Counted from the stretch's first letter, positions 1 through 64,000 are shown. The stretch is 64,000 nt of DNA from an uncultured bacterium (GCA_903912525.1 CAIWHK010000025.1:62001-126000), one strand, 5' to 3'. A program made the numbers and translations. The notes: a model not told the origin generated them from the letters alone.

Positions 1-830
1 AAGTCCAGGTCGGACCCGCCGTAGTCGTTGATCGTGCCCGTGTCCCAGCTGTAGGGACCCGACAGCCAGGCGGGGCTCTCGGTCCTGACGCGGGTATTGG
101 TCGTCTCGAAACGGACGTAGACGTCAGGCTGCGGATCGAAGAAGTCGTCTCCCCACCAGAACGTGACGTCGTACCAGCCCTGCGCGTCGGTCGCGACGAC
201 GGCCAGTTCGGCCGAGCCGAACGGTGAGTCGTTGTCGTACACGCGCACGGTCATGCCGTCGGCGCCAATCGTGTTGCCGTCGCTGCGGACGTACACGAAG
301 CGGCCGCGGACGCGGATATTGCGCCCTTTCTCGCCGACATGCGGAGACGGCTGCGTGCCGTCGACGGGCGGCGAGACGCGTGTCTCTTCCGTCAGCGGGG
401 GCACGTCGTTCGTGGACGGGACCTTCATGACGGGATTGGGCCCGAGCACGAAGGCCACGGCTTCCGGGGACAGGTCGAATGTGCGGGTGAACCCGGTGCC
501 GTCGATGTTGAAGCTCAGGACAAGAGGCCGTCCGGGGTCGTTGGTGACGACCTCGAAATCGACCACCTGCGGCCGCGCCTTGTCGAGCGTCACCTGCGGG
601 CCGACATCGAGCAACAGCTGGTTCCAGCCGTCCTCCATGAACATCATGTCATCGAGCACCAGCGGCTCGCCGGTCTCGATCTGCAGTTGTCCCTTGAACG
701 GGACTCCGGGCTGTGCGGCCCGCGGATCTCCCAGGATGCGAACGTTGACGGGCGGGCCGATATCGGCCCGCGCACCACCGGCAACAGCCAGGGCCGCGAC
801 CACGAGCAGCAGGCTAAGCAGCTTGCGCAT
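1..830 (-). CDS. Secreted protein with transthyretin-like domain (3' part cut off)
   Basis: Seen: an open minus-strand frame of 276 codons that runs off the left window edge without a stop. It opens with a signal peptide (MRKLLSLLLVVAALAVAGG, then ARA-D). An ATG lies 6 nt further upstream, but the AGGAGG at 838-843 sits 7 nt from the chosen start and only 1 nt from the other. Residues about 25-130 look like a beta-rich region. From about residue 170 (VRGRFVYVRSDG, VRVYDNDSPFGSAELA, TDAQGWYDVTFWW) the pattern resembles the transthyretin-like or CNA-B-like domains found in secreted proteins of myxobacteria and the FCB group. No catalytic motif is visible. It is probably exported and extracellular or surface-bound. 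It lies 18 nt after the preceding gene and is likely co-transcribed with it. Function unknown. Confidence 0.72.
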   Translation of the reverse strand, partial: MRKLLSLLLVVAALAVAGGARADIGPPVNVRILGDPRAAQPGVPFKGQLQIETGEPLVLDDMMFMEDGWNQLLLDVGPQVTLDKARPQVVDFEVVTNDPGRPLVLSFNIDGTGFTRTFDLSPEAVAFVLGPNPVMKVPSTNDVPPLTEETRVSPPVDGTQPSPHVGEKGRNIRVRGRFVYVRSDGNTIGADGMTVRVYDNDSPFGSAELAVVATDAQGWYDVTFWWGDDFFDPQPDVYVRFETTNTRVRTESPAWLSGPYSWDTGTINDYGGSDLD

Positions 831-848
831 GATCATGCCTCCTGGCGG

Positions 849-1445
849 TTAGCGCCCCAGGTTGGAGGGAACGGGACGGTCGACGGGCGTGCCGACGGGC
901 GCCGGGGCATCCCATTCGGCCAGCGCCGCCTGCAGGCGCTCGATGCGCGGCTGGTCACCGTCACGCGTGGCGAATTCCAGCTGCAGTTCGAGCAGGCCCC
1001 GGCTGACGGCCAGCTTCTCGCGCTCGATCTCCTTCTGGATGGCCAGAACTTCGTCGCCCTTGGCGCTCGCCAACCGGTCCGCGAGCGACTGGACCTTCGC
1101 GTCCTGACCCGCGATGACCGCGTCAAAGGCGGCGCGGCGCTCGGCACGAGCCGGGTCGACGGCCGGCACCGGAGCCGCGCCCTCGGGCTGTACGAGCTTG
1201 AGCTGGCCGCTGCGGATGGCCTCGATCTCGGCCTGGTTCTCAGGCACGTCGACGATGCCGGCGGTCGGTGCCGGCGTGAAGGGTGTGGCCACCGCGCCTG
1301 ACTGGGCTGCGGGAGTTTCGGTCACGGGAGTCTGTGAAGCCGGAGCCGGTGTCACGGCGGCAGGCTGCGGATTGTCGGCAGCCGATGACACGGTTGCGAG
1401 CCCAACCGCGAGCGCGGCGACGACAAAATAGCGCGTGGATTTCAT
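849..1445 (-). CDS. Exported coiled-coil protein, function unknown
   Basis: 198 aa from the ATG at 1445, which follows a GAGGGGGA ribosome-binding site. A longer frame upstream lacks a signal sequence at its start. Seen: a signal peptide (MKSTRYFVVAALAVGLATVSSAA), then about 50 residues rich in Pro, Ala and Thr that are probably disordered. A charged, strongly helical region follows from about residue 95 to 185 (EKL, LLELQLEF, RIERLQAAL), predicted to be coiled coil. I recognise no family. It is followed 18 nt later by another exported protein on the same strand, so the two probably form a small periplasmic or outer-surface unit, transcribed from the promoter at 1603-1631. A structural or spacer role is only a guess. 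Confidence 0.6.
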   Translation of the reverse strand: MKSTRYFVVAALAVGLATVSSAADNPQPAAVTPAPASQTPVTETPAAQSGAVATPFTPAPTAGIVDVPENQAEIEAIRSGQLKLVQPEGAAPVPAVDPARAERRAAFDAVIAGQDAKVQSLADRLASAKGDEVLAIQKEIEREKLAVSRGLLELQLEFATRDGDQPRIERLQAALAEWDAPAPVGTPVDRPVPSNLGR

Positions 1446-1602
1446 GATGTTCCCCCTCGTTTGACACAGCGGCGAGATGCCGGCGCACGCCCATCCCGGC
1501 GAAGCCGGGCCAGACGGGCACCCTCGATGGAGTGCCCGCGCAGCTTTGAAGAGACGCGCGTCCAACTGCTGTCACACGCATTCTGTAGGAATTCCGTACC
1601 GA

Positions 1603-1631
1603 TGTCTATTGAAATTTCAACTCATTGTCAA
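1603..1631 (-). promoter_or_regulatory. Sigma-70-like promoter with palindromic operator
   Basis: On the minus strand a perfect -35 hexamer TTGACA (1626-1631) is followed after 17 nt by TAGACA (1603-1608), a weak -10. The spacer contains the perfect 12-bp palindrome TTGAAATTTCAA (1609-1620), well placed for a repressor or activator. The stretch is AT-rich against a very G+C-rich background. It would transcribe the two exported-protein genes that start at 1445, leaving an untranslated leader of about 150 nt. The regulator is unknown. Confidence 0.55.
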
Positions 1632-1659
1632 TAAGGGAGTTGGGTGATCAGAAGCGGAT

Positions 1660-3579
1660 TCAGTCCGTCAGGCCGGCCTCGCGCAGGTAGCCGCGCACCC
1701 GCGCCACCAGGTCGTCCACCGCGTGCAGGTCCGTCTCGAGCACCAGTTCGGGCGAACCCGGCGCCTCGTACGGCGACGACACGCCGGTGAACTCGGCGAT
1801 CTCCCCCGCTTCGGCCTTGCGGTAGAGCCCCTTGGGGTCGCGGCGCCGGCAGACCTCCAGGTCGCACTTGACGTAGACCTCGTGGAAGGCGCCCTCGGGC
1901 ATGATGCCGCGCGCGAACTCGCGGTCGGCGCGGAACGGCGAGATGAACGTGCAGACGACGATGTTGCCCTGCTCGTAGAACAGCTTCGCGGTTTCGGCCA
2001 CGCGGCGGATGTTCTCGGTGCGGTCGCGGTCGCTGAAGCCGAGGTCGCCGCACAGGCCGTGCCGGACGTTGTCGCCGTCCAGCAGCATCACCTGGCAGCC
2101 GGCGGCGAACAGCTCGCGCACCAGCGCCTTGGCCACCGTCGACTTGCCGGCGCCCGAATAGCCGGTGCACCACAGCACGGCACTCTTGTGCCCGTTGCGT
2201 TTCTCCCAGTCGGCCTGCGCGATGAGGCCGCCCTCCCACTGCACGTTCTGCGAACGGTGCGAAACGGCCTGGCCGGCACGGGCGACATCGCCCACCTCGC
2301 GCGCCGTGCCGCGGATCATGCCCGCGGCCGCCGTCCGGTTGGTGACCGGGTCGATGAGGATGAAACTGCCGGTGGCGCGGTTGGCCTTGAACGGATCGAA
2401 GAACACGGGGCGGGCCGTGCGGATGGTGACGCGGCCGATCTCGTTCAGCGCGAAGGTCTCGGCCGGCTCGCGGTGCAGCGTGTTGACGTCGATGCGGTAG
2501 CGCACATCGCCCACGAACGCCTTCACCTTGTTCGTCGTGTGCTTGAGCACGTAGTGCGTGCGGCGGTTCAGCGGCTCCTGGTCCATCCAGCACAGCGTCG
2601 CGTCGAAGGCCGTCGCCACCTGCGGCAAGTTGTTCGGGCGCACCAGCATGTCGCCGCGCGAGAGGTCGATCTCGTCCTCGAGCGTCAGGGCCACGGCCTG
2701 GCCCGCGAAGGCTTCCGCCAGTTGCCCGTCGAAGGTCTCGACCGAGCGCACGCGCGAGGCGCGGCCCGACGGCAGGGCCACCACTTCCTCGCCCGGGCGG
2801 ATCGTGCCCGAGGCGACGGTGCCGGCAAAGCCGCGGAAATCGAGGTGTGGCCGCAGCACGGTCTGCACCGGGAAGCGGAAGTCGACGAAGTTGCGGTCGG
2901 CCGCCACGTGCACGGTCTCGAGCGTGTGCAGAAGCGTCTGGCCCTGGTACCAGGGCATGCGGTCGCTGCGCCGGGTCACGTTGTCGCCGTCCAGCGCGCT
3001 GAGCGGGATGAACGTGATGTCGTGGATGTCGAGCTTCTGCGAGAACTCCTGGTAGTCGCGGACGATGGCGTCGTACGCGTCCTGCCGCCAGTCCACCAGG
3101 TCCATCTTGTTGACGGCCACGACCAGGTGCGGGATCTGCAGCAGCGAGATCAGGAACCCGTGCCGCTTCGACTGGGTCAGCACGCCGTGGCGCGCGTCGA
3201 TCAGGATGATGGCCAGGTCGGCGGTCGAGGCACCCGTCACCATGTTGCGCGTGTACTGCTCGTGGCCCGGCGTGTCGGCGATGATGAACTTGCGCCGCGC
3301 CGTCTGGAAATAGCGGTAGGCAACATCGATGGTGATGCCCTGCTCGCGCTCCGCGGCCAGGCCGTCCAGCAGCAGCGCCAGGTCCACGCGCTCGCTGCCG
3401 CGCTTCTCCGAGGTGCGCGCCACGGCGGCGTACTGGTCCTCGAAGATGCAGTTCGTCTCGTACAGCAACCGGCCGATCAGGGTCGACTTGCCGTCGTCCA
3501 CGCTGCCGCTGGTCGTGAACCGCAACAGGGTCTTCTCGGCGTCGGGCAGCGCGGCGGGAATGTCGAGCGGGCGTTCCAT
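1660..3579 (-). CDS. cysNC: Bifunctional sulfate adenylyltransferase large subunit / APS kinase (CysN-CysC fusion)
   Basis: 639 aa, cytoplasmic. CysN is the GTPase subunit that drives CysD-catalysed formation of adenosine 5'-phosphosulfate (APS) from ATP and sulfate. CysC phosphorylates APS to PAPS. Seen: an EF-Tu-like GTPase with P-loop GSVDDGKST (residues 25-33), DTPGH and NKMD boxes, followed by beta-barrel domains to about residue 440. Then comes an APS kinase domain (about 455-639) with P-loop GYSGAGKST (473-481), the DGDNVR motif and the ISPFRADR and DPKGLY signatures. The start at 3579 overlaps the cysD stop by one base (TGATG), so the pair is translationally coupled. The fused arrangement is common in bacteria. 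The product could feed cysteine synthesis or sulfation; no reductase gene lies in the window. Confidence 0.95.
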
Positions 3580-4505
3580 CAGAAATACCCTTCCCGCTTC
3601 TTCTGCTCCATCGACGAATCGCTGGTCAGGTCGATCAGCCGGTTCTCGCGCTCGCTGCGGCGGGCCGCGATCACTTCCTCGATGATCTGTTCGATCGTGG
3701 TCGCATCCGACTCGATCGCTCCCGTGCAGGGGATGCAACCGAGGCTGCGGAAGCGGCAGCTGACCTCGACGATGTCGGCGTCCGGGAAGCCCAGCTTGCC
3801 GTCGGGGTCGACGATGTCGCGATGCTCGCACGGCACCAGGATGCCGCCCAGGCGCACCACGCGGCGCGGCTGCGCGAAATACAGCGGCACGATGGGGATC
3901 GACTCCTGGCGGATGTACTGCCAGACGTCCAGCTCGGTCCAGTTGCTGAGCGGGAAGACGCGCACGTTCTCGCCGTCGTCGATGTTCGCGTTGTAGAGAC
4001 TCCACAGCTCGGGCCGCTGGTTCTTCGGGTCCCACTGGCCCAGCCGGTCGCGCACCGAGAAGAAGCGTTCCTTCGCGCGCGACTTCTCCTCGTCGCGACG
4101 GGCGCCGCCGAACGCGGCGTCGAAGCCGTGCTTGGCCAGGGCGTCGAGCAGGCCGCGCGTCTTGAGCTGCTGGCAGCACTTGTCGTTGCCCAGGCGCGTC
4201 GGGTGGGCGCCCTTGGCGATCCATTCCTCGTTTTTCTCAACGATCAGGCGCGCGCCGATGTCGGCCACGTGGCGGTCGCGGAACTCGTACATCGCGGGGA
4301 ACTTGTAGCCGGTGTCGATGTGCATCAGCGGGAACGGGAAGCGACCCGGGTGGAACGCCTTCTGCGCCAGGCGCAGCATGACGGACGAGTCCTTGCCCAC
4401 CGAGTAGAGCATCACCGGGTTCTTGAACTCGGCGACCACCTCGCGCATCACATGGATGGATTCCTGCTCGAGGTGCTGGAGGTGGGTCAGGGTGTAGGAA
4501 CCCAA
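3579..4505 (-). CDS. cysD: Sulfate adenylyltransferase subunit 2 (CysD)
   Basis: 308 aa, close to the usual length of about 300. It is the ATP pyrophosphatase-fold catalytic subunit of ATP sulfurylase: ATP plus sulfate gives APS plus pyrophosphate, powered by CysN GTP hydrolysis. Seen: the PP-loop variant [10 protein letters not shown] (residues 35-44), the HIDTGYKF and [14 protein letters not shown] segments, and the [13 protein letters not shown] motif, all characteristic of CysD. The start MGSYTLTHL is the family-typical N terminus. It is first in a two-gene unit with cysNC and overlaps it by one base. No regulatory motif such as an SAM riboswitch was seen in the 105-nt gap upstream. Confidence 0.95.
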
Positions 4506-4610
4506 GGCTGCTCCCGGTTCGGTACGGCGCGATCGCTCATGGCGCTGTCGTCACGGACAGGGCCTCCGTGCGGCGGCCCGTCCCCATGGTGGGGGCAGGA
4601 AGGGCCGATG

Positions 4611-6107
4611 TCAACGCCCTCCGGGAGTCCGCCGCTCGTAGATGAAATAGCGGCCCACTTGCCCACCCGGTTCGTAGTTCTCGTCGACGAGCCGCATGAC
4701 TTCCGGTCCGAAGTGGACCGTCTCGTACCAGTCCTTGTGGGTCCGCGGGTCGTTCAGGAACACGATGGCCCGAAACGCCCCCGCCCGGATCCCGTCGTGC
4801 AGGTGGACCGCGAACTGCGGATCCCGTTCGGCCACGAGGCGGACCATGAAGGCGTCCAGGAGGTACGGGCGCTCGCCCGCCACGATCGGCAACAGAGGAT
4901 CTTCGGACAGGATCCCGCCGGTACCCGGCGCAATGGCGGCGGCGACGGCGCGTCTCTCCTGGCCCGCGCCTTCACGGGCGGCGGCGAGTTCCTGGCGCAG
5001 GGTGGCGCTCCCCGGCAGGACGGCCAACACGGCCAGCAACAGGAGCGCCGGTTCCAGCACCCGCCGCTGCGCAAGCGGCGCCTGGCCCACGGCAGCGCCG
5101 AGCAGCAGGGCCGAGGCTGTCACGAGATCGGCGAGGTGGTTCCAGGTGACCCCGGGCGAGCCGAAGATCACGACGGTCGTGCCGAAGCACACCGCCAGGT
5201 AGATTCCCGGCAGCGACCGGGCGCACGAACGAAAACGGCCCAGGCACGCGAGGCACGCGGCGCCGAAGAGGCCGAACCCCCACGGTTCCTTCCAGAGGAA
5301 CATCCCCCCCATGAGGCGGGGCGCGTCGAGCACCGACCCGGCCGTCGCGCCGCCCGCTGCGCAGGCGCGCAGGATCGTCAGGAAGCGACCCGCGCTCGCG
5401 ACCTCGGCCGCGGCAAGGACGGCCGAGCACCCCAGGGCGAAAAGTCCCGCAATGGCGGCGGCGTCGCGCTTCCGGCCCTGCACGAGAAGCCAGACACACA
5501 AGGCCGCGGCGCCGTGGATCGCCGTCAACTTGGCGGCAAAGGCGAGGGTGAACAGGAGGGCGGGCACCGCGATCCGGCTCCGCGCATTTCGCGCGCCGAG
5601 GTACGCGGCGAACCCCCACAGGTTGAGCGCAAGAGGCAGGATGTCGCCGCGTATCGTCGCGAAGCCGTGCTGCACGATGCCGGAGGCCAGCAGAAGCGCG
5701 GTCACCCCCGCCGCCAGGGGCCTGCTTACGGACAGGCGCCTCAGCAGGACAAAGGCGCCACCGAGGAGAAGTCCCCCGGAAAGGAGACTGACCACATGTC
5801 CCGCCACGATCGGCGCGAGCCCCGACTTGATGAGCAGCGCCTGCAGGGAAAAGAAGACGGGAAAGAAACGAGTGCCGCCGTAGCCGATCTGGGGCGAGTA
5901 CAGCGGCCGGTAGAAGATGCCCTGGGACAAGTCCGCCGCCATGGCGGTCCAGACGGCGGCCACATGATTGACATGAGTGCCGTTCCGGATGCCCAGGACA
6001 ATGCACGCGATCCCCAGGAGCCCGGCGGCGCAGGCGCAGGACAAAAACGCGCGGGACCATGCGGTCCCGCCGAACGGCTCTCCCCGGCCTTTCTCCCATC
6101 GCAGCAC
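4611..6107 (-). CDS. Polytopic membrane protein, GT-C glycosyltransferase-like
   Basis: 498 aa from a GTG at 6107, 10 nt after the preceding gene's stop. Seen: roughly ten or eleven hydrophobic segments across residues 20-400, an acidic loop after the first segment (AVWTAMAADLSQGIFYRPLY) followed by GGTRFFPVFF, and a soluble C-terminal tail of about 110 residues. This layout resembles the GT-C or ArnT/PMT-like lipid-linked sugar transferases, in which a periplasmic acidic loop near the first membrane span carries the catalytic residue. I do not see a diagnostic DxD or ExD, so the activity is inferred only from topology. It would act at the inner membrane on a polyprenyl-phosphate sugar. It lies last in a run of three minus-strand genes, and no glycan cluster is directly adjacent. 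Confidence 0.6.
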   Translation of the reverse strand: MLRWEKGRGEPFGGTAWSRAFLSCACAAGLLGIACIVLGIRNGTHVNHVAAVWTAMAADLSQGIFYRPLYSPQIGYGGTRFFPVFFSLQALLIKSGLAPIVAGHVVSLLSGGLLLGGAFVLLRRLSVSRPLAAGVTALLLASGIVQHGFATIRGDILPLALNLWGFAAYLGARNARSRIAVPALLFTLAFAAKLTAIHGAAALCVWLLVQGRKRDAAAIAGLFALGCSAVLAAAEVASAGRFLTILRACAAGGATAGSVLDAPRLMGGMFLWKEPWGFGLFGAACLACLGRFRSCARSLPGIYLAVCFGTTVVIFGSPGVTWNHLADLVTASALLLGAAVGQAPLAQRRVLEPALLLLAVLAVLPGSATLRQELAAAREGAGQERRAVAAAIAPGTGGILSEDPLLPIVAGERPYLLDAFMVRLVAERDPQFAVHLHDGIRAGAFRAIVFLNDPRTHKDWYETVHFGPEVMRLVDENYEPGGQVGRYFIYERRTPGGR

Positions 6108-6117
6108 GCCCTTGTCC

Positions 6118-6573
6118 CTACCCCTCCGCCAGCGGCACCTTGACCACGAGCTTCTTCATGTCGCCCTCCCCCACCTGCGGCAGGTGGGCATCCGCCGGCC
6201 AGAACACGGCGAACTGGCCGGGCTCGAGCGGCAGCCAGGCCTGCGGCGGGTCGGCGAAGAACTGCAGGTCGGTGGCCGGGTCGTAAGCGGCGTCCGGCTG
6301 CCGGCAGTCGGCCAGCGGCCGCCAGCCGATCGACTCGCGGCCGGCCAGCAGCAACTGGATGTCGGCGAAGCGCCGGTGCGCCTCGAGTCGTCCCTCGTCC
6401 GCGCGGCGGGCGCCCCCGCAGGCGACGATCACGCTGACCCCGTTCGTGCCGACGTCGAAGCGGCCCGGCGCAAGGTCGGCCAGGCCGCCGCCGGCCAGGA
6501 AGGCCGCAGCGTCGGCGAAGGCGGGCGACAGGCAGGCCAGCGCGGCCGCATGGTCGAGGGTGTCGAGGATCAT
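6118..6573 (-). CDS. YhcH/YjgK/YiaL family (DUF386) protein
   Basis: 151 aa from the ATG at 6573, 4 nt after the stop of the AhpD-like gene, indicating coupling. The frame remains open upstream, but the family-like N terminus (MILDTLDHAAALA) begins here. Seen: the cupin-like hallmarks of the YhcH/YjgK/YiaL family, including EAHRRFADIQLLLAGRE, the aromatic FFADPP segment and the PGQFAVFWPADAHLPQ motif, whose acidic and His residues usually bind a metal. The length matches the family (about 150 aa). Members sit in sialic acid, galactoside (EbgC) and other sugar operons and probably act on sugars or sugar acids. The exact reaction here is unknown. A sugar role would fit the neighbouring membrane glycosyltransferase-like gene. 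Confidence 0.85.
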   Translation of the reverse strand: MILDTLDHAAALACLSPAFADAAAFLAGGGLADLAPGRFDVGTNGVSVIVACGGARRADEGRLEAHRRFADIQLLLAGRESIGWRPLADCRQPDAAYDPATDLQFFADPPQAWLPLEPGQFAVFWPADAHLPQVGEGDMKKLVVKVPLAEG

Positions 6574-6577
6574 CGTT

Positions 6578-6937
6578 TCACCCCTGCCCGCCGGCCTCGG
6601 CCAGGACCTCGTCCAGCAGCTCCCGCGCACGCCTGAGGTGCGGAATGACGATCGACCCGCCGACGACGAGGCCGATATCGAAGATCTCAAGGATCTCGGC
6701 CTCGGTCACGCCCTCTTCCGCGCAGCGGATCACGTGGTAGGCGATGCAGTCGTCGCAGCGCAGGACCAGCGAGGCAGCCAGCCCGGCCATCTCCTTCGTC
6801 CGTGCCGGCAGGGCGCCGTCCGTGTAGGTGGCCGTGTCGAGGGCGAAAAAGCGCTTGGTCGTCAGGGTCGCGGTCTCGAGGACGCGGGCGTTCAGGCGCT
6901 CGCGCTCGGCGCGGAAGGCTTGCAGGCGGCCGCTCAT
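6578..6937 (-). CDS. Carboxymuconolactone decarboxylase / AhpD-like protein
   Basis: 119 aa from the ATG at 6937, with AAGGA 8 nt upstream; the longer open frame lacks homologous sequence. Seen: the redox motif CDDCIAYH (Cys-x2-Cys with a His three residues on), a conserved acidic residue before it and an EAEILEIFDIG helix, typical of the AhpD-like all-alpha fold. Such proteins are small cytoplasmic peroxidase or disulfide reductase-type enzymes, or lactone decarboxylases when the CxxC is missing. The CxxC here favours the redox type. It is first in the minus-strand group with the YhcH-family gene and the membrane protein. Confidence 0.85.
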   Translation of the reverse strand: MSGRLQAFRAERERLNARVLETATLTTKRFFALDTATYTDGALPARTKEMAGLAASLVLRCDDCIAYHVIRCAEEGVTEAEILEIFDIGLVVGGSIVIPHLRRARELLDEVLAEAGGQG

Positions 6938-7368
6938 CGTCGGGGTCCTTTCCGAAAGTTTCGTCGCCGGGGCTGTGACGGCCGGACGGCCAGGGCCCCT
7001 TCCCGGGAGGGGTCGGCACCATAGCATGGCGCGACCGGGTGCGGCAACCGCCCCAGAGGCGGCTGAAACAGTCATTTCGGGTACGCCACGGGGCGCCCCG
7101 GGCCCGAAACCGTCGATCCGGGGTCCCCTTCGCGGCCGATTTCGATATATTGTCGCGACCGATCGGGGCCGCTGCCCGGGCGGGAGCGGCAATGCGCTCA
7201 AGCATGGGTCCAGATGGTCGATCAAATATCGTACTGACAAAGGTTTGCCGAAACAGCGCTACCCGCTAGAAGGGCCGGCGCGGCGGCCCGGGCCTTCTGT
7301 TTGTGGCGGGCGCGGGTCCATCTTTCGGCGCGGACGACCAAGCCGGATTTGAGGGGGTGCATCAAGCC
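6938..7368. promoter_or_regulatory. Divergent intergenic region between AhpD-like gene and asnB
   Basis: 431 nt with no convincing gene. It separates two divergent transcription units, so it should hold promoters for both. An AT-enriched patch lies at about 7140-7160 (TTTCGATATATTGTCGCGA) and another at about 7218-7260. The hairpin at 7268-7298 lies about 70 nt before asnB. I could not identify convincing -35/-10 pairs. Confidence 0.4.
7268..7298 (+). terminator. Terminator- or attenuator-like hairpin upstream of asnB
   Basis: AGAAGG (7268-7273) can pair with CCTTCT (7293-7298), and inside it GCCG (7274-7277) pairs with CGGC (7284-7287). GTTTG follows. It could end a short leader transcript (attenuation) or a small RNA starting near 7150, but a bulge of five bases weakens it. 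No T-box or other riboswitch consensus was recognised. Confidence 0.3.
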
Positions 7369-9381
7369 ATGTGTGGCATCTGTGGAGTGCTGGCCATCGA
7401 AGGTCCGTTGGCGCTACCGCCGTCGGCCCCCGCGCGCATGGTCGGCGTGATGCGCCACCGTGGCCCTGACGAGTTCGGGGCCTGGCGGGACGCGTCCGTC
7501 TTCCTCGGACATGCGCGGCTCAGCATCATCGACCCACGCGACGGCCAGCAACCGATGGCCGACGCCGAAGGCCGCTGCCGCATCACGTACAACGGCGAGG
7601 TCTTCAACTACCTCGAGCTGCGCCGCGAGTTGGAAGCGCTCGGACGCACGTTCCGCACCCACAGCGACACCGAAGTGATCCTGAATGCGTGGCTCGAGTG
7701 GGGCCCCGCGTGCGTGGACCGCTTCAACGGCCAGTTCGCTTTCGCGCTGTGGGACACGGCGCAGAAGACGCTGTTCCTGGCCCGCGACCGCTTCGGCATC
7801 TGCCCGCTGTTCGTGGCCGAACACCAGGGACAACTGCTGTTCGCCTCGGAGATCAAGGCGCTCAAGGCGTTCCCCGGCTTCAGGGCCGAGCCCGAGGCGG
7901 CCGCGATGGGCGAAGTGCTCTCGTACTGGGCCAACGTGCCGCCGCGCACGGCGTTCGCCGGCGTGTTCCAGCTGCCGGCCGGCCATGTGGCGCTGGCGCA
8001 GCCGGGTCGCGCGCGCACCGCCACCGCCGGCGGATTGCTGCCGGCCTGCCTCGACGTGAAGCGCTACTGGGCGCCGTCGTTCCTGCCGGCCGACGAGGAC
8101 CGCCGCTTCGTCCCCGCGGCCGAACGCGCCGCCCTGGTGGGCGAATTGCGCGAGCGTCTCGAACAGGCCGTCGCCCTGCGCATGCGGGCCGACGTGCCGG
8201 TGGGCTCATACCTGTCGGGCGGGCTGGACTCCTCCGCGGTCGCCGCGCTGGCGCAGCGCCTGTCGAGCGGCCTGCTGTGCACCTACGGCCTGGGCTTCGA
8301 CAGCGCGGGCTACGACGAGCGGGAGTGGCAGCAGTTGATGGTCGAGCATTTGGGCGTCGCGCACGCGGGCGTCTTCGTCGACCAGGCCGAGGTGGCGCGC
8401 CGGTTGCGCGAAGTGCCCTGGCACGCCGAGGCCCCGCTGCCCCGCGCGGCGCCGACGCCGCTGTTGCTGCTCAGCCGCCACGTCCGCGCCCAGGGTTGCA
8501 AGGTCGTGCTGACCGGCGAGGGTGCCGACGAGGTGTTCGTCGGCTACGACATCCACCGCGAGGCCAAGGTGCGCGCGTTCTGGAACCGCATCCCCGGCTC
8601 CCGCGCGCGACCTGCCCTGCTGGCACGCCTGCACCCGTACCAGGAGCACGCGCCGCTGGACTTCCTGGTCAGCTTCTATGGCCGCGGTCTCGGCGATACC
8701 GCGGACCCGTTCCACTCGCACCGTCCGCGCTGGAACAACACCGCCGCGGCGAGCTTCCTGAACGAAGAGGCCCGCCGCGACCTGGCCACGGGCGAGTCCG
8801 AACGCCGGATGCTGGCCTCGCTGCCCGCCGAATTCGCCGGCTGGGGCCCGGTCGCCCGCTGCCAGTACCTGGAGATGGCGCTGTTCATGTCGGGCTACCT
8901 GCTCAGCTCGCAGGGCGACCGCATGCTGATGGCCAATTCCGTGGAGGGGCGGTTCCCCTACCTCGACCATACCCTGGTCGAGTTTGCGTCGCGGATCCCC
9001 GTGTCGGCGAAGTTGCCGGCGCTGGACGAAAAGGCCCTGCTCAAGGACGGCGTGGCCGACCTGGTGCCCGAGGCCATCCGCGGCCGGCACAAGCACCCGT
9101 TCCGCGCCCCGGGCAGCGTGTGCTTCGCGACGCCCGAGGGGCGCGCGCTGGTCGAGGACTTCCTGATGTCCGACGGCCCGGGCTGGGACGTGTGGCAGCG
9201 CGAAAAGGTGTCCGCGCTGGTTCGCAAGTGGGCTACCGGCCGACCGCTCAGCCAGCGTGACGACACCTCCTTTGTCGCCGTGCTGAGCGGGCGTATGCTT
9301 CAGCGTGATTTCGGGCCGCTGTTCGAGGAACGGGTGGCGGCCATGCAACTGGGACCTGATCAACTGGACTGGCGGGACTGA
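7369..9381 (+). CDS. asnB: Asparagine synthetase, glutamine-hydrolysing (AsnB family)
   Basis: 670 aa. The start MCGICG at 7369 exposes the catalytic Cys2 after Met removal, as required in class II amidotransferases; GAGGGGG at 7351 is the likely ribosome site. Seen: an N-terminal Ntn glutaminase domain (about 1-215; Cys2, RLSIID, the NGEVFNY and HSDTEV motifs), then a synthetase domain with the pyrophosphate loop SGGLDSS (283-289) and GEGADEVFVGY. It transfers glutamine ammonia to an acyl-adenylate, classically aspartate to asparagine. Directly followed by an acyl carrier protein and an AMP-forming ligase, it more probably amidates a pathway-specific carboxylate, as AsnB paralogues do in polysaccharide and natural-product clusters. 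It is somewhat longer than housekeeping AsnB (about 550-640 aa). Confidence 0.9.
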   Translation: MCGICGVLAIEGPLALPPSAPARMVGVMRHRGPDEFGAWRDASVFLGHARLSIIDPRDGQQPMADAEGRCRITYNGEVFNYLELRRELEALGRTFRTHSDTEVILNAWLEWGPACVDRFNGQFAFALWDTAQKTLFLARDRFGICPLFVAEHQGQLLFASEIKALKAFPGFRAEPEAAAMGEVLSYWANVPPRTAFAGVFQLPAGHVALAQPGRARTATAGGLLPACLDVKRYWAPSFLPADEDRRFVPAAERAALVGELRERLEQAVALRMRADVPVGSYLSGGLDSSAVAALAQRLSSGLLCTYGLGFDSAGYDEREWQQLMVEHLGVAHAGVFVDQAEVARRLREVPWHAEAPLPRAAPTPLLLLSRHVRAQGCKVVLTGEGADEVFVGYDIHREAKVRAFWNRIPGSRARPALLARLHPYQEHAPLDFLVSFYGRGLGDTADPFHSHRPRWNNTAAASFLNEEARRDLATGESERRMLASLPAEFAGWGPVARCQYLEMALFMSGYLLSSQGDRMLMANSVEGRFPYLDHTLVEFASRIPVSAKLPALDEKALLKDGVADLVPEAIRGRHKHPFRAPGSVCFATPEGRALVEDFLMSDGPGWDVWQREKVSALVRKWATGRPLSQRDDTSFVAVLSGRMLQRDFGPLFEERVAAMQLGPDQLDWRD

Positions 9382-9400
9382 GCCAAACAGGAGCCAAACG

Positions 9401-9655
9401 ATGGACCCGAGGACTCTCGTGCGCGATTTCGTGATCCAGAACTTCCTGTTCGGGGACGCCTCCGGACTGGCCGGCGACTCGGTGTCGCTGCTGGACAACG
9501 GCATCATGGATTCGCTGGGCGTGATGGAGCTCATCAACTTCCTGGAGATCGACCTGAAGATCCAGGTGCCCGACACCGACCTGGTGCCGCAGAATCTCGA
9601 CTCGATCGACAACCTCGTGGCCTACATCGCACGCCGTCAGGCGAGCGCGTCGTGA
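9401..9655 (+). CDS. Acyl carrier protein (pathway-specific)
   Basis: 84 aa from the ATG at 9401, with AGGAG 8 nt upstream, 19 nt after asnB. Seen: the four-helix ACP pattern with GIMDSLGVMEL, in which Ser38 is the expected 4'-phosphopantetheine attachment site, and an acidic recognition helix (ELINFLEIDLKIQVPDTDL). It would carry an acyl or aminoacyl group as a thioester in the cytoplasm. It overlaps the following AMP-forming ligase gene by 4 nt (GTGA), the usual arrangement when the ligase loads the carrier. It differs from fatty-acid AcpP (no GADSLD motif and no fab neighbours), so a dedicated pathway is likely. Confidence 0.9.
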   Translation: MDPRTLVRDFVIQNFLFGDASGLAGDSVSLLDNGIMDSLGVMELINFLEIDLKIQVPDTDLVPQNLDSIDNLVAYIARRQASAS

Positions 9656-11238
9656 TCCCGCCGCGCCTGCTTTCGGACGGGCTGCTGCGCTCGGCCGCCC
9701 GCCACCCCGACAAGGTCGCTGTGCGCGACGAGCATTCGACGTGGACCTATGCCCAGCTGCGCGACGGCGCCGGACGCGTTGCCGCCTGCCTGCTGGACCA
9801 CGGCCTGCCGCGCGGCGGCCGCGTCATCATCGACCTGGACAACAGCGGCGTGTGCGCGGCGGCGATCTACGGTGTGATGCTCGCGGGCGGCGTCTTCGTC
9901 ACCGTCAACCCGCAGACCAAGGCCGGCAAGCTGCGCTTCATCCTCGAGGACGCCGACGCCTTCGCCCTGGTCACCGACAAGCACCTGGCCGTGCAGTACG
10001 AACCGGCCGTGGCCGGCCTCGGCTGCCTGCGACTGGTGCTGTCGCACGGCGTGCCCGACGACAGCGCAGGCACCCCCTGCCGCCTCGACCTGGCCACGGT
10101 GCTCACGGGCGGGCGTCGGCTGGAAACGCCGGTGCCCGTCGTCGGCTGCGACCTCGCCGCCCTCATCTACACCTCGGGCAGCACGGGCCAGCCGAAGGGC
10201 GTCATGCAGACGCACCAGTCGATGGTCTTCGCGGCCTGGAGCATCATCGAGTACCTGGAACTGGTCCCCGAGGACCGCATCCTGCTGGTGCTGCCGATGG
10301 CCTTCGACTACGGCCTGTACCAGCTGCTGATGGCCGTCTTCGTCGGCGCCACGCTGGTGGTCGAGCGCTCGTTCGCGTTCCCGGGCCGCGTCTACGCCGT
10401 GATGGCCGAGCAGCAGGTGACCGTGTTCCCGGGCGTGCCGACCATCTACGCCACGATGCAGGCCGCCCACCTGAAGGCGCCGATGGCCTTCCCGTCGGTG
10501 CGCGCGGTGACGAACACGGCCGCCGCGCTGCTGCCGCACCTGCTGCCCACGCTGGCCGAGGTCTTCCCGAACGCCCGCGTCTTCAAGATGTACGGCCTGA
10601 CCGAGTGCAAGCGCGTGGCCTACCTGCCCCCGGCGCTGCTGGAGAGCCACCCGCGCTCGGTGGGCATCGCCATCCCGGGCACCGAGGTCTCGCTCCACGC
10701 GCTGGACGGGTCGCCGGTGGCGCCGGGGCAGCCCGGGATCCTGCACGTGCGCGGTCCGCACGTGATGGTCGGCTACTGGAAGCGCCCCGACCAGACGGCG
10801 CACATGCTGCGCGAGGGCCCCGTGCCCGGCGAGCGCGTCCTGGTCACGCATGACTGGTTCACCCAGGATGCGGACGGGCTGCTGCAGTTCGTCGGCCGCA
10901 GCGACGACATCATCAAGAGCCGCGGCGAGAAGGTCAGCCCGGTCGAGGTCGAGACGCTGCTGTGCCGCATGGACGGCATCGCGCAGGCGGCGGTCGTCGG
11001 CGTGCCTGACGCCAGCCTGGGCGAGCGCATCCGCGCCTTCGTGGTGCTGGACGACGTCGAGGCGGCGGCGAACGTGAACGCCAATACGGTGAAGCGCTTC
11101 TGCTCGCTGCACCTGGAGAACTTCATGGTGCCCCAGGAAGTCGTGGTGCTGCCCGACTTCCCGCGCACCGAGAACGGCAAGGTCGACCGCAAGCTGCTGG
11201 CGCAGGAGGACGGGCCGTATGCCCCAGGCGTCGTTTGA
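9652..11238 (+). CDS. AMP-forming acyl-CoA synthetase / acyl-ACP ligase
   Basis: 528 aa, GTG start at 9652 overlapping the ACP stop by 4 nt. ANL-superfamily enzyme that activates a carboxylate with ATP to an acyl-adenylate and passes it to CoA or a carrier-protein thiol. Seen: the phosphate loop TSGSTGQPKG (residues 174-183), the YGLTECKR motif, the hinge and C-terminal signature KSRGEKVSPVEVE, and the catalytic Lys in ENGKVDRKLL near the C terminus. Length is normal for the family. The neighbouring ACP is the likely acceptor. Similar ligases are annotated in exosortase-associated exopolysaccharide clusters, but no exosortase lies here. Substrate unknown. Confidence 0.92.
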   Translation: MIPPRLLSDGLLRSAARHPDKVAVRDEHSTWTYAQLRDGAGRVAACLLDHGLPRGGRVIIDLDNSGVCAAAIYGVMLAGGVFVTVNPQTKAGKLRFILEDADAFALVTDKHLAVQYEPAVAGLGCLRLVLSHGVPDDSAGTPCRLDLATVLTGGRRLETPVPVVGCDLAALIYTSGSTGQPKGVMQTHQSMVFAAWSIIEYLELVPEDRILLVLPMAFDYGLYQLLMAVFVGATLVVERSFAFPGRVYAVMAEQQVTVFPGVPTIYATMQAAHLKAPMAFPSVRAVTNTAAALLPHLLPTLAEVFPNARVFKMYGLTECKRVAYLPPALLESHPRSVGIAIPGTEVSLHALDGSPVAPGQPGILHVRGPHVMVGYWKRPDQTAHMLREGPVPGERVLVTHDWFTQDADGLLQFVGRSDDIIKSRGEKVSPVEVETLLCRMDGIAQAAVVGVPDASLGERIRAFVVLDDVEAAANVNANTVKRFCSLHLENFMVPQEVVVLPDFPRTENGKVDRKLLAQEDGPYAPGVV

Positions 11239-12109
11239 CGCGCGGCTGGCCGCGCTCGCCGCGCAGCTGGCCCCCGCCCCCGACAAACCCGAGGAGACGC
11301 CGGAGTCCACGCTGCGGGCGTTGTGGCTGCTGGCGGCGGGCAAGCCGGCCTCGGCGGCGCTGGCGATGGAAACGGACCTGCCGGCGCTGGACGACGGGGC
11401 GGCCGGCCGCCTCGACGACCTGGTGGCCGTGCGCCTGGGCGGCACGCCGCTGGCGTACCTGTCCGGTCGGCAGCGGTTCATGGGCCTGGAGTTTCTGGTG
11501 GAGCCGGGCGCGCTGATCCCGCGCGTGGAAACCGAGCTGCTGGCGAACGCCGCGCTGGCGTTCCTGAGGGCGGTGGCGGACCCGGATGGCCGCCGCTGCC
11601 TGGACATCGGCACCGGCAGTGGGAACCTCGCGGTGACGATGGCTGCGCTGTGCCCGGGCGCGCGGGTGCTGGCCAGCGATGTCTCCGAGGACGCGGCGCG
11701 CATCGCCCGCGCCAACGTAGCCAGCCTCGGCGTCAGCGACCGGGTTTCTGTCACGGTGGGCGACCTCTTCGGCCCGTTCGAGTCGGAGGAGCACTTCGGG
11801 CGCTACCCGCTCGTGCTCTGCAACCCGCCGTACGTCTCGTCGACGCAGGTGTCGCAGATGCCGGCGGAAATCTCGGGTTTCGAGCCGGCGGCCGCCTTCG
11901 ACGGCGGCTTCGGCGGCATGGGCGTGCTGCGGCGGTTGCTGCGCGACACCCCGCGTTTCCTGGCGCCCGGCGGGCGCCTGATGTTCGAAGTGGGCGCCGG
12001 CCAGGGCGAAGCGCTGCTGAAGAGCATGGCGGCGGGCGGCACTTATCGGATCGTCGAGGGCCTGCAGGACGAGCGTGGCATCGTGCGCGCCATCGTGGCG
12101 GGCTGCTGA
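11219..12109 (+). CDS. prmC: PrmC/HemK-family N5-glutamine methyltransferase
   Basis: 296 aa, starting inside the ligase gene (20-nt overlap), so translation is coupled. Seen: an N-terminal helical domain with PLAYLSGRQRFMGLEF, the SAM-binding loop LDIGTGSGNL (about 128-137) and the catalytic NPPY box (residues 202-205), which marks methylation of an amide or amino nitrogen. PrmC methylates the GGQ glutamine of release factors in the cytosol. The usual neighbour prfA is absent and the gene is embedded in the asnB-ACP-ligase cluster. It may therefore be the genomic PrmC placed here, or a paralogue that methylates an amide made by the AsnB homologue. The second idea is inference only. Confidence 0.82.
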   Translation: MPQASFDARLAALAAQLAPAPDKPEETPESTLRALWLLAAGKPASAALAMETDLPALDDGAAGRLDDLVAVRLGGTPLAYLSGRQRFMGLEFLVEPGALIPRVETELLANAALAFLRAVADPDGRRCLDIGTGSGNLAVTMAALCPGARVLASDVSEDAARIARANVASLGVSDRVSVTVGDLFGPFESEEHFGRYPLVLCNPPYVSSTQVSQMPAEISGFEPAAAFDGGFGGMGVLRRLLRDTPRFLAPGGRLMFEVGAGQGEALLKSMAAGGTYRIVEGLQDERGIVRAIVAGC

Positions 12110-12153
12110 GGCAACGAGCGGGCGTCGGCTGATGCGGCGCCGGGGGTGACGGG

Positions 12154-13137
12154 ATGTTCGACCGTAACGTGCTGGAGATCGACCTCGAGCGCGAGGCCAC
12201 CGAGATCGCCGCGGCCCTGCGCGACGTCGTGCTGAAGAAGCTGCGCGGACGCGGCCTGGTCATCGGCATCAGCGGCGGCATCGACAGTTCGGTGACTACC
12301 GCGCTGGCCGTGCGCGCGGTGGGACGCGAGCGCGTGTTCGGCCTTCTCATGCCCGAATACCATTCGAGCCCCGACAGTACGAAACGCGGGCTGATGGTCG
12401 TCGAGGACCTCGGCATCAGCCATGCGATCGAGGAGATCGGCCCGGCCCTGGAGGCCATCGGTTGCTACCGGCGCTACGAGGCTGCCGTGCGGCGCGTGGT
12501 GCCCGGCTACGGCTCCGGCTGGAAGAGCAAGGTCGTGCTGCCCGACGACCTGCTCAATTCCGACCGCATGAACGTCACGCGCCTGGTCGTGCGCACACCG
12601 GAGGGCGAACTCTCCACCGTGCGCCTGCCGGCCGACGTGTACCTCGAACTGGTGGCGGCGAACAACTTCAAGCAGCGCCTCCGCAAGAACCTGGAGTACC
12701 ACCACGGCGACCGCCTGCGGTACGCGGTGGCGGGCACGCCCAACCGCCTGGAGTACGACCAGGGGTTCTTCGTGAAGAACGGCGACGGCGCGGCCGACGT
12801 GAAGCCCATCGCCCATCTCTACAAGTCGCAGGTGTATGCGATGGCCAGGCACCTTGGCATGCGCGACGAACTGTGCAACGCCGAGCCCACGACCGACACC
12901 TACAGCCTGCCGCAGACGCAGACCGAGTTCTACTTCGTGCTGCCGTACCACCAGATGGACCTGCTGCTGTGGGCGCACAACCACGCCGTGACCGCCGCCG
13001 AGGCGGCGCCGGTCCTGGACCTGGCCCCCGAGCAGGTCGAGCGGGTGTACCGCGACATCGAGCGCAAGCGCGCGGCCACCGCCGCCCTGCACCTGGCGCC
13101 CCAGTTGCTGCGGCCGGTGGACGAAATCAGCCACTGA
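12154..13137 (+). CDS. nadE: NAD synthetase homologue (NadE, ammonia-dependent type)
   Basis: 327 aa. NadE amidates nicotinic acid adenine dinucleotide to NAD with ATP and ammonia. Seen: the PP-loop SGGIDSS (residues 40-46), GTPNRLEY, the FFVKNGDGAADVKPIAHLYK block and EPTTDTYSLPQTQTE, all near-canonical. No nitrilase (glutaminase) domain is present, so ammonia must come from outside. The protein is about 50 residues longer than typical 275-aa NadE; extra sequence lies around residues 115-190 (KSKVVLPDDLLNSDRMN and following). Its place 44 nt after prmC in a cluster that begins with a glutamine amidotransferase suggests either a sole cellular NAD synthetase or an amidotransferase recruited to the pathway. 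Which one cannot be decided here. Confidence 0.87.
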   Translation: MFDRNVLEIDLEREATEIAAALRDVVLKKLRGRGLVIGISGGIDSSVTTALAVRAVGRERVFGLLMPEYHSSPDSTKRGLMVVEDLGISHAIEEIGPALEAIGCYRRYEAAVRRVVPGYGSGWKSKVVLPDDLLNSDRMNVTRLVVRTPEGELSTVRLPADVYLELVAANNFKQRLRKNLEYHHGDRLRYAVAGTPNRLEYDQGFFVKNGDGAADVKPIAHLYKSQVYAMARHLGMRDELCNAEPTTDTYSLPQTQTEFYFVLPYHQMDLLLWAHNHAVTAAEAAPVLDLAPEQVERVYRDIERKRAATAALHLAPQLLRPVDEISH

Positions 13138-13277
13138 CGGCGAGCCGGCGGACGCGGGCGGTTGACAATGCGGGCATCGGGGGCTGAACATTGTCACGTA
13201 TTTGTTGCGGCGCGACGGCGGCGCCGCCGATCCGGATGCCGGCCAGCAGGCGCGCCGCCCCGCGCCGAAGAGGGACC

Positions 13278-14087
13278 ATGAACCGCAATCGCCAGCGAAG
13301 CGTCCTCCGCGCGGCCCTCGGGCTGGCCGTGGCGCTGGGCTGCGCCTGCGGTTGCCGCCCCGTGGAGAGCGCCATGCCCGTCGATTCCCCGCCGACCGCG
13401 GCCCAGTGGCAGGCCTTCGCGGCGCGACGGATCGTCTTCGGCCACCAGTCGGTCGGGCGCAACATCCTCGGCGGCGTGGCGACGCTGGCTGCCGGAGCCG
13501 GCGTCGCGTTGCCGATCACCGAGACGCGCGACGGCGCCGTGGCGCCCGGCATCGCGCACTTCGGCGTCGGCGCCAACGGCGATCCCCTCGGCAAGATCCG
13601 CGATTTCGCGGCCGTCATGGACGGGCCCGCGGGCGCGGGCGCAGACATCGCGCTGCTGAAGCTCTGCTACATCGACTTCTCGGGGACGGCCGACCCTGCA
13701 ATGCTGGCCGCGGCCTACGGCGACACGCTGGCCCATCTGCAGCAGCGCCATCCCGCCACGGCCTTCGTCGCGGTGACCGCGCCGCTGACCACGGTGCAGA
13801 CCGGGCCGAAGGCGCTCGTCAAGAAGCTGCTCGGGCGCGCGCCGGACGGTCGCGTGGAGAACACGCGCCGCGAGGCGTTCAATGCGGTGCTGCGCGCCCG
13901 CTTCGGCGCCGAGGGCCGGTTGTTCGACCTGGCCGCGCTGGAGAGCGGCGGCGGCGACGCCCTGAACGCGGCCCTCACAAGCGACGGCGGCCACCTGAAC
14001 GACGCCGGCGCCCGCCTCGTGGCCGAGCGATTCGTGGCGTTCCTGGCCGGGCTGCCGCCTGCGCCCAGCGGAACGAAGGCGCCCTGA
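13278..14087 (+). CDS. Putative lipoprotein, SGNH-hydrolase-like
   Basis: 269 aa from the ATG at 13278 (AGAGGGA upstream); the signal peptide begins here. Seen: a positively charged N terminus and hydrophobic core ending in Cys residues (VALGCACGC), a possible though imperfect lipobox. Next come IVFGHQSVGRNI near the N terminus of the mature part and GGHLNDAGARLVAERF near the C terminus. These fit the first and last blocks of SGNH/GDSL hydrolases, with Ser in HQSVG as nucleophile candidate and the final Asp/His pair in a variant HLND block. It would act in the periplasm or at the surface on an ester such as an O-acetyl group. It is coupled by a 1-nt overlap (TGATG) to a hexapeptide acyltransferase, consistent with polysaccharide O-acetyl turnover. 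Confidence 0.62.
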   Translation: MNRNRQRSVLRAALGLAVALGCACGCRPVESAMPVDSPPTAAQWQAFAARRIVFGHQSVGRNILGGVATLAAGAGVALPITETRDGAVAPGIAHFGVGANGDPLGKIRDFAAVMDGPAGAGADIALLKLCYIDFSGTADPAMLAAAYGDTLAHLQQRHPATAFVAVTAPLTTVQTGPKALVKKLLGRAPDGRVENTRREAFNAVLRARFGAEGRLFDLAALESGGGDALNAALTSDGGHLNDAGARLVAERFVAFLAGLPPAPSGTKAP

Positions 14088-14743
14088 TGGCCGCCCCGCT
14101 GATGGAGGACGTCAGGCGCCTGCACGCGCTCCGGCACCCCGGCCGGCCGGCCTCGGCGACCGCGCTGCTGAGGGTGGGGCTGGGCTCGCCCGGCATCCGC
14201 CTGCTGGCCTGCCAGCGCATCCTCCACCGCTTCGAGCGCCCGCACCCCCGCGCCCTGCGTCGACTGCTTCCCGTCCTGGCGGCGAAGGCGCTGGTCCTGA
14301 CGGCGCGTCGCTACGTCATGGTCTTCGGCAAGGGCGTGTTCGCGCCCGAGATGCCGCTCGAGCCGGGCGTCGTGTTCGCGGACCGCGGCCACCTGGTCGT
14401 GGGCGCGCGCTCGATCGGGACCGGCACCGTCATCGGCGAACGCACGACGATCGGCATGAACCTCACGCCCGACCAGCGGCCGTGGATCGGCCGCAACGTG
14501 TGGATCGGCTCCCACTGTATCGTCTACGGCGACATCCGCATCGGCGACGGCGTCACGATTTTGCCGCACACGCTGCTCACGCGCAGCGTGCCGGCCGGCG
14601 CGGTCGCCGAGGGCAACCCGGCGCGCATCCGCGTGAACGAGACGGACCACAGCGAACTGCGTCGGCGGCACTTCGGTTTCGCGGGTGTCGACGACGCTCC
14701 CGCCGTGGCCGCCGGCGCCGACCTCGAACCGGAGGCCGTCTGA
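14087..14743 (+). CDS. Hexapeptide-repeat acyltransferase (serine acetyltransferase-like) 1
   Basis: 218 aa, start overlapping the previous stop by one base (TGATG). Seen: an N-terminal helical part (about 1-85), then a left-handed beta-helix of hexapeptide repeats (about 95-190) with IGTGTVIGERTTIGMNL, WIGRNVWIGSHCIVYGDI and IGDGVTILPHTLLT, ending in the usual EGNPARI block. Such enzymes transfer an acetyl or other acyl group from acyl-CoA to a hydroxyl or amine. The His in the SHC segment is a catalytic candidate. Together with the next gene, which has the same fold, and the SGNH-like lipoprotein before it, it suggests a glycan or small-molecule O-acylation unit. Cysteine synthesis (CysE) is less likely because CysE-specific N-terminal features are missing. 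Confidence 0.82.
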   Translation: MAAPLMEDVRRLHALRHPGRPASATALLRVGLGSPGIRLLACQRILHRFERPHPRALRRLLPVLAAKALVLTARRYVMVFGKGVFAPEMPLEPGVVFADRGHLVVGARSIGTGTVIGERTTIGMNLTPDQRPWIGRNVWIGSHCIVYGDIRIGDGVTILPHTLLTRSVPAGAVAEGNPARIRVNETDHSELRRRHFGFAGVDDAPAVAAGADLEPEAV

Positions 14744-15318
14744 TGGCCGGGGCGTTCGCCAACCTGCGCGCGGACATCCGCCGGAACCACTCGGGACCGC
14801 ACCGCCTCGGTCCGGCCCGGGTCGTGCGCCTGGTGTGGGAACAGCCGGGTCTGCAGGCGCTGGTCGCCTACCGCCTGGGCCGCTGGCTGAAACGGCACGC
14901 GAGGCAGCCCTTCGTGTGGCCGCTGGCGCTGCTCCTGTTCCCGCTCTTCATCCTGCTCCAGGCCTGCGTGCGCGGGGCCTACGACATCCAGCTGGGACTC
15001 GACGCCGACATCGGGCCCGGGCTCTACATCGGGCACCTCGGCGGCATCCGCCTGGCCGCCTGCACACTGGGCCGCCGTTGCGCCATCCAGCAGGAAGTGC
15101 GGCTGCTGCCGGCGGCCAAGGGCGAGCGCGGTCCCGAGATCGGCGACGAAGTATGGATCGGCGCGCACGCCTGCATCACCGGGCCGCTCACCGTCGGCGC
15201 CGGCGCCACGATCAGCGCCGGCTCGGTCGTCACGGCCGACGTGGCCCCGCGGTGCCTGGTGCTGGGCGACCCGGCGCGCGTCATCCGCTGGGACTTCGAC
15301 AACAGCTCGTTCCTCTGA
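14743..15318 (+). CDS. Hexapeptide-repeat acyltransferase (serine O-acetyltransferase-like) 2
   Basis: 191 aa, start again overlapping the preceding stop by one base. Seen: ADIRRN and a QALVAYRLGRWLKRH segment like the N terminus of CysE-type enzymes involved in colanic acid and capsule modification, a hydrophobic stretch (about 60-80, PLALLLFPLFILLQ) and a left-handed beta-helix (about 85-180) with IGPGLYIGHLGGI, IGDEVWIGAHACITGPL and VVTADVAPRCLVLGDPAR. The His in IGHLGG is the typical CysE-family catalytic residue. The hydrophobic patch suggests membrane association. It probably acylates a nucleotide sugar, lipid-linked sugar or the product of the upstream cluster. It closes the TGATG-linked trio. 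Confidence 0.85.
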   Translation: MAGAFANLRADIRRNHSGPHRLGPARVVRLVWEQPGLQALVAYRLGRWLKRHARQPFVWPLALLLFPLFILLQACVRGAYDIQLGLDADIGPGLYIGHLGGIRLAACTLGRRCAIQQEVRLLPAAKGERGPEIGDEVWIGAHACITGPLTVGAGATISAGSVVTADVAPRCLVLGDPARVIRWDFDNSSFL

Positions 15319-15373
15319 CCCTGGGCGAACGATCTTTCCCTGTGGCCGAACGGTTCCCCGAAAGGACATCCCG

Positions 15374-16030
15374 ATGCCCGGACGCTCCCGCATCCCGCAG
15401 CCCTGGACCGCCGCCGAGCGCCGCGTCCTGAAGCGCCTGAAGTCGCCGCAGGACATCCAGCTGTACCTGAACGCGCTGAAGTACGACGCCGACTACCGCG
15501 CGCGCTCGCCGCGCCGCGTCATGCGCGAGGGCAAGGCCGCCTGCTTCGACGGGGCGATGTTCGCGGCGGCCGCCCTGCGCGAACTGGGGTTCCGCCCGCA
15601 GCTGGTCGACCTGCGCGCCTGGAACGACGACGACCATGTGCTGGCGGTGTTCAGGGTCGATGGTCGCTGGGGCGCCGTCGCCAAGTCGAACACGACGGTG
15701 CTGCGCTACCGCGAGCCGGTGTACCGCTCGCTGCGCGAGCTGGTGATGTCGTACTTCGAGGTCTACTTCAACACCGTGGGCCAGAAGACGCTGCGCAGCT
15801 ACTCGCGTCCGCTGGACCTGGCGACGCTGGACCACCGGGGCTGGCTGGTCGACGAGGACGACCTCGGCTGGATCGGCGACAAGCTGGACGAGTTGCAGCA
15901 CCTGCCGGTGGTGACGCCCGCGCAGATCCGCAGCCTGGCCCCGGTCGACCCGGCGCTGATGAAGGCGGGTTTCCTGGGCGCCGTGCAGGCGGGGCTGTAC
16001 CAGGCGAAGAAGAGGCGGCCGCTGGCGTGA
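15374..16030 (+). CDS. Transglutaminase-fold protein
   Basis: 218 aa from the ATG at 15374, preceded by GAAAGGA. Seen: GKAACFDGAMFAAAALRELG, which matches the active-site helix of transglutaminase-like cysteine proteins (Cys about residue 57), followed by DDDHVLAVFR with a His about 40 residues later, and VAKSN as the third block. No signal peptide or membrane span, so it is probably cytoplasmic. Members of the fold hydrolyse or transfer amide bonds. It lies 55 nt after the acyltransferase pair on the same strand and may be the last gene of the asnB cluster, but its independent function is unknown. The C-terminal third (about 150-218) has no motif I recognise. Confidence 0.7.
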   Translation: MPGRSRIPQPWTAAERRVLKRLKSPQDIQLYLNALKYDADYRARSPRRVMREGKAACFDGAMFAAAALRELGFRPQLVDLRAWNDDDHVLAVFRVDGRWGAVAKSNTTVLRYREPVYRSLRELVMSYFEVYFNTVGQKTLRSYSRPLDLATLDHRGWLVDEDDLGWIGDKLDELQHLPVVTPAQIRSLAPVDPALMKAGFLGAVQAGLYQAKKRRPLA

Positions 16031-16261
16031 GGCGACACCGCTGCGCGGCCCGGGCGCTGCCATAAAGACATCTTTATTCCCACCTTGAGGACAAATTGTC
16101 GAAATTGATATTGGACGGCTTTGCTCATTAATTTTATCTCGTTACTATGTAATAGATTAGAACTGGACAAAGGAATTCAGTATTACGGAAAAGTATAGTA
16201 TGGCAATTGCACATCCCTGTATGGCGCCGACCTCCAGCGCCCACTACAGGGAGGCCCAGCC
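16031..16261 (+). promoter_or_regulatory. AT-rich intergenic region upstream of the T9SS-type protein
   Basis: 231 nt. The part from about 16061 to 16205 is conspicuously AT-rich beside very G+C-rich genes. It contains TATAGT (16194-16199), a good -10 element 63 nt before the next start codon, but no matching -35 at 16-18 nt. A run TTAATTTTATCT lies near 16128-16139. Probably a promoter region for the gene at 16262. It holds no gene. Confidence 0.45.
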
Positions 16262-16942
16262 ATGTTCACGATCGCCTCAACCAAACCCCGGTCCACGACC
16301 ATCCACGCCCTGCGCACCACGTTCCTGGCCACCATCCTGTCGGCCGCCGTGGCGACCCTGGCGATGGCCCAGACGACCGTCAACAAGCCCGTCCATTGGC
16401 GGGCCAGCCCGCTCGTGAACGCACAGGGCGTCCCGCTGCCCCCGTCGACCAGTTACGAGGTCTGGCTCGAAGAGGACGGCCTGGCGGACTATCTGAAGAA
16501 GACCGTCGCCGACACGGCGTGCGTCCTGGCCCTGGTCCCCGGCGTGAGTTACCGCGTGCGCGTGCGCGGCGTCAGCAGTGGCGGCGTCCGCTCGGCCTTC
16601 AGCGTGTTTTCCGACCCCTACCGCCCCGTCCGGCCGTCGCCGGTTACCGTGCAGCGGGGGGACACCGACAACCTGGCGGCGCCGAACCCCTTCACCGACC
16701 GGACCGTGATCTCGTTCCGGGTGCCCGAGACGCTGGCGGCCTCGGCGCCGTTGTCGCTGGAGATCTACGACGTTCGCGGCCATCGCCTGCAGGCGTTCGA
16801 ACTGTCGCGCGAACCCGGCCTGCGCGGCGTCACCTGGGACGGCCGCGACGCGACGGGCGTCCGCATGCCGGCCGGCGTCTACCTGGCGCGGTTCCGTTGC
16901 GGCAGCGCCTCGACGAACGTGAAACTGACCATCATCCCCTAG
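16262..16942 (+). CDS. Secreted protein with FlgD-like C-terminal sorting domain (type IX secretion type)
   Basis: 226 aa; AGGGAGG sits 7 nt before the start. Seen: a long signal peptide (cleavage near AMAQ-TTV, residue about 36), a fibronectin-like segment (about 45-120), then from about residue 137 the pattern typical of T9SS type A C-terminal domains: AAPNPFTDRTVISFRVPE, LEIYDVRGHRL, GVTWDGRDATGVRMPAGVYL and a terminal beta strand (NVKLTIIP). In Bacteroidota and related FCB phyla this domain directs export across the outer membrane by PorU-type machinery. In other phyla the same FlgD-Ig fold occurs without proven T9SS. Such a short cargo is unusual: apart from the small N-terminal domain it is mostly sorting signal. 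Function of the cargo unknown. Confidence 0.82.
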   Translation: MFTIASTKPRSTTIHALRTTFLATILSAAVATLAMAQTTVNKPVHWRASPLVNAQGVPLPPSTSYEVWLEEDGLADYLKKTVADTACVLALVPGVSYRVRVRGVSSGGVRSAFSVFSDPYRPVRPSPVTVQRGDTDNLAAPNPFTDRTVISFRVPETLAASAPLSLEIYDVRGHRLQAFELSREPGLRGVTWDGRDATGVRMPAGVYLARFRCGSASTNVKLTIIP

Positions 16943-16971
16943 CCGGCGCCACCCCCCCCCATACGCCGGCC

Positions 16972-17002
16972 GCGCCGGCCCGGGAACCCCCCGGGCCGGC
17001 GC
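16972..17002 (+). terminator. Strong hairpin after the T9SS-type gene
   Basis: A perfect 12-bp stem, GCGCCGGCCCGG (16972-16983) with CCGGGCCGGCGC (16991-17002), and a 7-nt loop, 30 nt after the stop. No T-run follows, so termination would be of the U-less type, or the hairpin stabilises the 3' end. Confidence 0.5.
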
Positions 17003-17112
17003 ATCCCCTTGACAGCACCGGCGGCGGGCGCGAAATAACGGGCAGACGCCGGCGAGGTCACCGCCGGCGACGCCCCTTGCGCGCCCGGCGCCGACCCCGA
17101 AAGGGAGCCTGC

Positions 17113-18663
17113 ATGTCCGCCCACAAGGACGCCCCTGCCTCGAAATCGACGGCCCGCGCCGCGCACTCGCCGCTCTACATCCAGGTCCTGTCGTTCTGCT
17201 CAGGCATGTCGATCATGGCCGTGGAGCTGTGCGCGTCGCGCCTGGTGGCGCCCGTGTTCGGCACCTCGACCTACGTGTGGACCAACATCATCGGCGTGAT
17301 CATGATCGCGCTCTCGGTCGGGTACATGGTCGGCGGGCGGTTGGCGGACCGGCACGGCGACCTGCGGCTGCTGCTCAAGCTGCTGCTGGGGGCCTGCGCC
17401 TGGCTGCTGCTGCTGCCGTTCGCGGGGCCGCCGCTGCTGCGCGGCCTGTCGGGCTCGCTGACGGGACTGAACTCGTCGTTCTCGTACATCTTCACCGGCT
17501 CGCTGCTGGGCATCGCGGTGCTGTTCGCGGCGCCGGTCGTCGTCATGGGCATGACCAGCCCGTTCCTGGTGCGCGCGCTGTCGCGGCAGGGAGCGGTCGG
17601 CGCCTCGGCCGGGCGCATCTTCGGCATCTCGACGATCGGCAGCGTGCTGGGCACGTTCCTGCCGGTGCTGGTCTTCATCCCGAAGCTGGGCACGGGCAAG
17701 ACCATCCTCGTCTTCGCGGGCGTGCTGCTGGTCGTGGTGGCGCTGGGCTTTCGGCGGACGAGCGGCGCCCTGATGGGCGTCGCCGTGGCCGGTTCGCTGT
17801 TCGCGCCGCTGCCCGAGGCGCGCGCCACGCCGGGGCGCATCTATGCCAGCGACTCGGAGTACCAGTACATCGAGGTCTACGACCGCGGCGGCATGCGCTT
17901 CCTGACATACAACGACGCCCTGGGCTTCCAGACGGCGATCAGCCTGAACAGCCCGTTCACCGGGCTCTACTACGACTACTACGCGCTGCTGCCCAAGCTG
18001 CTGGACCACCCGGCGCAGCGGGCGTTGATCATCGGGCTGGGCGGCGGGGTCATCGCCAACCAGTACAACTTCTTCCACCCGGGGCTGCAGGTGGACGGCG
18101 TGGAGATCGACCCCGAGGTGATCCAGGTGGCGCGCGACTACTTCATGCTGAACAGCGCGACGCGGACCTTCGCGCAGGACGGCCGCATCTTCACCGGCCG
18201 CGCCGGCGACAAGTACGACATCGTCATCGTCGACGCCTACACGCAGCAGATCTACGTGCCGTTCCACCTGGCGACGCAGGAGTTCTTCGGCCAGGTGAAA
18301 GGCCGGTTGAACGCGGGCGGCCTGGTGGCGATGAACGTGTCGGCCGCGCGCGAGGATGCCCCGCTGATCGAGGGCATCTGCGCCACGCTGCGCACGACCT
18401 TCCCCCACGTCTACCGGATGCGGATCCCCGGCTCGAACGACAACATCGTGCTGGCTTCGGAGCGGGCGATCGACTTCGCGCTCCCGGCCGCCACGTACGG
18501 CGAGGTCATGGGCCCGCTCGCAGCCCAGTTCAACCAGGGCTTCCGCGAGGTCACGGTATCGGCAGCGCGTCCGCTGACGGACGACTGGGCCCCCGTGGAA
18601 CAGATGGTCGACTGGGAGCTGCTGGCCCGGCGGGCACGGCCGGCAGGCGTCCACGGGTCCTGA
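17113..18663 (+). CDS. Membrane-anchored spermidine-synthase-like protein
   Basis: 516 aa from the ATG at 17113, with AAGGGAG just upstream. Seen: about seven hydrophobic segments over residues 20-235 (SMSIMAVELCASRLVAP-like start, typical of the fused MFS-like/SpeE proteins), then a Rossmann SAM-type domain (about 245-500) with GLGGG (308-312), the acidic VEIDPEV that would hold the ribose, and IVIVDAYTQQ in place of the DxxDP block of true SpeE. The family is annotated as fused MFS/spermidine synthase and its members are usually not proven polyamine synthases. The aminopropyl-transfer aspartates are not clearly conserved. It would sit in the inner membrane with the synthase domain in the cytoplasm. 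A biosynthetic arginine decarboxylase gene lies at the far end of this window, but 43 kb away. Confidence 0.82.
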   Translation: MSAHKDAPASKSTARAAHSPLYIQVLSFCSGMSIMAVELCASRLVAPVFGTSTYVWTNIIGVIMIALSVGYMVGGRLADRHGDLRLLLKLLLGACAWLLLLPFAGPPLLRGLSGSLTGLNSSFSYIFTGSLLGIAVLFAAPVVVMGMTSPFLVRALSRQGAVGASAGRIFGISTIGSVLGTFLPVLVFIPKLGTGKTILVFAGVLLVVVALGFRRTSGALMGVAVAGSLFAPLPEARATPGRIYASDSEYQYIEVYDRGGMRFLTYNDALGFQTAISLNSPFTGLYYDYYALLPKLLDHPAQRALIIGLGGGVIANQYNFFHPGLQVDGVEIDPEVIQVARDYFMLNSATRTFAQDGRIFTGRAGDKYDIVIVDAYTQQIYVPFHLATQEFFGQVKGRLNAGGLVAMNVSAAREDAPLIEGICATLRTTFPHVYRMRIPGSNDNIVLASERAIDFALPAATYGEVMGPLAAQFNQGFREVTVSAARPLTDDWAPVEQMVDWELLARRARPAGVHGS

Positions 18664-18765
18664 TCCCCCGGAAACGGCCCCGGCGCTGAAAACGTGCGGA
18701 AACGGGCGCCTGCCCTTAGCATGGCCGGGTTGCCACCGGCGTCACCAAGATGAGGACGGACACAC

Positions 18766-19833
18766 ATGATCTGGATCTGGTCGGGATTCATCGCGTTCGT
18801 GCTGCTGTTGCTGGCGCTCGACCTGGGCGTCTTCCACCGCAAGTCCCACGTGATCGGCGTGCGCGAGGCCCTGGCCTGGTCCGCCGTGTGGATCACCATG
18901 GGGCTGTCCTTCGCGATCTTCGTCCACTTCGCCTACGACGCGCACTGGTTCGGCCTGGGGCTGGGCATCGACGTGGTCGACGGCCTGGCAAACGACGGCG
19001 CCAGCGCCGTGGGCAAGTACCTGACGGGCTACGTCGTCGAGAAGTCGCTCAGCGTCGACAACATCTTCGTCATCGTGATGATCTTCAACTTCTTTGCGGT
19101 GCCGCCCATCTACCAGCACCGCGTGCTGTTCTGGGGCATCATCGGCGCGCTGGTCATGCGCGGCGCGATGATCGCCGTCGGCGCGAAGCTCATCCACGAA
19201 TTCCACTGGGTGCTGTACATCTTCGCCGCGTTCCTGATCGGCACGGCGCTCAAGATGCTCTTCATGAAGGAGACCCACTCGGACCCGGGGCAGAACGGCA
19301 TGGTGCGCCTGGTGCGACGCATGTTCCCGATCACCGAGAAGTTCCACGGCGAGCACTTCATGGTGCGCGCCGGCACGGCGGCCGCCTGCGAGGCCGAGTT
19401 CCCGGGCGCCGCGCCCACCTGCGACTCGGTCGTCGAGAAGGCCCGGCCCGGCACCCGCCTGCTGACGCCGCTGGCCCTGGCCCTGGTCATGGTCGAGACC
19501 ACCGACCTCATCTTTGCCGTCGACTCGATCCCGGCCATCTTCGCCATCACCGGCGACCCGTTCCTGGTCTTCACGAGCAACGTGTTCGCGATCCTGGGCC
19601 TGCGCTCGCTGTACTTCGCGCTGGCCGGCGCGGTGACGAAGTTCCGCTACCTGAAGGTCTCGCTGGCGCTGGTGCTGCTGGTCGTCGGCGTGAAGATGCT
19701 CATCGCAGGCTGGCTGAAGAAGGTGCTGGGCGAGCACTTCAACGTGATGCTGCTGCTGGTGGTGCTGGCGATCCTGACCGTGGGCGTCCTGGCGTCGCTG
19801 CTGGCCGACCGCCGGGACTCGAAGAAGTCCTGA
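18766..19833 (+). CDS. TerC/Alx family integral membrane protein 1
   Basis: 355 aa, starting at 18766 with AGGACGG upstream. Seen: eight or nine membrane segments and the family motifs LDLGVFHRK near the N terminus, VVEKSLSVDNIFV and ETTDLIFAVDSIPAIFAIT, with conserved acidic residues in membrane spans. TerC/Alx proteins are implicated in manganese export and co-translational metallation of exported enzymes, and historically in tellurite resistance. A soluble insertion (about 195-230) carries two Cys residues (AACEAEF, PTCDSVVE) that are absent from the second TerC copy at 43600. No metal-responsive yybP-ykoY element was recognised in the 102-nt gap upstream. It ends in a shared terminator with the convergent permease gene. 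Confidence 0.9.
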   Translation: MIWIWSGFIAFVLLLLALDLGVFHRKSHVIGVREALAWSAVWITMGLSFAIFVHFAYDAHWFGLGLGIDVVDGLANDGASAVGKYLTGYVVEKSLSVDNIFVIVMIFNFFAVPPIYQHRVLFWGIIGALVMRGAMIAVGAKLIHEFHWVLYIFAAFLIGTALKMLFMKETHSDPGQNGMVRLVRRMFPITEKFHGEHFMVRAGTAAACEAEFPGAAPTCDSVVEKARPGTRLLTPLALALVMVETTDLIFAVDSIPAIFAITGDPFLVFTSNVFAILGLRSLYFALAGAVTKFRYLKVSLALVLLVVGVKMLIAGWLKKVLGEHFNVMLLLVVLAILTVGVLASLLADRRDSKKS

Positions 19834-19844
19834 ACTTCGGGGAC

Positions 19845-19868
19845 GCGCGCCGGGATCACCCGGCGCGC
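19845..19868. terminator. Bidirectional terminator between convergent genes
   Basis: A perfect 10-bp inverted repeat, GCGCGCCGGG (19845-19854) and CCCGGCGCGC (19859-19868), with an ATCA loop. The loop contains the stop codon of the minus-strand permease gene (19856-19858), so one arm lies inside that gene. It serves TerC on the plus strand and the ABC operon on the minus strand. No long T-run. Confidence 0.6.
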
Positions 19869-21025
19869 AACGCCTCGCTGACGGGCCGCCGCGCGGCGGC
19901 CCGCGCCGGGAACCAGCCGCCGACCAGGCCCAGCAGCACCGAGGCCAGCATCCCGGTGGCCAGGATGCCGGGCGTCAGCCGGAACTCGAAGGCCACCTCG
20001 CTGAACGAGGACCAGTTGGTGGTGCCGGTCGACATGCCGTGCACCGGCAGCGCCAGCAGGCAACCGAGCACCCCCCCGATCAGGCACAGAAGCACCGACT
20101 CGACCATGAAGCTGGCGAGGATGGCCCGCGGCGGGAAGCCGAGCGCCAGCAGCGTGGCGATCTCTCGGCTGCGCGAACCCACGGCCGCGTACATCGTGTT
20201 GAGGGCCCCGAAGATGGCGCCCGCAGCCATCACGACGACCAGGAACAGGCCCAGCGCCCGGATGACCGCGGCCAGCTGCTGCGACTGCGCGCGGTAGTAC
20301 TCCTGCTCGATGCGCGCGGTGGCGTGCAGGCGCGGGTCGGCCTCCAGCCGGGCCTCCAGGGCCGGCAGGGCGCCGGGATCCTTCAGGCGCAGCGTCAGGG
20401 ACGACCACACGCTGCGGTCGAACGCCGGCAGGAACGCCTCGGCATCGCCCCAGATTTCCGAATCGAACCCGCTGCCGCCGGCGTCGAAGGTGCCCACCAC
20501 GGTCCAGTCGCGGCCGCCCATGCGCAGCTTCTCGCCCAGCCCGCAGCCCTCGAAGCGCCGGCCCAGGTTGCGGCCCACCACGACTTCGTCCATGCCGGCG
20601 CGGAAGAGGCGTCCCTCGCGCAGGCCGATGTCCGGGCGCAGTTCGAGCACGCGCGCGTCCACCCCGCGCACCGACACGTTCGACGACGCGGTCGGGTTGC
20701 CGCGCCGGACCAGGTTCACCAGCACGACCATCTCCGACAGGGCCAGGGGCTCGCCGTCGGCGCCGCGGGCCACGGCGGGGTCCGAGGCGATGACGCGGGC
20801 CGCCTCGCGCGTCAACCCGGACATCATCTCGCTGTCGGACCCGCTGCGCAGCACGATGGCGTTGTCGGGTCGCCCCGTGGCGACCAGCGTGGCGCTGAAC
20901 CCGTGCGCCAGCGCCAGCGTCAGCACGAGCACCGCCACCACCAGCGCAATGCCGCCGGCCGTCATCAGCGTCATGGTGCGCCGGACGACGAGGTTGCGCA
21001 GGTTGTACTGGATCGGCAGCCTCAA
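19856..21025 (-). CDS. ABC transporter permease, MacB/FtsX family (second permease)
   Basis: 389 aa. The start is a TTG at 21025 preceded by AGGAGTAGG, 17 nt after the first permease gene. Seen: one N-terminal membrane span (about 18-42, a TAGGIALVVAVLVLTLALA stretch), a large periplasmic domain (about 45-260), then three C-terminal spans (about 265-385) with LLALGFPPRAILASFMVES, the cytoplasmic coupling motif of FtsX permeases. The pair of permeases together with the ATPase and membrane-fusion protein upstream forms a MacAB-like tripartite exporter or a lipoprotein-release-type machine. The substrate is not apparent. It is the last gene of the operon. Confidence 0.88.
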   Translation of the reverse strand: MRLPIQYNLRNLVVRRTMTLMTAGGIALVVAVLVLTLALAHGFSATLVATGRPDNAIVLRSGSDSEMMSGLTREAARVIASDPAVARGADGEPLALSEMVVLVNLVRRGNPTASSNVSVRGVDARVLELRPDIGLREGRLFRAGMDEVVVGRNLGRRFEGCGLGEKLRMGGRDWTVVGTFDAGGSGFDSEIWGDAEAFLPAFDRSVWSSLTLRLKDPGALPALEARLEADPRLHATARIEQEYYRAQSQQLAAVIRALGLFLVVVMAAGAIFGALNTMYAAVGSRSREIATLLALGFPPRAILASFMVESVLLCLIGGVLGCLLALPVHGMSTGTTNWSSFSEVAFEFRLTPGILATGMLASVLLGLVGGWFPARAAARRPVSEALRAG

Positions 21026-21042
21026 GACCTACTCCTCATGAC

Positions 21043-22188
21043 CTAGCCCGAATGGCGCAGCGCGTCGACGATCCGGAGCCGGGCGGCGTTCCAGGCCGGG
21101 GCCAGCCCGCTGACCAGGCCCAGGAACAGCGCGATGCCCATCGCCTGGGCCAGTGTGCCGTCGGTGACCCGGAACTGCTGGAAGAACCCGCCGCCGGTGA
21201 AGTTCGAGAACGTGAAGACAAGCCGGGCCAGGCCCGCCCCCAGCAGGCCGCCGACCAGCGTGATCAGCAGCGACTCGGCCAGCACCAGGCCGACCACGGT
21301 GCGGTCGTTGAAGCCGAGGGCCTTCAGGACGGCGATCTCGCGCGTGCGCTCGCGCGCGGCCATCATCATCGTGTTCATCGAGACCAGCCCGATGGCGATG
21401 ACGATCGCCGAGCCCAGCGCGTAGATGACGGCCTGGATGTTGCCGAGCATCGAGATGAACCCCAACTGGAAGGCCTTCTCGGTCTCGGTCTTGGTCTCGG
21501 CGGCGCTGTTGGCGAACGTGGCGTCGACGATGCGCGCGATGTCGCCGGCCCGCGAGGGGTCCTTCAGCTTCAGCACGAAGGTGCCCACCTGCCCGAAGTC
21601 GTCCATGCGCTGGTTCAGGTACTCGCCGTTGAACAGCAGCCAGTTGGTGTCCAGGTCGGGCGTGGCGGGCAGGGCGATGCCGCAGACGGTGAAGTCCCAG
21701 ATGCCCTGGAAGATGGTGCCGCGCAACGTGATGCGGTCGCCCTTCTTGAACCCGTACTTCTGCGCCAGCTTCTCGCCGATGATGCAGGCGGTGCGCTCGC
21801 GCCGGAAGGTGTCCTTCTCCTCGGGCGTCAGGCGGTATTCCGGGTACATCGCCAGGTAGCGCACGGGGTCGACCGCGAACTGGGCGAAGAAGTTGCGCTC
21901 GTCGATGTAGACGCCGCCGAACCAGGTCATGTAGGCCGCGTCCTCGACGCCGGGGATCTGCGCCAGGCGGTCGCGGTACGAGGCCGGCATCATGAAGGTC
22001 AGGGAGGTCGAACGCCGCGTGATCAGCCGCGCCGTCGACGCCGATTCCAGCGACGACGCCAGCGACGTGATCACCGTGCGCAACGTGCAGAACAGGAACA
22101 GCGAGATCACCAGCGAGAGGATCGTCAGCACCGTCCGCCGCTTGTTGCGCAGCGTGCTGCGCAGGATGAACGGCACAAAGCGCGTCAC
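21043..22188 (-). CDS. ABC transporter permease, MacB/FtsX family (first permease)
   Basis: 381 aa, start overlapping the ATPase stop by 4 nt (ATGA). Seen: an N-terminal span (about 15-40, LTILSLVISLFLFCTL), a periplasmic MacB-like core domain (about 60-240), and three C-terminal spans (about 260-375) with EIAVLKALGFNDRTVVGLVLAES, the coupling helix for the ATPase. Sequence divergence from the next permease suggests a heterodimeric channel. Mechanotransmission permeases of this type do not form a true transport path; they drive periplasmic partners by conformational change. Its partner here is the HlyD-type protein encoded first in the operon. Confidence 0.88.
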   Translation of the reverse strand: MTRFVPFILRSTLRNKRRTVLTILSLVISLFLFCTLRTVITSLASSLESASTARLITRRSTSLTFMMPASYRDRLAQIPGVEDAAYMTWFGGVYIDERNFFAQFAVDPVRYLAMYPEYRLTPEEKDTFRRERTACIIGEKLAQKYGFKKGDRITLRGTIFQGIWDFTVCGIALPATPDLDTNWLLFNGEYLNQRMDDFGQVGTFVLKLKDPSRAGDIARIVDATFANSAAETKTETEKAFQLGFISMLGNIQAVIYALGSAIVIAIGLVSMNTMMMAARERTREIAVLKALGFNDRTVVGLVLAESLLITLVGGLLGAGLARLVFTFSNFTGGGFFQQFRVTDGTLAQAMGIALFLGLVSGLAPAWNAARLRIVDALRHSG

Positions 22189-22898
22189 GGCCGGTCCCGC
22201 TGCACGGACTCCACCAGGACGCCCTTGTCCAGGTGCAGCACGCGGTGGGCGCGCTCGGCGGCCCGCGGGTCGTGCGTGACCATGACGACGGACTTGCCGA
22301 ACTCGCGGTTCAGGCGCCCGAGCAGGTCCAGGATCTCGGTGGCCGAGGCGGCGTCCAGGTCGCCGGTGGGCTCGTCGGCCACCAGCAGCGACGGGTCGCT
22401 GACGATGGCGCGCGCGATGGCCACGCGCTGCTCCTGCCCGCCCGACAGCTGGCGCGGGTAGTGCTCGCTGCGCCCGTGCAGCCCGACGATGCCCAGCACG
22501 TCCAGCACGTGCTGCTTGCGCTGCCGGCGGTCCAGCCCGGTCAGCAGCAGCGGCAGTTCCACGTTCTGGAACGCCGTCAGCACCGGGATGAGGTTGTACG
22601 ACTGGAAGATGAACCCGACGTGGCGCGCCCGGAACGCGGCCAGCGCCGCCTGGTCCAACGAGCCGAGGTCGACGCCCGCCACGACGACCCTGCCGGCCGT
22701 CGGGCTGTCGATGCCGCTGACCAGGTTCAGGATGGTCGACTTGCCGGAACCCGAGGGGCCCATGAGCGCCAGGAACTCGCCCTCGGCGACGTCGAGGTCG
22801 AGCTGCGCCAGCACCGGCACCTCGATGGTGTCGCGTTTGTACGTCTTGCTGACGCCGCGCAGGGCGATGATGGGGCGGCCGCCGGTGGGACTGTCCAC
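22185..22898 (-). CDS. ABC transporter ATP-binding protein, MacB/LolD type
   Basis: 237 aa from a GTG at 22898, 9 nt after the membrane-fusion gene. Seen: Walker A GPSGSGKST (about 43-51), Q-loop FQSYNLIPVLTAFQNVE, signature LSGGQEQR, Walker B LLVADEPTGDLD and the H-loop VMVTHDPRA. The spacing and sequence are typical of MacB/LolD ATPases that pair with FtsX permeases. It powers the two permeases encoded directly downstream. Cytoplasmic, peripheral on the inner membrane. Confidence 0.93.
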   Translation of the reverse strand: MDSPTGGRPIIALRGVSKTYKRDTIEVPVLAQLDLDVAEGEFLALMGPSGSGKSTILNLVSGIDSPTAGRVVVAGVDLGSLDQAALAAFRARHVGFIFQSYNLIPVLTAFQNVELPLLLTGLDRRQRKQHVLDVLGIVGLHGRSEHYPRQLSGGQEQRVAIARAIVSDPSLLVADEPTGDLDAASATEILDLLGRLNREFGKSVVMVTHDPRAAERAHRVLHLDKGVLVESVQRDRP

Positions 22899-22907
22899 GC
22901 GGCGCCC

Positions 22908-24137
22908 CTAGAGCGCGATGCGCACGCGCTGCCCCTGGCGCAGCCGCGCGGCACCGTCAACGACGACCTGGTCGCCGTCATCGAGTCCCGACTTGATCTC
23001 CACGGCGTCGCCGTCGCGCGCGCCGGTCACGACGTCCACCGCCGCGGCCTTGCCTTCGCGCACGCGCCACACGCGCGACTTCCCGCCCTGCTCGCGCACC
23101 GCCGCGGCCGGCACGCGCAGCACCTTCGGCACCACCGTGACCTGCGTGGCCACGCGCGTCTCGAGGAACGACACCTTGGCGCCCAGGTCGGGGCGAACCC
23201 GCGCATCCGCCGCCACGAAGCGCACGCGCACGGGGATGGTGGCCTTGTCGCGGTCGGCCGAGGGGAAGATGGCGCGCACCTCGCCCGGGAAATGGACGTC
23301 CGGGTGGGCGTCGAGCACGACGTCGGCCGGCATGCCCAGCGACAGCCGGGCGATGTAGCTCTCGTTGACGTCGACGCCGACTTCGAGCGTGTTCAGGTCG
23401 GCGATGGTCACCACCGCGCCGGCGCGCGCGGTGTTGCTGGTCATGATGGGGCCGACGATCTCGCCCACCTCGGCGTCCTTGCGCAGGACGGCGCCGCTGA
23501 ACGGCGCGGTGATGCGGGTCTTGTCCAGTTCGAGGCGGGCGGTATTCAGGGCGGCGCGGGCCACGGCGACCTGGGCCCGCGAGGCCTTCGCCTCGGCCGT
23601 GGCGGACAGGGCGCTGGTGTCGGCGCTCTCGCCCTCCTCGGTGCCGATGATGCCGGCAGCGGCCAACTCGGACCGGCGCGCGGCGCGGCGGCCGGCATCG
23701 GCTTCGAGCACCGCCGCCTGGGACTGCCGGGCCTCGGCCAGTTGCACGTCGGCCTCGGCGCGGGCGACCGCGGCGACCTGGTCCTCGTCCAGCAGGCGGG
23801 CCACGACCTGGCCGGCGGCGACGGTGTCGCCTTCCTCGACCATGACCTCGGCCAGGCGACCGGTCGTGCGCGCGGCCACCGACGCCTGGTGGCGCGCCTC
23901 GACGTAGCCGTTGGCCGTCAGTACGACCTTGCCCTGCTCGGCCGGCCCGGAACCGCCGAAGCGCGCCGACGCAACTACGACCCTGGCCGGGCGCGTGAGC
24001 ATGGACAGGGCGATGACGACGACAACGGCCGCCAGCGCGAACCACGGCCAGCGCCGGGGCCGGCGGCGGCCCGCGCGTTCGTCGTCGGTGATGCGCAGCG
24101 ACGAGAGGTCGCCGGCGGCGGTGCGGGATTCGTTCAC
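22908..24137 (-). CDS. Efflux membrane-fusion protein, HlyD/MacA family
   Basis: 409 aa. Seen: a cytoplasmic N terminus, one membrane anchor (about 28-50, PWFALAAVVVVIALSML), a lipoyl half-motif (EARHQASVAARTTGRLAEV and EGDTVAAGQVVARL), a long helical hairpin (about 120-215, coiled coil rich in Ala and Glu), the second lipoyl half (ITAPFSGAVLRKDAEVGEIV) and beta-barrel domains to the C terminus. This is the periplasmic adaptor of a MacAB-type tripartite pump. An outer-membrane TolC partner is not in the window. It is first in the four-gene operon adaptor, ATPase, permease, permease. Confidence 0.92.
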   Translation of the reverse strand: MNESRTAAGDLSSLRITDDERAGRRRPRRWPWFALAAVVVVIALSMLTRPARVVVASARFGGSGPAEQGKVVLTANGYVEARHQASVAARTTGRLAEVMVEEGDTVAAGQVVARLLDEDQVAAVARAEADVQLAEARQSQAAVLEADAGRRAARRSELAAAGIIGTEEGESADTSALSATAEAKASRAQVAVARAALNTARLELDKTRITAPFSGAVLRKDAEVGEIVGPIMTSNTARAGAVVTIADLNTLEVGVDVNESYIARLSLGMPADVVLDAHPDVHFPGEVRAIFPSADRDKATIPVRVRFVAADARVRPDLGAKVSFLETRVATQVTVVPKVLRVPAAAVREQGGKSRVWRVREGKAAAVDVVTGARDGDAVEIKSGLDDGDQVVVDGAARLRQGQRVRIAL

Positions 24138-24153
24138 GTGTCGCGCCTTTCGG

Positions 24154-24519
24154 CTAGTTGGCCAGCCAAGCCCGGGCTTCGGCCAGGGCAGGGAAGATAC
24201 GCATGGGATAAGGCGAATGACCCGGCGCCGTGTACAGGTCGAGCAACGTCAGGATCGACGGGTCCGTGGCCACGACGGCGATCCGGACATTCGGGTTCGA
24301 GTGGAAGGCGCCGATCGCAAAGGCCGCGAAACGCTTCACGTCGGACTCCGTGATGCTGTGTCCCTCGACGGCCGTCATGTCGTTGAGCGAGTAGCGACAG
24401 TCGTCGAAACGCGGGTCGCCCTGGAACTTCGCGATCGACTGCATGAATTCCTGGCTCGTCACGAAGCCGCTGTACGTCTTGCAGACGCCCTTCGGCTCCC
24501 ACGTGATGTCGAAGGCCAT
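24154..24519 (-). CDS. Small STAS/SpoIIAA-like protein
   Basis: 121 aa, with GGAGGA 6 nt before the ATG. No signal peptide or membrane span. Seen: alternating strands and helices (ITWEPKGVCKTYSGFVT, YSLNDMTAVEGHSITESDVKRFAAFA, VRIAVVATDPSILTLLDLY, then MRIFPALAEARAWL). This matches the general pattern of SpoIIAA/STAS-like proteins found as single-domain regulators, in which an acidic strand and a following helix lie where the phosphorylatable Ser would be. The assignment rests on fold pattern, not a diagnostic motif. It lies 16 nt upstream of the efflux operon on the same strand and may be co-transcribed with it. Role unknown. Confidence 0.68.
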   Translation of the reverse strand: MAFDITWEPKGVCKTYSGFVTSQEFMQSIAKFQGDPRFDDCRYSLNDMTAVEGHSITESDVKRFAAFAIGAFHSNPNVRIAVVATDPSILTLLDLYTAPGHSPYPMRIFPALAEARAWLAN

Positions 24520-24585
24520 GGCAATCCTCCCCGGTCGGCTACCGGCAGAATCTAAGCACGGCCCGGGCCTGCGTCCAGAGACCGG

Positions 24586-25728
24586 TCAAGAGCCCGGCGA
24601 CCCGTTCGCCTCGCGCGGCAGGCAGGTGCCGTCGGTCGTCAGCAGGTGGCCGTGCTGGTGGCAGGCCAGGCACGCATGCGACGGGAAGACGAGCGCCCGG
24701 TCGCCCGGCTGCAGCCCGGCCGCCAGATCGCCCCACCGCTCGCGTGGGACATCGACGACGGCGTGCTCCTGCGTCAGTTGGGTCACGGCGACCTCGGGCA
24801 GCACCTGGTCGAACCCGTCTTCCGTCATCGTCCCCAGGCACCCGTAGACGGGCTGACCCGCCACCAGGGCGGGATCCTTGCCCAGGTGCACCGCGCCGCC
24901 ACGCAGGACCAGCCGGCCGCGCGCCTCGTCCACCGCCAGCACCGGGCAGGCCGCGGCCAGCGCCAGGTGTTGCGGCCCACAGATGCCCGCCACCAGTTGC
25001 ATGACATCGAAGAAGACGAAGTTGCCGGGGCGCACCTCGTCCACGCCCACCAGCAGGTCGACCGTCGCACACGTCGGGGTGTCGCCCACCGACAGCAGCA
25101 GGTCCTGGCCGGTGGCCACGGCCACCGCGGTCAGGCGCGCGGCGGTCGTGCCGTGGAGCGCCTTCAGTTCGTCGCGCGGGGTGCGGTAGCTGTGGCCGGC
25201 GTGCGTCAGCAGCCCGGTGAAATCCCCGGCGGCGGCCGTCTCGCGGATGCGCGGCACATCTTCCCAGAAGATCCCCGAGCGACCGTAGCCGGTGTCGATC
25301 TTCATGTAGATCGCGTTGGGCCATGCGACGGCGGTGTCCACCGCCCGTGCCGCCTCGGGCGTGTCGACCAGCAGGCCCAGCCGGCCGTTCCGCTCGGCCA
25401 GGCGCCGGCCCAGCGCCGCCAGGCGCGTCAGGTCGCCCGGATCCACCAGCACGGCGATGGTGAGGTCATTCCAGCCATCGTCGGCGAACTGCACGGCCAT
25501 GTCGTACGACGACACCGTGGCCTTGCGCACGCCGGCCTCGCGGAACCAGCGCCCCACGCCCACGTTCTGGTGCGTCTTGAAGTGCGGGCGCAACGAGGTG
25601 TGCGAGGCCTCCACCTTTGCGCACATGGCGGCGATGTTCGCGCGGGCGCGCGTCTCGTCCACCAGGAGCGCGGGCGCGTCCATGGGCAGCCGCTCGAGCA
25701 GGCGGGCGGTGTCGGCGAACAGGCCCAT
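24586..25728 (-). CDS. D-threonine aldolase / D-serine dehydratase-like PLP enzyme
   Basis: 380 aa, with GGAAGGA 7 nt before the start. Fold-type III PLP enzyme (alanine racemase N-terminal barrel plus DSD1-like C-terminal domain). Seen: the Schiff-base segment RPHFKTHQN (Lys about residue 51), MKIDTGYGRSG, HAGHSYR, the phosphate-binding SVGDTPTC, and at the C terminus FPSHACLACHQ. That last segment resembles the HxC zinc- or manganese-binding site of D-serine dehydratase and D-threonine aldolase. It probably cleaves or dehydrates a D-hydroxy amino acid in the cytoplasm; the exact substrate cannot be read from sequence. The C-terminal CLAC motif adds Cys residues beyond the usual pair. The neighbours, a GT4 enzyme and an efflux operon, give no pathway hint. 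Confidence 0.85.
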   Translation of the reverse strand: MGLFADTARLLERLPMDAPALLVDETRARANIAAMCAKVEASHTSLRPHFKTHQNVGVGRWFREAGVRKATVSSYDMAVQFADDGWNDLTIAVLVDPGDLTRLAALGRRLAERNGRLGLLVDTPEAARAVDTAVAWPNAIYMKIDTGYGRSGIFWEDVPRIRETAAAGDFTGLLTHAGHSYRTPRDELKALHGTTAARLTAVAVATGQDLLLSVGDTPTCATVDLLVGVDEVRPGNFVFFDVMQLVAGICGPQHLALAAACPVLAVDEARGRLVLRGGAVHLGKDPALVAGQPVYGCLGTMTEDGFDQVLPEVAVTQLTQEHAVVDVPRERWGDLAAGLQPGDRALVFPSHACLACHQHGHLLTTDGTCLPREANGSPGS

Positions 25729-25767
25729 GGGCGGGTCCTTCCGGGTTGGTGACGGACCGGCCGGGTC

Positions 25768-26892
25768 CTACCGGCGGGCCGCCAGCGCATCGGCGTACAG
25801 CCGGTCCATGGCGGCCGCCATCCGCTCTTCCGTGAAGTGGGCCAGCACGCGCTCGCGGCCGGCGCGCCCCATGCGCTCGCGCAGCGCGGCGTCTTCCAGC
25901 AATCTCGCGGTCGCGTCAGCCAGGCGCACGCCGTCCTTCGGCGCCACCATCAGCCCGGTCTCGCCTTCCACGACGATGTCCAGCACGCCGTCGCAGTCGG
26001 ACGACACCGTGGGCAGCCCGGCCGCCATCGCCTCGATGAGCGCCAGACCGAACGCCTCGTTGTGCGAGGGGAACGCGAACACGTCCATCGCCGCCAGCAG
26101 GTCGGGCACGTCGCGCCGGAAGCCGGTCACGGTGATGCGACCGGCCGCAGGGCCGGCGGACATCGCCTCGACGATGGCGCGCCCTTCGTCCTCCTCGCCG
26201 CGCGTGGCTTCACCCACGACCAGGAAGCGCGCCTGCGGGAAGCGCTCGCCCAGCAGCGCCGCCATCTCCACGAACTCGCGGTGGCCCTTCGACGGCGTCA
26301 CGCGCCCGACGATGCCCACGACCAGGTGCTCGTCGCTGTAGCCCAGTTCCGCGCGCACGCGAGCGCGTGCCGCGGCATCCGGCCGGTATCGTTCGGGGTC
26401 GATGCCGTTGTGGATGGTGACGACCTTCGCCGGGTCGACCGGGTGCATCTCGACGACGTTGCGGTGGATGACCTCGCTGATGGCGATGACGCGGTCCACG
26501 CGCGCATACATGCCGTAGTGCACCCACAGGCGCTTGCCGGTCTTGACGCCGACGTGCTTGTGCAGCACCAGCGGCACGTGGCTGTGGGCCGCCAGCGCAG
26601 GCACCAGCGTGAACAGGTCGCGCGACCAGTCGCAGTGCACCAGGTGGATGCCCCGCCGCGCGATGAACCGGGACAGCCGCCAGGCCTGCCGCGGGTGCAC
26701 CTTGCCCCAGAGGTCAGCCGTCTCGGGCGCGAAGCCCTCGGCCCGCAGGCGCTCCTCGATGGCCGAGCCCGGCGCGCACAGCGGCACCACGTCGTGCCCG
26801 CGCGCGCGCAGGCGCACGCTGGTCTGCACCAGGCTCATCTCCATGCCGCCCCAGGCGCGGCTGGTGCAGGCGGTGAGGATCGTCAGGGACAT
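25768..26892 (-). CDS. Glycosyltransferase family 4
   Basis: 374 aa from the ATG at 26892, chosen because GT4 enzymes begin just before the first strand (MSLTILTACTSRAWGGMEMS). An in-frame ATG 30 nt upstream (26922) is equally free of a ribosome site and cannot be excluded. Seen: the GGME glycine-rich N-terminal loop, HCDW and HKHV in the N-terminal Rossmann domain, VGIVGRVTPSKGHREFVEMA, and the donor-site EAFGLALIEAMAAGLPTVSSD with the ExxxxxxxE pattern of retaining GT-B enzymes. It transfers a sugar from a nucleotide donor, probably in lipopolysaccharide or other surface glycan assembly. It is isolated from a typical glycan cluster. Confidence 0.9.
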   Translation of the reverse strand: MSLTILTACTSRAWGGMEMSLVQTSVRLRARGHDVVPLCAPGSAIEERLRAEGFAPETADLWGKVHPRQAWRLSRFIARRGIHLVHCDWSRDLFTLVPALAAHSHVPLVLHKHVGVKTGKRLWVHYGMYARVDRVIAISEVIHRNVVEMHPVDPAKVVTIHNGIDPERYRPDAAARARVRAELGYSDEHLVVGIVGRVTPSKGHREFVEMAALLGERFPQARFLVVGEATRGEEDEGRAIVEAMSAGPAAGRITVTGFRRDVPDLLAAMDVFAFPSHNEAFGLALIEAMAAGLPTVSSDCDGVLDIVVEGETGLMVAPKDGVRLADATARLLEDAALRERMGRAGRERVLAHFTEERMAAAMDRLYADALAARR

Positions 26893-27080
26893 CACCGGTC
26901 CGGTCGTTGGCGGGCGGGCCATCCGGCGTCACGCGAAGGCGACGGCGGGCTGCGGCGGATGCTAACATGCGCGGGCGGGGGCGGCAACGAAGCGCCCGCT
27001 GGCCGCCGGGCCCAATCGGCGCGATGTTCTGGGACCGAGGGCGAATCGACGACACGGACCGCCCCGCACCGGGAGCGACC

Positions 27081-27773
27081 ATGACCGACCACATCCTGCA
27101 ACTCGACGCCGTGACAATGACCTGGGACGCCGGCGAGGGCGGCGGCCGCACCGTCCTGGACGGCGTGGACCTGGCGCTGGCGCGCGGCGAGGCCGTCGCA
27201 CTGGTCGGCCGCAGCGGCAGCGGCAAGTCGACGCTGCTGCACGTGGCCGCGGGCATCGCCGTGCCCACCGGCGGGCGCGTGCGCCTGGCCGGGCACGACC
27301 TGACCGCGAGCAGCGAGGAGGCCCGCACCCGCCTGCGCCGCGAGCACGTCGGCCTGGTCTTCCAGTTCTTCCACCTGCTGCCGCACCTGACCCTGCGCGA
27401 GAACGTGGCGGTGCCCGGCTGGATCGCCGGCGACGACCGCACGCGCACGCGCCGTCGCGCCGACGAGCTGCTGGCGCGCGTCGGCCTGGGCGACCGCGCC
27501 GGCGACGCCGTCGGCAAGCTGTCCGGCGGCGAGATGCAGCGCGTGGCCCTGTGCCGCGCCCTGCTGCGCGGCCCGGCGCTGGTGCTGGCCGACGAGCCCA
27601 CCGGCAGCCTGGACGACCGCACCGGCCGCGAGGTCATGGACCTGCTGCTGGAGATGACGCGCGCCGAGGGCGGCGCCCTGCTCTACGTGACCCACTCCCC
27701 CGAGCTGGCCGCGCGCGCAGACCGCACGTGGCGCCTGGTCGACGGACGCCTGCTGCCGGGAGCCGCCGCGTGA
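27081..27773 (+). CDS. ABC transporter ATP-binding protein (AttE-like)
   Basis: 230 aa from the ATG at 27081 (GGGAGCG upstream). Seen: Walker A GRSGSGKST, FQFFHLLPHLTLREN Q-loop, signature LSGGEMQR, Walker B LVLADEPTGSLD and VTHSPE. It is of the LolD/MacB class. It overlaps the following permease gene by 4 nt (GTGA), so the two form one complex. With the permease and the AttH/CrtC-like protein downstream, the order matches known lipocalin-partnered exporters (Agrobacterium attEFGH type). Transported compound unknown; a lipid or lipophilic molecule is plausible for this class. Confidence 0.93.
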   Translation: MTDHILQLDAVTMTWDAGEGGGRTVLDGVDLALARGEAVALVGRSGSGKSTLLHVAAGIAVPTGGRVRLAGHDLTASSEEARTRLRREHVGLVFQFFHLLPHLTLRENVAVPGWIAGDDRTRTRRRADELLARVGLGDRAGDAVGKLSGGEMQRVALCRALLRGPALVLADEPTGSLDDRTGREVMDLLLEMTRAEGGALLYVTHSPELAARADRTWRLVDGRLLPGAAA

Positions 27774-30340
27774 TCAGCTACCTCAGGCGCGGCCTGCTGC
27801 AGTACCTGCGGCACTCGCGCACGCTGCTGGGGCTGACCGTGCTCGGCGTGGCGCTGGGCGTGGCCTCAGTGGTCGCCATCCAGACCCTGAACCAGGGCTC
27901 GCTGCTGGCCTTCGACGGCAGCGTACGCGCCATCAGCGGGCAGGCCGACCTGTCGGTCACCGGTACGCTGCCCACCATTCCCGAGTCGTTGCTGCCGACC
28001 GTGCTGGGCGACCGGGACGTCGCGGCCGCCTGGCCGCTGGTCCGCGCCAACGTCGCCGTCAGCGGGCGCCCCGACCTGAACCTCGATGTGGTCGGGTTCG
28101 ACGTCTTCGCCCCGGTGCGCTACCCGCTGCAGGACGCCGCCGCCACGCAGGCCGACCCGTTCGCCAGCCTGCACGACGCCCTCGTCCAGCCGGGCTGGGT
28201 CGCCATCACGCCCGAGCTGTCGGCGCAGGAAGGCTGGAAGGTCGGCGACGTCATCCGCGTCAGCAGCGGCAGCCGTGCGCTCGCGTTGACGGTCGGCGCG
28301 CTGGTCGACTTCCGCCGCTTCGAACCGCTGGCCCCGCGCCGCCTCGCGGTGATGGACATCGCCCAGGCGCAGGAGATGTTCGGCCGGCCCGGGCGCATCC
28401 AGCAGGTGGACATCGTGCTGCGCAAGGGCGCCGATGCGGCGGCCGCTGCCGCGCGCCTGCAGGCGGCGCTCGGAGCGGGCGTGCGCGTGCAGACGCCCGA
28501 GCAGCGCCGGCAGGACGCATCACAGCTATTGGCCGCGTTCCGCCTGAACCTGACGGCGCTCAGCCTGATCAGCGTATTCGTCGGCATCTTCCTGGTGCTG
28601 ACCGCGGTGCAGGCCTCGCTGGTGCGGCGGCGGCGCGAGTTCGGCCTCTTGCGCTCGCTGGGCGCCACGCGGGCGCAGGTCATGGGCCTGGTGCTGGGCG
28701 AGGCGGCGGCCCTCGGCGTGCTGGGCGTGCTCGTGGGCATCCCGCTGGGCTGGCTCGCCGCGCGCCACAATCTGCAGACCGTCAGCGCGACCCTGACGAG
28801 CATCTACGTCACTGAGGGCATCGACAAGCTGACGCTGCCGCCGCTGGTCATCGCCCTGGGCGCCGCGGTCGGCCTGCTCGGCGCCCTGGGCGGTGCACTG
28901 CTGCCGGCCTGGGACCTGTCGCGGCGCGATCCTCTGCGCCTTTTGTCGCCACTGTCGGTGCACGAGGCCGCCGGCCGCGCCGCCGGGCGCCTGGCCCTGG
29001 CCGCGGCCGCGCTGGCGGTCGGCGGCTCGCTGTGGTTCTTCACGCTGGGCCACGGGCTGCGTCTGGGCGGCTTCCTCTACGGCCTGCTGATGTTGCTGGC
29101 GCTGCCGCTGCTGGTGCCGCTGCTCGTGCGCTCGGTGTGCGGCCTGGCGCGGCCCGGCGGGTTTGGGTTCGCGCTCAGCCTGCGCAACCTGCTGGCGCGC
29201 CTGCAGGCGACCGGCTTCGCGGTGGCCGCGTTGGCGATCACCGTCAGCATGATGTTCGGCATTACAATTCTCGTCGGAAGCTTCCGCCAGACGCTGGTCA
29301 CCTGGCTTGACGTGACGATCCGCGCCGACGTCTACATCAGCAGCGAGTCGTGGCAGCGCACGGGCAACGACGCCACCCTGGACCCGGCGCTGCTGGAAAC
29401 GCTGCGCACGTGGCCCGGCGTCGTCTCGCTGGAAGAGCAGCGGCGCCTGCGCGTGTTGGCCGTCGACGGCCGCCCGGTCTGGCTGAACGGCCTGCGCCTG
29501 ACCGACCGCCCGCTGCCCGGCGTGCCGCAGGCCGACATGGCCGGCCGCCTGCCGCTGATGGCGGGCGAGCCGCACGCCGCGGTCGCGGCGTTGCGCGCCG
29601 GCAGCGTGCTGATCGGCGAACCCCTCGCCCGCAAGGCGCACCTGGGCGTGGGCGACACGCTGCGCCTGGCGGGCCCTGGCGGTGAAGTGGCGCTGCCCAT
29701 CGCCGGCGTCTCCTACGACTACACCAGCGAAGGCGGCACCGCGTTCGTGGCGATGGATGTGCTGAACGCGCGCTTCGATGCCGCCCCGCCCAACAACGCC
29801 GCATTGTTCCTGACGCCGGGCACCGATGTCGAGGCGACCGTCGACGCCCTGAAGAACGCACTCGCTGACCGCCCGTTGGTCATCCGCAGCAACCGCACAC
29901 TGCGCCGCGAGGTACTGGCCGTGTTCGACCAGACGTTCGCCGTCACGCGCACGCTGCAGGCGATGGCGCTGCTGATCGCGGCGCTGGGCGTCTCGGTGAC
30001 GCTGCTGATCCAGGCGCACGAGCGCGCCGGCGAACTGGCGCTGCTGCGCGCGCTCGGCGCGACGCGCCGCCAGGTGTTCGGGCTCTTCCTGGGCGAGGGC
30101 ACGGCGATGGGCGCGCTCGGCCTGCTGCTGGGGCTGGGCGGCGGCGTGGGGCTGGCCGCGCTGCTGATCCTCGTCATCAACCGAACGTGGTTCGGCTGGA
30201 CGATCCGCCCCGCCTGGCCCGGCGCGACGCTGGGGCTGCAGGCCGTGGTGGTGCTGGCAGTGGCGGCGCTGGCGGCGGTGTACCCGGCCTCGCGCGCGCG
30301 GCTGGCAAGGCCGGGGCAACTGACGCGGGACGACTTGTAA
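27770..30340 (+). CDS. Large FtsX-like ABC transporter permease
   Basis: 856 aa from a GTG at 27770 overlapping the ATPase stop. The single chain carries two FtsX cores. Seen: a first span (about 20-40), a periplasmic domain (about 45-245), three spans with LLRSLGATRAQVMGLVLGEA (about 260-400), further spans around residues 405-450, a second core with its own periplasmic domain (about 520-710) and terminal spans with LLRALGATRRQVFGLFLGEG (about 760-785). The duplicated coupling helices agree with one polypeptide doing the work of a permease dimer. It pairs with the ATPase upstream and with the AttH/CrtC-like protein downstream. Inner membrane. Confidence 0.92.
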   Translation: MISYLRRGLLQYLRHSRTLLGLTVLGVALGVASVVAIQTLNQGSLLAFDGSVRAISGQADLSVTGTLPTIPESLLPTVLGDRDVAAAWPLVRANVAVSGRPDLNLDVVGFDVFAPVRYPLQDAAATQADPFASLHDALVQPGWVAITPELSAQEGWKVGDVIRVSSGSRALALTVGALVDFRRFEPLAPRRLAVMDIAQAQEMFGRPGRIQQVDIVLRKGADAAAAAARLQAALGAGVRVQTPEQRRQDASQLLAAFRLNLTALSLISVFVGIFLVLTAVQASLVRRRREFGLLRSLGATRAQVMGLVLGEAAALGVLGVLVGIPLGWLAARHNLQTVSATLTSIYVTEGIDKLTLPPLVIALGAAVGLLGALGGALLPAWDLSRRDPLRLLSPLSVHEAAGRAAGRLALAAAALAVGGSLWFFTLGHGLRLGGFLYGLLMLLALPLLVPLLVRSVCGLARPGGFGFALSLRNLLARLQATGFAVAALAITVSMMFGITILVGSFRQTLVTWLDVTIRADVYISSESWQRTGNDATLDPALLETLRTWPGVVSLEEQRRLRVLAVDGRPVWLNGLRLTDRPLPGVPQADMAGRLPLMAGEPHAAVAALRAGSVLIGEPLARKAHLGVGDTLRLAGPGGEVALPIAGVSYDYTSEGGTAFVAMDVLNARFDAAPPNNAALFLTPGTDVEATVDALKNALADRPLVIRSNRTLRREVLAVFDQTFAVTRTLQAMALLIAALGVSVTLLIQAHERAGELALLRALGATRRQVFGLFLGEGTAMGALGLLLGLGGGVGLAALLILVINRTWFGWTIRPAWPGATLGLQAVVVLAVAALAAVYPASRARLARPGQLTRDDL

Positions 30341-30363
30341 CATGGCCGATCCTTGAGGTGGGC

Positions 30364-31560
30364 ATGAAGCGACACGTACAAAGCGGGATGATGATGACGG
30401 CCGTGCTGCTGGCCGTGGCGCTGGCGTGCGCCGCGCTGGCCGGCGGAACCGCGACCACCGCACCCAAGCCGGCTGCCGGCGGCTGGCAGCGCGCCGCCCC
30501 CGGCTATGCGTGGAGCTTCCCGCGCGACCACTACGCCCACCCCGCGCACCGCACCGAGTGGTGGTACCTGACGGGCCACCTGCGCGAAGAGGGCGCGCCC
30601 GCCGACGCCGAACCGGTCGCCTTCCAGTTCACGCTGTTCCGCATCGGCCTGGACCCGCAGGCGCCGGCGGCGGGCCGTTCGGCCTGGCGCGCAAGCGCGC
30701 TGGTGATGGGCCACGCCGCCACGACCGACCCCGAGGCGGCGCGGCACGTGTTCAGCGAGACGCTGTGGCGCGCGGCCGCCGGCCTGGGCGGCTTCGGCGC
30801 GCCGGGCGCGACCACGCTGGCCTGGTGCGCGGCCCCGCCCGGCACGCCGGGCACCTGGGCGATCGACCTGGTCGACGACGGGTTCGCCGTGCGCGCACGC
30901 GACGACCAGCGCGGCCTCGGCTTCGACCTGCGCTGCGTTTCCACGCTGGCACCGGTGCTGCAGGGCCCCGGCGGCTTCAGCCCGAAGGATGCCAGCGGCC
31001 AGGCCGGCAGCCTCTACTACAGCCTGCCGCGACTGGCGGTCACCGGCACGCTGCGGCGCGGCGATCGCGACGTGAAGGTCAGCGGGCAGGCATGGCTCGA
31101 CCGCGAGATCTTCACGTCCACGCTCGGCGCCGCGCAGACAGGGTGGGACTGGGTCAGCGTGCAACTGGATGACGGGCGCGACCTGATGCTGTACCGCCTG
31201 CGCACCGCCGACGGCCGCGTCGACTTCGCGCTCGGCACGCTCACCGGTCGCGACGGCGCGTCGCGGGCGCTGCCTCCGGAACAGTGGACGCTCGAACCGT
31301 TGTCGCACTGGACCAGCGCCGTCACCGGTTCGGCGTACCCGATCGACTGGCGCCTGCGCGTGCCCGGCGCCGCCATCGACGTGGAACTGCGCGCCACGCT
31401 GGCCGACCAGGAGAACGTCTCGACGCGCACGGGCGTGCACTACTGGGAAGGGGCCGTGCGCGCCGTCGTCCCGGCCGGCCTGCCCGGCGCGGGTTCGCTG
31501 CGTGGACGCGGCTTCATCGAATTGACGGGGTACGGCAAGGGAAGCCGGCCGCCCGTCTGA
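30364..31560 (+). CDS. AttH / carotenoid 1,2-hydratase-like lipocalin-fold secreted protein
   Basis: 398 aa from the ATG at 30364. Seen: a signal peptide (MKRHVQSGMMMTAVLLAVAL and following Ala-rich stretch), then the hallmarks of the AttH/CrtC family: WSFPRDHYAHP, RTEWWYLTGHL, FQFTLFRIGL, VSGQAWLDREIFTS, WDWVSVQLDDGRDLMLY and, near the C terminus, YWEGAV. The two-domain lipocalin-like barrel binds hydrophobic ligands. CrtC hydrates carotenoids, whereas AttH-type proteins act with an ABC exporter. The gene follows the FtsX permease by 23 nt, supporting the exporter-partner role. No other carotenoid gene is present. Periplasmic or outer-membrane associated. Confidence 0.9.
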   Translation: MKRHVQSGMMMTAVLLAVALACAALAGGTATTAPKPAAGGWQRAAPGYAWSFPRDHYAHPAHRTEWWYLTGHLREEGAPADAEPVAFQFTLFRIGLDPQAPAAGRSAWRASALVMGHAATTDPEAARHVFSETLWRAAAGLGGFGAPGATTLAWCAAPPGTPGTWAIDLVDDGFAVRARDDQRGLGFDLRCVSTLAPVLQGPGGFSPKDASGQAGSLYYSLPRLAVTGTLRRGDRDVKVSGQAWLDREIFTSTLGAAQTGWDWVSVQLDDGRDLMLYRLRTADGRVDFALGTLTGRDGASRALPPEQWTLEPLSHWTSAVTGSAYPIDWRLRVPGAAIDVELRATLADQENVSTRTGVHYWEGAVRAVVPAGLPGAGSLRGRGFIELTGYGKGSRPPV

Positions 31561-31700
31561 GGTTGTGTGCCTTCCCGGCGGGCCCCGATCCCGGCTGTTG
31601 GCACGGGCGGGCAATCCTGTTAAACTGTCAACAGGTGCCGGAACCCCCCACGGGCGCCTGAGCCCGCCGGACCCGGCCTCCCCCGTGAAGGAGGCAAGCC

Positions 31701-32420
31701 ATGCGATTCCCCCTCACCGAAAAGCTGATCCAGCGGCAGATCAACCACTGGAGCCGCCTGCGTGAACTGATCCACGAGCAGCCCGCGGCCGCCGAGCCCG
31801 AGGCCGGACCCGTCATCACCATCTCGCGCCTGGCCGGCAGTGGCGGCCGCTCGCTGGCGGCCAACCTGCGCGACCGGCTCGGCATGACGCTGCAGGACCA
31901 CTCGATCGTCGAGAGCATCGCGCGCACCCGCAGGCTGAACCCCGAGTTGGTGGCACTGCTCGACGAACAGGACATCCGCCAGAGCGACCTGTGGGTGCGC
32001 GGCGTGCTGGAGAACCGGCTGTTCCTGAAGGAGCAGTACTTCAACGCGCTGACCGAGACGATCGAGGAGATGGCGATGCCGGGCAACGTCGTGTTCCTGG
32101 GTCGCGGCGCCGGGCATGTCCTGGGACATCGCGCTTCCCTGCGCGTGCGCCTGGTGGCCAGCATGTGCACCCGGCAGGAGCGCGTGCAGGAGCAATTGAA
32201 GACTAGCCGCGCCGAGGCCCGCGCGTTGCTGGACGAGACCGACAAGCGTCGCGAGGCCTACATCCGCAAGCTGTTCGGCGTGGATCCACACGAGCCGTCG
32301 CACTACGACCTGGTGGTCAACACCGACCGCTTGTCGGCGGCAGACGTGCTCGAGGTGGTCGTGCTGGCGACGCTCTCCCATGCGCGTCGCGAACCGAAGC
32401 AGCTGGTCGGCACGGCCTGA
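31701..32420 (+). CDS. Cytidylate kinase-like family protein
   Basis: 239 aa from the ATG at 31701, which follows an excellent AAGGAGG. Seen: VITISRLAGSGGRSLAANL, in which the P-loop (AGSGGRS) has Gly-Gly-Arg in place of GKS/T, as in the cytidylate-kinase-like proteins of phosphoenolpyruvate-independent families; then ELVALLDEQD, VVFLGRGAGHVL, VRLVASMCTRQERVQ and YDLVVNTDRLS. The order matches the Cmk-like family rather than canonical Cmk, which has a GKGT loop. Predicted cytoplasmic. Substrate unknown. It is convergent with the penicillin-acylase gene, with 7 nt between the stops. Confidence 0.83.
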   Translation: MRFPLTEKLIQRQINHWSRLRELIHEQPAAAEPEAGPVITISRLAGSGGRSLAANLRDRLGMTLQDHSIVESIARTRRLNPELVALLDEQDIRQSDLWVRGVLENRLFLKEQYFNALTETIEEMAMPGNVVFLGRGAGHVLGHRASLRVRLVASMCTRQERVQEQLKTSRAEARALLDETDKRREAYIRKLFGVDPHEPSHYDLVVNTDRLSAADVLEVVVLATLSHARREPKQLVGTA

Positions 32421-32427
32421 CGCGGGT

Positions 32428-34866
32428 TCAGCGACCGCGCGGCTCCAGGCGCAGCTGATGGCGCGTCGGGCCGGGCAGCAGAGGCGTGGCACGTCCCTGC
32501 TCCCAGTCCCCGTGCCCGGCCAGGAAGTACGGCGAGAACGGGTGGCCGCTCTGGCCGCCGGGCATGTGGAACAGGCCATCCTGCTCGCGGCCGGGCGACA
32601 CCACCAGGCGCTCGCTGGCGCCGCTGGTCGGCGACTGCACGCGCGGCAGGTTCGCATCGCCCGGCAACGGCGTTGCCGGCGCGGCCAGCCAGCGCTTCAG
32701 CTGCGGGACGGCAAGCGCCAGCGGATGGGTGATGGCCGCGCGGTTGCGCTCGCCCCATGTCCACTGGGCCTCGGGCTTGCCCGTCGCGACCATCCGCGCC
32801 ATCACCGTGTCGACGGCGGCGGCCACGACGTAGTCCCAGTCGCCGTGCGGCGCGGGCAGCAGGTGCGCCGGGCGCGCCTCGAGCAGCGCCCACACGACGG
32901 CGTGGCGCAGCGGCAGTTCCCGGGCATCGAACGCGGGCTCCCGGCTGCGGCACGGCGCCGTCAGGTCCGCGTACACGATGTCGAGCAGCGCACCCGTCGC
33001 GCCCCGCACCAGTCGGTAACCGATCGAGCCGGTCGAGGCGTGGCCGTCCCAGCTTTCGCGGGCAAGGCGCGCGAACTGCGCGCGACGCGCGGCGACGGTG
33101 CCATCGCCCGGCGTCGGGACGCGCGCGAGCGCCGCCAGTTCGACCTCGCGCCACTGCCCCAGCATCACGGCGCGGTCATCCAGCTGCACGCCCAGCATGT
33201 CCATCTCGTCGGGGCGCGACAAGGCGCGCAGGTCGTCGCGGATCTGCGCAGCGCGCGCCCCGAGTCCGTAGCCGCCGTCGCCGGCCACGAGCAGGTCCGC
33301 CCCCGCGGCGACGCGGTTGTTCGCGGTCCAGAGCAGGCCTTCGGGCGGGTCTACCACGCGCGGCTGCGCGGCCGCATCGACCCAGCCCTCCCAGCGGCAC
33401 GAACCGTCGGCGAACGACACCGGCCAGCGCCCGCTCCAGCCCACGCGGCGCGGCAGGCGCGCGGCAATGGTCCAGGCCACGCGCCCGTCGGCGTCGGCGC
33501 AGACGAGGTTCTGCCCGGGCATGCCCAGCCGGGGCGCCAGCGCGACCGCATCGTCGACCGTGCGGGCGTCCGCCAGGCCCACGAGTTCCAGGTTGATCGC
33601 ACCCGTGTCGTGCGCCGCCCAGCGCAGGGCGAGCGGACGGCCGCGACCATCGCGCGCCCACACCGGGCCCCAGCGCGAGTCGCGCACGCGCAGCGTCTCG
33701 GGCGCGGCGCCGGCGACGTCGATCACCTCGAGACGCGTTTGCAGGGCATCCCAGCCGTCGGGCGTGCGATAGCGGTTCGAGTCGGCGGGGTCGGTCTCGA
33801 GCGCGACCAGGTCAAGCCAATCGGCATAGGCGTTCGTGAAGCCCCAGGCCACGCGACCGTTGCTGCCGACGATGAGCCCCGGAGCGCCCGGCAGCGTCAC
33901 GCCGACCAGCCGGGTGGTGTCACCGTCCGCGCCGGCCAGCCTGATCTCGGCGCGGTACCAGGTGTTGGGCAGCGCCAGCCCCAGGTGCATGTCGTCGGCC
34001 AGCAGCGCGCCGCCGTGGCGCGTCAGGCGGCCGGCCACCGCCCAGTTGTTGCTGCCGGCGCGGTCGTGGGTCGGCACGAACGCCTCGCTGCCGCCGGCCG
34101 CGGCAGGCACATGCGCGACCGCGGCAGCGACGCCTTCCAGCGCCGGGCGGGCCTGCAGTTGTTCGCGGGTCGGCACCGCCGGCGGCAGCGGCGACCCGTC
34201 CTGCAGGGGCGCGTCCCAGGCGCCCGCCTCGGGCAACAGGAAGTCGGCGAGCGCCGGCGGCAGCGCCTCGCGCACGCGCCCAGCGGTCAGGTCGGTATCG
34301 GCGGTCGACATCCCGAGGTCCAGGTACATCGCCGCCACGACCAGCAGCGAATCGACGGGCCGCCACGGCTTCGGCTTCTGGCGCAGGGCCAGGTACTCGA
34401 ACGGGCGCACGCGCAGGTCGTCCAGGCCCGCGTTCACGCCCGTCGTGTAGGCATCGACCAGCGATCGCGACAGCGGGTCGAGCCGTGCATACTCGGCCTC
34501 GAGCCGCGCCCGGAAGCGGTGGCGGCGCACATCGCGATCGGCGCGGCGCAGCGCGGGCCCCAGCAGCCCGGCCAGCTCGCCCGCGGCCGCGCGACGCATC
34601 AGGTCCATCTGGAAGTAGCGGTCCTGCGCGTGCAGGTAGCCGAGCGCCTGCATGGCATCGTCGCGGGAAGAGGCGACCAGCCGCGGCGCACCCAGGGCAT
34701 CGCGCTCGATGAGGACGGGAGCGGCCAGGCCACCCAGCGCGCACCGGCCGTCCAGGCGCGCCAGGCTCCCGCGCAGGAGAAGCCCGCCGGTCGCCGCGCC
34801 CAGCAGCGCCAACACCAGCAGCGCCGCGCCCGTGAACCCCAGTGAAAGCAAGACTTTGCGCCGCAT
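32428..34866 (-). CDS. Penicillin acylase family Ntn-hydrolase
   Basis: 812 aa from the ATG at 34866 (GGAAAGG upstream). A longer frame upstream is not homologous. Seen: a hydrophobic N terminus serving as signal or anchor (LLSLGFTGAALLVLALLGAA), the alpha chain and spacer, then AGSNNWAV, in which Ser272 would become the new N-terminal nucleophile after autocleavage. ADDMHLGLALPNTWYRAEI and SNGRVAWGFTNAYADW follow, as in the beta chain of penicillin G acylase, cephalosporin acylases and quorum-signal acylases. The enzyme hydrolyses an amide bond between an acyl chain and an amine in the periplasm. Substrate unknown; acyl-homoserine-lactone or fatty-acyl amides are typical. Confidence 0.92.
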   Translation of the reverse strand: MRRKVLLSLGFTGAALLVLALLGAATGGLLLRGSLARLDGRCALGGLAAPVLIERDALGAPRLVASSRDDAMQALGYLHAQDRYFQMDLMRRAAAGELAGLLGPALRRADRDVRRHRFRARLEAEYARLDPLSRSLVDAYTTGVNAGLDDLRVRPFEYLALRQKPKPWRPVDSLLVVAAMYLDLGMSTADTDLTAGRVREALPPALADFLLPEAGAWDAPLQDGSPLPPAVPTREQLQARPALEGVAAAVAHVPAAAGGSEAFVPTHDRAGSNNWAVAGRLTRHGGALLADDMHLGLALPNTWYRAEIRLAGADGDTTRLVGVTLPGAPGLIVGSNGRVAWGFTNAYADWLDLVALETDPADSNRYRTPDGWDALQTRLEVIDVAGAAPETLRVRDSRWGPVWARDGRGRPLALRWAAHDTGAINLELVGLADARTVDDAVALAPRLGMPGQNLVCADADGRVAWTIAARLPRRVGWSGRWPVSFADGSCRWEGWVDAAAQPRVVDPPEGLLWTANNRVAAGADLLVAGDGGYGLGARAAQIRDDLRALSRPDEMDMLGVQLDDRAVMLGQWREVELAALARVPTPGDGTVAARRAQFARLARESWDGHASTGSIGYRLVRGATGALLDIVYADLTAPCRSREPAFDARELPLRHAVVWALLEARPAHLLPAPHGDWDYVVAAAVDTVMARMVATGKPEAQWTWGERNRAAITHPLALAVPQLKRWLAAPATPLPGDANLPRVQSPTSGASERLVVSPGREQDGLFHMPGGQSGHPFSPYFLAGHGDWEQGRATPLLPGPTRHQLRLEPRGR

Positions 34867-35103
34867 CGGCCCGCCTTTCCGCCAGCCCCCCGTGGGAGCC
34901 GGCACCCGTACCGGCGAGGAGACTAGCACACGTCGAAGCGGACGTACCGGCGCGAAAACGGCGCCAAGGCCGTTGCCTGCGCGTTTTCCGTCACGTAGAA
35001 TCACCATGGTTCCCGGGGCTCCGCGAGGGTCGCCACTCGCAGGGGCCACACGGCCGGGATCTCGCCTACCGTTGCATGCCTTGCCAGACTTGGGGGGAAA
35101 CAC

Positions 35104-35799
35104 ATGAAAACTTTGATCGTCGCCGCGTTGCTGCTGCTGGCGTTGCCGGTCCTGGCCGGCCCCGCGCTGACGCCGGACGGGCCCACCGTCACGATCCAGT
35201 CGATCGAGCCGATGTCGGCGAACTTCGTCTGCACACCCGGCAACCCGTACAACGCGAATGCCGCCGGGTACTACAACTTCTACAACTTCACCGAGTCGTA
35301 CGCGACGCTGTTCGATCCCGCGTTGTGCCCGACCTGCGACCTGGGAACGTCCATCACCCGCGTGCGCATGCTGCTGCGGTTGAACGCGGCGGCCACGTTC
35401 CAGATCTCGGCCTCGCTGGCCGAGGCGGTCGACGCCGGCAACGGTTGCTTCGTGCCCGGCGCCGTCGTCGCGCAGAGCGGCGCGGCCACGGTCACGGGCA
35501 TCACCGCGGCGGGCGGCTACTACATCAACCTGAACTGGACCAGCCCCTGCCTCGAGCCGGGCTACAAGTACTTCCTGATCTTCAACCTCGGCGAGCCGGG
35601 CGCGCTGGTGGCCGGTCCGTACGTGGACAACGACGGCGTCACGGCGTGCAACAGCTGGCACAACAGCGGCGCCGGCTGGGTGAACGTCGCCTCGATGTTC
35701 GTCGGCGACCCCTTCGTGTGGGCCGAGACCGACTGCTGCCAGCTGCCGGTTCCCGAGCAGGCCCAGGGATGGGGCACGATCAAGTCGCTGTTCCGCTAG
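35104..35799 (+). CDS. Secreted protein with C-terminal WG-x-I-K motif, function unknown
   Basis: 231 aa; a GGGGGG run precedes the ATG. Seen: signal peptide (MKTLIVAALLLLALPVLAG, cleavage near residue 19), then a beta-rich, Asn/Tyr-rich domain with eight Cys residues in the mature part (for example CPTCDLG, NGCFVPG, TSPCLEPG, DCCQLPV), which suggests disulfide-bonded extracellular folding. The protein ends in PVPEQAQGWGTIKSLFR. The same kind of tail ends the unrelated secreted protein at 61286-61945. No enzyme motif. It is likely exported to the surface or medium. The gene stands alone between leuS and the acylase gene, with a terminator after it. Confidence 0.72.
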   Translation: MKTLIVAALLLLALPVLAGPALTPDGPTVTIQSIEPMSANFVCTPGNPYNANAAGYYNFYNFTESYATLFDPALCPTCDLGTSITRVRMLLRLNAAATFQISASLAEAVDAGNGCFVPGAVVAQSGAATVTGITAAGGYYINLNWTSPCLEPGYKYFLIFNLGEPGALVAGPYVDNDGVTACNSWHNSGAGWVNVASMFVGDPFVWAETDCCQLPVPEQAQGWGTIKSLFR

Positions 35800-35838
35800 T
35801 TCGCCGGCCGCGGCTGGACCAACAGAACAGGACGAACA

Positions 35839-35868
35839 AAGGGGCCCGGGTCATCGCCCGGGCCCCTT
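35839..35868. terminator. Bidirectional terminator between WG-motif gene and leuS
   Basis: A perfect 12-bp stem, AAGGGGCCCGGG (35839-35850) and CCCGGGCCCCTT (35857-35868), with loop TCATCG and GCTTTG downstream. It lies between the convergent gene ends at 35799 and 35902 and can serve both strands. Confidence 0.7.
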
Positions 35869-35901
35869 GCTTTGCCGCCATCACGGACCGTCGCCGATCC
35901 G

Positions 35902-38334
<2,433 letters not shown>

Positions 38335-38609
38335 CAACGGATCCTTCGCGTCTGCAGGAAGGCCGCCGGGGGCGGCAGGGGCTGCGCAAGCGGGGAATAT
38401 GCGCCATCCGGGGGCCGATGACAACCGGGCGACCCCCGGCGTTCCGGGCGACGGTGGCCGACGGATAGACGACGGCGCCAGGTGGTACCCCCTCCACCCG
38501 GCGCCGCGCTGTTCCCGTCCTTTGGTCTTCCGGGGCGCGCCCCCATCCCCCCCGGGCGCCCCCGTAAAGGGAAAGAGCCCGCGATCCCTCCCGAATCACA
38601 CGGACGACG
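38335..38609. other. Intergenic region upstream of leuS
   Basis: About 275 nt holding the leuS promoter region on the minus strand. I see no gene, no T-box and no clear promoter hexamers in it. Confidence 0.3.
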
Positions 38610-38643
38610 AAAAAAGCCGCCGGGCGCTCAGCGCGCCGGCAGC
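38610..38643 (-). terminator. Rho-independent terminator of the CHAT-sigma operon
   Basis: On the minus strand GCNGCCGGCGCGC-type arm (38631-38643) pairs with GCGCCCGGCGGC (38616-38627) through 4 plus about 7 base pairs with one bulge, and is followed by TTTTTT (38610-38615). The stop codon TGA of the last gene (38628-38630) forms the loop. This is the most classical terminator in the window. Confidence 0.72.
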
Positions 38644-39296
38644 GGGACCAGCCGTGACGCGCCGGCCGGCCCGGCGGCACCGTAGGCCCGGATCCGACAC
38701 AGGGCGCCGGCGGGGCCGTCGGGCCCGAACGCCGCCGTGTCGATCGTCAGCGAAGGGCCGGCCACGGATGTGAAGGCGCCGATCGTGTCGAGCGCCGCGC
38801 TGTACAGTTCGACCTCGTAGCGCGTGGCACCGGTTACCGCGGGCCAGGTCAGCCGCAACTGACCGGTGTCATCGGCCGAAGCCCAGGACAGGGGCAGGTC
38901 CAGGGCGGGCGCCGTCGCCCCGCCACGCAGGGTGCCGCTCGGGCGCGCCGGACGCAGCTGGTCCGGGGCTCCCAGGTACACCACCATCGCGACAGCCGCC
39001 GCCAGGCCCAGGCCCCAGCCCCAGCGGGGCAGGTTGTGCCGGTCGGCCCGTTCGGTGCGGCGTACGCGTTGGCCGGGCGCACGCACGTGCTGCGCCGCCA
39101 GCGCAGAAGCCAGGGCGTCCTTCGCCTGCGCCAGTTCCTCGGGCGGCACCGACGCATCGCCCTCGAGGAAGGTATCCATCGCCCGGAGCAGGCTGTCGCA
39201 GCGCGGGCACGCCATCGCTTCGAGCCGGCGCGGATCGTCGGCCCGCAGCGCGACCAGTGCGGCAAGTTCGATCGGTTGGGTACAGCGATGGCTCAT
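38628..39296 (-). CDS. Membrane anti-sigma-factor-like protein with extracytoplasmic Ig/FN3-like domain
   Basis: 222 aa from the ATG at 39296, overlapping the sigma-factor stop by 4 nt. Seen: a short cytoplasmic domain (1-90) with LAALVALRADDPRRLEAMACPRCD. The CPRC pair at residues 30-33 resembles the C-x2-C half of zinc-binding anti-sigma (ZAS) domains, but the usual His four residues before is missing. A membrane span (about 92-110, WGWGLGLAAAVAMVVYLG) leads to a periplasmic beta-sandwich-like domain (about 130-220) with LRLTWPAVTGATRYEVELY, typical of fibronectin type III or Ig folds. Position after an ECF sigma gene and topology support an anti-sigma role; this is inference. The CHAT protein encoded first in the operon could be its protease. 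Confidence 0.75.
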   Translation of the reverse strand: MSHRCTQPIELAALVALRADDPRRLEAMACPRCDSLLRAMDTFLEGDASVPPEELAQAKDALASALAAQHVRAPGQRVRRTERADRHNLPRWGWGLGLAAAVAMVVYLGAPDQLRPARPSGTLRGGATAPALDLPLSWASADDTGQLRLTWPAVTGATRYEVELYSAALDTIGAFTSVAGPSLTIDTAAFGPDGPAGALCRIRAYGAAGPAGASRLVPLPAR

Positions 39297-39919
39297 GGTT
39301 CCCCCGGGCCGGACGGGCCTTGGGGCCCCGTCACGTTTCCTTCGCGATCCTGTCGGTCCCGCGCCGCCTTCAATTTGCGGCGGGCCGTCTGCAGCATTCC
39401 CCGCGCACCTGACGCCGAGTGCAGGCCGAGCACCCGCGTGATTTCGTCGACCGGCATGTGCTCGGCGCACCGCAGCCAGACGGCGCGCTGCTCCTGCGGA
39501 TCGAGGTTCTGGCGCACGAGCGCCAGGAGCGCCTCGCGTTCCTGCCGGTCCTCGAGGTCCGACGCCGGGTCGGGCCGCGGATCGGGCAGGTCCTCCAGTT
39601 CGCAGTCCTCGTCCCGCGCCAGCGGCCGGGCCCGCGCAGCGCGCAGGCAGGCGTGGTGCGTGACGACGAACAGCCAGCCCCCGAACGGGGCCTTGCCTTC
39701 CCAGGTCGCCAGCGAGCGCCACGCCGTCAGCAGGACGTCCTGCGCCAGGTCCAGCGCCTGGTCCGGGTCGCGGCGATAGCGGCGACACCAGGCGTAGACG
39801 CGCGTGTGGTAGCGCCCGAACAACTCGGCCGCCGCCGCCTCGCTCCGCGGCCCGCCGGAGCGGACCAGGTCGACCAGGTCGGCGTCGCCCAGGGTCACCA
39901 TGGACTTGCGCCCCATCAT
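39293..39919 (-). CDS. RNA polymerase sigma factor, ECF family
   Basis: 208 aa. Start ATG-ATG at 39919 overlaps the CHAT gene stop by 4 nt (ATGA); the longer open frame upstream is the CHAT gene itself in another frame. Seen: region 2 (about 25-95) with LFGRYHTRVYAWCRRYRRDPDQALDLAQDVLL and APFGGWLFVVTHHACLRAARAR, an acidic linker (EDCELEDLPDPRPDP), and region 4 (about 130-190) with LDPQEQRAVWLRCAEHMPVDEITRVL and GARGMLQTARRKLKAA, a helix-turn-helix for the -35 element. It would direct RNA polymerase to a specific regulon. Its neighbours are an anti-sigma-like protein and a CHAT protease-like protein. Confidence 0.93.
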   Translation of the reverse strand: MMGRKSMVTLGDADLVDLVRSGGPRSEAAAAELFGRYHTRVYAWCRRYRRDPDQALDLAQDVLLTAWRSLATWEGKAPFGGWLFVVTHHACLRAARARPLARDEDCELEDLPDPRPDPASDLEDRQEREALLALVRQNLDPQEQRAVWLRCAEHMPVDEITRVLGLHSASGARGMLQTARRKLKAARDRQDREGNVTGPQGPSGPGEP

Positions 39920-42762
39920 GGAAGAGTCCCTTCGCGCCCGGAAATCACACGCCGGTTCCGGGGATGGCTGCGGCGGGTCAGCCACAGGCTTCCCAGGACC
40001 CCCAGGGCCGCGACTCCGCCGAAGGCCGCCGGGCGGGCCGGCGACGGCCGGCGCTCCAGCGCCACGACCTGGGAACCGTCCCCGACCACCACGAAACCGG
40101 CCCAGTGGATGGGGGCCGCGGTGGCCGGTTGCGCGGCCAGGGCCCGGCGCGTGGCCGCCAGGGCGCCGGCAACGGTGGCGCCCTTCTCGAGTTCCCGGTA
40201 GAAGTGCTTCATGAACTGGGCCGCGACGGCGTCGTCGACGTCCCACAGCGAGGCGACCACTGCATGCGGCCCGGCCGCCAGGAACGCGCCGGTCAGGCCG
40301 AGCATGCCTTCGCCCGACAGCGCCTGGCCACCGGCCGAGGAACAGCTCGACAGCACGACCAGCGGCACCGCGAGCGGGTTGGCGGCGATGTCGGCGCTCA
40401 CCAGCCAGCGGGCGTTGCCGTCGGGATCGGCTCCGGCGCGGATGCGCGAATTCCACGGACGCTGGTCGTAGACCTCCGAGTGCGCCGGGATGTGCAGGAC
40501 CGCGGCGCCGGATGCGGCCTGCAGCCAACGGCCGTTCTCGGCACCGGCGCCGCCGGCCTCCAGGCGCTGGACGGCGCGGAATCGCCGTTCCAGCCACGCG
40601 GCCTCGCGTTCGGCGCCCGGCAGACGAACGTCGCCTTTGGCCTCGCCCCCGGCGACGACAACGAGCCCGCGCGGCGCGCCGCTATCGACATGATGCCGCA
40701 GGCTGGCCAGTACGGTGGCCGACGGCACCCGCATCACCTCGCGGGCGATCCCGAGCGCTTCCCCCGCAGGGCCGGGCGCGGGCAGCAGTTCTAACGGGAG
40801 GCGGTTGAGCAGCCCGTCGGCGGACACCACCACCCGCCGGGCGCCGGCCAGTTCGGCGGCGCAGGGCTCGATCAGCTCGCGGGACAGGCGACGGGCGGCC
40901 GGCGCGCCATCGGCCGGTGACGCGCCGGGCGCCGATGACGTCAGGAGGTCCAGGAACAGCGCCACGGGGCCGCGCCAGTGCGACGCCGCCGCCAGGTCCA
41001 GGACGCGGCAACTGCTGTCGGTCACGACGAAGACCAGAGAGGCGCGATCGCCCAGATAGTAGTCCAGCAGCACCTCGCCCGGCTCGAGCACGCTCCGCTG
41101 CAGGTACTCCAGCGTCACCGGCGGCTCTGCCGCGGCGGCGCCCGCGGCGAATGCGTCGGGACCGAGCCGGCTCTCGAGCAGGGTGCGCGCCTTGTAGCCC
41201 TGCATCGCCTCGAAGGCGCGACGCGTGCGGTCTGCGGCCGGCGCCGACGCCGGGTGTTCCAGCAGCACTTCGGCCAGTGCGAGGTGGATCGCCGTGCCGA
41301 GCGCGCCGCGCCGTTCGCGCCACTGCGGGTCGCGCGGCACGGCCCGGACATCGTCCCACAGGCGGCAGGCTTCCTGGAGGTCAGCCAGGGCACTGTCGGC
41401 CAGCGCGGGCTCGGCCACGGCCAATGCGCGCCGCGCCTGGCTGAGAACGAGCAGGGCCGACAGTTCGTTGGTATGGAAGCCGCCGGTGCGGAAGGCCGAG
41501 CGGGCCCGGCCCGCCAGCTTCACGGCGGTCCGCTGGTCGCCGAGGGCTGCCGACGCCTCCGCTCGCAGCTGGTCCAGGCGCGCCATCTGGTACGCATCGG
41601 CCCCGGTCGGCAGCGCAGCGGCCAGCGAATCGGCGAACTGCAAGGCCTCGAGCGGGCGGGCGCTCAGCAGGAGCGATCCTGGGATCTCGATGGCTGCCTC
41701 CAGGCCGTCCCGCCCCGCCCCGGCGCCCAACGCCAGCACCTGACGCCACAGCGCCCGGGCGTCCGCGTTCCGGCGGTGAGACTGCTCGACAGCGGCCAGT
41801 TGCCCCAGCACCAGCGCTTCCTGCTCGCGATAGTTGCCCGCGCGACAGACAGCCAGCAGGTCCATCAGCGAGACACGCGCCTCGTCGAACGCGCCGAGCG
41901 CCATGCGCGCCATGGCAAGGTTGGCGGACGGGGTGACGAGCGCGGCGGGATTCCCGCCCTTGCGGCGCGCTTCCAGCGTGCGCTCCCAGTATTCGACCGC
42001 GCGACCGGGATCACCGGACTGGTACTCGTAGCTGCCGAGGTTGTTCAGCGCGTAGCCCACAACGCGGGTCTGGCCCAGCTGGCCGCCGACGCGGATCACC
42101 TTCTCGTACAGGCGGCACATCTCCCGATAGCGCCCTTCGGCGCCCAGCGCGCGGGCCCGGCCGATGTCCGCGTCCAGAGCGACGGAATTTTCGCCGGCCG
42201 ACTCGAACAACGCCCCCGCGCGCTCGTAGCCGTCGCGCGCCACCGCCGCCTCGCCACGCCCGAGCGCCTGGTACGACAGGCCCAGCAGGGCGTAGGCCTC
42301 CTCGCGGCGGTCGCCCGCAGCCAGGGCGTCGCGGCGCAGTTCGGTGTAAACTGCGGCGGCCTCGGCGGCGCGCCCCTGCCCCAGCAGGGAATAGCCCAGC
42401 CAGCGGTGCGCTGTACGGCCGGGTCCCGGGGCGGCGAGAAGCGTCGCCAGTTCCCCGGCACGGCGCGCCGCCTGCTCCGAGTCCTTCAGGCGCCCGAGCA
42501 GCGCCAGTCCGCCAGCCTCCAGGAGGCGCGCGCGCAGCTCAAGATTGCGGTCACCGGCGGCAGTCGCGCGCTCGAGCACCGGCATGGCCAGGGCCAGCAC
42601 CGAGTCCGCGGCACCCTTGCGCAGGTGGCGGTCAGCACGCACGAAGACGGAATCGACCGGCGCCCCGGCGGCAGGCGGGCTCGGCGCGGCCGCGCTCGCG
42701 GCCAGGGGGACCGCCAGCGCGAGCAGGACATTGCACAACAGCCGGGGCCGGTGGCCTCGCAT
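39916..42762 (-). CDS. Exported TPR-CHAT protein (caspase-like peptidase fold)
   Basis: 948 aa. Seen: signal peptide (MRGHRPRLLCNVLLALAVPL and an Ala-rich end near residue 26), then about a dozen tetratricopeptide-like helical repeats over residues 45-470 (Ala/Leu-rich with YALLGLSYQALGRGEAA, YALNNLGSYEYQSGDPGRA). A CHAT domain follows over about 610-890 with the catalytic dyad candidates His761 (IPAHSEV) and Cys807 (LSSCSSAGGQ), then GLTGAFLAAGPHAVVASLWDV. A C-terminal membrane span (about 905-926) is followed by a basic tail. Topology would place the protease on the periplasmic face. CHAT domains are caspase-related cysteine proteases. It is the first gene of an operon with an ECF sigma factor and an anti-sigma-like protein, so regulated cleavage of the latter is a strong hypothesis. 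Confidence 0.9.
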   Translation of the reverse strand: MRGHRPRLLCNVLLALAVPLAASAAAPSPPAAGAPVDSVFVRADRHLRKGAADSVLALAMPVLERATAAGDRNLELRARLLEAGGLALLGRLKDSEQAARRAGELATLLAAPGPGRTAHRWLGYSLLGQGRAAEAAAVYTELRRDALAAGDRREEAYALLGLSYQALGRGEAAVARDGYERAGALFESAGENSVALDADIGRARALGAEGRYREMCRLYEKVIRVGGQLGQTRVVGYALNNLGSYEYQSGDPGRAVEYWERTLEARRKGGNPAALVTPSANLAMARMALGAFDEARVSLMDLLAVCRAGNYREQEALVLGQLAAVEQSHRRNADARALWRQVLALGAGAGRDGLEAAIEIPGSLLLSARPLEALQFADSLAAALPTGADAYQMARLDQLRAEASAALGDQRTAVKLAGRARSAFRTGGFHTNELSALLVLSQARRALAVAEPALADSALADLQEACRLWDDVRAVPRDPQWRERRGALGTAIHLALAEVLLEHPASAPAADRTRRAFEAMQGYKARTLLESRLGPDAFAAGAAAAEPPVTLEYLQRSVLEPGEVLLDYYLGDRASLVFVVTDSSCRVLDLAAASHWRGPVALFLDLLTSSAPGASPADGAPAARRLSRELIEPCAAELAGARRVVVSADGLLNRLPLELLPAPGPAGEALGIAREVMRVPSATVLASLRHHVDSGAPRGLVVVAGGEAKGDVRLPGAEREAAWLERRFRAVQRLEAGGAGAENGRWLQAASGAAVLHIPAHSEVYDQRPWNSRIRAGADPDGNARWLVSADIAANPLAVPLVVLSSCSSAGGQALSGEGMLGLTGAFLAAGPHAVVASLWDVDDAVAAQFMKHFYRELEKGATVAGALAATRRALAAQPATAAPIHWAGFVVVGDGSQVVALERRPSPARPAAFGGVAALGVLGSLWLTRRSHPRNRRVISGREGTLP

Positions 42763-42907
42763 GCACTCGCCTCGCTGGGCCTTGCGTCAGGGAAGGCCGA
42801 CGTCCCGTGCGGACAGCGGCAGTGGGATCGATCTTCGGGCAAACAAAGGTCGTGGAACATCCTAGCACGCGAACGTCGTCGTCGTCCCGGCCCATCAGCG
42901 GCGCGGT

Positions 42908-43603
42908 TCAGACCGCAATGTGGAACAGCTTCCCGACCAGCGCGGTGGCCGCCATGGCGAGCGCGCCCCAGAACGTGACGCGCGCCGCCGCCACGCCGAC
43001 CGGCGCCCCGCCGGCACGGGCCGCGAGGCCTCCCAGCAGCGCCAGCAGCACCAGGGCGCTGCCGCCGACCAGCGGCACCCGCTGCGCCGCCGGAACCATG
43101 GCGACGATCGCCACAGGCACGGCCGCTCCCACGGCGAACGACGCGGCCGAGGCCAGCGCCGCCTGCAGCGGGCGCGCCGTGTGGATCTCGGACAGGCCGA
43201 GTTCGTCGCGCGCATGGGCGCCCAGCGCGTCGTGGTCCATCAGTTGCAGCGCCACCTGCCGCGCCAGGACCGGGTCCAGGCCGCGGCCCTGGTAAATGAG
43301 GGCCAGTTCGTCCTGCTCGTGCTCGAGGTCCTCTTCCAGTTCCCGCTTCTCGCGCGCCAGGTCGGCCCGCTCGGCATCGGCCTGCGAGCAGACCGAGACG
43401 TACTCGCCGGCCGCCATCGAAAGCGCGCCGGCCGCCAGCCCGGCCACGCCGGCCAGCAGCACGGTGCCCCGCGAGGCGCCGCCCGCGGCCACGCCTACGA
43501 TCAGGCTGGCGGTCGAGACGATGCCGTCGTTGGCGCCGAGCACCGAGGCGCGCAGCCAGCCGATGCGGTCGGCAACGTGTCGTTCACGATGGAAGGGTGT
43601 CAC
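42908..43603 (-). CDS. VIT1/CCC1 family iron/manganese transporter
   Basis: 231 aa from a GTG at 43603 overlapping the TerC stop by 4 nt (GTGA). Seen: DRIGWLRASVLGANDGIVSTASLIVGVAAG, the diagnostic first-span motif of the family, MAAGEYVSVCSQADAERADL with the conserved Glu and Met metal-binding residues, a cytoplasmic charged helix (about 85-140, REKRELEEDLEHEQDELA) that in homologues loads the metal, and C-terminal spans (about 150-228). Bacterial and fungal members export or sequester Fe2+ or Mn2+ across the membrane. It is last in an apparent metal-handling operon with TerC and a ferritin-like protein. Confidence 0.93.
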   Translation of the reverse strand: MTPFHRERHVADRIGWLRASVLGANDGIVSTASLIVGVAAGGASRGTVLLAGVAGLAAGALSMAAGEYVSVCSQADAERADLAREKRELEEDLEHEQDELALIYQGRGLDPVLARQVALQLMDHDALGAHARDELGLSEIHTARPLQAALASAASFAVGAAVPVAIVAMVPAAQRVPLVGGSALVLLALLGGLAARAGGAPVGVAAARVTFWGALAMAATALVGKLFHIAV

Positions 43604-44577
43604 TTCGGTTCCTTGCCGGCCGGGGCGGCGCGACCGTCGCCGGCCTTCACCGAGAACAGGACGCCCGTCGCCATCACGACCGTGATGATGGCCAGCGACC
43701 AGAGAGCCGGGATATGGACCCATTCGGCCAGGAGCATCTTCACGCCGACATAGCCCAGGATGATGACGATGCTCGGCTTCAGGTAGCGGAACCGGTCCAT
43801 GAACCCGCTGAGCAGGAAGAACAGGGCGCGCAGGCCGAGAATGGCGAAAATGTTCGACGAGAAGACGAGGAAGGGGTCACGCGTGACGCCGAACACCGCC
43901 GGGATGGAGTCGACGGCGAAGACGACGTCGCTGGTCTCGACCAGCATCAACAGCGGCACCAGCGGCGTGGCCCACAGCACGCCGTTCTCGCGCACCAGGA
44001 AGCTCGTGCCCCGGTAGTCGCTGGTCACCCGCAGGTGGCGTCGCGTCCAGCGCAGGACCGGGTTGTGCTCCAGTTCGGGGTCCTCGTCGCCGTGCTTCAG
44101 CATGCGCAACGCGGTCCAGACCAGGATGGCGCCGAAGACGTAGGTCATCCACTCGAAGCGGTTGATGAGCGCGACGCCCGCGCCGATCATCGCCCCGCGC
44201 AGGATCAGCGCGCCGAGGATGCCCCAGAACAGGGCGCGATGCTCCAGCGCCGACGGCAGGCGGAAGTACCGGAAGATCATCGCGATGACGAAGAGGTTGT
44301 CCAGGCTGAGCGAACGCTCGACCACATAGGCGACCACGTACTGCGTGGCCGCCTGCGTGCCGGTCAGCACCTCGTGGCCGGAAAGCCCCATCCCGAACCA
44401 GTGGCGGTCGTAGAGGAAGTAGACCACGATCGCGAAAGCGAGCGCGACGACCGTCCACAGGATGGACCACCGCAACGCCTCGCGAATGGCAATGACATGG
44501 GCCTTGCGGTGAAAGACCCCGAGGTCCAACGCCAGCAGGCCCAGGATCAGTGCCAGGAACAGGATCCAGACGATCAA
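43600..44577 (-). CDS. TerC/Alx family integral membrane protein 2
   Basis: 325 aa from a TTG at 44577 (MIVWILFL on initiation), AGGTGGCGG upstream. Seen: the same family motifs as the copy at 18766: LDLGVFHRKAHVI, VVERSLSLDNLFVIAMIF and ETSDVVFAVDSIPAVFGVT, and eight or nine membrane spans. It lacks the Cys-bearing insertion of that copy. It is part of a three-gene minus-strand group: ferritin-like protein (25 nt upstream), TerC, then VIT1/CCC1 (4-nt overlap). This favours a role in iron or manganese handling, agreeing with published links of Alx/TerC to Mn2+ homeostasis. Confidence 0.9.
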   Translation of the reverse strand: MIVWILFLALILGLLALDLGVFHRKAHVIAIREALRWSILWTVVALAFAIVVYFLYDRHWFGMGLSGHEVLTGTQAATQYVVAYVVERSLSLDNLFVIAMIFRYFRLPSALEHRALFWGILGALILRGAMIGAGVALINRFEWMTYVFGAILVWTALRMLKHGDEDPELEHNPVLRWTRRHLRVTSDYRGTSFLVRENGVLWATPLVPLLMLVETSDVVFAVDSIPAVFGVTRDPFLVFSSNIFAILGLRALFFLLSGFMDRFRYLKPSIVIILGYVGVKMLLAEWVHIPALWSLAIITVVMATGVLFSVKAGDGRAAPAGKEPK

Positions 44578-44602
44578 ACCGCCACCTCAACCCGGTTCGG
44601 GA

Positions 44603-45118
44603 CTACATCGGCGAGAAGCCCTGCTCGGCCCAGTAGGCGTCCTGGTAGATCTTCTCCAGTTCGAGCAACTGGGTCAGGTGGCCGTCCTCCCACTCCAGCA
44701 GCCACGTGAACAGCTGCTTGAGGTCGGGATCGGCGGTCCGCGCCGCGTGGTCGCGATAGTAGGCGATGGCCTTGTTCTCGAGGTCGCAGCCGATGCTGAT
44801 GACGGCCATCTCGAAGTTGCCCTTGCGCACGGCGCGCTTGAAGTCGTCGGTGATGACGGTCTGTGAGCCGTGATCCAACTCGGCCGGGTTCAGCCCCTCG
44901 AGGTTCAGGCGGCCGTCCGCCAGCAGGTGGCGGTACTGCGTGGTGAGGATGCGGACATGGTCGTCCTCGTCGCGCGCGAGCATCTCGAACATGGCGCGCG
45001 CCGTGGGATCGGTCGCCTGTTCGGCGGCGTGGCTGTACAGCTGCTGGCCCTTCACCTCGACCATCACGGCATCCTTGATGGCTTTGAGCAGCGCGTCCTT
45101 CTTCTGACCCTCGTTCAT
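44603..45118 (-). CDS. Ferritin-like/rubrerythrin-type diiron protein
   Basis: 171 aa from the ATG at 45118, with GGGAGGA 6 nt upstream. Seen: a four-helix bundle pattern with carboxylate/His ligands spaced as in ferritin-like proteins: VEVKGQQLY, then LARDEDDHVRIL, IGCDLENKAIAYYRDHA and EWEDGHLTQLLELE. These four Glu/ExxH-type segments would bind a diiron centre. It lacks the rubredoxin domain of true rubrerythrins. Probably an oxidoreductase or an iron-binding protein in the cytoplasm. The position before TerC and VIT1/CCC1 fits metal or oxidative stress handling. The Mla genes upstream end 55 nt away, so read-through is possible. Confidence 0.85.
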   Translation of the reverse strand: MNEGQKKDALLKAIKDAVMVEVKGQQLYSHAAEQATDPTARAMFEMLARDEDDHVRILTTQYRHLLADGRLNLEGLNPAELDHGSQTVITDDFKRAVRKGNFEMAVISIGCDLENKAIAYYRDHAARTADPDLKQLFTWLLEWEDGHLTQLLELEKIYQDAYWAEQGFSPM

Positions 45119-45173
45119 CCCGTTCCTCCCGTGTGTCGGGCCGGCGTGCCGGCCATTCCCGCCGTCAGGCAAA

Positions 45174-46067
45174 CTAGAAATCGATGACGTTCAGCTTGAA
45201 GTACTTCTTCGGGTTGCGGCGCAGGTCGTCCAGCAGGCGCTGCACCGCCGTCAGCGTCGAATCGGTGCGCGTGTAGAGCGTCGGGTCGTTCATCAGCATC
45301 GAGGCCGAACCGCCGCCCTCGTCCAGCTTCGCCAGCAGCGAATTGAACCGCTTCGTCGTCGTCCGCAGGCCCACCATCAGCGAATCGGCCGTCTGCGCCG
45401 CGGACGCGGTGCCGGCCAGCGCGTCGTCCAGGCGCCCCGACTCCATCAGCTTGCGCATGGCGGTGGTCGAGGCGCGCAGGTCGGTCAGGATCACGCGGAC
45501 ATCCTCGTGGTTCTGCTCGACCATGTGATCGACCTTGACCAGCGTGGTGTTGGCCTGCTCGAGCGTCTCGACGACCTTGCCTTCCCTGCGGACCTCTTCC
45601 AGCAGCGCCGTCACCTGCGAAGTGAGCGTGCGCATTTCGGCGATGGCGGCCCCCGCGGCATCGGTCATCGCGGCGATGGTGCCGGCCGAACGTCCCGCGA
45701 AGATGTGCCCCTCGTCGACCGGCTTGCCGGTGCCGGGGTCCACCTCGATGACGACCTCGCCCACGATGCCCTTTTCGCCGAGGATGACGGTCGCATCCTC
45801 GCACAGCCGCGCGGTTTCATCCAATTGCAGCTCCACGCGGACGGCCTGCGGCATGATTTGCATGCCGGTGACCTCGCCCATGCGGATGCCGCGCACCTGC
45901 ACCTTGTCGCCGACGCGCAGGCCCTCGACCTTGGCGAAGTCGGCCTGGTACATCCGCGACCCCTTGCGCAGGTCGATGTTCTTCAGCCAGAGCATGCCCC
46001 CGACCAGCACCACGATGGCGATGATGGTCACCAGGCCGACCTGGACCTCGTTGAGTCTGCCTCGCAT
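45174..46067 (-). CDS. mlaD: MCE/MlaD family substrate-binding protein of a phospholipid ABC transporter
   Basis: 297 aa from the ATG at 46067, with GGGGGGACG just upstream. Seen: one N-terminal membrane anchor (about 8-28, VGLVTIIAIVVLVGGMLWL), an MCE domain (about 38-115) with GSRMYQADFAKVEGLRVGDKVQVRGIRMGEV and VILGEKGIVGEVVIEV, then an extended helical region (about 120-295). It is the periplasmic MCE hexamer subunit that moves lipids between the outer and inner membranes. It is the last of the three Mla-type genes: permease, ATPase, MCE. No MlaB or MlaC homologue was seen in the window. Confidence 0.92.
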   Translation of the reverse strand: MRGRLNEVQVGLVTIIAIVVLVGGMLWLKNIDLRKGSRMYQADFAKVEGLRVGDKVQVRGIRMGEVTGMQIMPQAVRVELQLDETARLCEDATVILGEKGIVGEVVIEVDPGTGKPVDEGHIFAGRSAGTIAAMTDAAGAAIAEMRTLTSQVTALLEEVRREGKVVETLEQANTTLVKVDHMVEQNHEDVRVILTDLRASTTAMRKLMESGRLDDALAGTASAAQTADSLMVGLRTTTKRFNSLLAKLDEGGGSASMLMNDPTLYTRTDSTLTAVQRLLDDLRRNPKKYFKLNVIDF

Positions 46068-46115
46068 CTGCGTCCCCCCGGGCCGGCGACTGGGCGCGCC
46101 GCGGCCCTGCTGTGG

Positions 46116-46928
46116 TCAGAATGCCCCCAACGGTCCCTGGGAGCGGCCTTCGATGAACTGTCGCACCATCGGGTGCGACGTCGTGCGCACCTCGTCGACG
46201 GTGCCGGTGAACACGATCCGGCCGCGGCTGAGCATCGCCATGCGGTCGCCGATCTTGAAGGCGCTCGGCATGTCGTGCGTCACCACGATGCTCGTGACAC
46301 CCAGCTCGCTCTGCAGCTGGATGATCAGGTCGTTGATGGCGTCGGACGTGATCGGGTCCAGGCCGGTCGTGGGCTCGTCGTACATGATGTACTGCGGCTC
46401 CATGACGATGGCCCGCGCCAGGCCCGCGCGCTTCTTCATGCCGCCGGACAGCTCGCTCGGCAGCTTGCCCTCGGCCCCCTCGAGCCCCACCTGCTTGAGG
46501 CACTCGCAAACCCGTTCGCGGACCTTCGCGGCCGGCCAGTCGGTGTGCTCCTCGAGCGCCAGGCCGATGTTCTTCCCGATGGTCATCGAGTCGAACAGGG
46601 CCGCTCCCTGGAACAGGAAGCCGAACTTCTTGCGCAGTTCCATCAGCGGCTCGTGCTCGAGCGACCCGACTTCGGCGCCCTCGACCCAGATATGCCCGGC
46701 GTCGGGTTCCAGCAGCCGGACGATGTGCTTGAGCAGGACCGACTTGCCCTCGCCGCTGCGGCCGATGATGACGATCGTCTCGCCCTTGTGGATCAGCAGG
46801 TCGCAGGCGTCGAGCACCTTCTTGGGCCCGAAGCTCTTGCTGACGCCCTGGACCACGATGCCCTTGAACGTCGCCGGGTCGGCGACGCGCTGGTCAGGTG
46901 GCGGGGGGATGTCCCAGTCCTGCTGCAT
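46116..46928 (-). CDS. mlaF: ABC transporter ATP-binding protein, MlaF type
   Basis: 270 aa from the ATG at 46928, 2 nt after the permease stop. The longer open frame upstream is a shadow of the permease gene. Seen: GVSKSFGPKKVLDACDLL, Walker A IGRSGEGKSV (the MlaF-type GEGKSV), FLFQGAALFDSMTI, signature LSGGMKKR, Walker B YIMYDEPTTGLDP and VVTHDMPSA. It powers the MlaE permease in lipid trafficking. Cytoplasmic side of the inner membrane. Confidence 0.95.
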   Translation of the reverse strand: MQQDWDIPPPPDQRVADPATFKGIVVQGVSKSFGPKKVLDACDLLIHKGETIVIIGRSGEGKSVLLKHIVRLLEPDAGHIWVEGAEVGSLEHEPLMELRKKFGFLFQGAALFDSMTIGKNIGLALEEHTDWPAAKVRERVCECLKQVGLEGAEGKLPSELSGGMKKRAGLARAIVMEPQYIMYDEPTTGLDPITSDAINDLIIQLQSELGVTSIVVTHDMPSAFKIGDRMAMLSRGRIVFTGTVDEVRTTSHPMVRQFIEGRSQGPLGAF

Positions 46929-46930
46929 GC

Positions 46931-47722
46931 TCACGTCTTCTCGAAGATGATCTGGAACAGCACGATGGCCAGCAGGTAGTCGGCCACGAGGATGCTCAGG
47001 CAGCTGCCCACGACCGCGGTCATCGTCGACCGGCCGACGCCCTCGGCGCCGCCCTTCGTGTTGAACCCGTAGTAGATCCCGCTCATGGCGATGATGCCGC
47101 CGAAGAAGAACGACTTGACCAGGCCGCCGAGCAGGTCCGAGTGCTTGTAGAACATCTGCAGGCCCTCGATGAACACGCCGCTCGAGACGTCGAGCGTCGC
47201 CACCGAGGCCACGTAGCCGCCCAGGATGGCGATGGCGTCGCAGAAGATGGTCACGACCGGGATCATCAGCACGGCAGCCCAGAACCGGGGCATCGCCAGG
47301 TAGCGGTCCGGGTCGATGGCCATGATCGCCATCGCGTCGAGCTGCTCGGTCACCTTCATGGTGCCCAGCTCGGCGGCGTAGTTGGCGCACAGGCGGCTGC
47401 CCACCACCAGCGCCATCAGCACGGGGCCCAGCTCGATGAAGACGGACTTGGAGATGACCGTGCCCAGGAACTTCATCGGCACGTAGGCCTGCATCTGGTA
47501 GACGGCCTGCACGGCAGTCACGGCGCCGACGAAGATGGAGGTCACGATGACCATCGGCATCGAGCCGATCACCACCACCTGCATCTGCTCGAGGATCTCG
47601 CGGCGCATGCGCCAGGCGTGGGGCGTCTGGAGGACAATGGAACGCAAAAGGAGCAGTCCCCTGCCCGAACCGCTGAGGCCGTCGATGACGCCCCTGCCGA
47701 TGCCTGCCAGTATCGCCGTCAT
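46931..47722 (-). CDS. mlaE: MlaE family ABC transporter permease
   Basis: 263 aa. Seen: the family profile with five or six spans, MVIVTSIFVGAVTAVQAVYQMQAY, FIELGPVLMALVVGSRLCANYAAELGTMKVTEQ with the conserved Glu-rich coupling helix (TEQLDAMAIM), and IFCDAIAILGGYV. It is the inner-membrane channel of the Mla-type retrograde or anterograde phospholipid transporter. First of the three genes mlaE, mlaF, mlaD. The promoter lies in the 51 nt before it; none was resolved. Confidence 0.95.
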   Translation of the reverse strand: MTAILAGIGRGVIDGLSGSGRGLLLLRSIVLQTPHAWRMRREILEQMQVVVIGSMPMVIVTSIFVGAVTAVQAVYQMQAYVPMKFLGTVISKSVFIELGPVLMALVVGSRLCANYAAELGTMKVTEQLDAMAIMAIDPDRYLAMPRFWAAVLMIPVVTIFCDAIAILGGYVASVATLDVSSGVFIEGLQMFYKHSDLLGGLVKSFFFGGIIAMSGIYYGFNTKGGAEGVGRSTMTAVVGSCLSILVADYLLAIVLFQIIFEKT

Positions 47723-47773
47723 GGTCGGGCCAATATAGGATCGGTGGCGGGGGAAGTCTACAACCCCGCGCCC

Positions 47774-48733
47774 TCAGCCCGCTTCGGCCGCCGAACCCTC
47801 GTCCAGGAGCCAGCCGAGCATCCCCCGCAGGGACTGCCGGGTGAATTCCCGCTCCCGCTGGCGGATATCGTCCGGCAGCAGGGCGCCGCGGGCGTAATGG
47901 GGGTCCACCTGCCGGACCAGGGCGCAGATGGCGTCGAACAGGTCGTCCTCGCTGCCCGGTTCGGTGTGCGGCAGGCCCCTCTGGGCGGCCAGGGCGCGAC
48001 GGCAGGCGTCCAGCCAGAGGTCGACCTGGGCGCGGGCCTCCAGCAGCAGGCGCCGGCTGTCTCCCCCGTGCCAGCCGTGGTGGGCGAAGCGCAGGCGCGC
48101 CGGCACAGGGTCCAGGGCCAGCAGTCGGTCCAGCGAGGCCTGCGCCGTGGCGGGGCGGAACCGGGGCGGCGTGGCCGGGCGCAGGTAGTAGTCGGGAGCC
48201 AGCGGCCCCTGCCCCAGGGTCGAGAAGGTGCCGGCGCACTCGCCCAGGAAAAGGTCGTCGCCGTCGACGTAGGCGACGTGGTGCGGCGCATGGCCCGGCG
48301 TGGGGATGGTGCGGATGCCGTGACGGGCGGCCAGGTCGTCATCCGCCAGCGCCGCGGCCGGCACCGGCGCGGGCTCGCCATACACGTCGGCTTTCGCGCC
48401 GAGCACCTGCCGCGAGCCTGCCCACAGCTTCGCCGGGTCCAGCAGATGCGGCCGGCCTGCGGGATGGCAGACGACCTTCGCGGCGGGCCACGTTTCGAGC
48501 AGGCGTGCCGTGCAACCGCCGTGGTCCAGGTGCACGTGGGTCAGCAGGATGAGGTCCAGGCGCTGCAGGCCCAGCGCGCGCAGCGCCGCCACGAGGGCGT
48601 CGACCGAGCTGGGCGGCCCCGGGTCGACCACATAGGTGACCGGGCCCTCCACGCGGGCCCAGCACGAGATGAACCGCCGCTGCCCCGGCAGCGGCTGGTC
48701 CAGGTCGACCAGGTGCAATTCACCGCTTGCCAC
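47774..48733 (-). CDS. Metallo-beta-lactamase-fold hydrolase
   Basis: 319 aa from a GTG at 48733, 8 nt after the dnaB stop. Seen: the metal motif LTHVHLDHGG (HxHxDH), a second-site His in TIPTPGHAPHHVAYVDG, Asp in the loop and C-terminal HHGWHGG. This resembles glyoxalase-II-like and flavodiiron-like hydrolases with one or two Zn/Fe ions. It lacks the Arg and Lys residues diagnostic of glyoxalase II, so the substrate is open. No signal peptide. Coupling with dnaB is positional only, and a functional link is not implied. Confidence 0.85.
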   Translation of the reverse strand: MASGELHLVDLDQPLPGQRRFISCWARVEGPVTYVVDPGPPSSVDALVAALRALGLQRLDLILLTHVHLDHGGCTARLLETWPAAKVVCHPAGRPHLLDPAKLWAGSRQVLGAKADVYGEPAPVPAAALADDDLAARHGIRTIPTPGHAPHHVAYVDGDDLFLGECAGTFSTLGQGPLAPDYYLRPATPPRFRPATAQASLDRLLALDPVPARLRFAHHGWHGGDSRRLLLEARAQVDLWLDACRRALAAQRGLPHTEPGSEDDLFDAICALVRQVDPHYARGALLPDDIRQREREFTRQSLRGMLGWLLDEGSAAEAG

Positions 48734-48741
48734 GGGCCGCC

Positions 48742-50181
48742 TCAGTGCGCCAGGTCCGAGAAGCGCGTGAATTCCTTGTGGAAGTGCAGGTCGAACTGCC
48801 CGATGGGGCCGTTGCGCTGCTTGCCGATGATGACCGTCGCCAGGTTGTGCACCGACTCGTCCTCGGGCTTGTAGACTTCCTCGCGGTAGATGAACATCAC
48901 GATGTCGGCGTCCTGCTCGATGGCGCCCGATTCACGCAGGTCGCTCAGCATCGGCTTGTGGTCGCCGCGCGCCTCGACGCCGCGGGACAGCTGGCTGAGC
49001 GCAAGCACCGGCACGCCGAGGTCCTTGGCCAGGCCCTTCAGGTTGCGGCTGATCTGCGAGATCTCCTGCTGCCGGTTCTCGACGCGGCCGCCGCCGCTCA
49101 TCAGCTGCAGGTAGTCGATGACGATCAGGCCCAGCCCGTGCTGCTGCTGCAGGCGCCGCGACTTGGCCTTCATCTCGAGCACCGAGATGCCGCTGTTGTC
49201 GTCGATAAAGATGGGCGCGCGCGACAACTGGTCGCAGGCCTGCGTCAGGCGCGGCCAGTCGTCGTTGCGCAGCTTGCCGCGCCGCAGGTTGTGCAGGTTG
49301 AACGAACCGCTGCTGCCGAGCATGCGCATGACCAGCTGCTCGCGCGACATTTCCAGCGAGAACACGCCCACCGGCTTCTTCTCGTGCACGGCCACGTTGT
49401 AGGCCAGGTTCAGCGCCAGCGACGTCTTGCCCATCGACGGGCGCGCGGCCAGGATGATGAGGTCCCCCTTCTGCAGGCCGCCGGTGCGCCGGTCCATCTC
49501 CTTGAAACCGGTGCGCAGGCCGGTCACGTCGTCGCCGCTCTGGAACGCCTCCTCGATCGACTTGAACGTGCCCGGGACGATCTGGTCAACCGCCTCGAAG
49601 CCGCCCGAGCGCGTCTCGTTGCTGACGTCGTAGATCCTCGCCTGGGCGCTGTCGAGGATGGCGGCCGCCTCGTCGGCGCCCTCGTAGGCCTCGGCGGCAA
49701 TGGCGCCAGAGACGGTGATCAGCTTCCTGAGGATCGACTTCTCGCGCACGATGCCCGCGTGGTGCGTGACGTTGGCGGCGGTGCCCATCATGCCGGCCAG
49801 GTCGATCAGGAAGTCCATCCCGCCGACCAGGTCCAGCAGGCTGCGGCCCTGCAGCGCCTTGAGTTGCATCTTGTCCAGGAAGGTCTCGGCCGACTTCTCG
49901 AGCATGTCGGCGATGGTGATGGGATCGACAGCCTGGTCGCGCTCGTACAGCGTGCACATCGCGCGGAAGATGAGCTGGTGCTCGAGGCGGTAGAAGTCGT
50001 CGTGCGTGATGCGTTCGCGCGCGAGTCCGACCGCTTCCTTGTCGACCAGCGCGGCGCCCAGGATGGCCTGCTCCGCATCTTCGCTGTAGGGCGGGCGGCG
50101 CCCCTCGGGCAGGCGGTCGTAGCCGAAGGAGGTGCGGCTCGCGGGCGGGGTGCCCCCGGCGCGATCAGGCTTCATTTCCAT
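48742..50181 (-). CDS. dnaB: Replicative DNA helicase DnaB
   Basis: 479 aa. Start chosen at 50181 (MEMKPDRAGG); a second ATG two codons on is equally possible. Seen: N-terminal helical domain (about 30-170) with SEDAEQAILGAALVD and DFYRLEHQLIFRAM, linker, then RecA-fold motor with Walker A ARPSMGKTSLALNLA, FSLEMSREQLVMRML, Walker B GLIVIDYLQLM and the RNLKGLAKDLGVPVLALSQLSR and SGAIEQDADIVMFIYR motifs. It unwinds DNA at the replication fork as a hexamer. No intein interrupts it. The 298 nt upstream are enriched in DnaA-box-like words. Confidence 0.97.
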   Translation of the reverse strand: MEMKPDRAGGTPPASRTSFGYDRLPEGRRPPYSEDAEQAILGAALVDKEAVGLARERITHDDFYRLEHQLIFRAMCTLYERDQAVDPITIADMLEKSAETFLDKMQLKALQGRSLLDLVGGMDFLIDLAGMMGTAANVTHHAGIVREKSILRKLITVSGAIAAEAYEGADEAAAILDSAQARIYDVSNETRSGGFEAVDQIVPGTFKSIEEAFQSGDDVTGLRTGFKEMDRRTGGLQKGDLIILAARPSMGKTSLALNLAYNVAVHEKKPVGVFSLEMSREQLVMRMLGSSGSFNLHNLRRGKLRNDDWPRLTQACDQLSRAPIFIDDNSGISVLEMKAKSRRLQQQHGLGLIVIDYLQLMSGGGRVENRQQEISQISRNLKGLAKDLGVPVLALSQLSRGVEARGDHKPMLSDLRESGAIEQDADIVMFIYREEVYKPEDESVHNLATVIIGKQRNGPIGQFDLHFHKEFTRFSDLAH

Positions 50182-50479
50182 GGATGGGCAACCCCGGACG
50201 GTTAAGGAAGGCTCATGGCCAGCCCATATTACCACGAGGTCCCGCCGACCCCAAAAGCCGACCGCCGGTGAGTGTCACAATCCCGTGGACAGGTTGCGGA
50301 AAACCCGGGGGACAGGTCGCCTCCCCCAGTGGACAACCTGCGGACAAACGTGCCTTCGCGGTGGATGAATGTGAAGAGAACGGGGATAATCGCCCCGTCG
50401 TGCCGCTCCGGGGCGCCCGCGTGCCGGCGGCAGGTTATCCCCAACCCTGTTGAAAACCCATGACGGAAAGCCGACCCCC
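50182..50479. promoter_or_regulatory. Divergent intergenic region with DnaA-box-like words
   Basis: 298 nt between dnaB and a methyltransferase gene. It contains several 9-mers within one or two mismatches of TTATCCACA: AGTGGACAA (50328-50336), TGCGGACAA (50339-50347), GGTGGATGA (50360-50368), CGGGGATAA (50381-50389), TTATCCCCA (50435-50443, one mismatch) and TGTTGAAAA (50448-50456). By chance about one such word is expected. It may be the replication origin, a DnaA-regulated promoter or unrelated. Confidence 0.4.
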
Positions 50480-51367
50480 GTGAGTGACATCCCGTCCCTG
50501 CCCGCCTCGCTGCAGCGCCTCCTGGACGCCGAGCGCCCGCCCCGCCCCTGGCAGGACGGAGCCCAGCTGCCCTGGGCCGAGCCGGGGTTCAGCCGCCGGA
50601 TGCTGGACGTCCACCTGGACCCGTCCACCCACATGGCCAGCCGCGCGCCGGAGGTGATCCGCGCCCATGTCGACTGGCTGCTGGAGCAGCTGGCCGGGCG
50701 CTCCGGGACCCGGGGCCCGTGGCGCGTGCTGGACGTCGGCTGCGGTCCCGGGCTCTACGGGCACGAGCTGGCCGCGCGAGGCCATGCCGGCTGCGGGTTC
50801 GACGTGGCGCCCGAGCCCCTGCGCTGGGCGCGCGAGCATGCCGCGGCCAACCGCCTGGACGTCACGTTCCTGGAGGCGGACCTGACCGCCCTGCCGATGG
50901 ACTTCGCCGCGCAGAGCGGCGCGCCCTTCGACGCGGTCACGTTCTGGTTCGGCGAGTTCCACTCGTTCCGCCCGACGCAGGCCCGCGACTTCCTGCCGAA
51001 GCTGGCGGCGCTGCTGCGCCCGGGCGGCCTGTTCGTGCTGGAGTACCAGCCGTGGGACCTGTTCGTGCAGGACGATGCCGCCACGTGGTCGGCGGTCGAC
51101 AGTTCGCCGTTCAGCAGCCGCCCGCACCTGTGGCTCGAGGAGTTCGCCTGGGACGAGGACTCGCAGTCCGAGATCCACGTGCACTGGATCCTCGACGCGG
51201 CGAGCGGCGCCATCAGCCGCTACGCGCAATGCCATCAGGCATGGGCCGACGAGGAACTCCTGGCCGCCCTGGGCGAGGCCGGGATCGTCGACGTGCAGGA
51301 ACACGCGCCGATCACGGGCGTGGACGAGCAGTTCGAATTTCCGGTGCTGGTCGGGCGCCGGGTTTAG
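50480..51367 (+). CDS. Class I SAM-dependent methyltransferase
   Basis: 295 aa from a GTG at 50480 (VSDIPSLPAS), with GGAAAG 9 nt upstream. A TTG 30 nt earlier is possible but lies in the DnaA-box-like region. Seen: a helical N terminus (about 1-80), Rossmann SAM-binding loop VLDVGCGPGLYGHELA, acidic strand GFDVAPEPLRWA, FLEADLTALPMDF and LRPGGLFVLEYQP. Substrate unknown; the FHSFRPTQARDFL stretch after motif IV is not a pattern I can tie to a family. Next gene on the same strand is also a methyltransferase, 27 nt later, so they may be co-transcribed. Confidence 0.85.
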   Translation: MSDIPSLPASLQRLLDAERPPRPWQDGAQLPWAEPGFSRRMLDVHLDPSTHMASRAPEVIRAHVDWLLEQLAGRSGTRGPWRVLDVGCGPGLYGHELAARGHAGCGFDVAPEPLRWAREHAAANRLDVTFLEADLTALPMDFAAQSGAPFDAVTFWFGEFHSFRPTQARDFLPKLAALLRPGGLFVLEYQPWDLFVQDDAATWSAVDSSPFSSRPHLWLEEFAWDEDSQSEIHVHWILDAASGAISRYAQCHQAWADEELLAALGEAGIVDVQEHAPITGVDEQFEFPVLVGRRV

Positions 51368-51394
51368 GCGGCCGGCGCCGGGCAAGGATGGCCG

Positions 51395-52069
51395 ATGAGG
51401 AACGCGCTGAAGAACCTGCTGTCCCGCCTGCCGGCCGAGGGGCTCGAGCGCGCGCTGGCGTATGCCATGCTGCGGCAGACCTTCGCCGACCTGGCGCGGT
51501 CGCCGCACTTTCCCGCCCGCGAGGCGCTGTGGGAAGAGGCCGCGCGCCGGTTGGGCGGGTCCGACACGCCGGTGACGGTCGTCGAGTTCGGCGTGCACGA
51601 AGGCGCCTCGCTGCGCTGGTTCGCGCAGCGCCTGGCGCACCCCGGGTCGCGCTTCATCGGCCTGGACACGTTCACCGGCCTGCCCGAGGCCTGGGGCGCC
51701 ATGCCCGCGGGCACCTTCGACACGCAGGGCCGCGCGCCGGTCATCGACGATGCACGCATTTCCTTTTTGCCCGGGCTGTTCCAGGACACCGCGCCGGCGC
51801 TGCTCGAGGCGCTGCGCGGTTCGGAAGAGCGCCCGCTGCTGGTGCACTACGACGCGGACCTCTATGCCTCGACGCTCTTCGCGCTGGCGCTCATCGACCG
51901 CCTCGGGCGCCCGTACCTGGCCGTGTTCGACGAGTTCACCGGCCATGAGACGCGCGCCCTGCGCAACTACACACAGGGTTGGCGCGCCGAAGCGTCGTTC
52001 CTGGGCCGGGTCCTGTGGCGCGAGCGGTGGCCGGCGCAGGTGCTGTGCCGGGTCACGCCGGGACGGTGA
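51395..52069 (+). CDS. TylF-like class I SAM methyltransferase
   Basis: 224 aa. Seen: helical N terminus, VVEFGVHEGASLRWFAQRL (the GxxxGxS-type SAM loop of TylF/macrocin O-methyltransferase-like proteins), FIGLDTFTGLPEAW and LVHYDADLYASTLFAL with a DADLY metal-binding-type motif, and AVFDEFTGHETRAL. Such enzymes methylate sugar hydroxyls on natural products or glycans and often need Mg2+. It follows the first methyltransferase by 27 nt. It could decorate a surface polysaccharide; the substrate is unknown. Confidence 0.83.
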   Translation: MRNALKNLLSRLPAEGLERALAYAMLRQTFADLARSPHFPAREALWEEAARRLGGSDTPVTVVEFGVHEGASLRWFAQRLAHPGSRFIGLDTFTGLPEAWGAMPAGTFDTQGRAPVIDDARISFLPGLFQDTAPALLEALRGSEERPLLVHYDADLYASTLFALALIDRLGRPYLAVFDEFTGHETRALRNYTQGWRAEASFLGRVLWRERWPAQVLCRVTPGR

Positions 52070-52182
52070 CGGAAGCCGGGCGGGAAACAGCGATCGGGAT
52101 GCGTGCCGGTTCCCGCGCCGGATCCCGCTTATTCATGCGTTGTGTTGTCCCCGAGCCCGGGTTGGCCGGAAGGATCCTGACG

Positions 52183-55100
52183 ATGACCAGCGAGCAGACC
52201 CTTGGCGCGCGGGGACCCGCAGCGACACACGCAACGGGAACGGGAAGCCCGGTTGTCCCTTTGGCGCCCGTTCTGGCGGCCTTCCTGGTCACGATCCTTT
52301 TCGCCGGCCCCGCCGCGGCGGTCACCGGCCCTGCCTGGTCCTTTCCCCTCGCGATGACGGTCACCGAACTGGAGGAAGCCTGCGGGCCGGGGCGCGACTG
52401 GCTGGACATGTGGATGACCGCCGACCTGGGATACGACGCCGCCGTCGACGGCATCAGCGGCCAACTCGACATCGGCATCGATGTCTGGATCCGCACGCCG
52501 GAATCCCTGGCCCAGAACGCCCGCGTTTCCAAGGCGACCGGTTCGGGAATCCGCTGCACGGGCGTGGACATCGACGTGTATTCGCCGGTCGACGGATCGT
52601 CGCGGCATGTCCCGGAGAAGGACCTGGCCTGGCAGGGGGCCCTGGACAGCGGCAACGGCGTCATCACGCTCGACAGCGCGCACTACTCGGCCGTCATCCC
52701 GGGGCTCCGGGTCGGTGACCGCCTGCGGATCGTCTGGCGCCGCGAGTGGGTGCGCAGCCACGGCATGCCCGTGGTGAACCTGCACGGGCCGGGCGGCGGC
52801 CCGGCGCACGCGGCGGTGCGCGTCCAGGTGCCTGCCGGGCAGCGCCTCGCGTACGCCGTAGTCGGGTCCGCGGAGCTGGTCGACAAAGTGACCCATCGGA
52901 ACGGGCAGGGCGGCGACTTCGGGTCCTGGGATTTCCGCGATGCGCCGCGCGGCAGCGGCGACGCGCGCGACGATGACGGCATCCTCACCCTGGTCACGCA
53001 CGTCGCCGTTGACGATTCGCTGCTGACGGCCACGACCTTCGCCGCCGCACCCGACTGGGAACGGGCCGCGCGCGGCTATCGCGAACGCGTCGAACCGCTC
53101 CTGGCGCCGTCCCCGGAGTTGACGGCCCTGGCGCGCGGGCTGGTCGAAGGCCGGGTCACGAAACGCGAACGCATCGCCGCGCTGTACGAGCATGTCCAGA
53201 CCACGACGCGCTACCTCGGGCTGTTCTCGGGCGAGGGCGGCATCATCCCTGCGCTCGCCGACGAGACGCACCGCCTCGGCTACGGCGACTGCAAGGGGCT
53301 GGCCACCTATCTCATCGCGCTGTGCCGCGCCGTCGACATCCCGGCCTGGCCGGTGCTCCTGCTTGCCGACGAGGACGCGCGCCTGGCCGTCGACGTGCCG
53401 AACACGGCCCAGTTCAACCATTTCATCACCTGGGCCGATGACGGGCAGGGCGGCTGCTGGCTGGATCCCACGCTCGAGGACGTGCCGGCCGGCGTCGTCA
53501 CGGCGCTCGACGCCGACAAGCCCGTGCTGATGACGCGCCCGGGCGCCGAAGGGCTGTGCCGCATCCCGCGCGACGTGTGGGATCCCGGCTGCCGGTTCGT
53601 GCGCGTCGACGGCCTGGTCGATGCGACGTTACGGTTGCAGGCCACGGTCACGCTGGCTGCGGCCGGGCCGGGCGGCCGGGTGCTGTCCACGCGCCTGGAA
53701 CACCTGGACGGCAAGCGACGCGACATGGTCGTGCGCGATTTCCTGCTCTCGCCGGGCCTCCGCCTGGCGTCGGTGCGCACCGTGGCCGCCGACTCGACGG
53801 ACACGCTGCCGACCTGGCGCCGCGAGTGCCGCACGACCACGGCCCTGCCCTCCGGCGCAGGCACGTTGTTCGTCCCGTCGGAGATCGCCTTCCTGCCCGA
53901 ACTGCACGACCGCGCCGAGGACGCCGCCGGCATCGCCGACCCCGCCGCGCGCCCCGACCGGCGCGAGGCGTGGCGACTGACGCTCCCGGGCGGATGGGCC
54001 CTCGCCGCGCCCGACAGCTTTACCGTGTCCGGGCCGGGGCTGCGCTGGCTGCGGGTGGTCCGTCAGGAGGGCAACACGATCGTGCTCCGCCGCGAGGTTG
54101 ACTGGGACGATGTCGACCTGCCGGATGACCAACATGATGCCGCCGTGAAGACACTGGGCGAGGCGATCGCCCCTGCTGCTGAAGGGAAGGTAGCCGCCGT
54201 GGCCGATGCCCCGCGCCTGCGCCGCCCATGGTCACACTCCCCTCGCGGCCTTCGCCCCGCCCCGGCGCTGCTGGCGATGCTGCTGCTCGGGCTGCCGTCG
54301 GCGACGCCGGCGGCCGAGAACGCGCCCTCGGCCTACCTGCCCAACCGGAGCGACGCCGAGATCACGGGCCTCGTCGCCGGCCTCCGGGCGCACCCGTCAC
54401 CCCGGGCCGAGATCAACGACGCCGAAACCGTCCGCCTGCTGGACGAGCGCGTCATGCACCTGCGCGCCGATTCCTACCGGATTTTCGAGAACGAGATCTT
54501 CTTCGTGCGCGAACCGGAGTCGAGCCCGGCGGCAGCGAAGCAACTGCGCTTTCCGACTTCGATCACCGTCGAGGCGACCGCCACCTGGACGCTGCGCGAC
54601 GGCAAGGTGACGCGCCATCCCGCCACGAGCGCCCGCATCGTCCCCGGTACGGAGGAACGGCCGACCGAGGTGGTCATCACGATTCCCGACGTGCGCGCCG
54701 GGGACGTCGTCGGCTGGTCGGTGCGTTACGGCGAGAAGCGAACGTACGACGGCACCACGCTCCGGCTGGCCGATGCCGCACCGACGCAGCAGGCGACCGT
54801 CATGGTGATCACCGACGGGGTGGTCGCGTACCGGCAGTTCGGCTGCAACCTCCGGCGCGGCTCCTGGACCAGCGAGGTGCTCGATCGCACCGCCGGCATC
54901 GCGAGTTCGTGGCGCTGGGACGTGCGCGACATCGACGCCATCGGCGCCGGTCCCTTCAGTCCCCCGGCCTGGGCCGCCTCTCCCCTGCTGCAGGTCACCT
55001 GGAGCGGCTCCTACGACGTCGCCCGCGGCAGCTGGGACCTGATCGGCTCGTGGAACGAGACCGCCCTGTGGCTCGAGTCGCTCTTCGAGAAGATGTTCGT

Positions 55101-56286
55101 CGGCTCGGCGGCCCTGGACGCGCAGGCGCGGGACCTCGTGGCGGGGGAGCCCGATACGCTGAGGCAGTTGGCCGCCCTGCAGGACTTCGTGCACCGCGAG
55201 ATCCTGCTGGTCGACCCGGCGGAGCTGCATCGCGACTACCGCCCCGCCGGCGACGTGCTCGGCTCGCGGTTCGCGACGCCCATCGAGGCGGGCGCCCTGC
55301 TCTGCACGCTTGCCCGCTCGGCGGGCCTGCGGGTCAGGCCCGTGCTGGCCCGGAGCAGCGACACCGGCCCGTTCGATGAAGGCAACCGCAGCATGCAGCA
55401 GTTCACCGACATCGTCGTCGAACCCCTGGACCACCCGGGCCACTGGTACTGCGCCTCGCCGGAACCGTGCGAACCGGGCACGCTGCCGTATGACCTGATG
55501 GGAGCCCCGGCGATGATCCTCGCGTCCGGCCTGCAGCCGAAGGCCGAGAAGATCGCGCAGGAGGTCTTCTTCCGCTGGACGCCCGACAGCCTTGCCGCCA
55601 TGTACGCGCTGTTCCACGAACGCGTCGCGCAGGAGAACTGGCACACCATGCTGACGCTGCCGGGGAACCCGACCGCCAACCAGGGCATGATCAGCGAAGT
55701 CGTGCACTGGACGGCCGGCCAGGACACCCTCCGCGTCGAACTGGCGGCCACGGCGCAGGCCAGGCGCGCGGACCCCACGCCCGGGGGCCATGCGGCGGGC
55801 TTCAGCCTCGGTTCCTTCTGCGAGCAGCGATTCCCGTCGGCGCGGCTGCTGGACGGCCCGCCCGACCAGCCCGCGGCGGGCGTCGACACCCTGCGCGGCC
55901 GATTGCTGGCGCCGGCGCCGCCGGCCACGGGCGATACCTGGCTGCTGCCCGCCGACTTCGTCTACGGGACGCCGTTCCTCCCCGAGTGGACAGGACCGGC
56001 CCACGGCCCGTTCTGGTGCCGGGCAACGCACAACTTCCGGCGCGTCTGGCGCATGCAGGTGCCCGCCGGCTGGCGCGTCCAGAGTGGACCCCAGCCGGCT
56101 TCCTTCAGCGACCCGCGCCTGGCGTACACCGCGCGCGCGGTCGTCGTGGAGCGGGAACTGGTGATCGTGCGGGAAGGCCAGTGGCGGCGCGGCACGACCA
56201 GCCGCGACGGACTCGGGCGCCTGGACCAGGCGATCACGGCCCTGCAGCGCTTCGAGCAGTCACCGGTGGTCCTTGTCCGCGAATAG
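52183..56286 (+). CDS. Two fused DUF3857/transglutaminase-fold modules (one open frame)
   Basis: 1367 aa from the ATG at 52183 (AAGGA 8 nt upstream). Seen: signal peptide (about 1-47), module 1 (about 48-672) with a full transglutaminase-like triad: Cys370 (YGDCKG), His413 (FNHFI) and Asp428 (WLDPT), and a C-terminal beta domain. At residue 673 there is a GTG with AAGGGAAGG 8 nt before it, followed by a second signal-like stretch (APALLAMLLLGLPSATPAA), then module 2 (about 720-1367). Module 2 aligns with the 699-aa neighbour and has lost the catalytic Cys (SRFATPIEAGALL) and His. No stop separates the modules; an out-of-frame TAG lies at the junction. Either a genuine fusion, or two genes joined by an indel. 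Exported, envelope function unknown. Confidence 0.82.
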   Translation: MTSEQTLGARGPAATHATGTGSPVVPLAPVLAAFLVTILFAGPAAAVTGPAWSFPLAMTVTELEEACGPGRDWLDMWMTADLGYDAAVDGISGQLDIGIDVWIRTPESLAQNARVSKATGSGIRCTGVDIDVYSPVDGSSRHVPEKDLAWQGALDSGNGVITLDSAHYSAVIPGLRVGDRLRIVWRREWVRSHGMPVVNLHGPGGGPAHAAVRVQVPAGQRLAYAVVGSAELVDKVTHRNGQGGDFGSWDFRDAPRGSGDARDDDGILTLVTHVAVDDSLLTATTFAAAPDWERAARGYRERVEPLLAPSPELTALARGLVEGRVTKRERIAALYEHVQTTTRYLGLFSGEGGIIPALADETHRLGYGDCKGLATYLIALCRAVDIPAWPVLLLADEDARLAVDVPNTAQFNHFITWADDGQGGCWLDPTLEDVPAGVVTALDADKPVLMTRPGAEGLCRIPRDVWDPGCRFVRVDGLVDATLRLQATVTLAAAGPGGRVLSTRLEHLDGKRRDMVVRDFLLSPGLRLASVRTVAADSTDTLPTWRRECRTTTALPSGAGTLFVPSEIAFLPELHDRAEDAAGIADPAARPDRREAWRLTLPGGWALAAPDSFTVSGPGLRWLRVVRQEGNTIVLRREVDWDDVDLPDDQHDAAVKTLGEAIAPAAEGKVAAVADAPRLRRPWSHSPRGLRPAPALLAMLLLGLPSATPAAENAPSAYLPNRSDAEITGLVAGLRAHPSPRAEINDAETVRLLDERVMHLRADSYRIFENEIFFVREPESSPAAAKQLRFPTSITVEATATWTLRDGKVTRHPATSARIVPGTEERPTEVVITIPDVRAGDVVGWSVRYGEKRTYDGTTLRLADAAPTQQATVMVITDGVVAYRQFGCNLRRGSWTSEVLDRTAGIASSWRWDVRDIDAIGAGPFSPPAWAASPLLQVTWSGSYDVARGSWDLIGSWNETALWLESLFEKMFVGSAALDAQARDLVAGEPDTLRQLAALQDFVHREILLVDPAELHRDYRPAGDVLGSRFATPIEAGALLCTLARSAGLRVRPVLARSSDTGPFDEGNRSMQQFTDIVVEPLDHPGHWYCASPEPCEPGTLPYDLMGAPAMILASGLQPKAEKIAQEVFFRWTPDSLAAMYALFHERVAQENWHTMLTLPGNPTANQGMISEVVHWTAGQDTLRVELAATAQARRADPTPGGHAAGFSLGSFCEQRFPSARLLDGPPDQPAAGVDTLRGRLLAPAPPATGDTWLLPADFVYGTPFLPEWTGPAHGPFWCRATHNFRRVWRMQVPAGWRVQSGPQPASFSDPRLAYTARAVVVERELVIVREGQWRRGTTSRDGLGRLDQAITALQRFEQSPVVLVRE

Positions 56287-56343
56287 CAATTGCATCCCCG
56301 ATCCCCTGGTCGGCGCGCCCAGCGCCGGAACGGAGCCTCCACC

Positions 56344-58443
56344 ATGGACAGGACGAGTCGTGACTTCCGGAAGCGGGATGCGTTCGGGGCGAAGTTGCCG
56401 CGACGACGCGGCGCGCTGTTCGTCGCGGTCGCCATCCTGCTCGCGTCTGCGAAGGCGCCGGCTGCCGACGTGGGCTGGTCCCTGGCCTCGCGGCAGGACA
56501 GCGACCTGGTCGAACTCGTGCGGACGCTCGAGGCGACGCCCGCCCCCCTGGTCGACGCGTTGTCACCCGATGCCGACGCGGTCTGCCTGACCCACGAGCG
56601 CATCCTGCAGTTGGAGCAGTCCCGCTATCGCATCACCGAGAACGTGATGTACCGGGTCCTGAACACCGAGGGCGCGCGGGTCGGCAGCCAGCAGTTCCGC
56701 TTCACCTCGCGCAGCCGGATCGACGAGGCCCGTGCGTGGGTCGTGCGCGGCGACCGGGTGCTGCGCTGTCCGGAGAACGCCGTCACCATCGTCAAGGGCA
56801 ACGGCAGCCGACCCACCGAAGTGATCATCGCCGTGCCGGGCATCCTTGACGGTGACGTCATTGGCTGGTCCTTCAGGCGTTCGGCGAACTGGGCCTATCC
56901 CGGCACATCGATCCTCCTGCAGGAGCCCGAGCCCACGCGACTCTACACGCTGCGCCTGCTGACCGACGGCCTCGTGGCCTACCGGATCATGGGGCGCAAC
57001 CTCCGTCCCGACTCGTTCACGGTCAATGTCCTGGAGCGTCGGAACGGCACCGAGACCCACACCCTGGCTGAATTCCGCGACCTCGTGGCGCAGGCCGACG
57101 GCCCGTACGCGCCGCCCGCGTGGGCCGCCGCGCCCACGGTGAGCATCAACTGGCGGGGCTACCTGGACACGTCGATCGGAACCTGGTTCTTCAACGCCTC
57201 GTGGAGCGAGGCCGCCGTCTGGATGGAATCCGTCCTCGACGAACTGGTGACGGTCAATGACGAGGTGCGCGGGAAGGCCCGGGAACTCACGGCCGGCCTG
57301 GCCACCGATCGCGAACGGCTCGCCGCGCTGCACGATTTCGTCCGCAGCCAGGTGGTCACGCTCGAGCCGGGCGAGTCCTTCGACGACGATCGCCCGGCCG
57401 ACGAAGTGCTCGCCTCCCGCACCGCCAGCCCGTTGGAGGCCGGTGCGCTGTTGTGCGCCCTGGCCAGGGCGGTCGATGTGCCGGTGCGGCCCGTCTTCGC
57501 CCGCAGCCAGGACCTGGGCCCGATCGACAACGGCAATCCCAGCCTGCAGCAGTTCAGCGAACTGCTGGTGGAATTCGCGGCCGAACCCGGTTGCTACGCC
57601 GCCCCCGCGCGCCGGCACTGCCCCCTTGGGACACTACCGGTCGACCTCCTCGGCGGCACGGCCCTGGTGCTGGCGGACGACCTGGCCGCGCAGGAGCGCG
57701 CCGCGATCGTGCAGGTGTTCTCGTCGAACGACAAGCTCCCCGTGGTCATGGCGCGCTACCACGACTACGTGGCCCGCCTGCCCTGGCAGACCATGTTCAC
57801 GCTGCCTGGCAATGCCGCGGCAGTGAGCGGGGCACTGGTCGAGACGATGACCGCCGTTGCGGGGAGCGACACCATCGCCATCTCCCTCGCCGCCACCGGG
57901 CGCGACGGCTTCCTGTCGGTGGCATCGCCCACCGACGACCCGGCCGACCTGCTGGCGCGCTACTGCGAGGAACGCCTGCCCACGGCCAAGGTCGTCAGGG
58001 CCGGACCGCGCACGGCCGACGGCGCGCTCGCCGGCGCCATCAGCCTGGACCTGGGCCGGCCGGCCGGCGATACGTGGCTGATCCCGTCCGAGAGCGTGTT
58101 CGGCGCGGCGTTCCTGGCCGGGCTTGAGTTGCCCGCCACCGACCCCGTTCACATCGACGTCACGCGCGATTTCAAGCGCGTCTGCCGCGTGACACTGCCG
58201 TGGGGCTGGGACCTGGCGATGACCCCGCCGGCGCTCAACGTGACACATCCGTTGTTCGTCGTGTCGGCGCGCCTGGGCGCGATGGACGGCGAACTGGTCG
58301 TCATCCGCGAGATACGCCTGCGCCGGGGCACGGCTTCCGGCAATGCGCTGGCTGCGCTCGAGGAAGCCGTCAATCGCGTCCGTGCATACGAGCAGACACC
58401 CCTGGTCCTGGTCAGGTGCGGGCCGGCGGCGGGACAGCCCTAG
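56344..58443 (+). CDS. DUF3857/degenerate transglutaminase-fold secreted protein
   Basis: 699 aa; GGAG 9 nt before the ATG. Seen: a long basic N region and signal peptide (RGALFVAVAILLASAKAPAA, cleavage near residue 40), a DUF3857-like beta domain (about 70-260; RPTEVIIAVPGILDGDVIGWSF), a transglutaminase-fold core (about 300-430), and a C-terminal beta domain. The core has ASRTASPLEAGALLCALAR where active homologues have GDCK, and LQQFSELLV where they have a catalytic His, so it should be inactive. It parallels module 2 of the preceding gene over its whole length, including the ending (YEQTPLVLVR versus FEQSPVVLVR). A tandem duplicate. Its last three bases overlap the stop of the convergent peptidase gene. 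Confidence 0.85.
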   Translation: MDRTSRDFRKRDAFGAKLPRRRGALFVAVAILLASAKAPAADVGWSLASRQDSDLVELVRTLEATPAPLVDALSPDADAVCLTHERILQLEQSRYRITENVMYRVLNTEGARVGSQQFRFTSRSRIDEARAWVVRGDRVLRCPENAVTIVKGNGSRPTEVIIAVPGILDGDVIGWSFRRSANWAYPGTSILLQEPEPTRLYTLRLLTDGLVAYRIMGRNLRPDSFTVNVLERRNGTETHTLAEFRDLVAQADGPYAPPAWAAAPTVSINWRGYLDTSIGTWFFNASWSEAAVWMESVLDELVTVNDEVRGKARELTAGLATDRERLAALHDFVRSQVVTLEPGESFDDDRPADEVLASRTASPLEAGALLCALARAVDVPVRPVFARSQDLGPIDNGNPSLQQFSELLVEFAAEPGCYAAPARRHCPLGTLPVDLLGGTALVLADDLAAQERAAIVQVFSSNDKLPVVMARYHDYVARLPWQTMFTLPGNAAAVSGALVETMTAVAGSDTIAISLAATGRDGFLSVASPTDDPADLLARYCEERLPTAKVVRAGPRTADGALAGAISLDLGRPAGDTWLIPSESVFGAAFLAGLELPATDPVHIDVTRDFKRVCRVTLPWGWDLAMTPPALNVTHPLFVVSARLGAMDGELVVIREIRLRRGTASGNALAALEEAVNRVRAYEQTPLVLVRCGPAAGQP

Positions 58444-60566
58444 CGCCCCGGCGCCAGCCCCAGCAGGAACCCGTAGACGACCGCCGTTTCCTCCAGCGCG
58501 CGGAACCGGCCCGAGCGGCCACCGTGCCCGGCATCCATGTTGATGCGCAGCAGCAGCGGGTTGTCGTCGGTCTTCAGCGCGCGCAGCTTCGCCACCCACT
58601 TGGCCGGCTCCCAGTACTGGACCTGGCTGTCGTGCAGCCCGGTCGTGACCAGCATGGCCGGGTAGGCTGCCGCAACGACGTGGTCGTAGGGCGAGTACGA
58701 CAGCATGGTGTCGTAGTACACCTTGTCGTTCGGGTTGCCCCATTCGTCGTACTCGCCGGTCGTCAGCGGGATGGACGCATCCAGCATCGTCGTCACGACA
58801 TCGACGAACGGCACCTGGGCGACGACTCCGCGCCACAGTTCGGGCGCCAGGTTCACGATCGCCCCCATCAGCAAACCGCCCGCCGAGCCGCCCTGCGCAA
58901 ACAACCGGTCCGGCGACGTGTAACCGCGCTCCACCAGCCCGCGCCCGCAGTCGATGAAGTCGGTGAACGTGTTCATCTTCTTCAGCAGCTTGCCGTCCTC
59001 GTACCAGCCGCGGCCCATCTCCTGGCCGCCGCGCACGTGGGCGATGGCGAACGTGAAGCCGCGGTCGAGCAGCGAGATGACGTTGCCGTTGAACCGCGCG
59101 TCGCTGCTGGCGCCGTACGACCCGTAGCCGTACAGCAGCAGGGGCGCCTTGCCGTCGCGGGGCAGGCCCTTGCGATGCACCAGCGAGACGGGCACCGGCG
59201 TGCCGTCGCGCGCCGTCACATGCAGGTATTCGGCCTCGTAGTTGGCGGGATCGAAGCCGCCGAGCACCTCCTGGCGCTTGAGCAGCGTCTCCTTGTGCGT
59301 GCGCATGTCGAACGCGTACACGGTCCGGGGCGTGGTCGGCGACGTGTAGGCGTAGCGCAGCACGTCGGCGTCCATCACGGGATTGATCTCGCTGCCGACC
59401 GACCAGGTGGGGTCGGCGAAGGCCAGCGTGTGCCCTTCGCCGCCGTTGCGCGGAATCACGCGCAGGTGAGTCAGGCCGTCGTAGCGCTCGACGACGAGCA
59501 GCCAGTCGGTGAAGACGTCGAAACCCTCCAGCAGGACGCCGTCGCGGGCCGGCACGATGTCGCGCCAGTTCTCCCTGCCCGTGCGGTCGAGCGGGCACTC
59601 CATCAGCCGGAAGTTGCGCGCGCCCAGGTTGGCCAGGATGACAAAGCGGTCGCCCTGGTGGTCGAGGCTGTACTCGAGGCCGCGCTCGCGCGGCTGGAAG
59701 ATCCGGAACGCGCCCGTGGGCTTGTCCGCCTCGAGCAGGCGCCACTCGCTGCTGAGGGTCTGCGAGGACTCGATCATCAGGTAGCGATCGGATTTCGAGC
59801 GCGCCACGTCGCACTCGAAGGTTTCGTCGTCCTCCTGGTACACCAGCACGTCCTGCGCCGCCGGCGTGCCCAGCGCGTGACGCCAGACCTGCCACGAGCG
59901 CAGCGTGTTCGGGTCCTGCTTCGAGTAGAACAGCGTGGCGTTGTCCAGCGCCCAGGTGGCGCTGCCGGTGACGTCGGGGATGACATCGTCCAGCACGCGG
60001 CCGGTCACGAGGTCCTTCACCTGCAGCGTGTAGAAGCGGCGGCCGGTCGTGTCGATGCCGAACACGGCCAGGCGCGCGTCGGGGCTGACCTCGGCCACGC
60101 GCAGCGAGAAGTAGCCCTGCCCCTTCGCCATGGCGTTGCCGTCGAACATGACCTGTTCGTCGCCGTCGGGCGCGCCGCCCGTCCCCGCGGCGCGGCGACA
60201 CCACAGCGGGTACTCGCCGCCCTCGACGAAGCGCTGGTAGTAGCGCCAGCCGTTCAGTTCGTAGGGCACGGACGCGTCGTCCTTCTTCACGCGCCCCTTC
60301 ATCTCGGCCAGCATGGTGTCGCGCAGGGCCGCCGACCCGGCCAGCATCGCCTCGGTGTAGGCGTTCTCGGCCCGGAGGTGGTCCAGCACCGCCGGGTCTT
60401 CGCGCTCGCGCAGCCAGAAGTAGTTGTCGATGCGCACGTCGCCGTGGGCGACCAGTTCGTGCGGTTCGATGCGGGCGACCGGCGGAGCCGGGGCCGCGGC
60501 CGCAGCCGTGAACACGGGCAACGCGAGCAGGAGGGCTTGCAGGAGGGCCAGCGCACGCTTGGACAT
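58440..60566 (-). CDS. ptrB: Oligopeptidase B / prolyl oligopeptidase family S9
   Basis: 708 aa from the ATG at 60566 (AAAGGA 7 nt upstream). Seen: a signal peptide (MSKRALALLQALLLALPVF and Ala-rich end), N-terminal PHELVAHGDVRIDNYFWLRERED, the seven-bladed propeller (about 80-430), and an alpha/beta hydrolase domain (about 430-708) with nucleophile GGSAGG (Ser561), Asp in TTGLHDSQVQYWEP and His in MDAGHGGRSG. It cuts short peptides after basic or other residues. Export to the periplasm is less common than cytosolic location for PtrB. Its stop codon overlaps that of the transglutaminase-like gene by 3 nt, so the two converge. Confidence 0.92.
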   Translation of the reverse strand: MSKRALALLQALLLALPVFTAAAAAPAPPVARIEPHELVAHGDVRIDNYFWLREREDPAVLDHLRAENAYTEAMLAGSAALRDTMLAEMKGRVKKDDASVPYELNGWRYYQRFVEGGEYPLWCRRAAGTGGAPDGDEQVMFDGNAMAKGQGYFSLRVAEVSPDARLAVFGIDTTGRRFYTLQVKDLVTGRVLDDVIPDVTGSATWALDNATLFYSKQDPNTLRSWQVWRHALGTPAAQDVLVYQEDDETFECDVARSKSDRYLMIESSQTLSSEWRLLEADKPTGAFRIFQPRERGLEYSLDHQGDRFVILANLGARNFRLMECPLDRTGRENWRDIVPARDGVLLEGFDVFTDWLLVVERYDGLTHLRVIPRNGGEGHTLAFADPTWSVGSEINPVMDADVLRYAYTSPTTPRTVYAFDMRTHKETLLKRQEVLGGFDPANYEAEYLHVTARDGTPVPVSLVHRKGLPRDGKAPLLLYGYGSYGASSDARFNGNVISLLDRGFTFAIAHVRGGQEMGRGWYEDGKLLKKMNTFTDFIDCGRGLVERGYTSPDRLFAQGGSAGGLLMGAIVNLAPELWRGVVAQVPFVDVVTTMLDASIPLTTGEYDEWGNPNDKVYYDTMLSYSPYDHVVAAAYPAMLVTTGLHDSQVQYWEPAKWVAKLRALKTDDNPLLLRINMDAGHGGRSGRFRALEETAVVYGFLLGLAPGR

Positions 60567-60668
60567 CGGCGGTCCTTTCCCGGGAGCGCGAGGCGTCGCG
60601 CTGGTGGTGAGCGGGTCCGGCCACCGGCCGCATCTTGTCATCCCGCCCGGAAGGCGTATCATCGCCGC

Positions 60669-61211
60669 ATGCGCCAGAGCAATCAAGAGCCGGACGAAGT
60701 CCCCGGGGCCGCCCCGAAAGACGCCACCTCAAGCGGCGCCGCCCCCGCCGCCGTCCCCGACCCGGCAACCGTCGAGCGGGAGAGCCTTCTGCGCCACGGG
60801 TTCGACCCGACCGCCGTGGTCGGCCGCGCCGCCGCGGGCAGCCTCAAGGGCGCCTCACCCATCCCCGCCGCGCAGCAGGCCCTGCTGGCGGCCGGCGCCC
60901 TGCTCGAAGCGCACCTGGCCGACAGCGAGGGTACGCTGGCGAGGGCGCTGCAGGCCCGCCTGGCCGACGCGCCGGCGCTGCTGGACCGCCACCGCGAGCG
61001 GCCGGCCGGCGCCCTCGCCGAACTGGTGGACAGGCTGCTGGCCGAACCGGCGCTTCTGGCCGGGTTCGTGCGCGAAACGGATGCTCGCTGGGGCCGCGAG
61101 TACGACGAGCGGCCGCGCTTCGAGGCGGCCGACAGCCCGCCCGCGCCCGACGATCCCTACACGGTGGACGGCGTGCGCGATCTGCTGCGGGCGTTGCGCC
61201 GCGCGCTCTGA
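60669..61211 (+). CDS. Unknown protein, disordered N terminus and helical core
   Basis: 180 aa from the ATG at 60669. No good ribosome site. Seen: about 40 residues rich in Pro, Ala and Ser, then helical Ala/Leu/Glu-rich sequence (AQQALLAAGALLEAHLADSEG, RALQARLADAPALLDRHRER) and a C-terminal LRALRRAL. I recognise no domain; no signal peptide or membrane span. The codon pattern (G/C at third positions) supports coding, and a terminator follows. It is divergent from ptrB. Function unknown. Confidence 0.55.
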   Translation: MRQSNQEPDEVPGAAPKDATSSGAAPAAVPDPATVERESLLRHGFDPTAVVGRAAAGSLKGASPIPAAQQALLAAGALLEAHLADSEGTLARALQARLADAPALLDRHRERPAGALAELVDRLLAEPALLAGFVRETDARWGREYDERPRFEAADSPPAPDDPYTVDGVRDLLRALRRAL

Positions 61212-61231
61212 TCTGACACCGGCCAAAACGA

Positions 61232-61257
61232 CGGCGGGCGACTCGTGTCGCCCGCCG
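61232..61257. terminator. Bidirectional terminator between convergent genes
   Basis: A perfect 11-bp stem, CGGCGGGCGAC (61232-61242) and GTCGCCCGCCG (61247-61257), with a TCGT tetraloop and CTT after it; AAAA precedes it on the other side, which gives a T-run for the minus-strand reading. It lies between gene ends 61211 and 61286. Confidence 0.7.
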
Positions 61258-61285
61258 CTTCCCACCATCCCCCGGCAATGCAGCG

Positions 61286-61945
61286 TCAATTCCCGAATCG
61301 CGCCTTGAGCGCGCCCCAGGTCGACGTCTCGACCGGCGTCGCCGTGTCGCAGAAGACGAAGTAGTTGGGATTCAGGATGAGCGTGTAGGAAGCCGGCGCG
61401 GTGACCGTCGACGGCCCCACCCAGCTGGTCAGCGGACTGCCCGCACCCGTCCCGTTGGGCCACATCGGGCCCGAGAACAGCATCTGCCAGATGGCGCCAC
61501 CCGCGGACTGCGGCAGCCAGTCGCCGTGGGCGATGGCAACGTAGTACTGGCCGGGCACGAGCGAGATGTTCGGGGCCACGGTCTCCTTCAGGCCGCCGGA
61601 GCAGGTCATGTTGGCGTCGAGCCCGATGCCGGCGGCGCTGAACAGGTACGGTGTCGGGTCGGCGTGACTGGCGCAGGCCACCGAGACCAGCGGCAGTCCC
61701 GACGGCGGCACGGAGGTCAGCTGGACGCAATAGACGTCCACGTCGCCGTGGCTGGACATGACGCCGTTGATCGACGTCAGCGACCCGCTGCCGTTGGTCG
61801 ACTGGGCGGAGCCCACCAGGTCGCCGGCATCGCCGGTCTCGGTCCAGGTCTGGGAAAGGGCGGCCGTGGTCGTCAGCAGTACCGCCAGCAGCGTCGGCAG
61901 AAGGGTCGGAACGCGTCGAGCGCGCGAGGTGGGCCGTTGCGGCAT
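61286..61945 (-). CDS. Secreted protein with PPC-like domain and C-terminal WG-x-L-K motif
   Basis: 219 aa from the ATG at 61945, with AAGGAG 7 nt upstream. Seen: Arg-rich start and signal peptide (LLPTLLAVLLTTTAALS, cleavage near residue 31), then a domain that begins TWTETGDAGDLVGSAQ and contains GDVDVYCVQLTSVPPSG and PGQYYVAIAHGDW. This pattern resembles the bacterial pre-peptidase C-terminal (PPC) domain and other calcium-binding beta sandwiches. The protein ends PVETSTWGALKARFGN, matching the tail of the unrelated secreted protein at 35104. No catalytic motif. Probably exported and possibly surface-attached. It stands alone between the terminator and speA. Confidence 0.75.
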   Translation of the reverse strand: MPQRPTSRARRVPTLLPTLLAVLLTTTAALSQTWTETGDAGDLVGSAQSTNGSGSLTSINGVMSSHGDVDVYCVQLTSVPPSGLPLVSVACASHADPTPYLFSAAGIGLDANMTCSGGLKETVAPNISLVPGQYYVAIAHGDWLPQSAGGAIWQMLFSGPMWPNGTGAGSPLTSWVGPSTVTAPASYTLILNPNYFVFCDTATPVETSTWGALKARFGN

Positions 61946-62012
61946 GTTCGGCTCCTTGGTGACAGGGCATTCCCGGAAGTGCCCTTACATTCCGGACGAT
62001 TTTCATCCTAAC

Positions 62013-62040
62013 ATATTCCAGGATGCAAACCGGGGAATAT
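62013..62040. promoter_or_regulatory. Inverted repeat upstream of the WG-motif gene
   Basis: ATATTCC (62013-62019) and GGAATAT (62034-62040) form a perfect 7-bp inverted repeat with a 14-nt spacer, within an AT-rich pocket. The related word GGATATTC occurs at 62048-62055. It lies 68 nt before the start of the secreted-protein gene and could be an operator or part of its promoter. Confidence 0.35.
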
Positions 62041-62100
62041 TACCGCTGGATATTCACTCTCATGAGCTGCCACGGCGCCACCCCGGGTGGGAACGACGAA

Positions 62101-62125
62101 GCGGGGACCCCCTGGGAGCCCCCGC
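62101..62125 (-). terminator. Hairpin after speA
   Basis: GCGGGG (62101-62106) pairs with CCCCGC (62120-62125) and an inner CCC/GGG pair closes the loop. It is 28 nt after the speA stop on the minus strand. No T-run, so termination is only probable. Confidence 0.4.
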
Positions 62126-62152
62126 CCGTGATCGTCCGGTGTCGCCCCTGCG

Positions 62153-64000
62153 CTACTGCAGGTACGTGTAGTCCCCGAAGACCTCGTCATACTGGCGCTG
62201 CAGCACCGCCGACTCGCGCGCGGTGATGCGCCCGGCCACGACGGACTCCTCCAGCGCGTGACGCCAGCGCTCCATCAGGTCGGCCTTCTCGAAGGCCACG
62301 TAACGCAGCACCTGCGCCACCGTGTCGCCGCGCAGCACGTTGGCGAAGATCATCCGGCCATCCGGCGCCACATCCACGTGCACGGCGTTGGTGTCGCCGA
62401 ACAGGTTGTGCATGTCGCCGAGGATCTCCTGGTACGCGCCCACCAGGAACACCGCGAAGCAGTAGCGCTGGCCCTGTTTCAGGTCGTGCGCCGGCAAGTA
62501 GTGCTTGATGTCGCGCAGGTCGGCGAACCGCTCCACCTTGCCGTCCGAGTCGCAGGTGATGTCGGCCAGAACGACGCGACGCTTCGGCTCCTCGTTCAGC
62601 CGGGTGATGGGCGTGATCGGGAAGATCTGGTCGATGGCCCAGCTATCGGGCATCGACTGGAAGATCGACAGGTTGCAGAAGTACGTGTCCGTCAGCAGCG
62701 ACGGCAGGCGGCGCAGGTCCTCGGGCACGTAGTGCAGTTCCTTGCCCACTGTGTTGATCGCGTTGAGCAGCGCCCAGTAGCACTGGTCGCCCAGGGCGCG
62801 GTCCTCGATCGACATCTGCCCCAGGCTGAACTGCTGCAGCATCGTCTGCCGCAGTTCGACGGCGTCGTGCAGCGTCTCCTGGCAGTTCTTGGGCGTCAAG
62901 GACTGCAGCATCAGCGCCATGTTGAGGACGGTGTCTTCTTCCGTCTGCTTGATAACGGCGTCGACGTCAACGGTCGTGGTGAACGTGTTGGCCAGGCTCA
63001 GCACCTCGGTGACGAGCACCGAGGCGTAGGCCACCATGGCGCGGCCGCATTCGGTGACCACCATCGGATGCGCCACGTTGGCGTTGTCGCAGGCATCCTT
63101 GAGGATCCAGACGACGTCGCGCGCGTACTCCTCGAGCGTGTAGTTCATTGACGACTCGAAGGCCGTCTTGGAGCCGTCGTAATCGACAGCCAGGCCGCCG
63201 CCGGCGTCGAAGTACTTCAGTTGCGGGCAGAAGCGCGCCACCTGCACGTACACCTGCGCGGCCTCGCGCACGGCCTGCTTGAGCGACGAGATGTTCGTCA
63301 GCTGGCTGCCGTTGTGGAAGTGCACCAGCCGCACCCAGTCCAGCTTGCCGCGCTCGGTCAGCAGCTTGATCGCGCTGACGATCTCGGCCACGTTCAGGCC
63401 GAACTTGGCGCGCTCGCCGCCGCTGCGCTCCCAGCGCCCGGCGCCGCGACCAGCCAGCCGCAGGCGGAAGCCGATGTTCGGCTCGATGTTCTGTTCGGCG
63501 CTGATGTCGAGCAGCAGGTCGATTTCCGACGGCTTTTCGACCACGACGATGACCTCGCGCCCGACGCGCTGCGCCATCATCGCCAGTTCGAGGTACTGGC
63601 GATCCTTGTAGCCGTTGCAGATCAAGAGCGCGTTCTGGTTGTCCGGCAGCGCCAGGGCGGCCACCAGCTCGGGCTTGCTGCCCACTTCCAGGCCCAGGCT
63701 CAGGTCCCGGCCGGCGCGGATCAGCTCGGTCACCACGTGCCGCTGCTGGTTCACCTTGATGGGATAGACGGGGCGGTACGGGCCCTTGTAGTCGTACTCG
63801 GCCATCGCGGCGGTGAACGCATTGTACAGCGTGCGCAGCCGGTGGCGGAGGATGCCGCTGAAGCGGAAGAGGATGGGCAGGCGGATGTCGCGCTGGCGCG
63901 CGGCCTCGACCAGTTCCTCGAGATCGAGCTCGGGACCGCCCGGACCTTCCGGCCGGACGCACGCATTGCCCTTGTCATTGACGCCGAAGTAGCCGGCGCC
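62153..64000 (-). CDS. speA: Biosynthetic arginine decarboxylase SpeA (5' end cut off)
   Basis: At least 616 codons, open to the right window edge; an internal ATG at 63805 is not the true start, because the homologous GAGYFGVNDKGNACVRP segment precedes it. Arginine is decarboxylated to agmatine with PLP, the first step of polyamine synthesis. Seen: LPILFRFSGILRHRLRTLYNAF, YPIKVNQQRHVV with the PLP-binding Lys, LVHFHNGSQLTN, CPQLKYFDAGGGLAVDYDGS, and the C-terminal LVGAYQEILGDMHNLFGDTNAV. These are standard for bacterial SpeA (about 630-660 aa). Only about 20 residues are missing. The agmatinase or ureohydrolase that would follow is outside the window. Confidence 0.96.
   Translation of the reverse strand, partial: GAGYFGVNDKGNACVRPEGPGGPELDLEELVEAARQRDIRLPILFRFSGILRHRLRTLYNAFTAAMAEYDYKGPYRPVYPIKVNQQRHVVTELIRAGRDLSLGLEVGSKPELVAALALPDNQNALLICNGYKDRQYLELAMMAQRVGREVIVVVEKPSEIDLLLDISAEQNIEPNIGFRLRLAGRGAGRWERSGGERAKFGLNVAEIVSAIKLLTERGKLDWVRLVHFHNGSQLTNISSLKQAVREAAQVYVQVARFCPQLKYFDAGGGLAVDYDGSKTAFESSMNYTLEEYARDVVWILKDACDNANVAHPMVVTECGRAMVAYASVLVTEVLSLANTFTTTVDVDAVIKQTEEDTVLNMALMLQSLTPKNCQETLHDAVELRQTMLQQFSLGQMSIEDRALGDQCYWALLNAINTVGKELHYVPEDLRRLPSLLTDTYFCNLSIFQSMPDSWAIDQIFPITPITRLNEEPKRRVVLADITCDSDGKVERFADLRDIKHYLPAHDLKQGQRYCFAVFLVGAYQEILGDMHNLFGDTNAVHVDVAPDGRMIFANVLRGDTVAQVLRYVAFEKADLMERWRHALEESVVAGRITARESAVLQRQYDEVFGDYTYLQ

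Follow-up and report, generated by a model that had tools for sequence, protein, structure and literature searches.

Why should a bacterium place relatives of two housekeeping enzymes, the NAD synthetase NadE and the release-factor methyltransferase PrmC, in one run with an amidotransferase, a carrier protein and a ligase? The question is raised by positions 7369-13137 of a 64,000-nucleotide stretch of DNA from an uncultured bacterium (the whole stretch is called the window below), where the plus strand carries, one after another and in the same direction, genes for AsnB, ACP, an AMP-ligase, a PrmC-like and a NadE-like protein. An earlier note had described them as one coupled cluster, and coordinates and family scans agree with it, the spacing being, in order, a 19-nt gap, a 4-nt overlap, a 20-nt overlap and a 44-nt gap.

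The five genes and those that follow them

The first gene (7369..9381) starts with ATG and encodes an AsnB-like glutamine amidotransferase/synthetase (PF13537 and PF00733; TIGR01536, 496 bits) with the N-terminus MCGICG; Cys2, the PP-loop and a Lys are kept among the cluster homologues. It is followed by an acyl or aminoacyl carrier protein (9401..9655; PF00550), whose phosphopantetheine Ser38 lies within DSLG and is found in 62 of 62 cluster homologues, and by an AMP-forming ligase (9652..11238; PF00501 and PF13193), which has a VinN-like, amino-acid type of pocket and is called class I here. The PrmC-like N-methyltransferase, PrmC2 (11219..12109), carries the NPPY motif and belongs to the HemK/PrmC family (TIGR00536, 163 bits, cut-off 115.5). 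The last, NadE2 (12154..13137), is a paralogue of ammonia-dependent NadE with the PP-loop SGGxDS (NF002048, 483 bits, cut-off 313; PF02540, 150 bits). None of the five proteins has lost catalytic residues, either in the window or among the cluster homologues.

While the extent of the run stands for these five genes, its apparent end had been set too early, since three more genes continue on the same strand. A gene for an SGNH-hydrolase-like lipoprotein (13278..14087, weak match to PF13472, conserved FGHQSVG...DGGHLND) is probably an extension of the operon, and its homologues adjoin the cassette in other phyla. Next come two hexapeptide (left-handed beta-helix) acyltransferases, A (14087..14743; PF00132, 46 bits, with EpsC/LpxD-like matches) and B (14743..15318), which is serine-acetyltransferase/EpsC-like (NF041874, 77 bits, below the cut-off of 150); other phyla, too, have homologues of B close to the cassette. 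The lipoprotein and the hexapeptide acyltransferases recur beside the gene set in some relatives. Acyltransferases of the LpxA/LpxD type use acyl-ACP, and the two hexapeptide proteins, whose sequence matches are weak, are therefore candidate transferases.

Membership of the plus-strand gene after them (15374..16030), encoding a transglutaminase-like protein (weak PF01841), is uncertain, and it has no counterpart beside the cassette in the relatives' loci examined. Apart from this small gene, two long adjoining proteins with transglutaminase-like domains are encoded at 51979-58443. On the other side of the run, on the minus strand (4611-6107), lies a gene for a 498-residue hydrophobic protein with no Pfam match, possibly a membrane glycosyltransferase; a homologue is located upstream of the cassette in a genome of the same genus (L063).

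NadE2 and PrmC2 as additional copies

Are NadE and PrmC of the run the housekeeping enzymes of this bacterium? The earlier note had proposed to settle this by phylogeny, and both turned out to be extra copies, which branch separately from their housekeeping counterparts, each in its own clade. A second NadE is present in the genome as a 638-residue open frame (PF02540, 4.9e-73) and is the housekeeping copy, and of 50 genomes carrying NadE2, nearly all have a conventional NadE as well. In trees made as quick searches, NadE2 forms a deep clade separate from the housekeeping NadE of the family to which the window belongs. The second copy together with the separate clade rules out a housekeeping role for NadE2.

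The same holds for PrmC2. It has the methyltransferase fold with NPPY of PrmC/HemK, the release-factor glutamine N5-methyltransferase, but it is a second copy in a clade of its own. The other PrmC of the genome lies within a run of rho, DUF1385, prfA, prmC and an EPSP-synthase-family gene and has a PrmC_N domain (PF17827), whereas the family scan reports no such domain in PrmC2, and it is this other copy that prfA adjoins. PrmC2 also falls short of the equivalog TIGR03534 (193 bits against a cut-off of 199.1). Among 17 genomes checked, two or more HemK-family genes were counted in each of the 16 that have a PrmC in the cluster, and a single one in L012, which lacks it. In the tree, a branch with full support parts the PrmC2 proteins, whose cassettes come from several bacterial classes, from the rest; since the profile used to gather them had itself been made from cluster members, this is to be taken as a consistency check and not as a blind test. 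With the prfA-linked copy and the separate clade, a housekeeping role is ruled out for PrmC2, too.

What, then, distinguishes NadE2 from a conventional NadE? The insertion noticed before, then put at 50 residues, is real and amounts to about 55 columns missing from housekeeping NadE (residues ~103-165). In a structure model (pLDDT 90), whose closest folds are NAD synthetases, it appears as a helix and three additional beta-strands. When NadE2 was compared with six housekeeping NadE proteins, all from the same family, 23 of the 56 columns conserved in both sets were found to differ, mostly in the second half, where the acid site is. The acid-side motifs are swapped for other invariant ones (EYDQGFFVK, PTTDTYS and QxQxEFYF), so the acid-substrate pocket is not that of housekeeping NadE, while the nucleotide-binding (ATP) core, the PP-loop and several NadE-family residues are kept. 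Thus, NadE2 shares with NadE and the NMN synthetase of Francisella the fold and the ATP-pyrophosphatase core, but departs from them in its pocket, its insertion, its phylogenetic position relative to the family's housekeeping NadE and its usual company of AsnB-type partners.

Conservation of the cassette across phyla

To see the run in other genomes, NadE2 relatives were fetched by the NadE2 protein alone, so that neighbouring genes played no part in their selection. The best 80 of at least 566 were taken, a sample that favours close relatives, and many of them are metagenome-assembled and may be mis-binned. Both asnB and the ligase are present at 57 of the 79 loci scored from these 80. Among loci of the same sample flanked on each side by 4.5 kb or more, asnB, ACP and ligase lie beside NadE2 at 43 of 50, and PrmC2 is nearby at 16 of 50. 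Loci bearing the ligase come from at least eight phyla (Pseudomonadota, Myxococcota, Acidobacteriota, Krumholzibacteriota, Ignavibacteriota, Gemmatimonadota, Planctomycetota and Verrucomicrobiota). With the same genes together in dozens of relatives over such a range, the grouping is not a matter of chance, and it is well supported that the five genes are a conserved cassette of many phyla. Sole copies, grouping with housekeeping enzymes and an unconserved gene order had been named as what would speak against a dedicated cluster; none of the three was found. Two amidating enzymes in one run, which had been considered unusual, are not so here, since NadE2, wherever it occurs, is as a rule accompanied by AsnB.

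Some of these genes resemble those of the XrtA/PEP-CTERM exopolysaccharide locus, where AsnB and ligase are homologous, and some relatives of the cassette share its exopolysaccharide context. Both proteins of the window, however, score below the cut-offs of the models for that system, AsnB with 382 versus 817 bits (TIGR03108) and the ligase with 411 versus 592 (TIGR03098), and NadE2 and PrmC2 are added. No exosortase (PF09721) was found in the whole genome to which the window belongs, which bears out the earlier note on the window itself, and one is present in only 18 of the 50 carrier genomes. Exosortase as a requirement is thus ruled out.

Further neighbours that recur in other phyla are genes for glycosyltransferase, Wza-type export, Wzz, sugar transferase, polysaccharide deacetylase, Wzy and GNAT, and it is these neighbourhoods that point to a role in glycan formation. 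No polysaccharide export gene adjoins the cassette of the window; Wza-like genes of this genome lie on other contigs. A search covering open-licence papers found no description of the cassette or its pathway. Genes labelled as NAD synthase (NF002048/PRK00876), or possibly called automatically as release-factor methyltransferase, appear to serve a common non-housekeeping pathway in many phyla, and the labels nadE and prmC on NadE2 and PrmC2 mislead metabolic models and predictions of essential genes.

NadE2 and AsnB within one family

NadE2 and the ACP/ligase operon are unlinked in the majority of related genomes from the window's family. Does NadE2 act alone there? Among 38 genomes of the window's order, all from one family, 24 have NadE2 and AsnB, one has NadE2 only, two have AsnB only and 11 have neither, with split genes counted (Fisher p 7e-7, relatedness not corrected); the single genome with NadE2 only is a 1.9-Mb one, 75% complete. 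Those with an unlinked NadE2 still have a close AsnB (52-60% identical), which adjoins ACP and ligase elsewhere in the genome where its surroundings could be read. Action of NadE2 alone is ruled out by these operons, and from the genome-wide co-occurrence NadE2 is a member of the AsnB-ACP-ligase set, also where the two are unlinked. In the tree, NadE2 of the window falls within the family's own clade while that of L083, another member of the family, groups with Thioalkalivibrio, which suggests more than one origin or arrival of the linked form. In several genomes of the family (L012, L013 and L014) the unlinked NadE2 is followed by genes for an Rrf2-type regulator, a phosphate acetyltransferase and an acetate kinase-like protein.

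It might be supposed that NadE2 is just a second NAD (or NMN) synthetase, used under certain conditions and carried along with an exopolysaccharide operon, and the fold, the PP-loop and the NadE-family residues that it has kept would suit such an enzyme. The housekeeping NadE of nearly all carrier genomes, the replacement of the acid-side motifs by other invariant ones and the co-occurrence with AsnB all argue against it, and this explanation is improbable.

The ligase pocket and its methyltransferase

Which acid does the ligase load? Its best solved relative is VinN (3WVN, E 1.7e-78), which loads 3-methylaspartate, and aspartate poorly, on a stand-alone ACP (PMC11284099) and whose specificity depends on D230, F231, S299, K330 and R331 and a shortened loop (PMC11253843). 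D219, Y220, T289, K320 and R321 of the window ligase align with these residues, with conservative changes at two positions, and the beta13-beta14 loop is also short, with a one-residue gap relative to class II. From this pocket, the substrate is most likely an amino-dicarboxylate. Among cluster ligases R321 is invariant (67/67) while D219 is variable: class I has D, T, K and R with the short loop, and in the others D is changed to S, C, A, V or N, many of them having a longer loop.

The class of the ligase and the presence of PrmC2 go together. Within the locus, PrmC2 accompanies 25 of 30 class I ligase sets and none of 36 other ligases, and on the NadE2 tree seven independent pairs show the association and none the opposite (median p 0.03). 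Three of the five class I loci with no local PrmC2 have an unlinked one elsewhere in the genome; it was not found in the other two class I genomes, L024 and L086. Within the family of the window, two PrmC copies occur in the six class I genomes (G000, G052, G053, G058, G065 and G068) and in no others. Among 27 searched genomes with other ligases, PrmC2 was met only in Steroidobacter agaridevorans, and this apparent exception is removed by a second operon, asnB-ligase-ACP-PrmC2, whose ligase is of class I. That operon (L181, 9645-16900) has homologues of the SGNH and hexapeptide acyltransferase genes and lies about 11 kb from the set containing NadE2; one NadE2 may serve both. AsnB and NadE2, on the other hand, are retained when the ligase changes class.

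The likeness to the vicenistatin enzymes VinN and VinL, a stand-alone adenylation enzyme and a stand-alone ACP, extends to the pocket positions (Asp for the amine, Lys-Arg and the shortened beta13-beta14 loop). VinN is a natural-product enzyme, and the logic of VinN, VinL and VinO starts macrolactams (PMC11284099); could the run then be a small secondary-metabolite cluster, which releases a peptide-like amide and decorates no glycan? Unlike the vicenistatin system, the run has no PLP decarboxylase (VinO), VinM, VinK or PKS, and amidating and methylating enzymes are in their place. Pfam scans of window stretches detected no NRPS or PKS modules near the cassette, and its relatives in other phyla stand in a polysaccharide context and not in a polyketide one. 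A released metabolite is therefore improbable.

A possible pathway and its product

Taken together, the genes can be read as a carrier-dependent pathway that prepares an amide-bearing acyl group, which is then attached to a surface glycan; we give this reading a probability of roughly 45%, and we infer each of its chemical steps, as well as the glycan acceptor, from gene content and relatives. The ligase would adenylate an amino-dicarboxylate (aspartate or something closely similar) and load it on the ACP as VinN does. The free carboxylate would be converted to a primary amide by glutamine-dependent AsnB, by ammonia-dependent NadE2 or by both, and PrmC2 would methylate the nitrogen of that amide. 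In the last step, a hexapeptide acyltransferase would pass the group on to a sugar, with the SGNH lipoprotein as a possible editor of the glycan outside the cell.

AsnB and NadE2 are N-type ATP pyrophosphatases, enzymes that make amides, and would presumably do so here. Since an amide-directed NPPY methyltransferase is present only with one substrate class, it is suggested that the group derived from an amino acid is N-methylated at an amide. Persistence of AsnB and NadE2 across ligase classes suggests, in turn, that the carboxylate amidated by them is either one common to all loaded acids, consistent with the invariant R321, or on the sugar. The earlier note had the set make and modify an amide on a carrier-bound acid; either of these places fits as well as one such acid amidated by both enzymes, and the amide made by AsnB and NadE2 may not be on the loaded acid.

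If it is on the sugar, the product might be an aminoacylated uronamide: AsnB, with or without NadE2, would convert a uronic acid, perhaps in the form of a nucleotide sugar, to its amide, and ligase and ACP would provide an aminoacyl group for an amino sugar. In the part of the published account covered here, such a product resembles the linking sugar of the Wbp/Vim pathway (WbpS, VimA, VimE) of P. gingivalis, in which an AsnB relative, WbpS, makes the uronamide (PMC7468200) and an amino acid is attached to a surface sugar. Independence of AsnB and NadE2 from the ligase class agrees with this, the nucleotide-binding core kept in NadE2 could suit a nucleotide-linked acid, and relatives repeatedly have GNAT and deacetylase genes in the neighbourhood. 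However, that part of the account describes no carrier protein, ligase, NadE2 or PrmC2, Pfam recognised no VimA, VimE or Wbp sugar enzymes in the window stretches scanned, and no uronic-acid or amino-sugar genes were recognised adjoining the cassette of the window. Moreover, PrmC2 tracks the ligase pocket, which indicates the acyl group as its target. An aminoacylated uronamide is thus a doubtful, though not far-fetched, product.

Under the carrier-bound amide reading, one may go further and regard NadE2 as a new ammonia-dependent amide synthetase and PrmC2 as a new small-molecule (carboxamide) N-methyltransferase gained or lost with the substrate class of the ligase. The two would then mark out a widespread pathway, not described before, in which N-methylated amides of amino acids arise on a carrier protein and are destined for surface glycans. 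This fuller proposal is speculative and rather unlikely to hold in all its parts. The near-perfect tracking of one ligase pocket by PrmC2 makes the chemistry directly testable.

Farther along the window, a large TPR protein with a CHAT (caspase-like) domain is encoded at 39916-42762, and one minus-strand run at 42908-46067 holds genes for a VIT-family transporter, TerC, a rubrerythrin/encapsulated-ferritin-like protein and MlaD.
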